Of a stretch of DNA of 41,947 nucleotides, positions 1-41,947 are shown piece after piece (within the stretch, counting starts at the first letter, position 1; every line of letters starts with the position of its first letter). The translations under genes were made by a program, and so were the position numbers. The stretch is from a virus: the IMG/VR virus record IMGVR_UViG_3300021961_000206, positions 1 to 41,947 of that record, one strand, 5' to 3'. The notes below the pieces were generated by a model, which saw nothing but the letters and a program-made list of their open reading frames with translations, did no database searches and had not been told where the DNA came from.

Positions 1-86
1 TTAATAAAAGTATCTTGAGCACTTTTAAAGTCCTGGGCAAGAAATACTTCTTCAGCAATCTTTGAAAGGATAGATCGAATCTGCAC
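1..86 (-). CDS. Possible 5' part of a leftward gene, cut by the window edge
   Basis: On the minus strand an open frame runs off the left edge. From a GTG at 84-86 it reads VQIRSILSKIAEEVF..., a plausible helical N-terminus, and no ATG is available in that frame. The GTG lies 16 bases after a promoter-like element (103-133) with the same 18-base spacing as the other early promoters here. The function cannot be told from 28 residues. The non-ATG start and the short length make this a tentative call; the stretch could also be an untranslated leader. Confidence 0.3.
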   Translation of the reverse strand, partial: MQIRSILSKIAEEVFLAQDFKSAQDTFI

Positions 87-102
87 TAAACAGGAATTTA
101 TT

Positions 103-133
103 ATAGTATAAGAAATATATCCTATACTGGCAA
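103..133 (-). promoter_or_regulatory. Weak early-type promoter, leftward
   Basis: On the minus strand TTGCC (133-129) is followed after exactly 18 bases by TATACTAT (110-103). The spacing equals the other early promoters, but the -7 box deviates from TATCTTTA. It sits just after the terminator of the 162-422 gene, which is where a new transcription unit would be expected. Confidence 0.4.
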
Positions 134-147
134 CTTTTCCTGTCAGT

Positions 148-172
148 AAAAAAAAGAGAGCTTACGCTCTCC
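148..172 (-). terminator. Rho-independent terminator of the 162-422 gene
   Basis: On the minus strand GAGAGC (171-166) pairs with GCTCTC (161-156) around a four-base loop, followed by eight T. The stop codon of the 162-422 gene lies inside the loop, so gene end and terminator are fused. Confidence 0.75.
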
Positions 173-422
173 ACCTCCTCTGAATTTCTTCTAGCTGAGA
201 GATGCAATCCTTAGCAGACCTACCAGTCAGTCCGTAGTAGTTCTTGATTTGCGTGAAAGTGATTCCTCTGAATTTTAAACCCATTGCCATTCCTTTCAAA
301 TTAAAAAGATGGACTGCAAGCTGATATCCAGTAAATGGAATTTCTTTCTCTCCGTAGAATACTTTTGGAGCTTTCATTTCTCCAATTGCTAAACACTGCT
401 GTACTTGTTCGAATGTTGTCAT
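162..422 (-). CDS. Hypothetical early protein, 86 aa
   Basis: I do not recognise this 86-residue protein. It starts MTTFEQVQQCLAIGEM and ends in a basic tail (EEIQRRWRA). The segment FRGITFTQIKNYYGLTGRSA could form a helix-turn-helix (ITFTQIKNYYGLTGRSAKD), but I would not call it a DNA-binding protein on this alone. It is supported as a real gene by its own early promoter (443-475), a leader ending in ATCAAAAGTATG, and a terminator overlapping its stop codon. It is the second of three leftward units at the left edge of the window. Confidence 0.75.
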   Translation of the reverse strand: MTTFEQVQQCLAIGEMKAPKVFYGEKEIPFTGYQLAVHLFNLKGMAMGLKFRGITFTQIKNYYGLTGRSAKDCISQLEEIQRRWRA

Positions 423-442
423 ACTTTTGATTTTTTATTGAC

Positions 443-475
443 CTAAAGATAAGCCGTTTTTTGCCAGAAAGCAAC
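443..475 (-). promoter_or_regulatory. Early promoter, leftward, for the 162-422 gene
   Basis: On the minus strand TTGCT is followed after 18 bases by TATCTTTAG and then an A-rich leader to the ATG at 422. It matches the family of early promoters on the plus strand. Confidence 0.7.
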
Positions 476-506
476 TAATTCATAAACTTTTTTGGAAAAA
501 ATAAAG

Positions 507-537
507 TTGCCTATATGGAAAATAGTTCATAACTTTA
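507..537 (+). promoter_or_regulatory. Early-type promoter facing a convergent promoter
   Basis: TTGCC (507-511), 18 bases, TAACTTTA (530-537). No gene follows on the plus strand before 952. The transcript would run into the minus-strand promoter at 630-660, so it would be antisense to the small element at 576-626. Confidence 0.5.
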
Positions 538-540
538 CGG

Positions 541-626
541 TCGAGTACTCGAAGTTTAAGCGAGGTAGGAACAGCCTACGTCTGATCCCTTCGGTGTCTG
601 TGCCCGCCCTTTGTTCTTTTGAACAT
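541..626 (-). ncRNA. Candidate small RNA or microprotein transcript
   Basis: A strong early promoter (630-660) drives leftward transcription into a stretch with no ordinary gene. The transcript would begin with a GTTC/GAAC hairpin and contain a GTAGG/CCTAC hairpin near 560-580. It shares AAAAGAA, AAGGGYGG and GATCAGACG with the element at 6322-6407, which has a near-identical promoter. An alternative reading is a 16-codon basic peptide from ATG 626 to the stop at 576 (MFKRTKGGHRHRRDQT). The 3' end is not clear; the inverted repeat TAAAGTT/AACTTTA followed by six T at about 500-537 on this strand could end it. Confidence 0.4.
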
Positions 627-629
627 ACT

Positions 630-660
630 TAAAGGTACGGACTTGCTTCCATTTCGGCAA
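630..660 (-). promoter_or_regulatory. Early promoter, leftward, for the 541-626 element
   Basis: On the minus strand TTGCC (660-656), 18 bases, TACCTTTA (637-630). The first half of the spacer (GAAATGGA) is the same as in the promoter at 6291-6322. Confidence 0.65.
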
Positions 661-668
661 CTTTGTTT

Positions 669-824
669 TTAGAAACTTAAGTAGTCAATAGCCCTCTCAC
701 CTGTTCCTGTTCCGTTACGAGTAATCTCGAACTCAGGGTCCATTCCAGTTCTAATGACATCTTCAAGCAATTCGCTAAGAGAGGTAAATTGTCCTTTGTA
801 ATAAGAGCAGTCTAAACTAAACAT
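669..824 (-). CDS. Small hypothetical protein, 51 aa
   Basis: A 51-residue minus-strand gene from ATG at 824 to TAA at 669, starting MFSLDCSYYKGQFTS and ending RAIDYLSF. It is acidic in the middle (SELLEDVIRTGMDPEFEIT). I do not recognise it. It is supported by a good early promoter (842-872) at the usual distance from the ATG. The TAA is followed by sequence leading into the promoter of the next leftward element, so it is a single-gene unit. Confidence 0.7.
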   Translation of the reverse strand: MFSLDCSYYKGQFTSLSELLEDVIRTGMDPEFEITRNGTGTGERAIDYLSF

Positions 825-841
825 ATATTTTATATTTGACC

Positions 842-872
842 TAAAGGTATGAACTTATTTCCATTTTGGCAA
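842..872 (-). promoter_or_regulatory. Early promoter, leftward, for the 669-824 gene
   Basis: On the minus strand TTGCC (872-868), 18 bases, TACCTTTA (849-842), then G and an AT-rich leader to ATG 824. Confidence 0.7.
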
Positions 873-904
873 CTATTTGTTTGGAAAATATTTTTAAAAT
901 AAAG

Positions 905-936
905 TTGCCTGTACGGAAAATAGTATCTATCTTTAG
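905..936 (+). promoter_or_regulatory. Early promoter for the 952 gene
   Basis: TTGCC (905-909), 18 bases, TATCTTTAG (928-936). It stands nearly back to back with the leftward promoter at 842-872 and marks the divergence point of the two early arms. Confidence 0.75.
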
Positions 937-951
937 GGCAAATCAAAAGAT

Positions 952-1335
952 ATGAAACGTCCTTACAAAGTTAGATTCAATCTCGGAGCTGGAAAGAACT
1001 ACATGAAGTGGAAGGTAGAGGGTCCAGAAGGGGTAGCATACTACTCTCCAGACGAGGTTCAGATAGTAATGGGTAACTGTCAATTGAAGAGCCAGAGGAA
1101 GACGGCGGAGAAGATACTTGAAGGAGCGCATAAGACGGTTTGTGCTTGGGTTAAATGCGGAACCTTAGCAATTAAAGGAGACAGGGTTCTCAACGAAGGA
1201 TCAGCTCTTCAACTTAAATACAACCCCAGGGTACTGCCTCATTGGTTTATTAACGAGGGAGAAAATGTAGATAACAAGACTGCAATTATAATCTTCACTT
1301 CTGGCCGAAAATTATTCGCATTAAAGAGTTGCTAG
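952..1335 (+). CDS. Hypothetical early protein, 127 aa
   Basis: A 127-residue, rather basic protein beginning MKRPYKVRFNLGAGKNYMKW. The N-terminal half alternates hydrophobic and charged residues like a beta-sheet protein (KWKVEGPEGVAYYSPDEVQI), followed by CQLKSQRKTAEKILEG and a C-terminal part with several Cys. I cannot assign a function. It has its own promoter (905-936). Its 3' end overlaps the -33 box of the next promoter, so the early genes are packed with shared borders. Confidence 0.8.
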   Translation: MKRPYKVRFNLGAGKNYMKWKVEGPEGVAYYSPDEVQIVMGNCQLKSQRKTAEKILEGAHKTVCAWVKCGTLAIKGDRVLNEGSALQLKYNPRVLPHWFINEGENVDNKTAIIIFTSGRKLFALKSC

Positions 1336-1360
1336 TTCGGAATAAAGTATCTATCTTTAG
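1329..1360 (+). promoter_or_regulatory. Early promoter for the 1382 gene
   Basis: TTGCT (1329-1333), 18 bases, TATCTTTAG (1352-1360). The -33 box overlaps the last codons of the upstream gene. Confidence 0.7.
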
Positions 1361-1381
1361 TGCAAATCAAAAATCAAAGTT

Positions 1382-1675
1382 ATGTTAAAAAATGCATTAC
1401 CCGAAATCAAAGGAAGATTGCTTCATCATTTTTTTGAAACTTATTCCGGAATGAATAGTTACGAAGAAGACGGAAAAACGAAAACTGACTATGAAGAATT
1501 TTTTATAGAAATTAAAAACTGTATTCAAGAAATTATAGCAATTCATTCCGTTTCAGATTTGGATGTGTTTTGTGAAGAGTGGGGATTGAATGAATTGGAT
1601 AGTCAATTTGACTTGTCGTTTTATAATTTAGCTAAAGAATATTTAGAAGTAAAATATTCAGAAAATAAAAAATAA
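1382..1675 (+). CDS. Hypothetical acidic early protein, 97 aa
   Basis: A 97-residue acidic, probably helical protein (MLKNALPEIKGRLLHHFFET...). It is rich in Glu and Asp (EEDGKTKTDYEEFF, CEEWGLNELDSQFDL) and has no motif I recognise. Its AT-richness is higher than that of its neighbours. It is preceded by a full early promoter and the standard ATCAAAGTTATG leader, which fixes the start. Confidence 0.8.
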   Translation: MLKNALPEIKGRLLHHFFETYSGMNSYEEDGKTKTDYEEFFIEIKNCIQEIIAIHSVSDLDVFCEEWGLNELDSQFDLSFYNLAKEYLEVKYSENKK

Positions 1676-1677
1676 AG

Positions 1678-1709
1678 TTGCTAGTTTGGAATAAAGTATC
1701 TATCTTTAG
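1678..1709 (+). promoter_or_regulatory. Early promoter for the 1731 gene
   Basis: TTGCT (1678-1682), 18 bases, TATCTTTAG (1701-1709). The whole block from here to the ATG is nearly identical to the block before the 1382 gene. Confidence 0.75.
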
Positions 1710-1730
1710 TGCAAATCAAAAATCAAAGTT

Positions 1731-2018
1731 ATGAAATTATTTGAAAAGACTTATCCGTTCGGATTTTCTGTCTCCAAGTACAAAGGGGATAAGGACTACA
1801 CTATTACAGGTAACCTTACAAGAGAGTATTGCTTTAGGGAGTACGGCAGCAACTACGACGTTGAGGAGTATATCCAGAAGCATATTCCTTGTCGCGGTAT
1901 TCACTTCGACTCAGAGTTCTCTCAATTCTTTGCCTATGCCAGGACTGAGAAGAGAGCTATAAAGTTCTGCGAAGATATCCAGGCTTGGTTCGACAAGGTA
2001 AAAAAGTTGGTTGATTAG
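1731..2018 (+). CDS. Hypothetical early protein, 95 aa
   Basis: A 95-residue protein (MKLFEKTYPFGFSVSKYKGD...) with many aromatic residues and a helical C-terminus (EKRAIKFCEDIQAWFDKVKKL). No family recognised. The start is set by the invariant leader ATCAAAGTTATG directly upstream. Its transcript would end at the hairpin built into the next promoter (2034-2055). Confidence 0.8.
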   Translation: MKLFEKTYPFGFSVSKYKGDKDYTITGNLTREYCFREYGSNYDVEEYIQKHIPCRGIHFDSEFSQFFAYARTEKRAIKFCEDIQAWFDKVKKLVD

Positions 2019-2031
2019 TAGTAGAATAAAG

Positions 2032-2063
2032 TTGCCTCTTCGGAGGCTTCTTTTTACCTTTAT
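2032..2063 (+). promoter_or_regulatory. Early promoter with embedded terminator hairpin
   Basis: TTGCC (2032-2036), 18 bases, TACCTTTAT (2055-2063). The spacer holds GCCTC-TTCG-GAGGC (2034-2047) followed by TTCTTTTT, which is a textbook terminator for the upstream gene. The -33 box forms part of the 5' arm of the hairpin. Confidence 0.75.
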
Positions 2064-2081
2064 GGCAAATTAAAAGATAAT

Positions 2082-2231
2082 ATGCTTAATAGATTATTCA
2101 CTAAGTTTGTAAATTGTTTAGTATGCCGTAGGGGGTATACTATTACCTTCCTTCCGAGGGAAAACACAAAGCAGGTTCCTTGTCCTCATTGCGGAGCACA
2201 TAATAATTTTAGTAAAAATAATTCAAAATAA
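2082..2231 (+). CDS. Small zinc-ribbon protein, 49 aa
   Basis: A 49-residue protein, MLNRLFTKFVNCLVCRRGYT..., with two Cys pairs: CLVC at residues 12-15 and CPHCG at 34-38, spaced as in a zinc ribbon. The tail is Asn/Lys-rich. Such single zinc-ribbon proteins often bind nucleic acid or partner proteins; here the exact role is unknown. Start: ATG 2082 follows the promoter at 2032-2063 by 18 bases. The stop codon at 2229-2231 lies a few bases before the next promoter. Confidence 0.75.
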   Translation: MLNRLFTKFVNCLVCRRGYTITFLPRENTKQVPCPHCGAHNNFSKNNSK

Positions 2232-2233
2232 AG

Positions 2234-2265
2234 TTGCCAGTTCGGAATAAAGTATTTATCTTTAG
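2234..2265 (+). promoter_or_regulatory. Early promoter for the 2303 gene
   Basis: TTGCC (2234-2238), 18 bases, TATCTTTAG (2257-2265). The leader to ATG 2303 is longer than usual and AT-rich. Confidence 0.75.
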
Positions 2266-2302
2266 GTTGTTAATTAATTATTAAACAATAAAAATCGAAG
2301 TT

Positions 2303-2752
2303 ATGCCAAGAACATCTACAAGTTCAGAGACGCTTATCAAAATCTCTAATGCTTTAAAAGCTTTACAACAGGATTTATCCTATGCAGAATTTAGAAGGTT
2401 TAATGTTAGAGAGTATCCAAAAAGGTTCTCTATAACAACTACTTTTACTACAATTCTTAGAAACTTAGGAGCTATAGAATCTAATCCTGCAAAAAGAGGA
2501 GAAGTTAGATTAACTCCTAAAATGTTAACTCTTACTCCAAAAGCTGTTATTAAAAGTATTAACTCCTATCAAAAACAAAGTAGGAAAAGGACTTTAAATG
2601 TAACAAAAAGGATGCAATTACAGTATTCTAAAAAAGTTCCAAAAATCCCTGCTCCTACTACAGATCTATCTTTAGATACTTTAATAGTAGTTTTAAAGGA
2701 GAAAATCAAAAAGGAAGTTATGTCAGAGCTTTTAAACTCCCTGACAAAATAG
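2303..2752 (+). CDS. Hypothetical basic early protein, 149 aa
   Basis: A 149-residue, strongly basic protein (MPRTSTSSETLIKISNALKA...). Residues about 1-80 could form a small winged-helix-like domain (LIKISNALKALQQDL, ITTTFTTILRNLGAIES, KRGEVRLTPKML). The C-terminal third is a Lys/Glu-rich helix (IVVLKEKIKKEVMSELL). Its basic charge and the layout suggest nucleic-acid binding, but I cannot name a family. It is followed by a strong terminator (2772-2799). Confidence 0.8.
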   Translation: MPRTSTSSETLIKISNALKALQQDLSYAEFRRFNVREYPKRFSITTTFTTILRNLGAIESNPAKRGEVRLTPKMLTLTPKAVIKSINSYQKQSRKRTLNVTKRMQLQYSKKVPKIPAPTTDLSLDTLIVVLKEKIKKEVMSELLNSLTK

Positions 2753-2771
2753 TAGATGTAGATTAATAAGT

Positions 2772-2799
2772 AGGGGGGAGAAATCCCTCCTCTTTTTTT
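2772..2799 (+). terminator. Rho-independent terminator after the 2303 gene
   Basis: AGGGGGG pairs with CCCTCCT around AGAAAT, followed by a run of T. The promoter that follows (2821-2852) lacks its own hairpin. Confidence 0.85.
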
Positions 2800-2820
2800 A
2801 AGAAAAAGTTTAAAATAAAG

Positions 2821-2852
2821 TTGCCTTTTCGGAAAATACTGCTTATCTTTAG
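2821..2852 (+). promoter_or_regulatory. Early promoter for the 2873 gene
   Basis: TTGCC (2821-2825), 18 bases, TATCTTTAG (2844-2852), with the common TTCGGAAAATA core in the spacer but no hairpin. Confidence 0.75.
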
Positions 2853-2872
2853 TGTAATAAAAAATCAAAATC

Positions 2873-3178
2873 ATGAAAATTATTCCACGTATCGAAGTTA
2901 GAGAGAAGCTTAGCAATTTGAAAAACGGAACAATCTATTCTGTAACGTTTGTTAAGAAGGACGGAAGCATTAGGGTAATGAATTCTATCAAAGGGACTCA
3001 TAAAGGAGTTACTGGTGGAGGATTAAAATTCGATGCTGATGAGAAAGGATTGATTCCAGTTTATGATTTGCAGCTTGCACGGAAAGGAGAGGCAGAAAAT
3101 AAATGCTGGAGGATGGTAAACATAAATACTGTTCAAAGTATTTCAGTCAATCACGAAACGTTTTCAATAGAGGGTTAG
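2873..3178 (+). CDS. SH3 beta-barrel-like phage protein
   Basis: A 101-residue protein. The pattern EKLSNLKNGTIYSVTFVKKDGSIR..N near the N-terminus, a GGGLKFDADEKGLIPVYDLQ stretch in the middle and a strand-rich C-terminus resemble the small 'SH3 beta-barrel fold-containing protein' annotated in many Bacteroidetes phages. In that family the signature is NLPNGTIFSVTFIKKDGT followed by G-rich and L.VYD segments. The role is unknown; it may be a host takeover or nucleic-acid-binding accessory protein. The assignment rests on remembered sequence pattern. Confidence 0.6.
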   Translation: MKIIPRIEVREKLSNLKNGTIYSVTFVKKDGSIRVMNSIKGTHKGVTGGGLKFDADEKGLIPVYDLQLARKGEAENKCWRMVNINTVQSISVNHETFSIEG

Positions 3179-3187
3179 GAAATGGAG

Positions 3188-3219
3188 TTGGCCCTTCGGG
3201 GCCTTCTTTTTATCTTTAG
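3188..3219 (+). promoter_or_regulatory. Early promoter with embedded terminator hairpin
   Basis: TTGGC (3188-3192), 18 bases, TATCTTTAG (3211-3219). The spacer carries GGCCC-TTCG-GGGCC (3190-3203) followed by TTCTTTTT. The -33 box has changed from TTGCC to TTGGC and the hairpin arms are still paired, which argues that pairing is kept by selection. Confidence 0.75.
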
Positions 3220-3239
3220 CGCAAATAAAAATCAAAGTT

Positions 3240-3677
3240 ATGGATCTTAGTCTTGAAGCCGCAACTAGACTCTCTGGTGTGGTAGCCAACTTACAAACGC
3301 TAGGCGTTAATGGCGAAATTATGCAATTTATTATCGAGCAGGTAGGAATGAAAGAGCAATTCTACAGAAGGAAGTGTACTAGTGCTACCTCAGACGATGT
3401 TATTCAAGCAATCGTTGAAGAGTATCAAGTTGATCCTGAGTTTGTTGTGTCTAAAAGTAGAGACAGAAGATTTATTGACTCTCGAGCAGCTCTCTGTTAT
3501 ATCCTCTACAGCTATCTAAATTGGACTTTAGTAGAGATAGGGAAGCTTCTTGGCGGAAGGGATCATACGACTGTTATGCATAATAGGGAATGCTTCCGTA
3601 GGTTATATTATTCTGATGAAGCTTACAAAGAAAGAGCAGATAGGGTTTTGAGAAAGTTGGCAATAAAGGTAAAATAA
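3240..3677 (+). CDS. Orphan DnaA domain IV protein (origin-box-binding HTH)
   Basis: A 145-residue protein whose C-terminal half is the DnaA DNA-binding domain (domain IV). Residues about 80-140 contain DSRAALCYILYSYLNWTLVE followed by IGKLLGGRDHTTVMHN, the DnaA signature GGRDHTTV(M/L)H. In DnaA this helix-turn-helix reads the DnaA box in the replication origin. The AAA+ ATPase domain (domain III) is absent, so it cannot melt an origin alone. Residues 1-75 are a helical region of unknown type. It could compete with host DnaA for DnaA boxes, repress host genes, or mark a phage origin. Full-length DnaA is about 450 residues, so this is a stand-alone domain and not a truncation artefact: it has its own promoter, start and stop. 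Confidence 0.85.
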   Translation: MDLSLEAATRLSGVVANLQTLGVNGEIMQFIIEQVGMKEQFYRRKCTSATSDDVIQAIVEEYQVDPEFVVSKSRDRRFIDSRAALCYILYSYLNWTLVEIGKLLGGRDHTTVMHNRECFRRLYYSDEAYKERADRVLRKLAIKVK

Positions 3678-3679
3678 AG

Positions 3680-3711
3680 TTGCCTAACTGGAAACTAGTT
3701 CGTATCTTTAG
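3680..3711 (+). promoter_or_regulatory. Early promoter for the 3734 gene
   Basis: TTGCC (3680-3684), 18 bases, TATCTTTAG (3703-3711). It begins two bases after the stop of the DnaA-like gene. Confidence 0.7.
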
Positions 3712-3733
3712 TGTAATAAAAAAAATCAAAGTT

Positions 3734-3922
3734 ATGAAAAGTATTCTAGAGTTAGTTAGCACAGTTTCGTTCGGCGTATTATGCATTACGATGTTAGTTG
3801 CATTATCTTTTGATGGTCCAGTAGAATTTGACATAGTCGGTAAGCTATTACTAGTACTACTGGTTGGTAGTATGCTCGGTACTATAATACCTCTTATAAT
3901 AGCTAAGAGTCGAGAAATATAG
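3734..3922 (+). CDS. Small membrane protein, 62 aa
   Basis: A 62-residue protein from ATG 3734, chosen because it follows the promoter and leader ATCAAAGTTATG; an upstream in-frame ATG at 3680 lies inside the promoter. Two hydrophobic segments (about residues 7-25, VSTVSFGVLCITMLVALSF, and 37-56, KLLLVLLVGSMLGTIIPLII) suggest two membrane helices with a short loop. No family recognised. It could modify the host membrane during early infection. Confidence 0.7.
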   Translation: MKSILELVSTVSFGVLCITMLVALSFDGPVEFDIVGKLLLVLLVGSMLGTIIPLIIAKSREI

Positions 3923-3923
3923 T

Positions 3924-3954
3924 TTGCCCTTCGGGACTTTCTTCTTATCTTTAG
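3924..3954 (+). promoter_or_regulatory. Early promoter for the 3975 gene
   Basis: TTGCC (3924-3928), 17 bases, TATCTTTAG (3946-3954). The CCC-TTCG-GG hairpin core remains but the stem is broken by a mismatch. This is the only early promoter here with a 17-base spacer. Confidence 0.65.
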
Positions 3955-3974
3955 TGCAAATCAAAATCAAAGTT

Positions 3975-4160
3975 ATGACTATCGAATTAATCAAAGAGTA
4001 TTCTAAGACAGGAGGTGTTTCCTATCATGTCAAAGTAGACGGTGTTTTTGTTAGCGGAACTGTATGCTTCGATCTTCCGAATGCTATGGAAGCGTATGAC
4101 AGGGTTAGAGACAATGCAACGAAAGAACGTTCAGAAACGTTGATAAGAGAATTAATCTAA
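3975..4160 (+). CDS. Hypothetical protein, 61 aa
   Basis: A 61-residue protein from ATG 3975, chosen because it follows the standard leader; the open frame extends upstream through the promoter to 3924. Sequence MTIELIKEYSKTGGVSYHVK... has a beta-strand N-terminus (SYHVKVDGVFVSGTVCF) and a charged helix at the end. No family recognised. Confidence 0.75.
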   Translation: MTIELIKEYSKTGGVSYHVKVDGVFVSGTVCFDLPNAMEAYDRVRDNATKERSETLIRELI

Positions 4161-4166
4161 TAATAG

Positions 4167-4198
4167 TTAGCCCTTCGGGGCTTTCTCTTTATCTTTAG
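4167..4198 (+). promoter_or_regulatory. Early promoter with embedded terminator hairpin
   Basis: TTAGC (4167-4171), 18 bases, TATCTTTAG (4190-4198). The spacer holds AGCCC-TTCG-GGGCT (4169-4182) followed by TTCTCTTT. The -33 box is mutated (TTAG for TTGC) but base pairing with the downstream arm is kept. Confidence 0.65.
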
Positions 4199-4218
4199 TT
4201 AACCAAAAAATAAAAGTT

Positions 4219-4386
4219 ATGACGAAAGAATTACTCTACGATGCAATCCAATGCTTCGGCGACCGGATCGTTAAAGAAACTCTCAGTGTTGTTCATGTTT
4301 CAGATCCTGATTGCGCTTACACTACCTTCCAAGACATGGGAATGGATGAATGTGCTGAATGTGTAGAAATGTTATTTTTTTCATAG
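4219..4386 (+). CDS. Small hypothetical protein, 55 aa
   Basis: A 55-residue protein from ATG 4219 to TAG 4386 (MTKELLYDAIQCFGDRIVKE...). Four Cys residues, two of them close together near the C-terminus (DECAEC), could bind a metal, although there is no clear zinc-ribbon spacing. No family recognised. It is followed after 18 bases by the 4405 gene, with no promoter between, so the two form one operon. Confidence 0.65.
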   Translation: MTKELLYDAIQCFGDRIVKETLSVVHVSDPDCAYTTFQDMGMDECAECVEMLFFS

Positions 4387-4404
4387 AATTAAAACAGAGT
4401 AATA

Positions 4405-4620
4405 ATGATGAACAAGACCTTTAGAGCTCGTTGTACTGCTCTTGAGAGCGGGTATATAAATCCAGACCTAGTAGAAATCTATAATGTAGAAGATCCTACT
4501 GAATGGTATCCTACTGGTAGAAATCAATTTAGAATTAATCAGACATTAACTCCTGAGGATTTTTACTTAGTACCGTATCGGTATGGCGATGAAACGTGGA
4601 TGATAGCTTATAGAAAATAA
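4405..4620 (+). CDS. Hypothetical protein, 71 aa
   Basis: A 71-residue protein with two adjacent ATG codons at its start (MMNKTFRARCTALESGYINP...). It is rich in Tyr, Trp and Pro and has no motif I recognise. It lacks a promoter of its own and is probably co-transcribed with the 4219 gene. The second ATG (4408) could equally be the start. Confidence 0.7.
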   Translation: MMNKTFRARCTALESGYINPDLVEIYNVEDPTEWYPTGRNQFRINQTLTPEDFYLVPYRYGDETWMIAYRK

Positions 4621-4642
4621 TTTGAAAAATTTAAAAAAAAAG

Positions 4643-4674
4643 TTGCCTCTTCGGAAAATAGTTATTACCTTTAG
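4643..4674 (+). promoter_or_regulatory. Early promoter for the 4704 gene
   Basis: TTGCC (4643-4647), 18 bases, TACCTTTAG (4666-4674), with the TCTTCGGAAAATAGTT core but no hairpin. Confidence 0.75.
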
Positions 4675-4703
4675 TGTATTAACAAACCAAAAAAATCAAA
4701 GTT

Positions 4704-5039
4704 ATGAAAAAGCAAGAATTAATTGATCAGCTTACCAGCAGTGCCTCACTCGAATTTGCCTTTATGCCTATTAGTAAAGTAGTTTCACTTCTCGAGCAGC
4801 TTGATGAATCTCCTTCCTCTTCTGGCCTGACTAAGGAAGATATTGAGGAATTAGCCCAGAACATTGCTGAGAGAATAAGCTCAGAAGGAATGAGTCTTAT
4901 TGACGATTACGATCTTTCGATAAGCGGTAGAGAAGTAGAACTCGATAACGTTGAATTCCATGAAAGGCGAATTGCTAGCGAAGTATTAGGTGAAATAGAA
5001 ACTTTCTTTGAAGATAGAGGAGAAAGAGATATGGATTAG
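4704..5039 (+). CDS. Hypothetical acidic protein, 111 aa
   Basis: A 111-residue, strongly acidic, mostly helical protein (MKKQELIDQLTSSASLEFAF...). The middle reads LTKEDIEELAQNIAERISSE and the end carries EDRGERDMD. Acidic small early proteins in phages are sometimes DNA mimics or inhibitors, but nothing specific supports that here. Followed by a long terminator hairpin (5049-5097). Confidence 0.8.
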   Translation: MKKQELIDQLTSSASLEFAFMPISKVVSLLEQLDESPSSSGLTKEDIEELAQNIAERISSEGMSLIDDYDLSISGREVELDNVEFHERRIASEVLGEIETFFEDRGERDMD

Positions 5040-5048
5040 ACTTTGATT

Positions 5049-5097
5049 CCCTGGCAGGCGTTTGCAAGTGCAATGTAAGTCCTGTTTGGGTTTTTAT
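5049..5097 (+). terminator. Terminator after the 4704 gene
   Basis: CCCTGGCAGG pairs with CCTGTTTGGG (one mismatch and two G-T pairs). An inner TTGC-AAGT-GCAA hairpin sits in the loop and TTTTT follows. It is longer and more complex than the other terminators here. Confidence 0.6.
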
Positions 5098-5117
5098 AGA
5101 AAAAACTAAAAAAATAG

Positions 5118-5149
5118 TTGCCTAATCGGAAATTAGTTTTTACCTTTAG
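5118..5149 (+). promoter_or_regulatory. Early promoter for the 5171 gene
   Basis: TTGCC (5118-5122), 18 bases, TACCTTTAG (5141-5149). The spacer is AT-rich with a TCGGAA core. Confidence 0.75.
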
Positions 5150-5170
5150 TGCAAATAAAAAATCAAAGTT

Positions 5171-5368
5171 ATGAATCTAGAATGTATTAAAGGAATTGCA
5201 GACAAGGACAATATTAGCGTAGTTTGTATGCAGGGGGATATTGTTAAAGTGGTTGAGACTAGTGAAGGAGAAATTCTTGTAAACGGAGTTTCTGGATGGT
5301 GTAAGGAATTTGAACTAACCTTCACTCCGAAAGAATTGGTTGAATATTTTAAGTTTAAGAGGTTTTAG
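5171..5368 (+). CDS. Hypothetical protein, 65 aa
   Basis: A 65-residue protein (MNLECIKGIADKDNISVVCM...) that looks like a small beta-barrel: alternating hydrophobic strands SVVCMQGDIVKVVE, GEILVNGVSGW and EFELTFTPKELVEYF. Similar small proteins with a KGDIVKV turn occur in many phages without known function. Own promoter and standard leader. Confidence 0.75.
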   Translation: MNLECIKGIADKDNISVVCMQGDIVKVVETSEGEILVNGVSGWCKEFELTFTPKELVEYFKFKRF

Positions 5369-5383
5369 AAATTAAAAAAATAG

Positions 5384-5415
5384 TTGCCTAATCGGAAATT
5401 AGTTTTTATCTTTAG
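5384..5415 (+). promoter_or_regulatory. Early promoter for the 5437 gene
   Basis: TTGCC (5384-5388), 18 bases, TATCTTTAG (5407-5415). The block is almost a copy of the one at 5118-5149, including the flanking ATAG and the spacer. Confidence 0.75.
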
Positions 5416-5436
5416 TGTAAATAAAAAATCAAAGTT

Positions 5437-5700
5437 ATGGATTACTTACTGTTAAAAGCAAAAGATGATTTAGTTGAACGTGCAATGCAAGTTTATCTTG
5501 ATCGTAGATCTGAAATTGAATTTGTAGAATATGCAGATCATTTCAAAGACCTGGGATCGGTTATTGCTTCTATCGACGAACTTAAATCTCTTTCAGAATT
5601 GACTTCTGCTTTAGAAAAAGGAAAATTTGAAGTATTAGGTTTATTTCCATCCGACGAAGACATGTTTGAAGAATTCTTCCGCGGAATTACTGCCGCTTAA
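5437..5700 (+). CDS. Hypothetical acidic protein, 87 aa
   Basis: An 87-residue, acidic, helical protein (MDYLLLKAKDDLVERAMQVY...), ending EDMFEEFFRGITAA. No family recognised. It shares a transcript with the 5714 gene, which follows after 13 bases. Confidence 0.75.
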   Translation: MDYLLLKAKDDLVERAMQVYLDRRSEIEFVEYADHFKDLGSVIASIDELKSLSELTSALEKGKFEVLGLFPSDEDMFEEFFRGITAA

Positions 5701-5713
5701 AATTACATTTTCT

Positions 5714-5941
5714 ATGCAATTAATTTTCCGTACCCGTGAAAGCTACCTTGCCGAAAGATTGAATCTACAAATGTTAGATACAGAAGAATTACAAACGTTA
5801 TTAAAAGATTTATACCATAAGAGATATGTTGATCAGGATATAAATTATGAATCTGCTTACCGACTCGCTTCTTCCGTTTACGTTCATAGGACTCGAGAGA
5901 ATTACCCTTTAGTCTTTCATATGAAAAACTTTATAGGATAG
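5714..5941 (+). CDS. Hypothetical protein, 75 aa
   Basis: A 75-residue protein from ATG 5714 (MQLIFRTRESYLAERLNLQM...). The frame is open upstream to an ATG at 5666 inside the previous gene, but the 5714 start avoids the overlap and gives a natural N-terminus. The protein is helical, with a stretch TEELQTLLKDLYHKRYVDQD followed by a second helical part. No family recognised. No promoter of its own; operon with 5437. Confidence 0.65.
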   Translation: MQLIFRTRESYLAERLNLQMLDTEELQTLLKDLYHKRYVDQDINYESAYRLASSVYVHRTRENYPLVFHMKNFIG

Positions 5942-5971
5942 TTGGTAAAATGAAAAAAATTTCTTAATTTG
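5942..5971 (+). promoter_or_regulatory. Putative second-class promoter for the 5997 gene
   Basis: TTGGT (5942-5946), 17 bases containing ATGAAAAAAA, then TTAATTTG (5964-5971). It lacks TATCTTTAG but shares its layout and poly-A core with the element at 12833-12862. The -7 is close to the Bacteroidetes consensus TAnnTTTG. Confidence 0.45.
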
Positions 5972-5996
5972 AATTATAACCAAAAAACATATTGTT

Positions 5997-6221
5997 ATGG
6001 CATTTCAAAAACTCAACACCGTTTACAAGATCGTAGCTTATACGGAAGCTAAACGACACGGTGACGTTACTCGCATTGCTCTAGAGACTGGTTTCACTCC
6101 AGCAATGGTATCCATGACCCTTCGTGGACTCCGCAACAATGAATCTATCGTAAACAAAGCTTATCGCCTTGTGAAGGATAGGCAAACGAACTTGCAGAGG
6201 CTTACAACAGCTACTGCTTAA
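5997..6221 (+). CDS. Small HTH-like protein, 74 aa
   Basis: A 74-residue basic protein. Residues about 8-48 contain KIVAYTEAKRHGDVTRIALE followed by TGFTPAMVSMTLRGLRNN, a good match in shape to a helix-turn-helix: helix, GDVTRIALETGFTPAMVS turn and recognition helix. It is probably a DNA-binding regulator. It is expressed from a different promoter type than its neighbours and ends at a strong terminator, so it is an independent unit. It could control the switch between early and later transcription; this is inference. Confidence 0.7.
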   Translation: MAFQKLNTVYKIVAYTEAKRHGDVTRIALETGFTPAMVSMTLRGLRNNESIVNKAYRLVKDRQTNLQRLTTATA

Positions 6222-6244
6222 GATTCATACTTTTGATTTTAAAC

Positions 6245-6277
6245 GAGCCGATGTTTCTACATCAGGCTCTTTTTTTG
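6245..6277 (+). terminator. Rho-independent terminator after the 5997 gene
   Basis: GAGCC-GATGT pairs with ACATC-A-GGCTC around TTCT, followed by seven T. Confidence 0.9.
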
Positions 6278-6290
6278 TTTAAAAATAAAG

Positions 6291-6322
6291 TTGCCGAAAT
6301 GGAAATAGGTTCGTACCTTTAG
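6291..6322 (+). promoter_or_regulatory. Early promoter for the 6322-6407 element
   Basis: TTGCC (6291-6295), 18 bases, TACCTTTAG (6314-6322). It is followed by an 80-base stretch with no normal gene and then another promoter. Confidence 0.75.
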
Positions 6323-6407
6323 TGGGTCATCAGGACAGGCGCCCGAAAAGAAAGGGTGGAGAGATCAGACGGAGGTTACACGAAAGTTTTTCTTTGTAGT
6401 TTTTTAA
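6322..6407 (+). ncRNA. Candidate small RNA (or basic microprotein)
   Basis: About 85 bases between a full early promoter and the next promoter, ending in a hairpin and T-run (6383-6407), so it looks like a discrete short transcript. CGCCC (6340-6344) can pair with GGGTG (6354-6358). It shares AAAAGAA, AAGGGYGG and GATCAGACG with the leftward element at 541-626. The usual ATCAAAGTTATG leader is missing. A 25-codon frame from GTG 6322 to TAG 6399 would give an Arg/Lys-rich peptide (PKRKGGEIRRR in the middle), so a microprotein is the alternative. Confidence 0.5.
6383..6407 (+). terminator. Terminator of the 6322 element
   Basis: ACACGAAAG pairs, with bulges, to CTTTGTAGT, followed by six T. 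Confidence 0.55.
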
Positions 6408-6415
6408 AAAAAAAG

Positions 6416-6447
6416 TTGCCGAAATGGAATAAAGGCCTTATCTTTAG
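6416..6447 (+). promoter_or_regulatory. Early promoter for the 6469 gene
   Basis: TTGCC (6416-6420), 18 bases, TATCTTTAG (6439-6447). Confidence 0.75.
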
Positions 6448-6468
6448 GTATAATTAAAAATCAAAGAT

Positions 6469-6663
6469 ATGAGCACACAATTAGTACAAGAAGCATTAGA
6501 TTTATTCGTTCAAACAATGCCGTTAGAAGATATGGCTGCTGACCATCCGATGTTTGATCAGTTGTATGATAAAGAGTGTAAGATATTTGAATTGTTTGGT
6601 CATATGACAGAGGATGAACATAACGCATATCGTAAAGCGGTTCAAGCATTACGCGGTCATTGA
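6469..6663 (+). CDS. Hypothetical acidic protein, 64 aa
   Basis: A 64-residue acidic helical protein (MSTQLVQEALDLFVQTMPLE...) with a C-terminal helix HMTEDEHNAYRKAVQALRGH. It has no recognised family. Its last codons form the left arm of the terminator at 6652-6680, so gene end and terminator overlap, as at 162. Confidence 0.75.
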   Translation: MSTQLVQEALDLFVQTMPLEDMAADHPMFDQLYDKECKIFELFGHMTEDEHNAYRKAVQALRGH

Positions 6664-6680
6664 TCGACCGCGACTCTTTT
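6652..6680 (+). terminator. Terminator overlapping the end of the 6469 gene
   Basis: CGCGGTC (6652-6658) pairs perfectly with GACCGCG (6666-6672), followed by ACTCTTTT. A second hairpin follows in the promoter at 6691. Confidence 0.7.
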
Positions 6681-6690
6681 CAAAAAAAAG

Positions 6691-6722
6691 TTGCCTCTTC
6701 GGAGGCTTCTTTCTACCTTTAG
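6691..6722 (+). promoter_or_regulatory. Early promoter with embedded terminator hairpin
   Basis: TTGCC (6691-6695), 18 bases, TACCTTTAG (6714-6722). GCCTC-TTCG-GAGGC (6693-6706) plus TTCTTTC lies in the spacer. Confidence 0.75.
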
Positions 6723-6743
6723 TGCAAATCAAAAATCAAAGTT

Positions 6744-7088
6744 ATGAAATTCGAAATTGCTAGTCTACGCGCTGAGTATGAGCCTTATCGTTCAAGGAAG
6801 AATGAACCTTTCAAAGCAGCCAATAAGATGTATATTTGGCCTGAAGGAGAATCTGTTCTAAACAATCTCTATAACCGCCATGATCGTCCTGCTAAGATTT
6901 GGAAGGAAGAGTTGATACCAGCTATCCTTGAGAAGTTAAAAGAAACTGATCCTAGTATCTATGAAGCAGTAAAGGATGAGAAGTGGGGTTGGAGACAGAA
7001 GTGCGGATGCTCATGTCCTTGTTCCCCTGGCTTCGTCGGAGCTAAAGGAGGGCAATATAGCATTTCAGCAAGTATAAAATTTAGTTGA
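6744..7088 (+). CDS. Hypothetical protein with Cys cluster, 114 aa
   Basis: A 114-residue basic protein. The N-terminal part reads MKFEIASLRAEYEPYRSRKN and EPFKAANKMYIWPEGESV. The C-terminal part has KWGWRQKCGCSCPCSPGF, four Cys within seven residues, probably a metal site. Proteins of this layout with GCSCxCSPGF occur as conserved phage hypotheticals; I do not know a function. Start set by the promoter and the standard leader. Confidence 0.75.
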   Translation: MKFEIASLRAEYEPYRSRKNEPFKAANKMYIWPEGESVLNNLYNRHDRPAKIWKEELIPAILEKLKETDPSIYEAVKDEKWGWRQKCGCSCPCSPGFVGAKGGQYSISASIKFS

Positions 7089-7095
7089 AAAAAGG

Positions 7096-7127
7096 TTGCC
7101 TCTTCGGAGGCTCCTTCCTATCTTTAG
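7096..7127 (+). promoter_or_regulatory. Early promoter with embedded hairpin
   Basis: TTGCC (7096-7100), 18 bases, TATCTTTAG (7119-7127). GCCTC-TTCG-GAGGC (7098-7111) lies in the spacer, with a weaker T-tract (TCCTTCC). Confidence 0.75.
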
Positions 7128-7148
7128 TGCAAATCAAAAATCAAAGTT

Positions 7149-7370
7149 ATGGAACAAATCAAAACCTTGCTAGAAAGAGCTACTTCAGAGTTAAGAGAGA
7201 AGATGGAAGCTTACGAAGAGAGTTATCCTAGTTCAGGAGCTGCTCTTAGAACAACACTCTCAAAACACTACTTCGTTTCAGACCTTCCTTATGGATATGT
7301 AATTGACATTGAAAGTCTTTACCTAGGAAAGAAGGTTAATATCTTCGATAAATTTCGAACTATTAATTGA
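7149..7370 (+). CDS. Hypothetical protein, 73 aa
   Basis: A 73-residue protein (MEQIKTLLERATSELREKME...) with an N-terminal amphipathic, Glu-rich helix, possibly a coiled coil over residues 1-25, then a mixed C-terminal part. No family recognised. Own promoter; its stop is followed directly by the next hairpin promoter. Confidence 0.75.
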   Translation: MEQIKTLLERATSELREKMEAYEESYPSSGAALRTTLSKHYFVSDLPYGYVIDIESLYLGKKVNIFDKFRTIN

Positions 7371-7376
7371 AAAGAG

Positions 7377-7408
7377 TTGCCTCTTCGGAGGCTTCTTTCT
7401 ATCTTTAT
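7377..7408 (+). promoter_or_regulatory. Early promoter with embedded terminator hairpin
   Basis: TTGCC (7377-7381), 18 bases, TATCTTTAT (7400-7408). GCCTC-TTCG-GAGGC (7379-7392) followed by TTCTTTC. The block is nearly identical to those at 2032 and 6691. Confidence 0.75.
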
Positions 7409-7429
7409 GGCAAATCAAAAATAAAAGTT

Positions 7430-8236
7430 ATGAAAAGTTCATTAAAAATGACAGCACTGACTCTCGAAGAGGTTAAGCAAAATGCTCCTCAAGCCTTCGC
7501 CTCTGCTCCTAGGCCTGGTGTATCCAAGAAGTACTCTTTCCTTCCTACCTCTCGTATCATCGAAGATATGGATAGGTTGGGATGGAAAGTATCTCAAGCC
7601 AAGACTAATCGTTCACGTACTGAAGTAGCTAGGGAGTTTGGTAATCATGTTATCAAGTTCTTTCATCCAGAAGTATTCATCAAAGATCAAGACGGAAACG
7701 TTGAATCTTATATCAACATCGTTGTGATGAATAATCATATGGGTATGGGTAGCTTTAAATTTGAATTGGGTATCTTTCGCCTGGTATGCTCTAACGGCCT
7801 TGTTGTTAAGGATAAGGATATGGGAGGCTTTAATCTTCGTCATAGCGGCTATTCTTTCGAAGAGCTTCAGACTACTCTCAATCAAGCCATTGAGCGTTTG
7901 CCTGACTTGGTAGGCCGTATCAATCAATTCAACCAGATCATTATGTCTAAGGAAGCACAGAGAGAGTTCGCTCAGAAAGCTTTCGCTCTTAGGTCCTATC
8001 AAGATAGGATGATGACTGAGGAAGAGTTGACTGAGTTCCTTACTCCAAGAAGGAAAGAAGATCAAGGCGATAGTCTTTGGACAGTTCTGAATAGAGTTCA
8101 AGAGAGCGTATTGCAGGGTGGTTACCATATCACTAATAAGAAGAATAAGATACGCAGGGCTAAGTCGATTAAGAATATCCAGAAGGATGTTCAACTCAAT
8201 CAACAGATCTGGGAACTGGGCATGCAGTATGCCTGA
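7430..8236 (+). CDS. DUF932-family phage/plasmid-like protein
   Basis: A 268-residue protein from ATG 7430, chosen because it follows the promoter and leader; the frame is open upstream to 7367 through the promoter. The order of motifs fits the DUF932 (TIGR03299-like) family: an N-terminal region with KYSFLPTSRIIEDMDRLGWK, the central FELGIFRLVCSNGLVV and a late VLNRVQESVLQGG. The family is widespread on plasmids and phages; its biochemical role is not established. At 268 residues it is near the usual length. It has stronger codon-level GC than its small neighbours. It is followed by a terminator. Confidence 0.85.
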   Translation: MKSSLKMTALTLEEVKQNAPQAFASAPRPGVSKKYSFLPTSRIIEDMDRLGWKVSQAKTNRSRTEVAREFGNHVIKFFHPEVFIKDQDGNVESYINIVVMNNHMGMGSFKFELGIFRLVCSNGLVVKDKDMGGFNLRHSGYSFEELQTTLNQAIERLPDLVGRINQFNQIIMSKEAQREFAQKAFALRSYQDRMMTEEELTEFLTPRRKEDQGDSLWTVLNRVQESVLQGGYHITNKKNKIRRAKSIKNIQKDVQLNQQIWELGMQYA

Positions 8237-8247
8237 TAAGAGATAGA

Positions 8248-8279
8248 AGAGAGCCGGTTAAGGCCGGCCTCTTTCTTTT
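8248..8279 (+). terminator. Terminator after the DUF932 gene
   Basis: AGAG-A-GCCGG pairs with CCGGC-CTCT around TTAAGG, followed by TTCTTTT. The T-tract runs straight into the -33 TTGC of the next promoter. Confidence 0.8.
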
Positions 8280-8309
8280 GCTAGTCCGGTATTAATTATG
8301 TATCTTTAG
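8278..8309 (+). promoter_or_regulatory. Early promoter for the 8328 gene
   Basis: TTGCT (8278-8282), 18 bases, TATCTTTAG (8301-8309). The spacer has TCCGG but otherwise differs from the common core. Confidence 0.7.
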
Positions 8310-8327
8310 TGTATTAAAATCAATAAC

Positions 8328-8540
8328 ATGATCACAACATCAGTAGAGAGATTAGAACAAATAGAGCAAGAACGTCAAGAAGTATTCGCCGATGTAGCCT
8401 TCCAAGAATGGATGAAAGAGCTAGGGGTAAGTAGATTGGCTAGTAAGCCTGTAGATAGGTCTAGGTATATGATGAGCCTCTGGACGGATAAGAATGGTAT
8501 GAGGAATAGTTTCAACCGTGTAATCAATAATCTAAAATAA
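8328..8540 (+). CDS. Hypothetical protein, 70 aa
   Basis: A 70-residue charged helical protein (MITTSVERLEQIEQERQEVF...) with an N-terminal coiled-coil-like helix and a basic C-terminus (GMRNSFNRVINNLK). No family recognised. First gene of a two-gene operon with 8546. Confidence 0.75.
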   Translation: MITTSVERLEQIEQERQEVFADVAFQEWMKELGVSRLASKPVDRSRYMMSLWTDKNGMRNSFNRVINNLK

Positions 8541-8545
8541 CAGTT

Positions 8546-8911
8546 ATGACAGAAAAGTACATCAGTACCCTAGCCGTGGCCTTTGACATGAATGAAGAAG
8601 ACGCCTACACTTTAGTTAAGGACAAGCTAACCGCTAACAACCTTACGAGCTTCTTGGAGATGATTACTACCCAAGACTCAATCAACGGAAAGACTACTAC
8701 CGAAGTGATTGAAGACCTAACCACTCAATACAAAGTGTATGGTGAAGTCAAACAAAGACTCCTCAGGGTATCTTCCTTCGCTAAGAGGTTTAATCAAGGT
8801 AACTACCTTATCGTTACTAGTAATGATACCTCTGCAGTGAGAGACGGTATAGCGATAGGAGACATGACAAACGGTAAGGCGCTAGTAAAAAAAGCCTATA
8901 AGATCGGATAA
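8546..8911 (+). CDS. Hypothetical protein, 121 aa
   Basis: A 121-residue protein (MTEKYISTLAVAFDMNEEDA...) with a helical first half and a second half with strands (GNYLIVTSNDTSAVRDGIAI). No motif recognised. It starts 5 bases after the stop of the 8328 gene, so the two are co-transcribed. Confidence 0.75.
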   Translation: MTEKYISTLAVAFDMNEEDAYTLVKDKLTANNLTSFLEMITTQDSINGKTTTEVIEDLTTQYKVYGEVKQRLLRVSSFAKRFNQGNYLIVTSNDTSAVRDGIAIGDMTNGKALVKKAYKIG

Positions 8912-8915
8912 AGAG

Positions 8916-8947
8916 TTGGCGGCCTGAAATATGGCCGCTACCTTTAG
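8916..8947 (+). promoter_or_regulatory. Early promoter with perfect GC-rich inverted repeat in the spacer
   Basis: TTGGC (8916-8920), 18 bases, TACCTTTAG (8939-8947). GCGGCC (8919-8924) pairs with GGCCGC (8933-8938) around TGAAATAT. There is no T-tract, so it is not a normal terminator. Confidence 0.7.
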
Positions 8948-9103
8948 GTCGCAGATGAAGACAGTCGTAGGCAGGTGAGGGCAGATGATGGCAGTATAAC
9001 ACCACCGTAATTACAGCTACTAACGGGGTGATAGCGAAAACCGCTGCGCTGAGTGATGAAATACCCTCGGGCGAAATTTCTAATAACCTAAAAATATATA
9101 TCA
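8948..9103 (+). ncRNA. Structured 155-base leader of the 9104 gene
   Basis: All other early genes here have leaders of about 15-40 bases; this one is about 155. It contains three GCAG-started 10-base units in tandem (about 8970-9000), a stem CACC-A-CCGT/ACGG-GGTG (about 9000-9031) and a small AGCG/CGCT hairpin (about 9032-9045). Only very short open frames are present. It could be a regulatory leader or a separate small RNA. I cannot match it to a known riboswitch. Confidence 0.45.
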
Positions 9104-9319
9104 ATGCTTAGTAATTTAAGTGTTCGATCCAAATTAGAAATAGGTTATCATTTCATTCACAACGGAAGCTATCATACCATTGATGGATTATATCGTAATA
9201 AACTCCACTGTCTCACCCAAGATGGTGGTAGTTATTTCATGACTTATGCCTATTTTCAGAATACCAATCACTTTAAGTCTCGGTATTTAAATTTCCCTAA
9301 AAAGAAGGCTAGTATTTGA
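9104..9319 (+). CDS. Hypothetical protein, 71 aa
   Basis: A 71-residue basic protein rich in Tyr, His, Asn and Phe (MLSNLSVRSKLEIGYHFIHN...). It ends in a Lys-rich tail (FPKKKASI). The pattern of short strands suggests a small beta protein. No family recognised. It follows the unusual long leader 8948-9103. Confidence 0.7.
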   Translation: MLSNLSVRSKLEIGYHFIHNGSYHTIDGLYRNKLHCLTQDGGSYFMTYAYFQNTNHFKSRYLNFPKKKASI

Positions 9320-9418
9320 AATCACCTTTTCCGTCTACGTATTATAGATTTGTGATCAATCTCGCGGTAAAAATTTTGTAATTAAGTAAAATATATATAA
9401 GTACTAAATTAATTAAAT
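9320..9418 (+). other. AT-rich non-coding gap
   Basis: About 100 bases without a gene. It contains TAGATTTG at 9345-9352, a perfect match to the Bacteroidetes -7 TAnnTTTG, but I see no convincing -33 box at the right distance. Possibly a weak host-type promoter for the 9419 gene. Confidence 0.3.
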
Positions 9419-9607
9419 ATGAAAAAGCTCCAACACGCCGTTCTCATTATCAGTTTTATTGCTACCATGGCAAAGGCTATTTCAGGTTATTATATGAATA
9501 CCGATTATGTTTGGCCTTTAATTGCGGGAATGTGGATTTTAAGTTCCTATAGTGGTTTTCTTCTCAATAACAATCTCGAGAAGAAGCTACGCAAGTATGA
9601 GGATTAA
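9419..9607 (+). CDS. Small membrane protein, 62 aa
   Basis: A 62-residue protein (MKKLQHAVLIISFIATMAKA...) with two hydrophobic segments, about residues 6-22 and 31-50 (YVWPLIAGMWILSSYSGFLL), and a charged C-terminal tail (EKKLRKYED). This is a two-helix inner-membrane topology. No family recognised. Confidence 0.65.
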   Translation: MKKLQHAVLIISFIATMAKAISGYYMNTDYVWPLIAGMWILSSYSGFLLNNNLEKKLRKYED

Positions 9608-9633
9608 TTTATATATCTAAATCGCAAAGGATC

Positions 9634-9903
9634 ATGATTCGTATCACTCCAGAACAGGCTGTAAATTACATACCTCTCATTTCAGGCGATCCCCGTCTCT
9701 GTAAGAGAGCCCTGGCCTTCACCCTCACTCCGTGTCTAGATCCAGGTTGGGAGGGGTGGGAGAATGTTACGTACTACACCGATAACTCTATCCCTGCATA
9801 TCAATTGCATCCTCTTGAGGTAATGTACGATCAATGGAAGGATCTAGATGTGGTAGAAGACCTGGAGAAATTAAAGGAGAATAGGTCTGATGAAGAAGAA
9901 TAA
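9634..9903 (+). CDS. Hypothetical acidic protein, 89 aa
   Basis: An 89-residue protein (MIRITPEQAVNYIPLISGDP...) rich in Trp and Tyr, with an acidic Glu/Asp tail (KENRSDEEE). No family recognised. Its last 14 bases overlap the start of the next gene, which suggests translational coupling. Confidence 0.7.
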   Translation: MIRITPEQAVNYIPLISGDPRLCKRALAFTLTPCLDPGWEGWENVTYYTDNSIPAYQLHPLEVMYDQWKDLDVVEDLEKLKENRSDEEE

Positions 9904-10159
9904 ACCCCTCAAGGGTCTCTCTGAGACAGGTATGATGATATCGGCTCCCTGGAATCCAAATCGTGAATTATCGTTCGTGGATATTGTCGTACGAGAACTA
10001 CAAAAACTATCGGATGAGGGTAGTATTCTACCATCCGAATATAGTAGGGGAGTGGATTTGGCTCGTGGACAAACAAAAGTACTAAACGCTATATATAGCA
10101 AGAATGCGACAGGGCTCCAACAGGCTGTCTTATTTCTACTCCGTCAAATTCGAAAGTAG
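9890..10159 (+). CDS. Hypothetical basic protein, 89 aa
   Basis: An 89-residue protein (MKKNKPLKGLSETGMMISAP...) with a helical C-terminal half (DLARGQTKVLNAIYSKNATG, then LQQAVLFLLRQIRK). No motif recognised. It overlaps the previous gene by 14 bases and is followed by a TATTTATT boundary motif (10161-10168). Confidence 0.7.
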   Translation: MKKNKPLKGLSETGMMISAPWNPNRELSFVDIVVRELQKLSDEGSILPSEYSRGVDLARGQTKVLNAIYSKNATGLQQAVLFLLRQIRK

Positions 10160-10160
10160 A

Positions 10161-10168
10161 TATTTATT
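10161..10168 (+). promoter_or_regulatory. Late-type gene-boundary motif TATTTATT
   Basis: It lies 3 bases before the ATG of the 10172 gene and directly after the preceding stop codon. The same motif stands before other late genes (see the finding). Confidence 0.4.
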
Positions 10169-10171
10169 AAC

Positions 10172-10417
10172 ATGGCATTGAGTAATAAATCATCTAGATT
10201 CGCTTCACCGGCAACGGAAAATCCTTTAAATAATAGTTATCAAACTTCTTTATTCGAGGAGAAGGCAGGGTCTCTCTCTGCTTATGCTGGTTTTGAAGCT
10301 AATAATAACGGTATGGTACCGGGCGGTACTTTAGAGTATACTTCTCCTCCCGTTCCTACAACCACCACTACAACGACGACTACTACTAGTACTACAACCA
10401 CCACAACAACTGTATAA
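10172..10417 (+). CDS. Small structural-type protein with Thr-rich C-terminus
   Basis: An 81-residue protein. Residues 1-60 (MALSNKSSRFASPATENPLN...) are Ser/Asn/Gly-rich, as in phage virion proteins. Residues about 63-80 are almost pure Thr with one Ser, after a Pro (PVPTTTT...). The Thr codons are mixed (ACC, ACT, ACA, ACG), so the tract is kept at protein level and is not simple DNA slippage. The tail resembles the mucin-like stalk of the 29951 protein and may be glycosylated or act as a linker. No known family. Confidence 0.65.
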   Translation: MALSNKSSRFASPATENPLNNSYQTSLFEEKAGSLSAYAGFEANNNGMVPGGTLEYTSPPVPTTTTTTTTTTSTTTTTTTV

Positions 10418-10418
10418 A

Positions 10419-11081
10419 GTGAAAAACAAACAACCATTAAACGAACGTAAGCAATTGATGAAAATTGCTGGTCTTTTAAAAGAAGCTAAGAACTCTGCCT
10501 ATGGCGGTACAGACTCTATTCCTGACCTTGAATTTGAATTTAACGGAAAAGAGTATATGGCTAGCGTAACAGTCAATTTTGATTTTGATTGGGATTCTGA
10601 AGATGGAATCTACAACTATGATCAGACTGTCGAAGTAGATAAACTCGCAGTTTATGACGGTAATGAATATGTTCCTACAGAAGATAGTAGTGAAATTGCT
10701 GCAGTACAGAATCTTCTTAACACCGATCCAGTACTCTCTAGGCAAATTGAAAAATACGTTGATACTAGTAGTGCAGAGCCTGATGTAGATGATAGCTATG
10801 ATGAAATGTTTGATGATCTTGAAGAGGATTCTGACTACGATATGGGCACTCCTTCTGGTGATACCGACGCTATGAATATTGGTGAAGCTAATAAAATGTA
10901 TAGCTATACTACCATGAACGATATGGACGATGTTCTATACCTAGTTGATGAATTAATCGACTATATGGGAAATCGTGCTGATTCAGAAGACGAGGGCGGT
11001 ATGAATGAAGAAGGGCGACTATTAAGCAGTCTTGAAGATGCTAAAAGTTTCTTAGAAGGATTGCAGCGCGGTAAGAAATAA
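10419..11081 (+). CDS. Acidic protein with (L)LKE leader, 220 aa
   Basis: A 220-residue acidic protein starting at GTG 10419, one base after the upstream stop. An ATG at 10458 is an alternative start and would give MKIAGLLKEAKNSAYGG, an N-terminus that fits the (I/L)LxE leader pattern seen in other genes here. The middle is strongly acidic (DSYDEMFDDLEEDSDYD). The C-terminal part has MNDMDDVLYLVDELIDYMGN. No family recognised. By analogy with T4 internal proteins it could be head-packed; this is inference. Confidence 0.65.
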   Translation: MKNKQPLNERKQLMKIAGLLKEAKNSAYGGTDSIPDLEFEFNGKEYMASVTVNFDFDWDSEDGIYNYDQTVEVDKLAVYDGNEYVPTEDSSEIAAVQNLLNTDPVLSRQIEKYVDTSSAEPDVDDSYDEMFDDLEEDSDYDMGTPSGDTDAMNIGEANKMYSYTTMNDMDDVLYLVDELIDYMGNRADSEDEGGMNEEGRLLSSLEDAKSFLEGLQRGKK

Positions 11082-11109
11082 TCCAGTACTTATATAAATT
11101 AAATGTGAG

Positions 11110-11128
11110 TGTCCTTTTCTAAAGGACA
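11110..11128 (+). terminator. Perfect 8-bp hairpin between late genes
   Basis: TGTCCTTT (11110-11117), loop TCT, AAAGGACA (11121-11128), then TTCCTATTTATA. The T-tract is weak. It may be a partial terminator or an mRNA stabiliser just before a boundary motif. Confidence 0.5.
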
Positions 11129-11132
11129 TTCC

Positions 11133-11140
11133 TATTTATA
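11133..11140 (+). promoter_or_regulatory. Late-type gene-boundary motif TATTTATA
   Basis: It lies 3 bases before the ATG at 11144, right after the hairpin at 11110-11128. Confidence 0.4.
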
Positions 11141-11143
11141 TAC

Positions 11144-11896
11144 ATGATTAAGCTGGTTACCTTGTTGATAGAAACAAGGCAAGATACAATAGCCCGTGAA
11201 ATAGCGTCTAATGCTATTAAACAGCTCAAAGCATTTAAACACTATGCAACCGTAATAGATCCTGAAGATTTTGAAGATGATTATCAATTATACGATGAGT
11301 TTGCTGAAGACGGTGTTGAAAGTTCTTATCCTTTTAAAACAAAAGATGGTCTTAAGAAGATATCTGTTGATACTATAATAGTCGTAAAAGGTGATAAGGT
11401 TTTTAAAAAAGGAGATTATGAAACAGGTGCTCTCAGCAAGAAAGAAGTTGTTCGAGGTTATAGCGTTCGGGGAAGTGTTCCTGGTACTGGTGATGGTATT
11501 CTTGAATTAGTTTTGACTATGAACCGTTCTACTTTTGATAATTTAGAGCCTAGACTATCAGAAATATATTTCTCGTTACTTAGTGTTGCGAGACATGAGT
11601 TAGAACATATATTTCAAACCTCAAAATCTTTTAAGACTTCCGGTCGGGAACAAGATCTTGCTAGAGATATTGATCCGGATTTTTCAAAAAGAAAGAGTTC
11701 TAAGCATTACCGTCTACTACCTAGTGAAATGGAAGCTGATGCAAAAGCTATAAACCTTGTTAAGAAAAAGAAACGCATTCCGTTTGAACAAGCTGCTAGA
11801 GAGTATTATTCAGCGATTTCACAAATACATAAAAGCGACGTTGAAAGTCTAGTGAAAGCTATTATTCCATACGCTAAGAAATTTAACTTTACGTAG
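11144..11896 (+). CDS. HExxH metallopeptidase-like protein with N-terminal leader
   Basis: A 250-residue protein. Residues 1-11 are MIKLVTLLIET, matching the short (I/L)LxE leader seen in other genes. A zinc site is visible: HELEH at 151-155 in the helix SLLSVARHELEHIFQT, and SEMEADA at 194-200, where Glu can be the third ligand, as in gluzincin peptidases. The residues in between (SKSFKTSGREQDLARDIDP) are typical of the loop. Substrate unknown. It may be packed in the head and injected, or act on virion or host proteins. A second HExxH protein lies at 36756. Confidence 0.7.
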   Translation: MIKLVTLLIETRQDTIAREIASNAIKQLKAFKHYATVIDPEDFEDDYQLYDEFAEDGVESSYPFKTKDGLKKISVDTIIVVKGDKVFKKGDYETGALSKKEVVRGYSVRGSVPGTGDGILELVLTMNRSTFDNLEPRLSEIYFSLLSVARHELEHIFQTSKSFKTSGREQDLARDIDPDFSKRKSSKHYRLLPSEMEADAKAINLVKKKKRIPFEQAAREYYSAISQIHKSDVESLVKAIIPYAKKFNFT

Positions 11897-11897
11897 C

Positions 11898-11905
11898 TAT
11901 TTATT
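11898..11905 (+). promoter_or_regulatory. Late-type gene-boundary motif TATTTATT
   Basis: It follows the stop of the peptidase gene and precedes ATG 11925 by 19 bases. An ATG at 11909 opens only a 10-codon frame. Confidence 0.4.
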
Positions 11906-11924
11906 AGTATGAAAATTTGTATAC

Positions 11925-12329
11925 ATGATAAAGTTCTCTGACCTAATAAAACTAGATAAGCAGCCTAGCGAAGAGACTAAAATGAAGAATTTTCTTTATC
12001 GCGGATCTCGAGATCAAATTAACTTACACCCGAATCCTTATAATGTAGTTGGCAGTAAGCCTGGTACTATTGAAGGTAAGGGTCCTTTAAATACTTCTAA
12101 TCATCCCGAAAATAAAAACACTTCTCAACGGTATAATAACGGGTATCCTTGGTCTTTTGATGATCCAAGCGGTATATTTGAATCAGAAGAGTTAAGTAGA
12201 ATTCATCAAGCTCTTATTGGTAGAGAGTTTCAAACTTTAGAAGATATTAAAAAAATGGCTTCTAGACTAAGACAGTCTGGATTTGCTCAAAGCGATATTG
12301 AATCCTTTATTAGAACTTACTTATTATGA
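11925..12329 (+). CDS. Hypothetical protein, 134 aa, MIKFSDLIK leader
   Basis: A 134-residue protein beginning MIKFSDLIKLDKQPSEETKM. The start resembles the MIKLxxLL leaders of other late genes. The middle is low complexity, rich in Asn, Pro and Gly (NTSNHPENKNTSQRYNNGYP). The C-terminus is helical (EDIKKMASRLRQSGFAQSDI). No family recognised. It overlaps the next gene by 4 bases (ATGA). Confidence 0.7.
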   Translation: MIKFSDLIKLDKQPSEETKMKNFLYRGSRDQINLHPNPYNVVGSKPGTIEGKGPLNTSNHPENKNTSQRYNNGYPWSFDDPSGIFESEELSRIHQALIGREFQTLEDIKKMASRLRQSGFAQSDIESFIRTYLL

Positions 12330-12832
12330 AAAATTTCGATTTAAAACAGTGGCTTATTGATAATAAGTCTGGAATGTATTCTAAGACCTCTCTTAAAGAG
12401 GCTTTAGATCCTGAGAATGGATTTGCCGATGATAACCTGAATAGAGGTGATATGTACGAAATTAACCCAGCTTCTTTAGGAATCGGACAAGCTACTGCAG
12501 ATGCTGAAATGCAAATGCAAGACGATGAGACTGATGAAGTGATTAATGAAGATGCAAGCATGAGGGTAGATTTACTTAGAACTTTATATGATGAAAAACG
12601 TTACGATAAAGATATGCTCTTAGGTCTATTAGATGACGCTCTAAGTTCTATGAAAGACTCTGACGTTAAGGCTCTATCTGATAAGGTTAAGTCAGAAATA
12701 GCTGATTATGAAAAGAAGGAATACCCGGATTATGCAGATTACGGCGGTGATACTAACGAAACAGTGGGGTATGTAATGAAAACAAAATCTCCAGAAGATA
12801 AACAATTTTTTCCTGGAGATAATAAGCGTTAG
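12326..12832 (+). CDS. Hypothetical acidic protein, 168 aa
   Basis: A 168-residue acidic protein (MKNFDLKQWLIDNKSGMYSK, then TSLKEALDPENGFADDNLN). The middle has a Met/Gln/Asp-rich stretch (ADAEMQMQDDETDEVINED). It is start-coupled to the 11925 gene by an ATGA overlap. TSLKE|A fits the loose pattern of a prohead-protease site. Function unknown. Confidence 0.7.
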   Translation: MKNFDLKQWLIDNKSGMYSKTSLKEALDPENGFADDNLNRGDMYEINPASLGIGQATADAEMQMQDDETDEVINEDASMRVDLLRTLYDEKRYDKDMLLGLLDDALSSMKDSDVKALSDKVKSEIADYEKKEYPDYADYGGDTNETVGYVMKTKSPEDKQFFPGDNKR

Positions 12833-12862
12833 TTGGAAATATGAAAAAAAATCCTTAACTTC
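12833..12862 (+). promoter_or_regulatory. Putative second-class promoter for the 12950 gene
   Basis: TTGGA (12833-12837), 17 bases containing ATGAAAAAAA, then TTAACTTC (12855-12862). It shares layout and poly-A core with 5942-5971. The rest of the leader has an ATATC/GATAT hairpin (about 12870-12884) and a 27-base purine run before the ATG. Confidence 0.4.
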
Positions 12863-12949
12863 TTTTAATATCTAAAAGATATCTTTCCTTTTTGAATTAA
12901 AAAATCGCAAAAATCGAATAAAGAAAGAGGAAAAAGAAAAGAAAAAGAA

Positions 12950-13264
12950 ATGGTAAAAGTAAGAGTTTTGGGGCTACGTGGGTGTAGTCATTGTTCAACG
13001 CTGGTAGAAGAGCTAGAAAAGCATGATATTAGTTTTACACTACTAGATGCTGATAAGAACGGTGCCTTAGCTGATAAACTAGAAGATTTCTTAGGTATCG
13101 ATGAGTACCCTATTGTTATTGTTGAGGGACCGAGAGTTAGTCATTATGTTTATAGAGGAGTTAATTACGAGAGTTTAAACGAAGTAGTTACTGGGAAGTT
13201 AGTTAAAAAAGGATGTTTAGATTCTAGAGACATGGCAAGTTACATTAAAAAGATAATACATTAA
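12950..13264 (+). CDS. Glutaredoxin-like thiol-disulfide oxidoreductase
   Basis: A 104-residue protein with the thioredoxin fold pattern: VKVRVLGLRGCSHCSTLVEE with CSHC at residues 12-15 (active-site CxxC), and DEYPIVIVEG, where the Pro is the cis-Pro next to the active site. The length is right for a phage glutaredoxin such as T4 NrdC. Likely role: a reductant for ribonucleotide reductase or other phage enzymes in the cytoplasm. Start: ATG 12950 after a polypurine leader. It is followed 1 base later by the 13266 gene. Confidence 0.8.
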   Translation: MVKVRVLGLRGCSHCSTLVEELEKHDISFTLLDADKNGALADKLEDFLGIDEYPIVIVEGPRVSHYVYRGVNYESLNEVVTGKLVKKGCLDSRDMASYIKKIIH

Positions 13265-13265
13265 T

Positions 13266-13445
13266 ATGCGATATAAAACATTAGTTTCGAACAAGTTAGA
13301 AGCTTTAGATAACTCTATTAGCAGATTAAACTCACTTCTATCCCAGGAGTTTACAAGGGAACAGTTTCAACAAGTCATTGAAGCTTTAAGAGAAAAAATT
13401 CAAGAAGTACAGACGCTAGTTAATACCGAGCAAGAAACTTTCTAA
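13266..13445 (+). CDS. Small coiled-coil protein, 59 aa
   Basis: A 59-residue protein from ATG 13266 to TAA 13445 (MRYKTLVSNKLEALDNSISR...). It is almost entirely helical, with leucines spaced as in a coiled coil (ISRLNSLLSQEF, VIEALREKIQEVQTLV). It sits 1 base after the glutaredoxin stop, so it is in the same operon. Function unknown; it could be an assembly or scaffold helper. Confidence 0.7.
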   Translation: MRYKTLVSNKLEALDNSISRLNSLLSQEFTREQFQQVIEALREKIQEVQTLVNTEQETF

Positions 13446-13453
13446 GAAAAAAG

Positions 13454-13485
13454 TTGCTTTCCTCTTCAGAAGGTAATATATTTAA
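13454..13485 (+). promoter_or_regulatory. Early-type promoter for the 13503 operon
   Basis: TTGCT (13454-13458), 18 bases, TATATTTAA (13477-13485). The spacing equals the early family and the -7 is TATATTTA instead of TATCTTTA. It stands before the HD gene and the late sigma gene, so the late sigma factor is itself transcribed from an early/middle-type promoter. Confidence 0.55.
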
Positions 13486-13502
13486 TAGATAAACCTATAA
13501 TT

Positions 13503-14273
13503 ATGTTATCAGCAGAACAGATAGAAAGTAATTTACAGAAGTTTTATAAGCTAATTGAAGAACATATCTCAGAGCCACGAGCTACTAAGCTTCTCGGATT
13601 ATATCAATCACAAGAAGAAAATTTAGTTCTCGCTCCTGCTTCCTCTCGAGCTCATTATCATAACTCCTTTCCGGGAGGTTATGTTGATCATGTGATAAGA
13701 GTCGTAGAAGCAGCCTCAAAAGTTAGTACTCTTTGGATGAGTATGGGAGCGACAATTAACTTTACGCACGAGGAGATGATATTTTCAGCAATTAATCATG
13801 ACCTAGGTAAATTAGGTTTTGACGGAAAACCTGCTTATGTCCCTAACGATTCTGAGTGGCATGTAAAAAATCAAGGTGCAAACTACAAACCTAATGTAGA
13901 GCTACCTTTTATTCCGATTCAAGATAGTTCCTTATTTATTTTACAAGCCGCCGGAATTCCATTAACTATTAACGAGTTTATCGCTATTAAGACTCACGAC
14001 GGACTCTACGACGAAGGTAATAAGCCTTATCTTATTTCAAGTCAGAATGAATCAAAACTGAGAACATCTCTACCTATAATACTACATCAAGCAGACATGA
14101 TAGCTGCAAGAATAGAATGGGAGGGAGAGTGGATCGATAAGATTGGTACTGTTAAGTCTAAAGAAGTGAGGCCTGCTACTGCAACTCAATTTAAGCAGCA
14201 AGCTGAAGCTAAAAAATTATCTAATATTGGAAAAGGTAATCCTGGATTACTTAACGCATTAAAAGGACTATAA
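13503..14273 (+). CDS. HD-domain phosphohydrolase-like protein
   Basis: A 256-residue protein with HD-superfamily metal-binding residues: HYHNSFPGGYVDHVIRVVEA (residues 51-70) with the first His residues, AINHDLGKLG with the HD pair at 99-100, and HQADMIAAR (about residue 197) with a late Asp. HD enzymes hydrolyse nucleotides or phosphate esters; the substrate here is not known. Phages of this type carry a similar gene near the late sigma gene. The C-terminal 50 residues are basic and of unknown role. Confidence 0.75.
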   Translation: MLSAEQIESNLQKFYKLIEEHISEPRATKLLGLYQSQEENLVLAPASSRAHYHNSFPGGYVDHVIRVVEAASKVSTLWMSMGATINFTHEEMIFSAINHDLGKLGFDGKPAYVPNDSEWHVKNQGANYKPNVELPFIPIQDSSLFILQAAGIPLTINEFIAIKTHDGLYDEGNKPYLISSQNESKLRTSLPIILHQADMIAARIEWEGEWIDKIGTVKSKEVRPATATQFKQQAEAKKLSNIGKGNPGLLNALKGL

Positions 14274-14274
14274 T

Positions 14275-14547
14275 ATGGTATTTGGATGGATAATGGTCGC
14301 CTTATGGGCACTAACTGTAGTAGGTTGGATTATTTTTAACCTATATCGTAAAAACGAAAAATTAGAGAACACTGTAATTAATCAAGCTAACTTTATTGGA
14401 GGGCTACAGTCCTTAATAGGAGAGTCCGATAAAGCATTGAAGAACTTAGATGATAAGATATGGATGGAGAGTGATACAGAACTACAAACAGTATTTCAGA
14501 ATCTAAAAGCAATTCAAGAAGCACTAAATCAATTTAACAGAGGGTAA
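14275..14547 (+). CDS. Single-span membrane protein with coiled coil, 90 aa
   Basis: A 90-residue protein: one N-terminal hydrophobic segment (GWIMVALWALTVVGWIIF, about residues 4-21) followed by Lys/Arg and a helical, coiled-coil-like domain to the end. The topology fits a small membrane-anchored protein with a cytoplasmic or periplasmic rod. A spanin or lysis-related role is possible but not shown by the sequence. It starts 1 base after the HD gene and overlaps the sigma gene by 1 base. Confidence 0.7.
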   Translation: MVFGWIMVALWALTVVGWIIFNLYRKNEKLENTVINQANFIGGLQSLIGESDKALKNLDDKIWMESDTELQTVFQNLKAIQEALNQFNRG

Positions 14548-15320
14548 TGGTAGAAGATATTTTTAAGGTAGAAGAGGCGGAAGTTACACTTACCAAAGAC
14601 GGTAAAGTCAGAAAAAGGAGACCTAAAAAATCTATAGACTACTTTACCTTAGAAACACAACAAGCTATTATAGATTATAGAAAAGAAAAATCTCAAGTTA
14701 AAAGAGATCAAATTTTTAACGAAAAGATCTACTATGCTTTTTATAAATTAGCTGAAAATATTATTCATACGTTTAAGTTTTATTATACGGAAGTTAATAA
14801 TATTAACGAACTTAAACATGAAGTAATTGCTTTTCTTCTCGAAAAATTACACCTTTACGATCAAACTAAAGGAAAAGCTTACTCCTATTTCGGAACTATT
14901 GCTAAGAGGTATCTTATCGTTTATAACAATAATAACTATAAAAGATTAAAAGGTAGAGCAGCAGTAGAGGATGTAGATACCGATAAAACCATTACTAACG
15001 AGCTACTAAGTAACGATTCAAGTCTCTTAGAAGAACTGACCTTTATTGATTTATTTATTCAGAGAATAGATAAAGACTTATTAGAGTTATTCCCAAAACC
15101 ACAAGAAGCTCGAGTTGGAGATGCTATTTTAGAGTTGTTTAAGCGAAGAGAGAATATTGATATCTTCAATAAAAAAGCGCTCTTCATCTACATAAAGGAG
15201 ATTACTGATGCACCTACTCCAGTCATCACTAAGGTAATAAAAGTATTAAAGGAAGTCTACAAGGAGATGCTTAACGAATATCTAGAGAAAGGGACTAATT
15301 TCGATATTTTTTCTCGCTAG
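14547..15320 (+). CDS. Late-transcription sigma factor, gp55-like
   Basis: A 257-residue protein with the features of T4 gp55-type sigma factors: a basic N-terminus (KVRKRRPKKSIDYFTLETQQ), and residues about 87-135 with LKHEVIAFLLEKLHLYD followed by KGKAYSYFGTIAKRYLIVYN, the region 2-like core that binds RNA polymerase and the promoter -10. In T4, gp55 directs the host polymerase to late promoters. Its presence here just upstream of the structural module supports late transcription of that module. It is preceded by a TM-protein gene and followed by a TATTTATT boundary motif. Confidence 0.85.
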   Translation: MVEDIFKVEEAEVTLTKDGKVRKRRPKKSIDYFTLETQQAIIDYRKEKSQVKRDQIFNEKIYYAFYKLAENIIHTFKFYYTEVNNINELKHEVIAFLLEKLHLYDQTKGKAYSYFGTIAKRYLIVYNNNNYKRLKGRAAVEDVDTDKTITNELLSNDSSLLEELTFIDLFIQRIDKDLLELFPKPQEARVGDAILELFKRRENIDIFNKKALFIYIKEITDAPTPVITKVIKVLKEVYKEMLNEYLEKGTNFDIFSR

Positions 15321-15321
15321 C

Positions 15322-15329
15322 TATTTATT
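15322..15329 (+). promoter_or_regulatory. Late-type boundary motif plus Shine-Dalgarno
   Basis: TATTTATT directly follows the sigma gene stop codon. It is followed by AAAGGAG 7 bases before the ATG at 15343, one of the few classical Shine-Dalgarno sequences in this window. Confidence 0.45.
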
Positions 15330-15342
15330 TTAAAGGAGTCTT

Positions 15343-15708
15343 ATGAGTCTTGATTTTGAAATATATAGTGGAAAGCAGTATACAGATTTAGTAAAAGATA
15401 TTGTTAAGAATCATAAAGCAAAGCAAAACCAGATTAAATTACTAACCGATCAGCTAGTAGAGATGGTTAGTGAGCCTGGAGATGCTGTTATGGTAGTACC
15501 TTTAATTAAGGGTTATCTAGATTCTGATATCAAAAACGATGAAGCTTTAGTTAAACTAGCTCAGATCTTACAGAAAGCAAACCAAAGTACTGAGTCTGCC
15601 GACGGTCCTTTTAATGAGAAAGACCTTGAGATGTTATTTAGTGATATTCAAAAAACTAATATACCTATAAAAGAGGATGAAATTAAAGCGATAACTAATG
15701 GCAACTAG
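15343..15708 (+). CDS. Hypothetical protein at the start of the baseplate module, 121 aa
   Basis: A 121-residue helical, acidic protein (MSLDFEIYSGKQYTDLVKDI...), ending IPIKEDEIKAITNGN. It is preceded by a clear AAAGGAG ribosome-binding site, rare in this genome. It overlaps the next structural gene by 11 bases. The context makes a baseplate or assembly protein likely; no family recognised. Confidence 0.7.
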   Translation: MSLDFEIYSGKQYTDLVKDIVKNHKAKQNQIKLLTDQLVEMVSEPGDAVMVVPLIKGYLDSDIKNDEALVKLAQILQKANQSTESADGPFNEKDLEMLFSDIQKTNIPIKEDEIKAITNGN

Positions 15709-16642
15709 CTTTAATCCTACCTTTGTTCAGAGTGTAGCGCAAACAGGTCAGAATACTTCTCGCCAAAAAGCGCCCTATATTATAGGACGGGTAACTCATG
15801 TTGTAGTCGGACCTACTTATGCTGGTTCGACATTAAAAGACCCTTACTATCAAAACCCTACAGACATAGGCAGTATTACGTATCAACTGTTACAGGGAGT
15901 TCAAGATAGAACTTTACAGAGCGGCGGTAATCCTATTGCAAAACCCGTTAATTCTGCAGTAAAACATCTCCCTTTAGAAGGAGAATTGGTATTACTTGTT
16001 CCAGGACCTAGTACGAAATTAAATGAAAGTAGAGGACAGCAGGATTATTACTACCTCGCTCCTTTCAATCTTTGGAATGCTAGTCATCACAACGCTTTTC
16101 CTGATCTAGGAGATCTAGCTGAATATGCTAATACCGATAATAGAACTTATGATCAATCTCTAGGATTAAATCAACCCTCAAATCTATCTGTAACTCAATC
16201 AGGAAACTATCCTTTAAACCCTGAGTTTAACGAACTGTCGAATATAAAATCACTACGAACCTTTATAGGGGATGTAACCGTAGAAGGTAGGTGGGGTAAC
16301 TCTATTAGATTCGGTTCTACTACAGCAGACAGAAAACAAAATAACTGGTCAGCAACAGGATCTATTGGAAATCCAATAACCATCATTAGAAATGGACAAG
16401 GAAAACAGATAGATCCTACAGCTTGGGTACCTACTGTTGAAGATATTAATAGGGACCCTACTTCTATTTATCTAACCTCAGGACAAAAAATAGTTATCGA
16501 TGACATACAGAATAATTTTACTTTAACAAGTCTACAAGTATCTCTGGAAAGAACTATTACAACTGCTATACCTGTTCAACAACAGTTAGCAAGTTACGAT
16601 AGTTTATCTCCTTTAGATCAAGATAAAAGAATTAGTTCATAA
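15698..16642 (+). CDS. Baseplate structural protein (gp5-like OB region)
   Basis: A 314-residue protein rich in Asn, Thr, Ser and Pro. It has YIIGRVTHVVVGPTYAGST near the N-terminus, HLPLEGELVLLVPGPS, then FIGDVTVEGRWGNSIRFGST and GNPITIIRNGQG, a series seen in spike/hub proteins of T4-like phages of Bacteroidetes and Pelagibacter. It probably carries the OB-fold part that mounts the central spike. No lysozyme motif is visible, so this is not a full T4 gp5. The role in the baseplate hub is inferred from sequence pattern and position. Confidence 0.65.
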   Translation: MATSFNPTFVQSVAQTGQNTSRQKAPYIIGRVTHVVVGPTYAGSTLKDPYYQNPTDIGSITYQLLQGVQDRTLQSGGNPIAKPVNSAVKHLPLEGELVLLVPGPSTKLNESRGQQDYYYLAPFNLWNASHHNAFPDLGDLAEYANTDNRTYDQSLGLNQPSNLSVTQSGNYPLNPEFNELSNIKSLRTFIGDVTVEGRWGNSIRFGSTTADRKQNNWSATGSIGNPITIIRNGQGKQIDPTAWVPTVEDINRDPTSIYLTSGQKIVIDDIQNNFTLTSLQVSLERTITTAIPVQQQLASYDSLSPLDQDKRISS

Positions 16643-17070
16643 TGTACGTACCACAGTTTCCATATACGGGTGACCAAGCAATTATTTCTTCAGGAAGGGT
16701 AGTACATCATTCTTATGATGATTTTATTTTTCTATTCGGTAAGAAAGGAGTGAGTCTTTCTTCTCCAGCTACTTTTACTGTAGATGCTAATGAAAGGACG
16801 ATAATATCTTCTCCTAAAATTGAATTAGGATATCAAGCTGAAAAAAATGGAGATCCTGTTTTACTAGGTAGAAAGACCGTTGAACAGCTCGGAAATTTAC
16901 TAGATGCAGTTAAAGCTCTAAGTGATGCTCTAGCTAAAATATCTGAGAAAGAGCTTGAAAAATCCATACCTGGAATAGTAAATACAAGTAAATTTCTAAG
17001 TTCACAAGCTACAACAGTAAAATCACAGTTAGGAATTAATTGTTTATCAAAATCAACTTTTACTAACTGA
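16642..17070 (+). CDS. Baseplate spike-like protein, 142 aa
   Basis: A 142-residue protein. Residues about 1-70 look like a short beta-helix with repeats of strand turns (QAIISSGRVVHHSYDDFIFL, FTVDANERTIISSPKIELGY), as in the spike C-terminus of gp5-type proteins. The C-terminal 70 residues are helical. It overlaps the previous and next genes by 1 base each. It could complement the 15698 protein as a split spike. Confidence 0.6.
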   Translation: MYVPQFPYTGDQAIISSGRVVHHSYDDFIFLFGKKGVSLSSPATFTVDANERTIISSPKIELGYQAEKNGDPVLLGRKTVEQLGNLLDAVKALSDALAKISEKELEKSIPGIVNTSKFLSSQATTVKSQLGINCLSKSTFTN

Positions 17071-19040
17071 TGGCAGGAATTGGTATATCACTAGAAAAAA
17101 TTATTATAGGAGCTGCCAAAGGAGTTGCAGATTTGCAAATCGGTGTAAATAAGATCCTATGGGGAAATGCTAATACACAGTCTGCTTTTTCAGCTAAGTA
17201 TGACCCTGTTAAAGGCAGTGTAGAGTATACTGCTCAGACTACTCAACCGGTTGCTGTAAAAAAAGGTTCATTAATAAATTCAGGATTATATAACGCCCTA
17301 GATGCTCTTAATTCTGTAGACCTTTGTAATGTTATTACGTATACGCTAGATACTATAAACTTAAAAAAGACCCCTAGACCTCCACGTGAAACGTGGGGAC
17401 CGGAGCAAGAAGCTTTTTATTCTCTACAAGATCAATGTTTTACTGTTAGAGTTTTAATTGATAAGTATACTGCTTTTCCTAATACACTAGTCTCTTCTTA
17501 TCTAGGAACAGACTTAGAGGCTATAACTAATCAAGAAGCAGTTAATACATTCGGTGCTCCGTTAAATTCTACAGATATCTCAGGTACTTCTGCTGAAAGA
17601 TTAAATACCTATAACCTACTCTTAGCTATTCAGGATATTTTTCAAAGAGAAGCTAAAACAGTTACTAAGAGTTTATTTACTCCTGAAGAGAAGCAAATAC
17701 TAAATCTAGTACCAGGGCTAGGAGGTAACGTTAATTTTATTGATGACTTCCTAGGTTTTGTAAAAAAGTATACAGACTATAGGACTATAACTAATGCAGA
17801 TTTATTAAAACTTCAAAAGAAGATCTCACAGCTTAGATCTATTTGCGTAGCTATTGAAACATTGAGTATAAAGTCTGCAGCCGCTGTTGTAGGTAATTTT
17901 CTCAATATTGATATTAGAGCTCAAATACAAGAGCTAAGTAAGTATGTAGATCCTACTAGAATAATACCTACAGTAAGACAGATCGTAGGAGCAGTTCAAG
18001 CTTTTGTTAGGATAGCTACAAAGCTTCAAAATATAATTAAACAAGCACAGTTTATTATTAAAATAGCTTTACTTGTTATTAAAGTCTTTAAATTTGTACA
18101 AGCTTTTATCTTAGGCTTACCGTTAGGTAATATTTTCACTACAGTAGGAATACAAGCAGCCTTCGATAAAGCACGTGCTGCTGCCGAAGACACTACTAAC
18201 GGACTTGTTAAGTTATTAAAGGAAGTAAATGCTTTATTAGCAGTCGTACTTATTTTTGTACGTTATTTGCTTGCTAATGCAAATGAAATTTTAATAAGAC
18301 TCCGACAACTCCTAGCTGCTTTAGAAGGTTGTGATGCCATGAAAGATTCTGAAGTACTAACAGAATTAAAAGGGTCAATAGAGAGTCTAGAAAATCTTCG
18401 AAACGATCTTGCTGCATACATAACACAGTACGATTCTAAAACTAACCCAAATACTGCCTTCTTTGGACCATATGAGATTAAAGTTATAGATGAAGAAGTA
18501 GTAGAAAGAACGATTGTTAACAGGAGAAGAAGAGGTGTTGCATTGGATAAAAACGGGTTTATTGTTGCTCAATCAGATCTTACTTTTGCTACAAATACCA
18601 CAGTAATTATCGAAGAGGTAAAGATTAAATTGATATCCGCAGGATTAGTACAACCCTCGTTATCTATACTAAGCGGATCAGATTTAGCTACTGTCAGTAC
18701 TTCTTTAGATTATCTAGATAGTAACGATGTACTACAAGACAATCTAAACATACAAACTATCGAAAACTTAGATAGCCCTGATAATGAAGATGAAAGTAAA
18801 GGAACTGGGCTTAATGCCTTTATCAATAAGCTACCAGGCGGAAGAAGCCTGAGAAAGAGAACTCGTGCAGCTTTAAATTCTTCTGCAGATAAGTTAAAAT
18901 CACAGATTGCAACAGAGGGTGAAATAGCTAGTTCCGCTATAGAATTTAGTCAAAACACTGCAACTTCGGTAGGAACCGGTACTGAAACTCCACAAGAACA
19001 AGTAGTAGGATCTACAAGAAGAGGGCGTAGAAACAGATAA
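17070..19040 (+). CDS. Large virion protein with hydrophobic helices (hub candidate)
   Basis: A 656-residue protein (MAGIGISLEKIIIGAAKGVA...). It is mainly helical in residues 200-440, with strongly hydrophobic segments at about 328-357 (FIIKIALLVIKVFKFVQAFI) and 389-402 (LLAVVLIFVRYLL). Then comes a beta-rich part about 470-530 (GPYEIKVIDEEVVERTIVNR) and a low-complexity C-terminus ending in Arg (GSTRRGRRNR). Position between the spike genes and gp25 suggests a baseplate hub or tail-tip protein. The hydrophobic helices could insert in the host membrane. No family I can name with certainty. Confidence 0.65.
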   Translation: MAGIGISLEKIIIGAAKGVADLQIGVNKILWGNANTQSAFSAKYDPVKGSVEYTAQTTQPVAVKKGSLINSGLYNALDALNSVDLCNVITYTLDTINLKKTPRPPRETWGPEQEAFYSLQDQCFTVRVLIDKYTAFPNTLVSSYLGTDLEAITNQEAVNTFGAPLNSTDISGTSAERLNTYNLLLAIQDIFQREAKTVTKSLFTPEEKQILNLVPGLGGNVNFIDDFLGFVKKYTDYRTITNADLLKLQKKISQLRSICVAIETLSIKSAAAVVGNFLNIDIRAQIQELSKYVDPTRIIPTVRQIVGAVQAFVRIATKLQNIIKQAQFIIKIALLVIKVFKFVQAFILGLPLGNIFTTVGIQAAFDKARAAAEDTTNGLVKLLKEVNALLAVVLIFVRYLLANANEILIRLRQLLAALEGCDAMKDSEVLTELKGSIESLENLRNDLAAYITQYDSKTNPNTAFFGPYEIKVIDEEVVERTIVNRRRRGVALDKNGFIVAQSDLTFATNTTVIIEEVKIKLISAGLVQPSLSILSGSDLATVSTSLDYLDSNDVLQDNLNIQTIENLDSPDNEDESKGTGLNAFINKLPGGRSLRKRTRAALNSSADKLKSQIATEGEIASSAIEFSQNTATSVGTGTETPQEQVVGSTRRGRRNR

Positions 19041-19046
19041 TAAATA

Positions 19047-19054
19047 TATTTATA
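19047..19054 (+). promoter_or_regulatory. Late-type gene-boundary motif TATTTATA
   Basis: It lies 4 bases before ATG 19059 and just after the stop of the 17070 gene. Confidence 0.4.
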
Positions 19055-19058
19055 ACAT

Positions 19059-19478
19059 ATGGCGAAATTAGATGCACTTAGAAAAATTATTCGCGAAGAA
19101 GTTCGAACAGTATTCCAAGAGGAACTTGCCGGAATTCTAAAAGAAGCTATTATAGCGAATAAAGGACACCAGACTATTACTGAGTCTGTGAAAACTACAC
19201 CTGTACCTGCTACATTGAATAGGTCTATTCCTCGACCTGTAGCACCCGTGTTAGGTCCGAATAACCCACTAAACAGCCTTTTGGCTGAAACTGCTCGATC
19301 AATGTCTCCGGAAGACTTCGGAGTTTACGGTGGACAGACATTAGAAAGAGATGCTCCGACTGTAGAGTCTGTAGATCAAATGTTTGCTAGCGCTAGAAAA
19401 AGTTCTAACTTCGAAGCAATTGAAATTAATGCAATTCCAGATTTTTCTGCTGCAATGGCTAAAATGAATATCCTCTAG
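19059..19478 (+). CDS. Hypothetical baseplate-region protein, 139 aa
   Basis: A 139-residue protein. The N-terminal 35 residues are a charged helix, MAKLDALRKIIREEVRTVFQ then EELAGILKEAIIANKGH, which includes an ILKE|A sequence like the leader pattern elsewhere. The rest is Pro/Ser/Asn-rich with little predicted structure. It is followed by gp25 with a 1-base overlap. It may be a linker or assembly protein of the wedge. Confidence 0.65.
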   Translation: MAKLDALRKIIREEVRTVFQEELAGILKEAIIANKGHQTITESVKTTPVPATLNRSIPRPVAPVLGPNNPLNSLLAETARSMSPEDFGVYGGQTLERDAPTVESVDQMFASARKSSNFEAIEINAIPDFSAAMAKMNIL

Positions 19479-19888
19479 TGGCATATAACTTAAGAAATAT
19501 TAACGTATTAGACTTAAGACCTTCGGTAGGAATCGGAGTTGCATTACCTTTTAATACTCCCGCAGTATTTCAAACAGTATATACAACTAGAGAACAACTG
19601 AAGTATAACTTGATTAACTTTCTTTTAACAGATAAAAGAGAGAGAATCTTTAATCCAAATTTTGGAGCAGACATTAGAAAACAGTTATTTGAGCAAATTA
19701 CAGCCGATACTTTTGATGTTTTGGATACTCAAATTAGAGCTGGAATAGAGCAATATTTTCCGAATGTAGCTATTACAGATCTTGTTATAGGAGCAGAACC
19801 GGATAAGAACTTATTAACAATTCAGTTTTCATATACTATAGCTAATACAGGCGAGTCAGATAATGTAATATTAAATCTCAATGGCTAA
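19478..19888 (+). CDS. Baseplate wedge protein, gp25-like
   Basis: A 136-residue protein starting at GTG 19478, which overlaps the previous TAG by 1 base. The gp25/lysozyme-like fold signature is clear: an N-terminal segment followed by LINFLLTDKRERIFNPNFGA (about residues 47-66; family pattern LL(T)x..ER...P.FG) and a C-terminal strand region (LLTIQFSYTIANTGES). In T4, gp25 joins the inner wedge and triggers sheath assembly. It overlaps the gp6 gene by 8 bases, as expected for partners in one complex. Confidence 0.88.
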   Translation: MAYNLRNINVLDLRPSVGIGVALPFNTPAVFQTVYTTREQLKYNLINFLLTDKRERIFNPNFGADIRKQLFEQITADTFDVLDTQIRAGIEQYFPNVAITDLVIGAEPDKNLLTIQFSYTIANTGESDNVILNLNG

Positions 19889-21740
19889 CAAAGATATACG
19901 GTATTTAAATAAAGATTTTAATAGCTTCAAGGAAGCGTTGATAGAGTATGCAAAAGCATACTACCCTAATTCTTATAACGACTTCTCAACCTCTTCTCCC
20001 GGTACTATGTTCATCGACATGGCTTCATATGTAGGAGATGTTCTTTCTTTTTACTTAGATAACCAGGTACAAGAGACGTTCTTAGAGTATGCAAAACAGA
20101 CTAATAATCTTTATGCATTAGCTTATATGTTAGGTTATCGACCTAAAGTAACTTCTGCTGCTATTGTAAATTTAGATATCTATCAACAATTACCAGCCTC
20201 GGGTGCTAGCTATCTTCCTGACTTTAACTATGCTTTGACTATAGACGAGGGAATGCAAGTTAGGTCTAATATCAATAATTCTAACTTTTTTTACTGTCCT
20301 AATAAAGTAGATTTTAATCTATCCTCTTCGATAGATACAACAGATATTTCTGTGTATACTACTGTAGGAGGTAATCCAAATACGTACCTACTAAAGAAAA
20401 CTACGCCTGCTATCTCAGGACAGGTTAAAACAACTACCTTAACTTTTGGCGCAGCAGAAAGGTTCCCAATAAGAACTATCGAAGATACGAACATTATTGA
20501 GATTTTAAGTGTAGTAGATAGCAACGGCAATAAATGGTACGAAGTACCCTATTTAGCTCAAGACTATATACTGAATCCAGTACAGAATACTTCTACGAAT
20601 TACCCACAGTTGTATCAAGAAGCTAATCAAGTTCCATACGTTTTAGAGAAAATAGAAGTACCGAGAAGATTTGTATCTAGGTTTAAAACTAATACTCTTT
20701 TAGAACTTGAATTCGGAGCTGGTATAACTGCAGTATCAGGATCGATACCAAATCCATTTAATGTAGGTATAGGAACAGTAAACGGAATTGATCTTTTAAA
20801 TACTGCTTTTGATCCGACAAACTTTGTAACTAACGATTCTTATGGATTAGCTCCAGTAAATATAACACTAAATATAACATACTTAGTAGGAGGAGGAGCA
20901 GCAGCAAATGCTCAAATAAACGAATTAACGTATATCTCTTCTATTAGTTCTAATTTTACGCATCCTGTAAATCCTGGAGTTGCTACAACCATACAAAACT
21001 CTGTAGCTACAAACAACACTACTAGAGCTGTTGGTGGTGGAGACGGTGATACACCGGAAAGCTTAAAGTTAAATACTTTAGCAATGTTCCCTTCTCAGAT
21101 GAGAGCTGTAACGCAGCAAGATTATCTCGGGATGGTCTTAGGAATGCCTCCTAAATTTGGACAAGTAGCTAAGGCTTATGTGACTAAAGATACAGCAACT
21201 TTTGCTCAATACCTAGTTGGAGAACCAGGAGAAAGAGATCCTCTCGCTACTTCTATTTACTTACTTAGTTATAATACTGCAGGACAGTTTACTGATCCAG
21301 GACCTGCTTTGCTTAAAAATATTCAAACTTATTTAGGGCAGTATAGAATGCTCACAGATACAGTTATTTTAAAGCCTGCTTATATAGTAAACATTCAAGT
21401 TAATTTTGATATTATAGTAAGGCCGAATTATACTTCTAGGGATGTTATCGCTAATTGTCTAATAGCTTTAAAAGCTTACTTTAATAGAGAGAATTGGCAA
21501 ATTAACGAACCTATTATTATATCTGAAATCTATACACTATTGGATCAGATAGCTGGTGTGCAGACTGTCCAGAAAGTACAGATTAATAATATCGCAGGTA
21601 CCGGACAAGGTTATTCGCAGTATAGTTATGATATACCAGGAGCAACATTAAATGGAATTATTTATCCTTCTCTAGACCCAAGTGTCTTTGAAGTTAAATA
21701 TCCAGATGTTGATATTAAAGGACGCGTAGTAACAATGTAA
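19881..21740 (+). CDS. Baseplate wedge protein, gp6-like (gpJ family)
   Basis: A 619-residue protein. The N-terminus (DIRYLNKDFNSFKEALIEYA, SSPGTMFIDMASYVGDVLSF, QTNNLYALAYMLGYRP) is the signature of gp6/gpJ baseplate wedge proteins. The middle contains GGDGDTPESLKLNTLAMFPSQ and RAVTQQDYLGMVLGMPP, as in the gpJ domain. In T4, gp6 forms the continuous ring of the inner baseplate. The length is close to the family value of about 600-660. Confidence 0.9.
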   Translation: MANKDIRYLNKDFNSFKEALIEYAKAYYPNSYNDFSTSSPGTMFIDMASYVGDVLSFYLDNQVQETFLEYAKQTNNLYALAYMLGYRPKVTSAAIVNLDIYQQLPASGASYLPDFNYALTIDEGMQVRSNINNSNFFYCPNKVDFNLSSSIDTTDISVYTTVGGNPNTYLLKKTTPAISGQVKTTTLTFGAAERFPIRTIEDTNIIEILSVVDSNGNKWYEVPYLAQDYILNPVQNTSTNYPQLYQEANQVPYVLEKIEVPRRFVSRFKTNTLLELEFGAGITAVSGSIPNPFNVGIGTVNGIDLLNTAFDPTNFVTNDSYGLAPVNITLNITYLVGGGAAANAQINELTYISSISSNFTHPVNPGVATTIQNSVATNNTTRAVGGGDGDTPESLKLNTLAMFPSQMRAVTQQDYLGMVLGMPPKFGQVAKAYVTKDTATFAQYLVGEPGERDPLATSIYLLSYNTAGQFTDPGPALLKNIQTYLGQYRMLTDTVILKPAYIVNIQVNFDIIVRPNYTSRDVIANCLIALKAYFNRENWQINEPIIISEIYTLLDQIAGVQTVQKVQINNIAGTGQGYSQYSYDIPGATLNGIIYPSLDPSVFEVKYPDVDIKGRVVTM

Positions 21741-21744
21741 TAAC

Positions 21745-23004
21745 ATGGCAGTATATCAAATATTTTCATCCGCTGACGCTACTATCTATTCAAGGTACCC
21801 TACTAAAAATACAGGAAGGGATCCTATTCTAGAAGTATCTGCAAAAAACTCACAGGACGGAGTTAGATTCTTAAATAGAACTTCTATAACTGATAATCCG
21901 TACTATACATACGATCTAGCTGCAAACAGTGATTACTCAACAACTGACGCTTATTTTCCAGTAACGGATATTAGAAGAGCCTTATTACAGTTTGCTCCGG
22001 CTGAAATCGCTAAGCTAAAGACTTTTGCTTCACAATCCGTAAGTGGATCTTGGCAAGCAAATTTAAAAATGTTTTTAGCTTCTGCTCAAAACTTAAATAC
22101 AACTTACTCTTTAGAAGCTTATGCAGTATCTCAGTCATGGACTATGGGTACAGGACAGTTTGCACAAGAACCTGAATCTAGAAACGGAGTAAGTTGGGAG
22201 TATACAGGACCTTATCAAGCATCACCTGCTTGGAGTATAACCGGAAGTAGTTTTCTTACAAATTATTCAGGAAGTCAGTTTTTTGATTATATGTCTAATA
22301 AAGATATCAATATGGATATCTCTGACATAGTTAACGGATGGTTTTCTGGATCGAATGCAGGCGGTATAAACAATTACGGACTTGAGGTTAAACACCCAAG
22401 TTATGTAGAACAAAATACAAGCTCTTTTGTAGACTTAAAGTTCTTCTCTGTTGATACTCATACAATCTATCCGCCGACTATACAGTTTATGTGGGACGAT
22501 GCTTATTATTACCCGCAAGGAACTAATTATGTATTAAATGACCAGATTACTATTGTCTTACAGAACAACTTAGGTCAGTTTAAACAAAACCAGGTATATA
22601 AAATGAGAACGGGAGTAAGGTACACCTATCCTCCTAGAACTTTCTCAACACAGTCTGCTTACCTAACCTCTCTCTATCTACCCGAAAATACATACTGGTC
22701 TTTACAGGATGTTAAAACAGAAGAAATAGTAGTAGATTTTGATCCGACATATACAAAATTAAGTGCTGATAGTGTGAGTAATTATTTTACTCTTTATACC
22801 GCTGGCTTGGAAGTTAATAGATTTTATCGTATCTTAATAAAGACAAACATCTACTCTACCACTTACGGACCTCTATCAGTGTATGACAATGAGCAATCAA
22901 TCTATAATGCACTGTCGTTGTACGGTACACAAGATCTCGCTCTACTACCGGCAGAGGAAGTTATTTATACAGGGCAGAATTTGATGTTTAAAATAGTTGA
23001 ATAA
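21745..23004 (+). CDS. Virion structural protein (DNRLRE-like N-terminus)
   Basis: A 419-residue protein beginning MAVYQIFSSADATIYSRYPT, then RDPILEVSAKN, resembling the DNRLRE beta domain start. It is beta-rich and high in Tyr, Ser, Thr and Asn throughout, typical of virion proteins. It starts 4 bases after gp6 and overlaps the next gene by 1 base, so it probably is another wedge or baseplate-periphery component. No T4 counterpart identified. Confidence 0.65.
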   Translation: MAVYQIFSSADATIYSRYPTKNTGRDPILEVSAKNSQDGVRFLNRTSITDNPYYTYDLAANSDYSTTDAYFPVTDIRRALLQFAPAEIAKLKTFASQSVSGSWQANLKMFLASAQNLNTTYSLEAYAVSQSWTMGTGQFAQEPESRNGVSWEYTGPYQASPAWSITGSSFLTNYSGSQFFDYMSNKDINMDISDIVNGWFSGSNAGGINNYGLEVKHPSYVEQNTSSFVDLKFFSVDTHTIYPPTIQFMWDDAYYYPQGTNYVLNDQITIVLQNNLGQFKQNQVYKMRTGVRYTYPPRTFSTQSAYLTSLYLPENTYWSLQDVKTEEIVVDFDPTYTKLSADSVSNYFTLYTAGLEVNRFYRILIKTNIYSTTYGPLSVYDNEQSIYNALSLYGTQDLALLPAEEVIYTGQNLMFKIVE

Positions 23005-23348
23005 TGAAGCAAGAAGTAAATCTTGTTAAAGAAGTTTACGGACGCAATACATATACTAGAGTAGTAGATACCTCTTTTTCAGAGTTATATACTCCAGTAA
23101 CTGCTTCTATTGCTCCAGAACAACTTACAATAGAGGAATTTTTTGACTTATACGATCAGTTATTTTTTGAGATCCCTGCTATGGGTGAAGTTAATTCTCA
23201 TGAATACTTAGTTAAGAGGAGCACGGAATATTTAGGAGGTGGGGTATTAACAGACAATGAAAGAGCTTATATTGAAGAAATTAATTCTTTAAGGCAACAG
23301 CTGCTCGAAGCAAATCAGAATTATTTGAACTTAAGTAAGATACTGTAA
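23004..23348 (+). CDS. Small baseplate-region protein, 114 aa
   Basis: A 114-residue acidic helical protein (MKQEVNLVKEVYGRNTYTRV...) with TIEEFFDLYDQLFFEIPAMG in the middle and a helical C-terminus (EEINSLRQQLLEANQNYLNL). One-base overlaps with both neighbours tie it to the wedge operon. No family recognised; it could be an adapter between gp6-type and long structural proteins. Confidence 0.7.
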   Translation: MKQEVNLVKEVYGRNTYTRVVDTSFSELYTPVTASIAPEQLTIEEFFDLYDQLFFEIPAMGEVNSHEYLVKRSTEYLGGGVLTDNERAYIEEINSLRQQLLEANQNYLNLSKIL

Positions 23349-26300
23349 TGGAAGTAGTAGATGTAAGATATTTAGGGTCTGACGGACAGTATCAAGAATA
23401 CTCTCCTTCCGATCTTGCTTTAATCAGTAAAGCATTAATAACTACCAATTTTGGTGGTGCAGACGATTATATTGAATACTTCGTAAAAGACGAAGCTGGA
23501 ACAGTTTTAAGCAGTAATTACTCTGATGCTAAATACGAAGTAGGAGATACAGATCCTGTAACAGGCACTACAACAACTATTTACGTTAATCCAGAAGAAG
23601 ACGCAAAGAGGTTAGGGTATAACAGGGGTATAGTAAATGTAAAGTATAATTTTTTTAGAAAATTACTACTTTCATCTGCTACTCCTGATCAAAATTTCTG
23701 GATAACAGAAGTATCTCCTTCTAGAACAGAAATAAAAGTAGCAAGACAAGATCTATCTAACGATCAATTAGTAAATGCTTTCGCTATCTTTAATGCTACT
23801 CTAGCTGCGGACGCTTACTATCCTTCCTTTTACTTAAACTTCGGAACAGATAGGTTAGTAATAGCTACTAACGCTCTTTACATAGAGGAACAAGGAAACG
23901 GGTACATTCTATTCAAACTTTACGAACCTCTTCCCGACGAGTTTGATGTAAAATCGACTTTCTGGACTACGATTGCTATAGCTGATTCTGCAGAATTTAA
24001 TGTTAGTATAAATGTAGAACCTGAAATAACTCAGGACTTTACTCCTATAAAAGGACCTAACTATAAGGTCAACATTAATAATACTGTTAATCAGACAACT
24101 CCCTATTACGACTATACTTCACTTTTCGCTACATCTGTAACTTCTTCCTTCCAACAGCTCAGATCAATGATGGATGAAAAAGGAATACAGATTAACGTTG
24201 ATTATAGTAATTTTGAAAACTTTGTACGATTCTCTTCAGCAACAGAAAGGTTATATAATTTCGTATATAAGTTACAGTTAATTGAATCTGCTTCTGTAGG
24301 TTTAGCACAACCCAATACAACACAGGCTAAGATATTACTACAAGCACAGGTCGATAATACGATTACAAAATTTGACGGATATGAGTACTTCCTGTACTTT
24401 GATTCTGGTTCTTATTCTTGGCCTAAGCAAAATAGTTCTCAACCTTACTTACTATACTCGGTAACTTCTTCACAAGCCGTTAACTGGTTAGGTAGTATAA
24501 ATACAGTACCTTCCGCAGGTACAGCAAGTCTGTACTATTCTGCTTCTGTTTACGATGATTTAAATTCTAATCTACTGCAGTATACAACGCCGCAGTATAT
24601 AAGAGACGATAGTCAGAATATACCGTACCTAGTATTTCTAGATATGATCGGACAACACTTCGACAATATCTGGATATACTTAAAGGATGTAACAAATAGA
24701 TACTCAGCAGAGAATAATCCATTTGTAGGTATTTCATTAGATCAGGTTTCTGAAGCTATTAAATCTTTCGGGGTAACACTATACACTAACACAAGTGTTG
24801 CAGATAATATTTATTATTCTCTTTTAGGACTAAATCAAACAGGTTCAACTCTACCGGTAACTTCGAGCCTTTACTCTACCGTAGTATACAGTAGTAGCAG
24901 TATTTATCCTCTTGCAGGACAGCCATATTTAACTGCTTCTCTATCATTACCTCCTCTTGAAGAAGAGAAGATCAACAGATATGTTATAACTTTTATAACT
25001 GGATCTCCGGGATATACTTCAAGTTTTGAGACTCTACCGAGTACGCAAATTACAGATGAAATTTATAAGCGCATCTACCACAACCTTCCGTACCTACTCA
25101 AAACAAGAGGTACAGAGAGGGGCGTAAGAGCTTTAATAGCAACTTTCGGTATCCCGAATGACATATTACAGGTTCATGAGTATGGTGGGTACGATTATTT
25201 ACAAGTACCGGGTATTCAAGAAATTTCTAATACTAGAATTATAACAGGAAGCGTTTTAGGACTTTCTAGCAGTTTGTTAGATCCTTATGCTACCTCACAG
25301 TACTACGATTATACTTTAATGAAAACTTCTGGAGATGTTGAAATAGCATTCTCTCCAGCCGATTCAATTAACGCCAGTATAACTTCCTCTGGGTATGTAA
25401 CCTCTTCTGCACAACCTGGATACTTTAATATTATGCAGCTCATTGGAGCTCCTAACTTACAGTATTCAAGTTCATATACACCTCTTGTAAGTACGGCTAA
25501 TACTTATTTCGACGCAGAATATACAAGCAGATATAATGTCTGGGACTTTATTAGAGTTATAAAGTACTATAATAATTCCTTGTTTAAAATGTTAAGAGAC
25601 TGGGTACCAGCTAGGACAAGTCCTAGTACTGGTATCGTTATTAAGTCTCATATGCTTGAGAGAAACAAGTATCCTAGAAAAGAACCTACTGGAACGACTA
25701 GTAGTTTCGATGCAGATTATCATCTACTAGCTGTAACAGGTTCAGACGGAGGCGCAGTTGTAGGAAGTACTGCATATGTAGAAGCCGTACCGGTACAGTA
25801 TAGTAACTATTCATTTCCTTTATCTGGTTCTCCCGGTATTGTGTATATGAGTTCTTCTGACAATGTTCAGAAGTATACAGGAGAGTTTAGCGGTAGTTAT
25901 ATCGATGCTACTGATAATTATTTCCCGCAAACAGACGTTTCTACGTACTATTTTCCTTGGACATCTTCAGTAGCTCCATCACAGCATGGAGGGCAGAATA
26001 TTTTATTCTTAACCTACTCCCTAGGTCCTACTTTCCAAAATATTACAGGATCTGTTATCTCTCAAAGAGTTTTAGACTTAGATTATAATTATAGTCAACT
26101 CGCTCCTACTAACTACGGACTAGTAACACAGTCTTTAAGTCAGAGTCTTGTTATCGGTCCAGTTAATCAAAGTCAACAACCATATTCCCAGTACGCTCAG
26201 TACCAGGATTTCAACCACATATCTCGACCGTATATAATACCGAGATACAGTGGATCCTATCTTTCTGGTCTCGCCTACAATCAGTTTACTTCTGAAAGTG

Positions 26301-28150
26301 CAGCATATTCTGGAGACGTCTCCTACGGAGGTCAGCCAGTTATTAACTACTACTCAAATAGACTCGGTCTATTTACACAGGTAGTTACTAGTTCGTTTTT
26401 ACCTGGAAAAGTAAATGCTACTTTAGCATACTTCGCCGATGTTACTGGCGGTTTGTTTGAGCTAAATCAGAATAATAGAAACTGGACTGATGTTCAAAAT
26501 ATCTTTAAAGCAGGAACTGTTGGAACTATTAAGCAGTTTGATAACAAAAAATACTCAAACCAAGTAGGTACAGACGGTATTAAGTCTATTTACAACAGTG
26601 GGTATAATTATACTCCTCAATTATATTTCTCAACAGGATCTACTAATGCTGAAGGAGCAGATACTAAGCTTTATTTTGAGTATACAGGAGATGTTTCAGT
26701 AACTACTTTTACCGGGCTTAATAACATAGGCAGTGGTAGAATAAGTGGTTCTAATGTAGTAGATTACCCTGTCGTAATAGATAACGCGACTATAAGATCA
26801 GGTGATATTTTTAATATCTTTAACACAGAGAATCCAGCTAGTACAGAATTCTCTCCAGGTACAGCTGGTGCTTATCCAAGTTATACAGCTTCTCAAGCCG
26901 GACAGAAAACTTTTACTGTTAACTTAGGAGTTAATATTCAGTTTAAAAACCTAGCTTCTGCTGCCGACGTAACTAGCGGGTCTTATTCTTTTGGTAGTTA
27001 CCTAAACGGAACAAGTTTAATAGGTACTGAGCAGACAGTAAATTATACCTCTAGCTTTACTCCTGCTTCAACTTTAACTGGATCTATTTACAAAAATACT
27101 ACTCTTGCTAATCCAGATAGTACTCCTACTCAAACTGGAGCTACCTTGATTAATAGTGGTCCTTTCGATTTATACTTAAATGGTATATTTTCTAATACGA
27201 TAGGAGCTGTTACCTCTTGGATTTCTTCCAGTATCTTTGAATGGTATGAAGGAGGCGGTTACCGTCAAGAGTATCTTGTAATCGATAGTAGTATTGATAT
27301 ATCGAGCAATTTTAATAATTATAATACACAGTATCCGACAGTCTTAAATGATTTCCCAATCTCGGGCGGTACTAGTTTACCTGCTAGCGGTGTTTCTTCC
27401 TCGCAGCAAATAATAAGCTATACAACACCAGCTATCAATCTAAGTCCAAACGATAAAGTTGTATTTAAGTTTAGACAGGACGGAATGTCTTCCTCTAACT
27501 TTACTTCCTCTATTTTCGTAGGAACTGCAAATAATTCCTTATCAGCAGGAACAATTTCTATCGGACAAGGAGGATATCCATACGCAACAGCTTCATTAGG
27601 TAATTTTATCGAAAGCGTAGCAGATATTAGCGATCTAGAAAGTACTATTACCTTTAGCGGTAATCTAAGCCAATATTACGGATATCAGTTTGTTCCAGCT
27701 TTCGCTTCTGCTGCTGTAGTGTATACAAGTAGTCTTTACACTCAATATGGAGATGTAAACGTTACTTTTATTCCGCAAGTCGGAGATAAACTAGTGATAG
27801 CTGATTTTAGTGGATTGACTCAAGAACTAGATGTCCTGCAGGCAAGTATCAATCCATCAACAAATAAGTTGGTAATTACGACAGTGCCGCAGATTATTGA
27901 AAACTGGAGATTAAATCCAAGTTTAATTAACCGTTTTCTGCTCTTACGCAGGTATAAAGACGAACAGAACGTTATCTTAACTTTCAATAAAAATCCAGGA
28001 CAAACCTCTTACGGATTCTTAATCCCAAGCACAATTAACCCTGAAGTAACAAACAATATAAACACTCTTCAAGCTGCTGTACAGTCTCAGTTACTGTCCA
28101 CTCAAGCAGACCCACCTATTAATACCGTAAACGGAGGAACTTTTGGTTAG
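23348..28150 (+). CDS. Giant virion structural protein, 1600 aa
   Basis: A 1600-residue protein, the largest in the window. It begins MEVVDVRYLGSDGQYQEYSP. Around residue 580-605 it contains the segment LPYLLKTRGTERGVRALIA followed by TFGIPNDILQVHEYG, which recurs in baseplate/tail proteins of T4-like phages and resembles the P2 gpI-type region. The remaining sequence is beta-rich and very high in Ser, Tyr, Thr and Gly, as in tail-fibre or outer-wedge proteins. I infer an outer baseplate wedge (gp7/gp10-like position) or fibre-attachment protein. No enzymatic domain is seen. Confidence 0.7.
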   Translation: MEVVDVRYLGSDGQYQEYSPSDLALISKALITTNFGGADDYIEYFVKDEAGTVLSSNYSDAKYEVGDTDPVTGTTTTIYVNPEEDAKRLGYNRGIVNVKYNFFRKLLLSSATPDQNFWITEVSPSRTEIKVARQDLSNDQLVNAFAIFNATLAADAYYPSFYLNFGTDRLVIATNALYIEEQGNGYILFKLYEPLPDEFDVKSTFWTTIAIADSAEFNVSINVEPEITQDFTPIKGPNYKVNINNTVNQTTPYYDYTSLFATSVTSSFQQLRSMMDEKGIQINVDYSNFENFVRFSSATERLYNFVYKLQLIESASVGLAQPNTTQAKILLQAQVDNTITKFDGYEYFLYFDSGSYSWPKQNSSQPYLLYSVTSSQAVNWLGSINTVPSAGTASLYYSASVYDDLNSNLLQYTTPQYIRDDSQNIPYLVFLDMIGQHFDNIWIYLKDVTNRYSAENNPFVGISLDQVSEAIKSFGVTLYTNTSVADNIYYSLLGLNQTGSTLPVTSSLYSTVVYSSSSIYPLAGQPYLTASLSLPPLEEEKINRYVITFITGSPGYTSSFETLPSTQITDEIYKRIYHNLPYLLKTRGTERGVRALIATFGIPNDILQVHEYGGYDYLQVPGIQEISNTRIITGSVLGLSSSLLDPYATSQYYDYTLMKTSGDVEIAFSPADSINASITSSGYVTSSAQPGYFNIMQLIGAPNLQYSSSYTPLVSTANTYFDAEYTSRYNVWDFIRVIKYYNNSLFKMLRDWVPARTSPSTGIVIKSHMLERNKYPRKEPTGTTSSFDADYHLLAVTGSDGGAVVGSTAYVEAVPVQYSNYSFPLSGSPGIVYMSSSDNVQKYTGEFSGSYIDATDNYFPQTDVSTYYFPWTSSVAPSQHGGQNILFLTYSLGPTFQNITGSVISQRVLDLDYNYSQLAPTNYGLVTQSLSQSLVIGPVNQSQQPYSQYAQYQDFNHISRPYIIPRYSGSYLSGLAYNQFTSESAAYSGDVSYGGQPVINYYSNRLGLFTQVVTSSFLPGKVNATLAYFADVTGGLFELNQNNRNWTDVQNIFKAGTVGTIKQFDNKKYSNQVGTDGIKSIYNSGYNYTPQLYFSTGSTNAEGADTKLYFEYTGDVSVTTFTGLNNIGSGRISGSNVVDYPVVIDNATIRSGDIFNIFNTENPASTEFSPGTAGAYPSYTASQAGQKTFTVNLGVNIQFKNLASAADVTSGSYSFGSYLNGTSLIGTEQTVNYTSSFTPASTLTGSIYKNTTLANPDSTPTQTGATLINSGPFDLYLNGIFSNTIGAVTSWISSSIFEWYEGGGYRQEYLVIDSSIDISSNFNNYNTQYPTVLNDFPISGGTSLPASGVSSSQQIISYTTPAINLSPNDKVVFKFRQDGMSSSNFTSSIFVGTANNSLSAGTISIGQGGYPYATASLGNFIESVADISDLESTITFSGNLSQYYGYQFVPAFASAAVVYTSSLYTQYGDVNVTFIPQVGDKLVIADFSGLTQELDVLQASINPSTNKLVITTVPQIIENWRLNPSLINRFLLLRRYKDEQNVILTFNKNPGQTSYGFLIPSTINPEVTNNINTLQAAVQSQLLSTQADPPINTVNGGTFG

Positions 28151-28156
28151 ACTCCC

Positions 28157-28164
28157 TATTTATT
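28157..28164 (+). promoter_or_regulatory. Late-type gene-boundary motif TATTTATT
   Basis: It sits 6 bases after the stop codon of the 1600-residue protein gene and 19 bases before ATG 28184. Confidence 0.4.
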
Positions 28165-28183
28165 AGAAGAAAAACAGTAAAAC

Positions 28184-28849
28184 ATGGCATATTTAAGTAA
28201 CACGACAGTTGTTGTAGACGCTATTTTAACCGATAAGGGAAGGCAACTACTCGCTCAAAACGATGGCTCTTTCCAAATCACACAGTTTTCTTTGTCTGAC
28301 GATGAAGTAGACTACACTCTTTATAACCCGAATCATCCTTCTGGATCAGCATTCTACGGAGAAGCTATTGAGAACATGCCAATCATACAAGCTTTCCCTG
28401 AGTCTCAAGAGATTATGAAGTATAAGCTTATTACCCTGCCTAGAGGTACTGCAAAACTGCCAGTTATTTCTATTGGGTATACCACTATCGTACTTAAGCA
28501 AGGTTCTTCTATTTCTATTACTCCGCAGACATTAAATTATCTTGGAGCTGTTTCAACTTTCGAACAATCTGGATATGTTGCAACGATTGGAGATGTTAGA
28601 ACTACTGCTGCTTTCAATGGCGTAGGTATTAATACACCACAAGCAACTGCTTTAAATGCTACCGGAGTAACTACAGTAGGAACTAATGTCTCTAAGACTG
28701 TAATAGGTACTTCAATTAACATTACTGCCACAACCGTAAACACCCTCTTTGGAAATAACAGCACCCTGTACACTACACTCACTGTTATAGGACGCGATTC
28801 TGGTGCAAGATTATTCGTTCCGGTTCAAATAACAAAAGTAACACAATAA
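28184..28849 (+). CDS. Virion structural protein, 221 aa
   Basis: A 221-residue beta-rich protein. The N-terminal region TVVVDAILTDKGRQLLAQND then GSFQITQFSLSDDEVDYTLY is a pattern I associate with tail or fibre-attachment proteins of T4-like marine and Bacteroidetes phages. The second half is Thr/Ala/Val-rich. It is followed 4 bases later by the 28854 gene. Precise location in the virion unknown. Confidence 0.65.
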   Translation: MAYLSNTTVVVDAILTDKGRQLLAQNDGSFQITQFSLSDDEVDYTLYNPNHPSGSAFYGEAIENMPIIQAFPESQEIMKYKLITLPRGTAKLPVISIGYTTIVLKQGSSISITPQTLNYLGAVSTFEQSGYVATIGDVRTTAAFNGVGINTPQATALNATGVTTVGTNVSKTVIGTSINITATTVNTLFGNNSTLYTTLTVIGRDSGARLFVPVQITKVTQ

Positions 28850-28853
28850 GAAT

Positions 28854-29939
28854 ATGTCATTTACAAGACTTGCTCCAACAGATTTTGTGATTAGCTCGGA
28901 CTCTATTACAGCTCCGGCTTGGAGTGCTAATCAACCCACGTTAACAACTTTTTATACCGCATCCTCTATCACCTCCACTACCATTACTCAAGGAGCTTTC
29001 TATTTGAATGTCTACCAAACACAGAGTACTGCGACAGGAGCTGCTGTGCAATTCGCTATTGCATACGGTAATATTAATGGTTCTGGATCTCAGTGGTATA
29101 ACCCGCTTGTTCCTGGTGTATCTCCTTCCTTAACAACCTACAGACAGTATGAAACCCTTGTTTACGGTCCAGCCCTTTCCGGCTCCTTACAAGGATTTAA
29201 TTTCGGAGGTCTTGCTACAAACGCTCCTGATATCTTCGCTATAAACGTAGACAGAAACAGGTATAAAGAGAGTTTGATGCCAGGTACTTTTAATTTAAGC
29301 CTTTCAAGTTCTGCAGGAGAAATTACCCTTTGTGATAATAGTAATGACGTTACAACTGTTACATACTTAGACTGTGGTAGGGTTTTTAACCTTGTTTCCG
29401 GTTCTTACGGAAGAGCTACTACAACAACTAGTGCCGGACAAATAGCTCCAGGTTATACCGCTTCCGGTTCTTATGGTTTTTACCTTCCCGATATCGGTAC
29501 TATACTCTTAAATGCTAGTGCCCTTAATCTATCTGCTGTTCAAGGAGGAATCGGATTACCAGTAGATAGGTCTAACTACGGATCAGGTAGCTACTCTCTT
29601 AATGCTTCTGCTTCTTATACTTCTACCAATAACACAGTACTCTTCCAAGCTATTTCAGCTAGTAAAGAGTTTGAGTTAAACTCTCAAGAGACTATCTCAT
29701 CTGATTACGTCTTTGTTAGAATTGGTAATGCTGATTATAACTACTCAACCAATCCGACATTCGTATCTGGATCAGGTGAAGTATTATATTCAACTATGAT
29801 ATACAGTCCACAAACCTATATCACAACTGTAGGAATGTACAACAATAATAGTGAACTTTTAGCAGTAGCTAAAATGTCTAAACCTCTTGTAAAAGACTTT
29901 ACGAAGGAAGCACTTATACGTGTAAAACTCGACTGGTAA
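28854..29939 (+). CDS. Virion structural protein with a duplicated C-terminal module, 361 aa
   Basis: A 361-residue Ser/Thr/Tyr-rich beta protein (MSFTRLAPTDFVISSDSITA...). The N-terminal part has FYLNVYQTQS and TTYRQYETLVYGPA. The last 80 residues (NADYNYSTNPT, then TTVGMYNNNSELLAVAKMSK) form a module that recurs in the 33710 gene. Likely a tail fibre, whisker or decoration protein. It is followed 11 bases later by the mucin-like 29951 protein. Confidence 0.65.
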   Translation: MSFTRLAPTDFVISSDSITAPAWSANQPTLTTFYTASSITSTTITQGAFYLNVYQTQSTATGAAVQFAIAYGNINGSGSQWYNPLVPGVSPSLTTYRQYETLVYGPALSGSLQGFNFGGLATNAPDIFAINVDRNRYKESLMPGTFNLSLSSSAGEITLCDNSNDVTTVTYLDCGRVFNLVSGSYGRATTTTSAGQIAPGYTASGSYGFYLPDIGTILLNASALNLSAVQGGIGLPVDRSNYGSGSYSLNASASYTSTNNTVLFQAISASKEFELNSQETISSDYVFVRIGNADYNYSTNPTFVSGSGEVLYSTMIYSPQTYITTVGMYNNNSELLAVAKMSKPLVKDFTKEALIRVKLDW

Positions 29940-29950
29940 TAAAATAATTC

Positions 29951-31318
29951 ATGAGTAGATCATCAAATAGCCTTAAAACATCTGATGTCATTACTACTCC
30001 GATCAAACTGGTATACACTTCGTCGTACGACTGTAGTACACTTGCGGAGTATGGAATGGAGGTTTTGAGTGGAGTGAATGGCCCTGTGACTATAACAGGC
30101 TCTGTTCCACAAGAGACTTTAAACTATTGGTCTACTAGACATCTTTACTATTCTAACTACCTTACCGGATCATTTCCAGTTTCTGCTTCAAGCGCAGATA
30201 ACTTTTTACAGTCTACAGCTGCTTCCGGTTCTTTAGATTCAGATAATAGGTATTTTCCTACTGAATCAAATGCCCGTATAACTATATTGTCGGTACCGAG
30301 AGGAGTATTTGGCGAAAAGATTGCTAAGAGTAATTTTATACTCTCTTCTTCTGCTTACTATATAATAGATGACGGAAACGGTAACCTTATAGATCAAGCA
30401 TCAGGAAGTCTGCATGTAGGCAATATTATTTATCCACAAGGAATGGTTATTTTTACCAATCCTAATTATTTGGATATTTTACCATGTCCTACCGGGTCAA
30501 CTACTACGACAACCTCTACTACAAGTACAACGACTACTGCTGTTCCGACAACTACTACAACTTCTACTACAAGTACTACGACTACTGCTGCTCCGACAAC
30601 CACAACTACGAGCACAACTACTAGTACAACAACAGAGGTACCTACCACGACTACTACTAGTACGACTACTAGTACAACAACAGCAGAACCTACTACGACA
30701 ACTACTAGTACAACAACGAGCACAACAACTTGTGCTCCACAGAATGCGCAAAGTATGTACTATAATTACGATACTGGATTACCTACAATGTTCGGAACCG
30801 GTTCTGCCGAAGCCGCTTGTAATTTATCAGTTAGTGCTTCTACCATATACTATAATACTTCGTTAGCGCTTACTACAGGCACACCTTTATACTATGATGA
30901 ATGTCTTACTGTACCAATAACAGCTAGTGCTTATACAGATACTCCTCAACAATACTTTAAAATTGGTCCATACTACGTAAATTTTGAAACTGATGGATAT
31001 ACTGTAAGAAGTGTAACAGCTTGTCCTACTCCGACTACAACCACCACTACATCTACAACTACTAGTACAACTACGGTAACATATACTTACTATGCTGTAG
31101 ACAGGTATACTTGTGATTCACCATCAGGACCTTGTACTTTCGCTGAATCAACCTTTATAGCAAACACTTCTAGCGGGTTAACTCTAGGTAATTACTACTT
31201 AGATGTACCTTCAGGAAACATTTATAATATCACGTCTACTACAAGTAGTGGCGCTTATTTTATAACATATCTATCTGGAGCTGGTACTGCCAACTGTAGT
31301 GTTCTTTGTTCAGCTTAA
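29951..31318 (+). CDS. Virion protein with a mucin-like Thr/Ser/Pro repeat stalk
   Basis: A 455-residue protein in four parts. Residues 1-183 are a beta-rich Ser/Tyr domain. Residues 184-263 are five tandem units of exactly 16 residues of the type TTTTTSTTTSTTTAEP. Then comes a Cys-containing domain (about 264-358), a second Thr tract (about 360-377) and a second Cys-containing domain ending in CSVLCSA. The Thr codons are mixed, so the repeats are selected at protein level. This is the shape of a mucin stalk: Ser/Thr-dense, Pro-spaced, without bulky residues. The next three genes look like glycan-building enzymes, so the stalk is a candidate for O-glycosylation. Role in host contact is inferred. 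Confidence 0.75.
   Translation: MSRSSNSLKTSDVITTPIKLVYTSSYDCSTLAEYGMEVLSGVNGPVTITGSVPQETLNYWSTRHLYYSNYLTGSFPVSASSADNFLQSTAASGSLDSDNRYFPTESNARITILSVPRGVFGEKIAKSNFILSSSAYYIIDDGNGNLIDQASGSLHVGNIIYPQGMVIFTNPNYLDILPCPTGSTTTTTSTTSTTTTAVPTTTTTSTTSTTTTAAPTTTTTSTTTSTTTEVPTTTTTSTTTSTTTAEPTTTTTSTTTSTTTCAPQNAQSMYYNYDTGLPTMFGTGSAEAACNLSVSASTIYYNTSLALTTGTPLYYDECLTVPITASAYTDTPQQYFKIGPYYVNFETDGYTVRSVTACPTPTTTTTTSTTTSTTTVTYTYYAVDRYTCDSPSGPCTFAESTFIANTSSGLTLGNYYLDVPSGNIYNITSTTSSGAYFITYLSGAGTANCSVLCSA
30500..30739 (+). repeat. Five tandem 48-base units encoding 16-residue Thr/Ser repeats
   Basis: The 240-base block codes for five 16-residue units ending in AVP, AAP, EVP, AEP and CAP. Synonymous codons differ between units, but the unit length is exact. 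Confidence 0.9.
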
Positions 31319-31337
31319 AAAGTAAATAAAATTTGTT

Positions 31338-32333
31338 ATGAAAAATCTACGTTACATTTGTGCACAACCCAGGCTAATATACTATGCTTGGCAGGTTGAG
31401 GTTATGATTAATAACTTTATCAAACAAGGAATCAATCCAAATAATATTGATATTCTTGTTGCCTGGAATCCAGAAGATAAGACATCTACTCCTGAAAATA
31501 TAGAGGCGTGGACTAAGTTAGCTGAATCTTACAACAGTGTCCGTTTTTTCTTTTATAGAGATACTAGACAACAGCCGATTCACTATATCTCTTCAGTACG
31601 TCCAAATATTCTCAAACAGCATTTTGCAGCACATCCTGAATTAGAAAAAGAAGCTATCTTTTATCACGATTCAGATATCGTCTTTACTAAGAAGCCTGAT
31701 TGGAGTTCTTTACTTGAGGATGATATTTGGTATTTAAGTAACACTAATAGCTATATAAACTACGATTACATTGTCTCAAAAGGACAAGATGTCTATGATA
31801 AAATGTGTGAAATAGTTGGAATAGATCCTATCATACCCAAACTATTAAATTCAAACTCAGGAGGAGCTCAGTATATTTTAAAAAATGTTAATTATACGTA
31901 TTGGGAGAAGGTAGAGAGAGATTGCGAGAAACTGTTTAAGGAAATAACTGACTTAAGTAATGAAAAAGTACAGCTAGATAAACATACAGTATCAGAAGAT
32001 GTAGCAAGAAGTCCATATCATCCTTTGCAGATATGGTGTGCTGATATGTGGGCTGTATTATGGAATGGATGGTTACTAGGAAATGAGACTAAGGTAGTAC
32101 CGGAGATGAATTTTAGCTGGGCTACGGATAGTATACAACGGTGGGAAGAGACGACAATTTTTCATAACGCAGGCGTTACTTGTTCATGCGGTAGACAGTT
32201 TTATAAAGCTAATTATATAGAAAGTTTACCTTATAGTATAGAGCAGAGCAATTACAGAGACGTTACTTGCGGGTATAATTACGTTAAAGAAATAATCGAA
32301 ACATCTCAAAAATCATGTTTAATACAAAAGTAG
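31338..32333 (+). CDS. GT-A type glycosyltransferase
   Basis: A 331-residue protein. It has an N-terminal segment RYICAQPRLIYYAWQVEVMI then NNFIKQGINPNNIDILVAWN (nucleotide-sugar-binding type), a metal-binding DxD motif in IFYHDSDIVF (about residues 107-116, DSD at 111-113) and a late HNAGVTCS region. The layout recalls plant and algal hydroxyproline arabinosyltransferases and Ser galactosyltransferases, which modify Thr/Ser/Pro-rich proteins. The exact donor and acceptor are unknown. It starts 19 bases after the mucin-like gene stop and overlaps the methyltransferase gene by 19 bases. Confidence 0.75.
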   Translation: MKNLRYICAQPRLIYYAWQVEVMINNFIKQGINPNNIDILVAWNPEDKTSTPENIEAWTKLAESYNSVRFFFYRDTRQQPIHYISSVRPNILKQHFAAHPELEKEAIFYHDSDIVFTKKPDWSSLLEDDIWYLSNTNSYINYDYIVSKGQDVYDKMCEIVGIDPIIPKLLNSNSGGAQYILKNVNYTYWEKVERDCEKLFKEITDLSNEKVQLDKHTVSEDVARSPYHPLQIWCADMWAVLWNGWLLGNETKVVPEMNFSWATDSIQRWEETTIFHNAGVTCSCGRQFYKANYIESLPYSIEQSNYRDVTCGYNYVKEIIETSQKSCLIQK

Positions 32334-32833
32334 TACATTCAGAAAATCCTTTAGAGCATTGGTCTGATATAAAAGACGTGGAAGGGAAAGTAGTTTTAGA
32401 TTTAGGTTGCGGATGGTTATTTCAGCCGCATGAATCGACTCCAGAATACCTAATAAATCGGGGTGCTAGTAAAGTTGTAGGAGTGGATGTAGCTTGTGGC
32501 GAAATCGAGCAGCTAAAAGAAAAGTACCCTGGACACGTCTTTGTATGTAAAGCAGTTACAAGCGTAGAAAGTCTTTTAGAACTTCTAGTTGAATATCAAC
32601 CCTCCGTAATTAAAATGGATATAGAAGGTCATGAAGCTCATATGCAGTATATAACAGCAGAGCAATTTTCTTGTGTAGAAGAGATTGCTGTTGAATATCA
32701 TAACCCAGAATGTAAAAGAATATTGACTGAAAAATTAGATGAATTTGGTTTTGAGATTTTCTCAATAAACCAGTTCGGATGGTTTTGTACTGATATTAAT
32801 CAGATGGGAATAATGCACGCTAAAAGAAAATAA
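32315..32833 (+). CDS. FkbM-type SAM-dependent methyltransferase
   Basis: A 172-residue protein with class I methyltransferase motifs: VVLDLGCGW (residues 26-34, SAM-binding loop), KVVGVDVACGE (motif II) and IKMDIEGHE (residues 99-107), which is the FkbM-family DIEGxE signature. FkbM enzymes usually methylate sugar hydroxyls. It overlaps the glycosyltransferase gene by 19 bases, which suggests coupled expression and a shared substrate. The family is shorter than usual here but has all core motifs. Confidence 0.8.
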   Translation: MFNTKVVHSENPLEHWSDIKDVEGKVVLDLGCGWLFQPHESTPEYLINRGASKVVGVDVACGEIEQLKEKYPGHVFVCKAVTSVESLLELLVEYQPSVIKMDIEGHEAHMQYITAEQFSCVEEIAVEYHNPECKRILTEKLDEFGFEIFSINQFGWFCTDINQMGIMHAKRK

Positions 32834-32834
32834 A

Positions 32835-33707
32835 GTGGAAATAATAAAAGCTACATACGGAGGAGTTGATTGTATTGAAAAGATACGAGCTAAAATAAAC
32901 GGAAATAAGCTTATAATTCGTTCTAGTAATGACATTATAGGAGACACTCAACCAGGAGTTGTGAAGTATCTAGATCTTACGATAGAAAATAAAGGAGTAA
33001 CTACTGTTCATAGTATTAAAGAGCATAACCTCTTTGTATTTCCTCAATCAGAACACGAGAGATTGGGGATATTCTATTCAAATAATAATAACAGTACTAT
33101 ATACCCTGCAATTAAAGCATCGTTAAAATCAATTCTAAAAGCGTCTGAGAATAAGGCTGATATTTTAACGTGTATGTGGCAGCATGAACCTGAAAATCCT
33201 TTTCCGGAGTTTATCGCCTGGACCCATACTTGTAGCCATTTAAACCAATTACTTCAAGTAATGCAATTGCTTTACCAAGCAAGAGAGATTAACAAATACA
33301 AGTACGTTTCTTTCTTAGAACACGATGTATTATATCCAGAAGGTTATTTTGATTTTCCTGAATTTGAAGAAGGAAGTGTAATGACAAATATGAATTACAT
33401 GGGTATTAATTCTGAAGGATTTCAACCGCTAGGACAGAAAGATGAACCTTTTCATCAAATGACAATGAGGTTTGATGAAGCAATTCGACATTGCGAGTCG
33501 ATATTATCTAATGCTCTTATTCGAAATGCTGGACTTATAGAACCTCAAACCCTGATACGAAAGCAGTGGGAATCTAATCACCCTGCAATACACGTAAATC
33601 ACGGGAAACACTTTACTTCTCATTATAACGTTTACACAAAGAATGTTTTTCCGGAACACAACTACTGGGGCTTACATAAGGATGTTTGGCCGTTTTACTA
33701 TTTATAA
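32835..33707 (+). CDS. Glycosyltransferase-like protein with small N-terminal beta domain
   Basis: A 290-residue protein starting at GTG 32835, one base after the methyltransferase stop. The first about 50 residues (IIKATYGGVDCIEKIRAKIN, then SSNDIIGDTQPGVVKYLDL) resemble a DUF3395-like beta domain (YG....D.T.....GDP.PG..K.L). The second part has KYKYVSFLEHDVLYPEGYFD (about residues 156-175), a GT-A-like metal site (EHD in place of DxD), and late HVNHGKHFTSHYNVY with possible ligands. I infer a second glycosyltransferase or hexose-transferring enzyme acting with 31338 and 32315. Confidence 0.6.
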   Translation: MEIIKATYGGVDCIEKIRAKINGNKLIIRSSNDIIGDTQPGVVKYLDLTIENKGVTTVHSIKEHNLFVFPQSEHERLGIFYSNNNNSTIYPAIKASLKSILKASENKADILTCMWQHEPENPFPEFIAWTHTCSHLNQLLQVMQLLYQAREINKYKYVSFLEHDVLYPEGYFDFPEFEEGSVMTNMNYMGINSEGFQPLGQKDEPFHQMTMRFDEAIRHCESILSNALIRNAGLIEPQTLIRKQWESNHPAIHVNHGKHFTSHYNVYTKNVFPEHNYWGLHKDVWPFYYL

Positions 33708-33709
33708 GT

Positions 33710-34081
33710 ATGCCATCGTACGCACCATATACATTAGATCTAGGAGCTGAAACTACAATTTACGTAAATGAAGTAAAATGTAGAGTTTTAGAGAATGATT
33801 TTAATTATTCCCAGAACCCTACTGTATTCAAAGCAACTACTCTTATTACAGGTTCTTCTGCATTACCTTTTTATGCACCAGAAAGCGGTTCCGCTATAAA
33901 CGGTCAAATTGTAGACGGTACCCTAGCCGATAATATAACAGGATCTTCCTTTCACCCCTACGCAACTACTGTAGGACTTTACAACGAAGCTAACGAGTTA
34001 CTTGTTATCGGAAAATTAGCTACTCCTTACCCTATTCCTTCTAATACAGATATAACTTTTATTGTTAGATGGGATAGTTAA
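33710..34081 (+). CDS. Small virion protein, paralogue of the 28854 C-terminus
   Basis: A 123-residue protein from ATG 33710, chosen over an upstream frame-open ATG at 33686 that would overlap the previous gene. It carries NDFNYSQNPTVFKATTLITG and TTVGLYNEANELLVIGKLAT, which align with the last 80 residues of the 28854 protein. So it is a stand-alone copy of that module, probably a virion part. A TATTTATA motif overlaps the end of the preceding gene (33699-33706). Confidence 0.7.
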   Translation: MPSYAPYTLDLGAETTIYVNEVKCRVLENDFNYSQNPTVFKATTLITGSSALPFYAPESGSAINGQIVDGTLADNITGSSFHPYATTVGLYNEANELLVIGKLATPYPIPSNTDITFIVRWDS

Positions 34082-34099
34082 CAACGTAATTACAAGTTT

Positions 34100-34567
34100 A
34101 TGACTGAAAAATGGTTTATATATGAAGGCGGTTTCGTAAAAGAGTACGATTCTGTCGATAAATTCCCTGAAAAATGTGTAGGTTTCGTGTATAAGATTAC
34201 CAACATAAAGACTGGTAAATTCTACATCGGTAGAAAATCTCTTTTTTCAAATACCAAGAAAAAACTAACTAAGAAAGAACTTGCCGAACACGAGGGTCCG
34301 GGCAGAAAACCTACAAAAAAGCTTGTAACTAAGGAATCTAACTGGCAAGATTACTGGGGATCTAATAAAACTATCTTAGATGAAATTAAGCAGACTGGAT
34401 CTCAAGACTTCCGTAAAGAAATACTTAAGTTCTGCTTTAATAAAAAACAACTTACTTACTGGGAAGTGCATTATCAGTGCATAGAAGGAGTTCTCATGTC
34501 GGATAAGTCTTACAACGACAATATCTTAGCTAAGTTTTTTCGCAAAGATTTGGAAATCTCAGAATAA
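34100..34567 (+). CDS. GIY-YIG nuclease-like protein
   Basis: A 155-residue protein with CVGFVYKITNIKTGKFYIGR (residues 26-45), a GIY-YIG motif with VYKI and FYIG, followed by NWQDYWGSNKTILDEIKQ and KEILKFCFNKKQLTYWEVH with the downstream catalytic Glu. Similar proteins in T4-like phages are annotated as GIY-YIG endonucleases. It may be a free-standing homing-type nuclease or a DNA-processing enzyme. It is followed by the primase gene. Confidence 0.8.
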   Translation: MTEKWFIYEGGFVKEYDSVDKFPEKCVGFVYKITNIKTGKFYIGRKSLFSNTKKKLTKKELAEHEGPGRKPTKKLVTKESNWQDYWGSNKTILDEIKQTGSQDFRKEILKFCFNKKQLTYWEVHYQCIEGVLMSDKSYNDNILAKFFRKDLEISE

Positions 34568-34600
34568 TTCCTTAATATTCCTAATAGAAGAGGAGTATAC

Positions 34601-35524
34601 ATGGAAAATTCACGTCTAGTTTTAGGTCTTTTGCATAGTTTAATAGGAAAATCAAAGCCTTCAACAAAAGGTAACTATGCCTTTCACTGTCCATTCTGCA
34701 AGCATCATAAACCTAAGTTAGAAATAGACCCTAAAACAGGTTTTTACCATTGTTGGACTTGTCAACCTGCTACAAAAGGAAGGAATCTAGTTTCTCTCCT
34801 CAAAAAATTACATGCTAGTCCCGCACAGCTAACTGAAATGCGAGGATACTTCCCAGACGGAAAAGGTAATGTCGAAGATAAAACGTACACAGTCGTACAG
34901 TTACCGAAAGAGTTCATACCTCTTGTACAAAGTAGTACAAAGCTAGTTTATAGACAAGCTAAAGCTTACGTAAAGAGTAGAGGTATAACAGAAAAGGATA
35001 TTTTAAAGTATAATATCGGGTACTGTGAATCTGGTAAGTACGCAAATTCAGTAATTATACCCTCTTACGATAAAAACGGACGTATTAATTATTTTATTTC
35101 TAGGTCTTTTGAAAGAGATCCAGCTAGAAAGTATAATGCACCTTCTTGTAATAAAAACGAGTTGATAGGATTTGAGTATTATATTAATTGGAAGGTACCT
35201 GTAATATTATGTGAAGGTATTTTCGATGCAATTGCACTAAGAAGAAACGCGATACCCTTGTTTGGTAAGTCGATACCTAAAGCCCTCATGATGAAGTTAG
35301 TAGAGAACGATGTACGGACGGTATATTTGGCTCTAGATAATGACGCTTTGAAAGAAGCCTTAAAATATTCTGTAGACCTTTTAAACCTCGGTAAAGATGT
35401 TTACCTTATTGAGCTTAATAGTAAAGATCCATCGGAAATAGGCTTTGAGGAAATGACTAAATACTTGCATACTGCCAAGCAGCTTACCTTTAGAGAATTA
35501 CTTTTAAAAAAAATGCACCTATGA
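34601..35524 (+). CDS. DnaG-type DNA primase
   Basis: A 307-residue primase. The N-terminal zinc site is CPFC (residues 30-33) and CWTC (51-54). The catalytic Toprim domain follows, with VILCEGIFDAIALRR (Glu about 205) and VYLALDNDALKEA (DxD at about 246-248). It makes RNA primers for lagging-strand synthesis, with the phage helicase, in the cytoplasm. A GGAG Shine-Dalgarno sequence lies upstream of ATG 34601. It overlaps the exonuclease gene by 4 bases (ATGA). Confidence 0.9.
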   Translation: MENSRLVLGLLHSLIGKSKPSTKGNYAFHCPFCKHHKPKLEIDPKTGFYHCWTCQPATKGRNLVSLLKKLHASPAQLTEMRGYFPDGKGNVEDKTYTVVQLPKEFIPLVQSSTKLVYRQAKAYVKSRGITEKDILKYNIGYCESGKYANSVIIPSYDKNGRINYFISRSFERDPARKYNAPSCNKNELIGFEYYINWKVPVILCEGIFDAIALRRNAIPLFGKSIPKALMMKLVENDVRTVYLALDNDALKEALKYSVDLLNLGKDVYLIELNSKDPSEIGFEEMTKYLHTAKQLTFRELLLKKMHL

Positions 35525-36159
35525 TAATTGAACAAAGAAGCCCGGAGTGGTTTGATCTTAGAAGAGGTAAGATAACTAGTTCTGAAATCCATAAAATAAT
35601 GGGAAAAGAGTCGTTTAGTGAGACTGCTAAAACGTACTTACTTGAAAAAGTGTGTGAACATTATAACGGGTACAGTGAACCGGCTTCTGGACAAGCCCTA
35701 GACTGGGGTACAGAGATGGAGTCTGTAGCTATAGAGTATTACGAACAGGCAACCGGTTTAAAAGTAGATAAAGCTCCTTTTATCGCCTATAACGACTACT
35801 ACGGAGGCTCTCCAGATGGTCTTGTTTCGCCGAATGGAATTATAGAAGTAAAGTGTCCTTATAAATCTGCTAACCATTTCAAGCATGGACTTATAGATAC
35901 TCCAGAAAAGTTTAAAAAAGCTACACCAAACTACTACTACCAGTGTATATCGAATATGATTTGCGCTAAAGCTACGTGGTGTGACTTTATTAGCTTTGAT
36001 CCTCGCGTAAAAGAAGGGTACCAGATGTTTGTATTCAGGTTAGAATTAAATCATGAAGAAGCAGAGAGTATTAAGGAGAGGGTAGATTCTGCAGTAGAGT
36101 ACATGGCTGGGTTGAAAATAGAGATAGAAGCTGCTCGTTCAAACAACTCTTCCTGCTAG
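35521..36159 (+). CDS. YqaJ-type (lambda exo-like) exonuclease
   Basis: A 212-residue protein: the N-terminal QRSPEWFDLRRGKITSSEIH is the YqaJ opening (residues 5-24), followed by GGSPDGLVSPNGIIEVKCPY with the catalytic Asp at about 100 and Glu/Lys of the EVK at about 109-111. This family degrades one DNA strand from ends and works in recombination. Start overlaps the primase stop by 4 bases. Adjacent single-strand annealing protein not seen in this window. Confidence 0.88.
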   Translation: MIIEQRSPEWFDLRRGKITSSEIHKIMGKESFSETAKTYLLEKVCEHYNGYSEPASGQALDWGTEMESVAIEYYEQATGLKVDKAPFIAYNDYYGGSPDGLVSPNGIIEVKCPYKSANHFKHGLIDTPEKFKKATPNYYYQCISNMICAKATWCDFISFDPRVKEGYQMFVFRLELNHEEAESIKERVDSAVEYMAGLKIEIEAARSNNSSC

Positions 36160-36160
36160 A

Positions 36161-36168
36161 TATTTATA
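36161..36168 (+). promoter_or_regulatory. Late-type gene-boundary motif TATTTATA
   Basis: It overlaps the region just after the exonuclease stop and lies 6 bases before ATG 36175. Confidence 0.4.
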
Positions 36169-36174
36169 ATCAGT

Positions 36175-36756
36175 ATGATTAATGCTGAATTATTAGGAAA
36201 AAGGATCGCAGAAGCTATTTTAAATGAATCTGGACCTTGTTTCTATCCAGGAAGGTTTAAGCCACCACACAAAGGACACTACCAAGCTGCTAAAGACTTA
36301 GCTAGTAGAGACTATGTGAAAATGGTATATATTATTATAAGTAATAAAGTTGTTGACGGAATTACTCCAGAAGATTCTCTTGCTATTTGGAATATGTATC
36401 TTGCAGCAGAACCAAACCCTAAAATCAAAGTACAAATCTCTAAAAAAGAATCACCAGTAGTTGATATCTACGAATACCTTGAGAAAAATCCGACGGTAAG
36501 TCCGGTATATGTTTCTGCAGGAGATGATGAGATTGACGATGTAGAGTATGTTTCTTCTTTGCAGAAAGAATTTGGAGATAGAGTAAAACTTATAAAGGTT
36601 CATGAAAAAGCAGGAGAAATAACAGCCCCGCACGTTAGAAATTTACTAGCTACTGGCGATTACGAAGGTTTTGCAGAAGCAGTACCTCAAGCTGCATTCA
36701 ATAAAGGTGCTGCACCGAAAATTTTTAAAATGCTTGCACCAAAAATCGAAAAGTAA
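36175..36756 (+). CDS. Nucleotidyltransferase (NMNAT/cytidylyltransferase-like)
   Basis: A 193-residue protein. CFYPGRFKPPHKGHYQAAKD (residues 22-40) contains the nucleotidyltransferase GxFxPxHxGH motif; APHVRNLL (about 143-150) fits the second site (ISxTxIR position). Possible reactions are NMN adenylylation to NAD or CMP transfer to a lipid or sugar; the substrate cannot be told here. The first 19 residues, MINAELLGKRIAEAILNES, form a helix ending in LNE|S, matching the leader pattern of the head-packed candidates. The next gene overlaps by 1 base. Confidence 0.75.
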   Translation: MINAELLGKRIAEAILNESGPCFYPGRFKPPHKGHYQAAKDLASRDYVKMVYIIISNKVVDGITPEDSLAIWNMYLAAEPNPKIKVQISKKESPVVDIYEYLEKNPTVSPVYVSAGDDEIDDVEYVSSLQKEFGDRVKLIKVHEKAGEITAPHVRNLLATGDYEGFAEAVPQAAFNKGAAPKIFKMLAPKIEK

Positions 36757-37541
36757 TGGACCAAAATAAATTAGACTTACTAAAACACTTTATTCGCTTC
36801 TGTAAAAAGGAGTTAAACATACAGTCTTTACCTAAAATTTCAATGGTAAACGATAAGTCCTTCGTTGAAGACCGTAGATCTTTTGGTGAGTATAGTCCCG
36901 GATTAATGTCAATTAAGGTATTTTATCCAGGAAGAAACCTAGCCGACGTTTGTAGAAGTCTTGCACACGAATTAACTCATCATCGCCAGCAAGAGTTAGA
37001 CTTAATTTATGATTTAGCAGGTGAAACTGGTACAGAAATTGAGAATGATGCTAATGCAATGGCAGGTATTATAATGAGAGAGTATGGAAGACTCAATCCC
37101 AACGTATATGATCTTGAAAATCTAAAACAAGTACCTTTAAGAGAAGTAGGAAGACTTGAAAATCCCTATCCATGGAAGTACGACTTTGTAGATGATGACG
37201 GGAACATATTTTATTCTTTTAATACTCCGGAACATACTTATAGTGTGGCATTTACCTTGCATGATGAAGATCGATACGAACTCTTTTTTAATACTGCAGG
37301 AGATATGGGACAGGATACTGGAGAGAATGTAGCTATGAGAGTACTTTCAACCGTAGGAGATATTACAAACAAGTTTATTGAGAAATATAAACCCGAAGAA
37401 GTAGTTTTTCGCCCTATTAAAACTAAAGGAGAGGGAGATGAAAGAAGATTTAGAGTATACAAAATCTACTTAGAAAAAAACTTACCTTCAGACTATAAGT
37501 TATTTACGATGGCGAATACGTTCCATCTTATGAAAAAATAA
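36756..37541 (+). CDS. HExxH metallopeptidase-like protein, 261 aa
   Basis: A 261-residue protein with a zinc-binding helix SLAHELTHHRQQE (HELTH at residues 71-75) and a downstream Glu-rich helix (GTEIENDANAMAG, Glu about 94-96) that can supply the third ligand. The C-terminal 140 residues form a second, beta-rich domain (EHTYSVAFTLHDEDRYELFF...). The substrate is unknown. It is unlike the 11144 protein outside the motif, so the two are not close paralogues. It overlaps the nucleotidyltransferase gene by 1 base. Confidence 0.7.
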   Translation: MDQNKLDLLKHFIRFCKKELNIQSLPKISMVNDKSFVEDRRSFGEYSPGLMSIKVFYPGRNLADVCRSLAHELTHHRQQELDLIYDLAGETGTEIENDANAMAGIIMREYGRLNPNVYDLENLKQVPLREVGRLENPYPWKYDFVDDDGNIFYSFNTPEHTYSVAFTLHDEDRYELFFNTAGDMGQDTGENVAMRVLSTVGDITNKFIEKYKPEEVVFRPIKTKGEGDERRFRVYKIYLEKNLPSDYKLFTMANTFHLMKK

Positions 37542-37547
37542 ACCGTT

Positions 37548-38150
37548 ATGGAAAATACATTAAAAAAAGAGTTTAATCCTCGCGATGTACAGAGGATGCG
37601 AAATATTATCACCGGTAATACTAACGATAGAACTCAAATACAGACCGGATACGAGAAAAACAGTCAAGTCTATAAAGAAGGGGATGTTTGGGAAGAGAAT
37701 GGAAAAAAATGGACAATTAAAAACGGAATAAAACAGTCCATAACTAAGCTTGATGAAATTAAGAAGCTTGTTGTAATACCTTTTTCTTGTCCGGAATGTA
37801 GACAAGTAATGAAAGTTAACGAGTACAACAAGAAAATGTGGGCAATACATCAAAAGTGTTTTGACTGTGTAGTTAAGATGGAAAGTGAAATGAAACGTTT
37901 AGGAAAGTGGAATGAATACTGTGATAATATTATGAACCGAAACAAGAATGCCGAACTAGACGATCTAGAGAGAGCATTAGAGGATTGGGTTGAAGAGTCA
38001 GAAACCTTTGTATCTGAAGCTGGTGAAGTAGAGAAATGGGGGGGCGGAGATAAAAAAGCAATATACAAGCAGGTAAAAGAGGAGATTGCTGAACTAAAGA
38101 AACGCGATATTTATAATGGAAAAAAACCAGAAGAAAATGCCATTTGCTAG
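37548..38150 (+). CDS. Zinc-site protein of unknown function, 200 aa
   Basis: A 200-residue charged protein. It starts MENTLKKEFNPRDVQRMRNI, a pattern seen in conserved T4-like phage hypotheticals. A zinc-type site is formed by FSCPECRQVM and QKCFDCVVKM (about residues 78-108). The C-terminal 90 residues are helical and strongly charged (LDDLERALEDWVEESETF). Function unknown. The end overlaps the next gene. Confidence 0.7.
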   Translation: MENTLKKEFNPRDVQRMRNIITGNTNDRTQIQTGYEKNSQVYKEGDVWEENGKKWTIKNGIKQSITKLDEIKKLVVIPFSCPECRQVMKVNEYNKKMWAIHQKCFDCVVKMESEMKRLGKWNEYCDNIMNRNKNAELDDLERALEDWVEESETFVSEAGEVEKWGGGDKKAIYKQVKEEIAELKKRDIYNGKKPEENAIC

Positions 38151-38715
38151 TAGAGCTCAACAAGAATTTATGTTCGTCAAACATCCCAAGGTTGCAAAAA
38201 AGTGGGCAAAACATACTCCTGATATTAAGAACCTACCTCAACATGTTAGTGAAGATTCTGTAATGCAAGATCATTGGGAACATCCTGGATGTGAAGATAA
38301 GATCGGCAAGATTTTCGTAGTTCTAAAGCCATCTCCTGAGTCTACTCCAAAGGACGTAGTACACCAAACACATGCTTTTGGTATGGGACAGTACGAGCCG
38401 CAAGATGTTCATGGCGTATATATGGATAAAGATGAAGCAGATCTAGTAGCGGAAGCAGCTTGTACTGAATTGTATAAACACCTTTCAGAAGTTGAAAAGA
38501 AAAAAGATCATGTGATGAGTGAAATCGAAAAGCATATCGCTAGACTTCAAAAAGAGATTAATTCTCACATGAAAGAAGCTACTAGCCATCCAGAACTTGC
38601 TGAAGGTCATCACCAACTTGCAGAAAAGAAGATGAATATGATTAAAGGGTTACACGGTAAACATAAAGCAGTTAAGTCTGCAAAGAAAGAATTACCTAAA
38701 AAAGACGAAAAATAA
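38116..38715 (+). CDS. Helical phage protein with the SRAQQ-HPKVAKKWA motif
   Basis: A 199-residue, Lys/Glu-rich protein. Residues about 8-35 read MPFASRAQQEFMFVKHPKVA then KKWAKHTPDI, a small motif common in phage head or internal proteins. The C-terminus is a long charged helix (HMKEATSHPELAEGHHQLAE). Two starts are possible: ATG 38116 (35-base overlap with the previous gene) or ATG 38137, where the motif starts. Function unknown. Confidence 0.65.
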   Translation: MEKNQKKMPFASRAQQEFMFVKHPKVAKKWAKHTPDIKNLPQHVSEDSVMQDHWEHPGCEDKIGKIFVVLKPSPESTPKDVVHQTHAFGMGQYEPQDVHGVYMDKDEADLVAEAACTELYKHLSEVEKKKDHVMSEIEKHIARLQKEINSHMKEATSHPELAEGHHQLAEKKMNMIKGLHGKHKAVKSAKKELPKKDEK

Positions 38716-39077
38716 TGGAACAGTACGGTACTTTTATTGGAACCTTGATGCAGAGTCGTAACCAAGCTCACATCTATCATCTTCAGACCAACTCCTATGC
38801 ACAGCACGTTGCTTTACAAGGATATTACGAAGGTATTATTGATCTTATCGACGGACTAGTCGAATCTTACCAAGGACGTTATGGTATTCTCCGCGGCTAT
38901 AAGATGGCAGGCGTAATTAAAGAAGACGAGAACGTTGTAACCTATTTTGAAGGACTTGCTAAGTTTGTAGAAACTATTAGAACTCAAATTCCACAAGATT
39001 CTTATATTCAAAACCAGGTTGACGAAGTAGTCGACTTAGTTGAATCTACTAAGTATAAGCTTAAATTTTTACACTAA
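38715..39077 (+). CDS. DUF5856-type, Dps/ferritin-like helical protein
   Basis: A 120-residue helical protein. [20 protein letters not shown] then [20 protein letters not shown] fits the phage DUF5856 family that resembles Dps: His, Tyr and Glu are arranged as in Dps/ferritin metal-binding helices. Dps proteins bind DNA or iron; no such activity has been shown from this sequence. One-base overlaps with both neighbours place it in the same late operon. It may be part of the packaged protein set. Confidence 0.7.
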
Positions 39078-39577
39078 TGCTTGACGAAAAGAAAGGTACT
39101 TGCTGTGGTAAATGTGGACACGTTCACGTAAAAGGGACTTCATGTCCCAAACCTTTTTTAACAGGAAAAAGTCACTGTAGTAGGAGAACTAATGAAATGC
39201 ATACCATGGCCGATGACGGTCCGGATGAGTTTCACCAAGTAAGAGCCGATCATGAAGAAAGCTACGAAACAGAAGACTACTGTGCATCCTGTCTTGGTGA
39301 ATATCTTCTAGAATACGAACATAAGATAGAGGAAGCTGAGTATAAGGGACGAAAAGTAACTCTTGGTAAACCATTCTTAACACCCGGCGGTCCTAAAAAG
39401 AGGTCTGTATACGTTAAGAATGCTAAAGGAAATGTCGTAAAGGTTAACTTCGGTGATCCTAACATGCGAATAAAGAAATCCAATCCTGCACGCAGGAGAA
39501 GTTTTAGAGCTAGACATAAATGTGACACCCCGGGACCTCGTTGGAAAGCAAGATACTGGTCCTGTAAAGCTTGGTAA
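39077..39577 (+). CDS. Cys-rich basic protein with phage head-type C-terminus
   Basis: A 166-residue protein. The N-terminus has a CxxC cluster ([16 protein letters not shown], residues 8-23), a metal-site candidate, plus a second pair (YCASCLGE). The C-terminal 80 residues ([20 protein letters not shown]..., ending [21 protein letters not shown]) are a recurring element in T4-like marine phages, rich in Arg, Lys and Gly. This element is often linked to head proteins; the function is unknown. It is followed directly by the 39578 gene. Confidence 0.7.
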
Positions 39578-39976
39578 ATGATTAAGCTCGTAGACATATT
39601 AAATGAAATAATTGAAGAGAAAGACGATAGGTGTCTACGTATTGCTCGCCGTAAGTACGATAAGCCTTCTGCTTACAGATCAGGTGCTATCGTTAGATGT
39701 CGTAGAGGAGAAATTTGGAAAGGTTTAAAAGAAGAAGATCTTATACAAGAAAAAGAATCTCTTCACAAATGGTTCTCTAGACAAGGCGGAGAAGGAGGAT
39801 CAAAGGGTTGGGTCGATTGTAATACATGTCGTAAAGACCCGAAAACAGGTAGAAAAAAATGTAAAGCATGCGGTCGTCAAAAAGGCGAAGAGAGAGCTAA
39901 GTATCCATCCTGCCGACCAACACCATCTCAATGTAGTAGATCAGGTAAAGGTAAAACTTGGGGAAAAACAAAATGA
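39578..39976 (+). CDS. MIKLVDILNE-leader basic zinc-ribbon protein
   Basis: A 132-residue protein. Residues 1-10 are MIKLVDILNE, the clearest example of the (I/L)LxE leader. The rest has a basic Cys-rich module: ESLHKWFSRQGGEGGSKGWV, DCNTC, then CKACGRQKGEERAKYPSC and GKGKTWGKTK. The motif WVDCNTC...CGR...YPSCRPTPSQC is a conserved phage module of unknown function. The high charge and Cys content suit a DNA-binding, head-packed protein. The stop overlaps the next start by 4 bases (ATGA). Confidence 0.75.
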   Translation: MIKLVDILNEIIEEKDDRCLRIARRKYDKPSAYRSGAIVRCRRGEIWKGLKEEDLIQEKESLHKWFSRQGGEGGSKGWVDCNTCRKDPKTGRKKCKACGRQKGEERAKYPSCRPTPSQCSRSGKGKTWGKTK

Positions 39977-40356
39977 TTAAGTTAATTGACATACTAAAAG
40001 AAAGTACGTTTGATTCTAAACAGCACGTAGCAATATTTACTGGTCCTGACGGAACTGCTAATGTATATAAATTAGCCGACGGTACGTATTATGCTGAAGT
40101 AGAAGGAGATCCTTCATACGATATGATAGCAAAAGATGCTATGGAGATGGCAGTTAAACTAAAAAGAGATGGCCTAACAACTCGAGTAGCAGGTGAATTA
40201 GAAGAAGGAGTTCATGATCCAGTCAAACCTGGAATTCTCAAAAAAAGACTCGGAAAACTATCATGTTCTAGAGTGAGATCGGCTAAATCCAAGTTAAAAG
40301 ACAAAGGAACGCATTATGCAAAAGCGTTACAGCGATATTTAAACTATCATTGCTAA
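39973..40356 (+). CDS. MIKLIDILKE-leader protein, 127 aa
   Basis: A 127-residue protein from ATG 39973, which overlaps the previous stop in ATGA; an upstream ATG at 39958 would add only five residues and break the leader. Residues 1-10 (MIKLIDILKE) match the leader pattern. The body has a beta-rich part (VAIFTGPDGTANVYKLADGT) and a basic C-terminus (KPGILKKRLGKLSCSRVRSA, LQRYLNYHC) that recurs in T4-like phage hypotheticals. Function unknown. Confidence 0.75.
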   Translation: MIKLIDILKESTFDSKQHVAIFTGPDGTANVYKLADGTYYAEVEGDPSYDMIAKDAMEMAVKLKRDGLTTRVAGELEEGVHDPVKPGILKKRLGKLSCSRVRSAKSKLKDKGTHYAKALQRYLNYHC

Positions 40357-40712
40357 TGATCAATCCTAAAGACATAGAAGTATTTAATCGTGCAGTTAAG
40401 GGTAACTATAAGTTTAAGAAACTAAGCGATTCTTTATATTTTGCTCAGATTGACAAGAATGAATTAGGAGCTTTTAATCTAATAGTTAACGATGCTGGTA
40501 TCTATTTATATGAGTATCCTGGACAGAGTGGAGTATTTTTCGAAATAGTCTATAAGTTAACAGGAGGACATTTCAGCACTGCTTTAATAGGAAAAGTAGA
40601 AAACGGTAAATTCATACAGTTTAATCTTAAAGATTTTTCTGATGAAATAACTGTTCTTCCACGGAAAGTTGAAAAGCAAATAAACGATAAAATAACAAAA
40701 GCCTTAAAATGA
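40356..40712 (+). CDS. Hypothetical beta-rich protein, 118 aa
   Basis: A 118-residue protein from ATG 40356, overlapping the previous TAA by one base. A TTG start two codons upstream is possible. It is a mixed beta protein (SLYFAQIDKNELGAFNLIVN, HFSTALIGKVENGKFIQF) with a Lys-rich end. No family recognised. It lacks the (I/L)LxE leader. Confidence 0.7.
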   Translation: MINPKDIEVFNRAVKGNYKFKKLSDSLYFAQIDKNELGAFNLIVNDAGIYLYEYPGQSGVFFEIVYKLTGGHFSTALIGKVENGKFIQFNLKDFSDEITVLPRKVEKQINDKITKALK

Positions 40713-41455
40713 TAAAATTAAAACATCTACTTCCGGAATGTCATGAATGTGGACGTGATTGGAATCACGGACATGACCACGAAGCCGGTATGGCTAAGAA
40801 CGAATTAAGAGATATGATCTCTAATGCTTCTAAGATCGATCAAATGGTCGGTGAAAGCGATAATTTACCAGGATGGGTATCAGCTTATATTAGTCTTGCA
40901 GCCGATTATATGCATTCAGTAGCTGAATACTTGGGCGGCGAATCTAGTAGAGACGAAGAACCAGGTCCTGGATATGGAATTGAGGAAGCTAAGAAAGGTA
41001 TGGGTTTCAGAGACCCTGAATTTAAAAAAGTAGCCATACCAGTAATGAATGATATGCTGGAAGATTGCTTAGATAATTACGATGGAGATTTTGATACGTG
41101 GGCAGAATACGGAATGTCACACCCTCCTATGAATGTTCAAGATGGTCTTGCTAAGTTAGAGCAAATGAGCAATCACGAGGAAGTTGAAAAATTCAAACAA
41201 GCGGCTTACAGCCAAATTAAAAAACACTTAGAAAAAGGCTTAAACGAAAAGAAAAAGCCATCCGCTGGTCTTACAAAAGCACAAAAATCTGATGTAGCTA
41301 AAAAAGCACATGCAGGTAAAGATATCGGTAAAAAAGGACCTGGTTTTGAGAAAATAGCTAAGGCTGCAGAAGAGAAGTATGGTTCAAAAGAAGCTGGACA
41401 GAAAGTTGCAGCAGCAGCTATGTGGAAGGGAGTTAAAGCTAGAAAGAAAGGCTAA
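40709..41455 (+). CDS. MIKLKHLLPE-leader protein with basic C-terminal motif, 248 aa
   Basis: A 248-residue protein. The N-terminus is MIKLKHLLPECHECGRDWNH, the leader pattern followed at once by a His/Cys metal-site candidate (CHECGRDWNHGHDH). The middle is acidic and helical. The C-terminal 70 residues (GLTKAQKSDVAKKAHAGKDI, EKYGSKEAGQKVAAAAMWKG) form a basic element that recurs in phage proteins. Function unknown; it is a candidate packed protein. It overlaps the 40356 gene by 4 bases. Confidence 0.75.
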   Translation: MIKLKHLLPECHECGRDWNHGHDHEAGMAKNELRDMISNASKIDQMVGESDNLPGWVSAYISLAADYMHSVAEYLGGESSRDEEPGPGYGIEEAKKGMGFRDPEFKKVAIPVMNDMLEDCLDNYDGDFDTWAEYGMSHPPMNVQDGLAKLEQMSNHEEVEKFKQAAYSQIKKHLEKGLNEKKKPSAGLTKAQKSDVAKKAHAGKDIGKKGPGFEKIAKAAEEKYGSKEAGQKVAAAAMWKGVKARKKG

Positions 41456-41473
41456 CCGAAATAAATCAAAAGT

Positions 41474-41947
41474 ATGGATTTACAAAAACTTAAAGGACAC
41501 GTACCTGATTCTGTAATTGCACAAATTCCAGAGGTAATGGAGAAATTTCAAATTAACACTCCCTTACGTCTTGCACATTTTCTTGCACAATGCGGACATG
41601 AATCAGGCGGTTTTAGAGTTGTAAATGAAAATCTAAACTACAGTGCTAAAGGATTACAGGGTATATTTAAAAAGTATTTTCCTACCGCTACCTTAGCTGA
41701 ACAGTATCAACGCAAGCCTGAAAAAATTGCTAATCGCGTTTATGCTTCAAGAATGGGTAATGGAGACGAGGCTTCTGGTGAAGGATTTAAGTTTCGCGGT
41801 CGTGGTTTTATCCAATTAACAGGAAAAACTAACTACACAGCCTTTGGTAAGGCTGCAGGTGTAGACACCGTTGCAAACCCCGATTTAGTAGCAAGTAAAT
41901 ACCCTTTACTTTCTGCTGCATGGTATTGGAACAGTCGAAAATTAAGT
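41474..41947 (+). CDS. GH19 (chitinase-like) endolysin, 3' end beyond the window
   Basis: A 158-residue N-terminal part of a GH19 lysozyme-type enzyme. HFLAQCGHESGGFRVV (residues 35-50) has the catalytic Glu 43. NLNYSAKGLQGIFKKYFP and ANRVYASRMGNGDEASGEGF follow, then KFRGRGFIQLTGKTNY (substrate-binding core). Such enzymes cut the peptidoglycan glycan chain and release progeny at the end of infection, or act in the virion at entry. The frame is open at the right edge. Confidence 0.88.
   Translation, partial: MDLQKLKGHVPDSVIAQIPEVMEKFQINTPLRLAHFLAQCGHESGGFRVVNENLNYSAKGLQGIFKKYFPTATLAEQYQRKPEKIANRVYASRMGNGDEASGEGFKFRGRGFIQLTGKTNYTAFGKAAGVDTVANPDLVASKYPLLSAAWYWNSRKLS

Follow-up and report, generated by a model that had tools for sequence, protein, structure and literature searches.

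A stand-alone DnaA domain IV protein with an exchangeable viral helical module in a T4-like phage of flavobacteria-like hosts

The 41,947-nucleotide stretch of IMG/VR virus record IMGVR_UViG_3300021961_000206 analysed here (the window) encodes a stand-alone DnaA domain IV without the AAA+ motor, from a lineage specific to viruses and fused to an exchangeable viral helical module (Table 1). The protein is best explained, with a probability of roughly 0.4, as an accessory early DNA-binding protein that acts on host DnaA boxes, a reading favoured over two live but less probable rivals, a GafY-like regulator and a replication adaptor. We infer this target and its effect from computed features, namely the fold, the contact residues, the host-type promoter motif, a virus-only grouping, the swapped tail and the sporadic presence of the gene. 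Orphan DnaA domain IV proteins have already been annotated in phages and hence are not a new kind of protein. What is new, as far as could be found, is how widely the class extends in viruses, together with the viral clade, its member's fusion with a module of Flavobacterium phages and the exchange of tails; the literature consulted yielded no experimental study of a stand-alone domain IV protein from a lytic phage.

Table 1. Features of the orphan domain IV gene and its leader (window coordinates)
Feature	Position	Strand	Basis
Bacteroidota-type promoter: GTTG at 3187-3190, TATCTTTAG at 3211-3219	3187..3219	+	Belongs to a set of about 18 repeated cassettes
Terminator-like hairpin GGCCCTTCGGGGCC, with TTCG loop and T-rich tail; overlaps the promoter	3190..3203	+	Terminator scan
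Orphan DnaA domain IV gene, 145 aa	3240..3677	+	Open reading frame list; PF08299 E 1.7e-16; pLDDT 91.6
N-terminal helical module, residues 1-49	3240..3386	+	tblastn E ~1e-6 to stand-alone proteins; six invariant residues in 18 sequences
DnaA domain IV, residues 50-140	3387..3659	+	1J1V by sequence and by fold (TM 0.93, rmsd 1.1)
Signature GGRDHTTVMHN, residues 105-115, start of recognition helix	3552..3584	+	Sequence; conservation

The open reading frame is real, and its coordinates include the stop codon. Bac_DnaA_C (PF08299) is the sole Pfam match in the protein (residues 52-115; 60.4 bits against a curated cut-off of 31.5 bits), which is itself the only PF08299 match within the 42 kb window. 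The solved structure that it matches best is E. coli domain IV in complex with a DnaA box (PDB 1J1V; residues 50-140, E 8.5e-8), and an AlphaFold2 model built on an alignment of 57 viral sequences (pTM 0.78) agrees with this structure over 93 columns, with the TM score of 0.93 normalised to target length. This match means that the whole of domain IV is present, starting at about residue 50. The original prediction, which described a full DnaA C-terminal helix-turn-helix with the GGRDHTTVMHN signature, was right in both the completeness of a canonical domain IV and the presence of the signature, but misplaced the boundary at residues 80-140; the N-terminal part is correspondingly about 49 residues long and not 75. 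The absence of an AAA+ domain, also predicted, is borne out: Pfam gives domain IV alone, and the full-length DnaA model TIGR00362 reaches 58.5 bits against a cut-off of 343.9, far from the score of a DnaA initiator. Lacking this domain, the protein cannot unwind an origin by itself.

In E. coli DnaA the base-contacting positions are 399, 423, 432-435 and 438-439 (PMC5043019; PMC7561715). By this numbering the window protein keeps R399 (R74), R407 (R82), R432 (R107), D433 (D108), H434 (H109), T435 (T110) and H439 (H114), and is changed at P423 (to V), Q408 (to A) and L438 (to M). Among 57 viral domain IVs, R407 is retained in all 57, R432 in 56 and R399 in 54; DHTT is invariant as well, a conservation built in by a search pattern that required DHTT, whereas that of R399 and R407 is independent of the pattern. 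Replacement of the contact residues across relatives had been named beforehand as evidence against DnaA-box binding, and the relatives show retention of R399 and R407 instead. The premise that the helix-turn-helix should bind DnaA-box-like DNA is supported by the contacts kept in the window protein, whose domain IV is a predicted sequence-specific binder of such DNA.

The N-terminal part had been called novel, a description that does not hold, as sister T4-like phages and isolated Flavobacterium phages have related modules. When the whole protein was searched against T4-like sister contigs, two matches covered its N-terminus alone, and stand-alone proteins 62-70 amino acids long can be aligned with residues 1-49. 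By profile search the module is present in 19 viral contigs, where it stands alone (mostly 60-100 amino acids), as the terminal part of proteins of roughly 140 or 190 amino acids, or inside proteins of 320-490 amino acids (L192, L195, L196 and L197). L18, G25, M28, I31, V35 and Q40 are invariant in an alignment of 18 sequences, and the window protein conforms to this motif. All 12 matches to the module in the phage collection are Flavobacterium phages, the isolated carriers being T4-like immuto phages (gp133, 70 amino acids) and elemo podophages. The module is predicted to be helical, and a PDB fold search with it returned no match. Its occurrence inside larger proteins points to a general module for interactions in these phages, and in the window protein it may likewise mediate an interaction. 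The copy in immuto gp133 (L211, 6230-6442) is annotated as an ABC-type histidine transport ATPase, probably wrongly. Another contig, L210, carries the module as a separate gene and also encodes, on the reverse complement at 1444-1731, a very short DnaA-IV-like protein (FNRDHSAVHYW) adjoining a large putative replication protein.

The closest relative, L293, shares 63% identity with the window protein over residues 50-143, whereas its first 47 residues are unrelated to the window N-tail. It belongs to the same phage group, its DUF932 and HTH proteins being 89% and 92% identical to those of the window, and its gene carries the same terminator-promoter leader. Between the two domain IVs pN is 0.25 against a saturated pS of 0.94, a pattern indicating that the domain is under purifying selection; the N-tails appear to have been swapped, since a protein so similar in domain IV has a different tail. 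The two proteins, with the same domain and different tails, therefore form a natural pair for separating the role of the domain from that of the tail.

A profile search confirmed at least 395 relatives in viral contigs. Among the best 80 of these, a Walker A motif is present in four, and another three, of 391-479 amino acids, might be DnaA-like, so that at least 73 are stand-alone proteins; the same kind of search in genomes found Walker A in 74 of 80, with the other six DnaA-like or cut. Putative stand-alone readers of DnaA boxes are spread over several hundred viral contigs. The stand-alone form also occurs in cells, one Caulobacterales genome having two. In a tree of domain IV the window protein and L293 form a pair (support 100/99) nested in a clade of 23 viral sequences (92/83) that lies apart from the sampled Bacteroidota DnaAs, on a short alignment with weak deep forks. 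Capture of the present host's dnaA finds no support in this tree. That the protein is a decayed, functionless piece of a captured host dnaA gene, as the absence of domains I-III might suggest, is highly improbable: it groups with viral orphans and not with the sampled Bacteroidota DnaAs, its fold and contact residues are intact, and the low pN relative to L293 also argues against decay. Two candidate relatives (L002 and L003) were rejected, as they share a short stretch only and have no PF08299 match. Ten of 12 'phage' matches that were opened turned out to be full-length DnaA, probably bacterial sequence in phage records (L004-L011, L014 and L015, comprising human faecal 'Bacteriophage sp.' records and a Staphylococcus phage record). 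GafA of RDJL Phi 1 was not detected by PF08299.

Within its own phage group the gene is sporadic. In ten contigs, among them the window and L293, the DUF932 early locus is covered together with 3 kb or more upstream of it, and DnaA-IV is present in the window and L293 only; the other eight (G006, G012, G016, G033, G052, G053, G054 and G059, the largest of 166 kb) are fragments, where absence from the record is not proof of absence from the phage. The N-module is found without DnaA-IV in six of these eight. An essential initiator or late activator of the phage group is unlikely, because most relatives are without the gene.

The window, 42 kb long, is a fragment of a T4-like phage with flavobacteria-like hosts. 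The baseplate protein of this phage shares 45% identity with its counterpart in Flavobacterium phage immuto (160 kb genome); the full genome is likely near 160 kb. The orphan gene sits among small genes at 0.9-9 kb, and about 18 genes of this block have GTTG ... TATCTTTAG promoter cassettes; TATCTTTA was found 18 times on the + strand against 2.5 expected. In the cassettes (GTTGCC ... TATCTTTAG, window 900-9000) the spacer often contains a GCC-TTCG-GGC hairpin, and the terminator of one gene seems to be fused to the promoter of the next. We take GTTG ... TATCTTTAG to resemble the Bacteroidota promoter type, and because of this resemblance the gene is likely to be expressed by the host polymerase. 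Its promoter motif and position point to early timing. The strong early promoter of its own that had been ascribed to the gene thus stands as a promoter motif (GTTG and TATCTTTAG), with 'strong' and 'early' being readings of motif and position. Elsewhere in the window, the protein encoded at 14547-15320 is 47% identical to immuto gp118; by eye we take it to resemble T4 gp55-type late sigma factors, and no family match to this effect was found in Pfam, PHROGs or NCBIfam. PADLOC returned no match.

Compared with DnaA domain IV itself (PF08299; 1J1V), the window protein has the same whole-domain fold, the signature and nearly all base-contacting residues, and differs in having a viral helical module in place of domains I-III and in the P423 to V and Q408 to A changes. 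Pelagibacter phage HTVC203P gp22 and a protein of Microcystis phage Mae-JY35 (XAI96573.1), annotated as DnaA or replication initiation, are similarly single domain IV proteins of 161-177 amino acids without AAA+, although their N-tails are unrelated to that of the window protein and the phages are of other types. Domain IV is also re-used outside DnaA in TnpA-REP subclass 2.1 transposases with Bac_DnaA_C, where, unlike in the window protein, it is fused to a HuH transposase, and where the flanking repeats are unlike DnaA boxes (PMC6006769). YfdR, from an E. coli cryptic prophage, is a prophage protein able to reduce host initiation, but it binds DnaA itself (for which F46 is needed) and is not described as a DnaA-box binder (PMC4776307).

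GafY, the stand-alone homologue studied in most detail, activates transcription, which makes a GafY-like regulator a serious rival to host DnaA-box binding, and one absent from the original prediction. GafY of Caulobacter, from a prophage-like element, was initially called HdaB and regarded as a regulator of replication; it was later shown to activate the gene transfer agent cluster, binding RpoD and working with IHF, and has been proposed not to act via oriC (PMC9632790; PMC11150451). GafA of Rhodobacter, which binds the RcGTA promoter, is a DnaA-like domain joined to a sigma-like one (PMC6363796). Like the window protein, GafY/HdaB and the N-terminal part of GafA (Rhodobacter capsulatus) are small, stand-alone or re-fused domain IVs in phage-derived elements; they differ in their PRK06030 family, a GafZ/DUF6456-type partner, alphaproteobacterial origin and known transcription activation. 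By analogy, the domain IV of the window protein would bind a phage or host promoter element and contact sigma or RNA polymerase with the help of the N-module, and the roughly 18 uniform promoters of the window phage could be a regulated set. However, the window protein has no match to NCBIfam PRK06030, against which a probable GafY (L368) scores 247 bits, and it gives no BLASTP alignment with that protein, in which R replaces the H434 that the window protein keeps (GRDRTTCGH). Moreover, the window, itself a fragment, contains no DUF6456 (GafZ-type) gene by PF20057, and the orphan gene is absent from most sister phages. Regulation of this kind is rather doubtful on balance; if it did apply, the orphans would constitute a widespread class of phage transcription regulators. 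The probable GafY belongs to a probable gafYZ pair of a Caulobacterales MAG (L368, 677-1773, minus strand), its stand-alone domain IV directly preceding a DUF6456 gene, which presumably marks GafZ.

A phage-directed role in replication was also considered, in which domain IV would mark a phage origin and recruit helicase or primase via the N-module. Close neighbours of the orphan genes of other phages include primosomal, DnaB-like helicase, primase, O-like and annealing-protein/recombination genes, in tallies that have no background control and are a hint only, and a primase-like gene of the window phage itself lies at 34601. However, no replication gene adjoins 3240-3677 within the window, and eight sister contigs are without the DnaA-IV gene. 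The original prediction had proposed both recruitment to a phage origin and a search of phage DNA for DnaA boxes; run on the 42 kb window, this search gave no enrichment, with 49 sites for TTATNCACA (one mismatch allowed) against 49 expected and a sole exact box, at 30430, inside a structural gene. Beside 129 viral orphan genes, TTWTNCACA was found 67 times against 93 expected and TTATCCACA four times against 8.6, with no locus having four or more DnaA boxes, and an iteron search beside the relatives yielded nothing consistent. Neither the window nor the surroundings of the relatives thus contain a DnaA-box or iteron cluster near the gene, leaving recruitment to a phage origin unsupported by the DNA covered and the replication adaptor a less probable explanation. 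The slight deficit at the 129 loci, a comparison confined to phages with the gene, is perhaps avoidance of DnaA boxes.

Under the favoured reading, action on host DnaA boxes, the host polymerase would make the protein soon after infection and domain IV would bind DnaA-box-like sites. The most likely targets would be on the host chromosome, at oriC and DnaA-controlled promoters, because the phage DNA covered, 42 kb of a genome likely near 160 kb, is without a box cluster and most sister phages are without the gene. Competition with DnaA at these sites could stop host initiation or alter DnaA-controlled transcription, while the N-module might tether the protein to itself or to a phage or host partner. 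Consistent with this are the kept contacts, the fold of a DnaA-box complex, the missing AAA+ domain, the host-type promoter, the presence in two of ten contigs, the purifying selection on a domain whose tail is exchanged and the lack of box clusters. Against it stand the changed equivalents of P423 and Q408 and the fact that DnaA-IV domains can be re-targeted, as with GafY, whose binding sites lie outside oriC (PMC11150451), and with transposases that have a DnaA-IV domain, whose flanking repeats do not resemble DnaA boxes (PMC6006769); additionally, the location of other phages' orphan genes near replication genes is compatible with a phage-directed role too. By occupying host DnaA boxes, such proteins would have a simple and generally applicable means of stopping the initiation of host replication. 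It is conceivable, albeit unlikely as a general account, that the large virus-specific lineage of motorless DnaA proteins with exchangeable N-terminal adaptors occupies host DnaA boxes as a decoy-initiator strategy against host replication, by shutdown or re-programming.

In other parts of the window, long Thr/Ser-rich repeats (TTTTTSTTTSTTTT) occur in a structural-region protein (29951-31318) and at the end of a small protein (10172-10417). The structural region also contains putative glycosyltransferase and methyltransferase genes (31338-33707).

Follow-up and report, generated by a model that had tools for sequence, protein, structure and literature searches.

A candidate virion O-glycosylation module behind a threonine-tract gene in a contractile-tailed phage

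The viral DNA analysed here (IMG/VR record IMGVR_UViG_3300021961_000206, 41,947 nucleotides, hereafter the window) probably encodes a virion O-glycosylation module in which, judging from sequence and modelled folds, one glycosyltransferase (GT1) would prime poly-Thr tracts and the enzymes of an exchangeable slot behind it would elaborate the glycan. An initial annotation had proposed that the phage builds a methylated O-glycan on a mucin-like tail stalk, and that reading of the module is partly supported by the present analysis.

The threonine-tract protein and the enzyme genes behind it

The relevant features of the window are as follows, with the evidence for each in brackets.

10172..10417, + strand: 81-aa protein whose C-terminus is a poly-Thr tail, a possible second substrate (sequence; tandem repeat at 10356-10410)
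19478..21740, + strand: two baseplate wedge genes, structural context
28854..29939, + strand: conserved gene before the stalk gene (profile cross-hits indicating a domain in common with 33686-34081)
29951..31318, + strand: Thr-tract ('stalk') protein, 455 aa (sequence; relatives of its N-terminal domain)
30500..30739, + strand: five Thr/Ser/Pro units of 16 residues (translation, Tandem Repeats Finder)
31031..31087, + strand: second Thr tract (translation, Tandem Repeats Finder)
31338..32333, + strand: GT1, predicted GT-A glycosyltransferase of the PHROG 4417 family (profile match, AlphaFold model, invariant motifs)
32315..32833, + strand: putative class I methyltransferase whose resemblance to FkbM stays below cut-off (motifs, sub-threshold profile matches)
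32835..33707, + strand: GT2, predicted second GT-A glycosyltransferase (fold match over approximately residues 72-255)
33686..34081, + strand: conserved gene closing the variable cassette (profile cross-hits with 28854-29939)
34100..34567, + strand: GIY-YIG (SegE-like) endonuclease adjoining the cassette, context only (Pfam)

The stalk protein consists of an N-terminal domain (aa 1-180), a Thr tract (184-263), a Cys-containing middle, a further tract (361-379) and a C-terminal domain. The first tract is built of five units, in order TTTTTSTTSTTTTAVP, TTTTTSTTSTTTTAAP, TTTTTSTTTSTTTEVP, TTTTTSTTTSTTTAEP and TTTTTSTTTSTTTCAP, within which Thr accounts for 55 of 80 residues; all four Thr codons are mixed there, and Tandem Repeats Finder reports a period of 48 bases. 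The exact 16-residue units and varied codons of the initial annotation are confirmed, as is its second Thr tract between Cys-containing domains, which lies between a stretch bearing Cys 261/290/318/358 and one bearing Cys 388/395/449/453. Per 80 residues the Thr fraction reaches 0.70 in the stalk protein versus 0.25 in the next-best of the six-frame ORFs of at least 100 aa in the window, and the protein has the dense Thr/Ser/Pro tandem repeats taken here as the mark of a mucin-like sequence. Its N-terminal domain found one weak match in the isolate-phage collection, from an uncultured phage. The baseplate wedge genes indicate a contractile-tailed phage, and because they lie upstream, the stalk protein is probably structural and associated with the tail or baseplate; the firm placement on the tail that had been proposed goes beyond what this gene order supports.

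A second protein with a Thr tail, absent from the initial annotation, is encoded at 10172-10417 and ends in PPVPTTTTTTTTTTSTTTTTTTV. A scan for its viral relatives was overwhelmed by matches to the Thr pattern itself, and its first 60 residues matched in 0 of 19 related records, a search that had no positive control and from which nothing follows.

GT1 begins 19 nt after the stalk gene, overlaps the methyltransferase gene by 19 nt, and the latter is separated from GT2 by 1 nt, in agreement with the close packing of the three enzyme genes described earlier. The PHROG 4417 profile matches GT1 over residues 5-322 (E 1.6e-63), which places it in a family annotated without known function. D111/D113 (the DxD motif) and H276-N-A-G279 are invariant across 45 GT1 relatives, and the AlphaFold model (pLDDT 96.0) adopts a GT-A fold. 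Among the matches listed, the closest solved folds are glycogenin (VIA Z 15.3, rmsd 3.3, 229 aligned), LgtC (VIA Z 14.5, rmsd 3.7, 239 aligned) and UGGT (VIA Z 14.2, rmsd 3.8, 245 aligned), the first two of which we take to be GT8 and the third GT24. These enzymes have the GT-A fold and DxD in common with GT1, at an identity of 7-12% across the best 50 matches listed, with a single entry at 13%. At the sequence level none of the 45 GT1 members matched a Pfam glycosyltransferase family at E 0.1, and GT8 membership fails; a sequence search of solved structures gave no match at E 1. For the plant enzymes invoked in the initial annotation, the Hyp/Ser glycosyltransferases, no Pfam match to them was obtained and none appears among the best 50 entries of either fold list. 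With high confidence, the model identifies GT1 as a GT-A glycosyltransferase with a conserved DxD, as had been suggested.

The third gene had been read as glycosyltransferase-like, and we likewise assign GT2 to the GT-A glycosyltransferases with high confidence on the basis of its predicted structure (pLDDT 92.5; Z 14.9, rmsd 2.6, 166 aligned to a Leptospira glycosyltransferase). The middle enzyme is a putative class I methyltransferase, carrying VLDLGCG at residue 27 and DIEGHE at residue 102, with Pfam matches below cut-off only. Its earlier assignment to the FkbM type is rejected at curated cut-offs, as PF05050 gave no match and TIGR01444 scored 17.5 bits against a cut-off of 37.7.

Threonine tracts and the GT1 family across relatives

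The association of GT1 with Thr tracts was examined in several sets of loci. Among relatives of the stalk protein (n=69), GT1 is found with 13 of 15 Thr-rich regions versus 2 of 54 others at a Thr fraction of at least 0.55, one of five thresholds tried, with p <1e-6 at all five. Relatives that keep the repeats and lack the enzyme had been named as evidence that would count against the module; there are 2 in 15 at the threshold of at least 0.55 (L148 and L181 carry tracts without GT1 in this set) and 0 in 11 at at least 0.65. GT1 without a tract occurs at L169 and L170 of the same set and at L031, L034 and L036. In records picked by hand, (ACN)8 tracts are absent from eight large GT1-less relatives (811,780 bases) and present in 7 of 8 GT1-bearing records; in this comparison the reversed pattern matched 17 times in G024 and once in G031. 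In an independent, Enterococcus-type group anchored on a tail protein, Thr tails occur in 3/3 GT1-positive and 0/7 GT1-negative loci, a small comparison (MTP, n=10) in which locus L382 stops short of the capsid-position gene. As such, the comparison of related phages proposed in the initial annotation comes out in its favour, the tract following GT1 in the stalk set, the large records and the independent group. A tree-based test was weak: it gave eight independent pairs, only three of them on well-supported branches, and for these the result was not significant (sign test, p 0.25).

A set of Firmicutes-type loci anchored on GT1 shows Thr of at least 0.60 in 67 of 71 (one of the 72 loci, not labelled GT1, was dropped); of the four negatives, L441 has no tail and the other three have shorter ones. 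We give this set no weight because it is highly redundant, 53 Thr-rich ORFs having identical last 40 residues.

The GT1 family is also present in 74 isolate-phage records (Lactobacillus, Enterococcus, Staphylococcus, Lactococcus, Chryseobacterium and others). GT1 regions from 19 of these all contain a tract with Thr of at least 0.40 per 20 aa, and 12 of the 19 reach at least 0.60; near GT1 the tract often forms the C-terminus of a capsid or tail protein. Cultured phages with GT1 and a Thr tail include Lactococcus phage 1706, in which a Thr run followed by HHD closes a tail protein, and Enterococcus phage phiFL1A. When Thr-tract DNA was sought independently of GT1, the enzyme lay within 300 nt downstream in 11 of 84 loci (0 of 118 for the reversed-pattern control) and anywhere in the locus in 13 of 120. 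The Thr-tract proteins beside or near GT1 fall into about 19 sequence groups, and GT1 therefore tracks the tracts rather than one particular protein.

Two other explanations of this association deserve consideration. The enzymes might modify a different target, such as phage DNA or host envelope glycans, with the Thr-tract gene adjacent as shared cargo of the tail region. Of 39 bacterial GT1 relatives, 37 are found away from Thr tracts; lysis-type and phosphoesterase genes, instead of Thr-tract genes, neighbour GT1 in a large group of loci; and phage glycosyltransferases acting on DNA or host antigens are described in passages of PMC12619734. We nonetheless consider this improbable, given that GT1 and Thr tracts co-vary across whole records and in unrelated neighbourhoods, and that most whole GT1 records checked without a neighbouring tract have one elsewhere: 25 of 80 GT1 loci lack a tract in the locus, and whole records from two GT1 locus sets contain one elsewhere in 10 of 13 cases. 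For that check 14 records were picked by hand, of which L127 has no GT1 in its locus and L090 and L115 are near-copies; the reversed pattern matched six times, in four records. Alternatively, the tracts could carry no glycans and serve as flexible linkers, or be slippage-prone repeats with no particular function. Low-complexity repeats arise easily, and of 60 Thr-tract loci not truncated downstream, 48 lack GT1 there. The mixing of four Thr codons in the window tract and the way tracts follow GT1 presence argue against this, and among seven GT1-less tract loci picked by eye five adjoin another glycosyltransferase above the Pfam cut-off; we regard it as very unlikely.

Exchangeable genes after GT1

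The slot after GT1 varies among relatives, holding interchangeable glycosyltransferases and methyltransferases; 12 of 20 cassette genes picked for sampling match Pfam families of these two kinds above cut-off. It is conceivable, if rather unlikely, that GT1 glycosylates the tracts while the methyltransferase and GT2 do something else, which would leave the stalk without a methylated glycan. The methyltransferase reaches no sugar methyltransferase family at a curated cut-off, and neither it nor GT2 has a relative in the isolate-phage collection, whereas GT1 does. Against this, the two genes share a tightly packed set at three related loci (the window, of which L001 and L002 are near-copies, L003 and L007) and recur behind GT1 in another virus group, and the slot in other relatives holds different glycosyltransferases and methyltransferases, including true FkbM domains in two of them.

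Relation to known systems and proposed role

The initial annotation knew of no phage mucin with dedicated enzymes of its own. Taken as a statement on phage-encoded glycosylation of virion proteins in general, this was too strong; mycobacteriophages (Che8, Corndog, Myrna) glycosylate their own virions, according to Freeman 2023 as cited in PMC12619734, PMC11652166 and PMC12363180, where the citing passages give capsid and tail-tube proteins as targets and C-termini as the glycan sites. Phage virion glycosylation is thus already known, and the present system would be a variant of it. Like the window, Che8 encodes more than one glycosyltransferase (gp108-110), but its capsid and tail proteins lack Thr tails, and what distinguishes the window is its repeat tracts, the position of its enzyme genes immediately after the candidate substrate gene, and its exchangeable cassette. 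A close relation of GT1 to gp108-110 was rejected, their best score being 4.3 bits and that of the window protein 454.8. Our search of the open-access literature, with subscription papers mostly outside its scope, found no paper pairing phage Thr tracts with a glycosyltransferase, and a survey of low-complexity regions mentions phages and makes no such link in the passages seen (PMC6821194).

Among the Foldseek matches of GT2 is a glycosyltransferase of chlorovirus PBCV-1 (PDB 2p6w/2p73; E 1.3e-4, a weak, fold-level likeness), described as glycosylating that virus's own major capsid protein; unlike the window phage, PBCV-1 is a eukaryotic virus. Mucins are eukaryotic secretory proteins in which Cys-containing domains flank tandem Thr/Ser/Pro repeats of constant length, and the stalk protein resembles them in this arrangement, as read from its translation.

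We propose that GT1 would recognise Thr-rich tracts and place the first sugar on Thr/Ser, and that the exchangeable downstream genes, here the methyltransferase and GT2, may extend and cap the glycan. The main substrate in the window would be the Thr-tract protein encoded upstream, perhaps joined by the 81-aa protein at 10172. Elsewhere the family may modify capsid and tail proteins at their poly-Thr tails. Once glycosylated, a tract could act as a spacer or coat that is extended, hydrated and resistant to proteases, and the variable enzymes would shift its glycan chemistry from relative to relative.

We also lean, with less assurance, towards a broader interpretation, in which PHROG 4417 would be a polypeptide O-glycosyltransferase family widespread among phages, for which poly-Thr serves as a portable tag on capsid, tail-tube or tail-appendage proteins, the cassette in the lineage of the window giving a phage-specific surface glycan. 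So read, the family and its cassette would be the phages' equivalent of mucins and O-antigen variation. The occurrence of GT1 relatives near Thr runs on head and tail proteins in many phages suggests that a self-made sugar coat is common among them. A family listed as function-less would gain a concrete function, testable in GT1-family phages already in culture, and a Thr tract together with GT1 may offer a simple sequence sign predicting glycan-bearing virion proteins, which bears on how phages encounter mucus, host surfaces and proteases.

Enzymes and Thr-rich proteins of the window

The five exact 16-residue Thr/Ser/Pro units and the second tract described by the initial annotation are both present in ORF 29951-31318 (the stalk protein), the Thr content of which is unapproached by any other ORF of at least 100 aa in this 41,947-base IMG/VR virus record. 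Three enzyme genes follow it, as closely spaced as had been claimed. The first, GT1 (31338-32333), belongs to PHROG 4417, a family listed as of function unknown. Its AlphaFold model, built from 45 relatives, reached a pLDDT of 96.0; UGGT chains top the Foldseek list (5n2j_A, E 4.5e-8), and by VIA-align the model aligns to glycogenin (Z 15.3, rmsd 3.3, 229 aligned), LgtC (Z 14.5) and UGGT (Z 14.2). Both D111 and D113 of the DxD are invariant among relatives, as is an HNAG motif, and the predicted fold together with the invariant DxD argues for the glycosyltransferase originally proposed. The second glycosyltransferase-like protein, GT2 (32835-33707), likewise held up, its model (pLDDT 92.5) matching GT-A enzymes over approximately residues 72-255. 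The gene between them (32315-32833) is methyltransferase-like, as suggested, but its assignment to the FkbM type did not stand, those models matching below cut-off only. Judging from its baseplate wedge genes, the phage is contractile-tailed.

A further Thr-rich protein, absent from the initial annotation, lies ~20 kb from these genes:

10172-10417, + strand: second poly-Thr protein, 81 aa, with a C-terminal Thr tail

It is a possible second substrate. No relatives of it were found, in a viral scan that was swamped by its own Thr pattern and a 19-record check that lacked a positive control.

Thr tracts and GT1 in related viruses

Among 80 loci kept of the 295 GT1 relatives found in IMG/VR (near-copies included, such as L001 and L002, which match the window GT1 at 100%), an ORF with Thr of at least 0.60 in 30 aa lay directly upstream of GT1 in 48, elsewhere in the locus in 6, nowhere in 25, and was not visible in 1; for the closest 44 loci these classes held 37, 2, 4 and 1. 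The majority of the 25 tract-less loci form a group with a different neighbourhood. Gene order in the window's lineage runs from a large tail-region gene through two conserved genes, the Thr-tract protein, GT1 and one to six variable genes (the cassette) to a conserved gene, a GIY-YIG endonuclease and a primase. Fourteen whole records drawn from the GT1-anchored and GT2 sets were searched for (ACN)8, a run of eight Thr codons; 11 contained such tracts, in frame as Thr-rich ORFs, a count corrected to 10 of 13 GT1 records because the L127 locus is without GT1.

Loci were also fetched by the stalk N-terminal domain rather than by GT1, with 80 kept of at least 169 and 11 of these dropped as their downstream region was not seen (n=69). 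Joint variation of tract and enzyme, for which the initial annotation had proposed comparing relatives, was largely borne out: at Thr of at least 0.55 in 30 aa, one of five thresholds tried, 13 tract-bearing loci had GT1 and 2 lacked it, versus 2 and 52 below the threshold (Fisher p 2.7e-10), although L169 and L170 (GT1 without tract) and L148 and L181 (tract without GT1) break the pattern. At 0.65 and 0.70 the counts were 11 and 0 versus 4 and 54, and at 0.50 they were 13 and 7 versus 2 and 47. As these rows share descent, a tree of 58 rows was drawn on a neighbouring gene; it carried 8 changes of tract and 9 of GT1, with 8 independent pairs, 3 of them on starred branches, for which GT1 went in the same direction 2.7 times on average and in the opposite direction 0.0 (sign test p 0.25). 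Across 16 whole records picked by hand, (ACN)8 tracts occurred in 7 of 8 GT1-positive records (752,794 bases) versus 0 of 8 large GT1-negative ones (811,780 bases; p 0.0014), and a record-wide search of the latter found no GT1 anywhere. The tract is present in 44 of 104 distinct stalk proteins, at lengths of 18-257 residues (median 91.5).

In one clade (L031, L034, L036, L169, L170 and L171) the stalk is shortened to ~176 aa and has no Thr tract; GT1 is kept in five of these six loci and missing in L171. Perhaps the tract was lost first and the enzyme afterwards.

IMG/VR was also scanned for (ACN)12, a run of twelve Thr codons, blind to GT1, which gave 120 loci, 84 containing a Thr-tract ORF. 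GT1 lay within 300 nt downstream in 11 of the 84 and elsewhere in 1; it was absent from 48 with sufficient downstream sequence, the other 24 being cut off downstream. With one extra locus having GT1 without a tract ORF, GT1 occurred in 13/120 loci versus 0/118 for the reversed-pattern control (p 0.00017; 7 loci common to both sets). As such, GT1 is strongly enriched next to Thr tracts, yet most viral tracts use something else or nothing. Seven neighbours of GT1-less tracts, picked by eye, comprised five with a Pfam glycosyltransferase match above cut-off, one below it and one radical SAM protein.

Thr-tract proteins of other viruses (L303, L306, L373, L325 and L337) adjoin unrelated glycosyltransferases (PF00535, PF11397); tract and glycosyltransferase may have come together on more than one occasion.

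Isolate phages and the diversity of tract proteins and cassettes

GT1 relatives are contained in 74 isolate-phage records. All 19 of the regions fetched have an ORF with Thr of at least 0.40 in 20 aa, and 12 reach 0.60. The major tail protein of phiFL1A, gp50, has the C-terminal end NGTTTTTSTTTTTTSSTTTTTTTQASSK and GT1 as the next gene; the end of gp45, annotated as conserved hypothetical and probably the capsid protein by gene position, is similar. Enterococcus phage 4995_1 carries the Thr tail on its annotated major capsid protein, followed by GT1. In Lactococcus phage 1706 two proteins carry it, the major tail protein and orf10, which is annotated as a head maturation protease. LP65 gp51, with GT1 two genes later, has a Thr-rich tail, and its annotation, 'structural protein 2-D,MS', is the one hint of a Thr-tailed protein inside a virion. 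With the phiFL1A tail protein as anchor (10 loci), the Thr tail was present in 3/3 loci with GT1 and 0/7 without (p 0.008); the three also have Thr tails on the capsid-position protein. The L382 locus does not extend to the gene at the capsid position.

In Staphylococcus phages VB-SauS-SA2 and RQ1 (L460:14600-14960, L465:14560-14960) a short in-frame Thr run closes the major tail protein, and an overlapping other frame carries on with a much longer tract; this looks like a programmed frameshift that would yield short and long tails.

As to INDEPENDENCE of substrate, blastp (Thr/Ser runs masked, E 1e-4, at least 40 aa) sorts 67 Thr-tract proteins encoded next to GT1 or close to it into 19 groups, some of which distant relations may merge; the tailed protein of bIL285 lies five genes from GT1. 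GT1 nonetheless tracks the tract, not any single protein. The genes after GT1 also vary from relative to relative. Twenty were hand-picked for Pfam, some from loci outside the window's lineage: above cut-off there were five glycosyltransferases (families 2, 6 and Gly_transf_sug), seven methyltransferases (two FkbM), one radical SAM protein and one adenylylsulphate kinase, the rest being one glycosyltransferase below cut-off and five without match.

The kinase (L070:6014-6481) stands immediately after GT1, with a Thr-tract protein nearby in the same virus, and sulfation of the glycan is possible there. Radical SAM/SPASM proteins adjoin Thr-tract genes at L074:10918-12000 and L262:1865-2911, one with GT1 and one without. 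In the window, 28854-29939 and 33686-34081, which flank the stalk and cassette, have a common domain by profile cross-hits, and this duplication could help cassette exchange. Exchange could also be driven by the SegE-like GIY-YIG endonuclease (34100-34567) that adjoins the variable cassette in most lineage loci. The PHROG that this endonuclease matches best, 447, bears the name NAD synthetase, apparently through mislabelling.

Proposed glycosylation of the tracts

From the sequences, the predicted folds and the co-variation of tract and GT1, we infer that GT1 would act in the host cytoplasm, transferring the first sugar onto Thr/Ser of the tracts, and that the cassette enzymes would extend and methylate that glycan; the substrate, the sugar, the order of steps, the place in the virion and the benefit are all putative. 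Of 39 bacterial loci with GT1 relatives, almost all bearing the name of a Bacteroidota genus in their titles, 37 lie away from Thr tracts, so in cells the family may act on something else.

In mycobacteriophages, phage enzymes are known to glycosylate virions, as described in papers that cite this work (PMC12619734, PMC11652166, PMC12363180), and a Rhodococcus phage paper already takes a glycosyltransferase and methyltransferase as a hint of it (PMC13313380). The enzymes of mycobacteriophage Che8 differ from GT1, and its capsid and tail proteins, unlike the tract proteins of GT1 phages, have no Thr tails. No paper on the Thr-tract/GT1 pairing was found in the open-access literature searched, subscription papers being mostly outside its scope. 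Virion glycosylation by phage enzymes is already known; the pairing of Thr tract and GT1 would be the new part.
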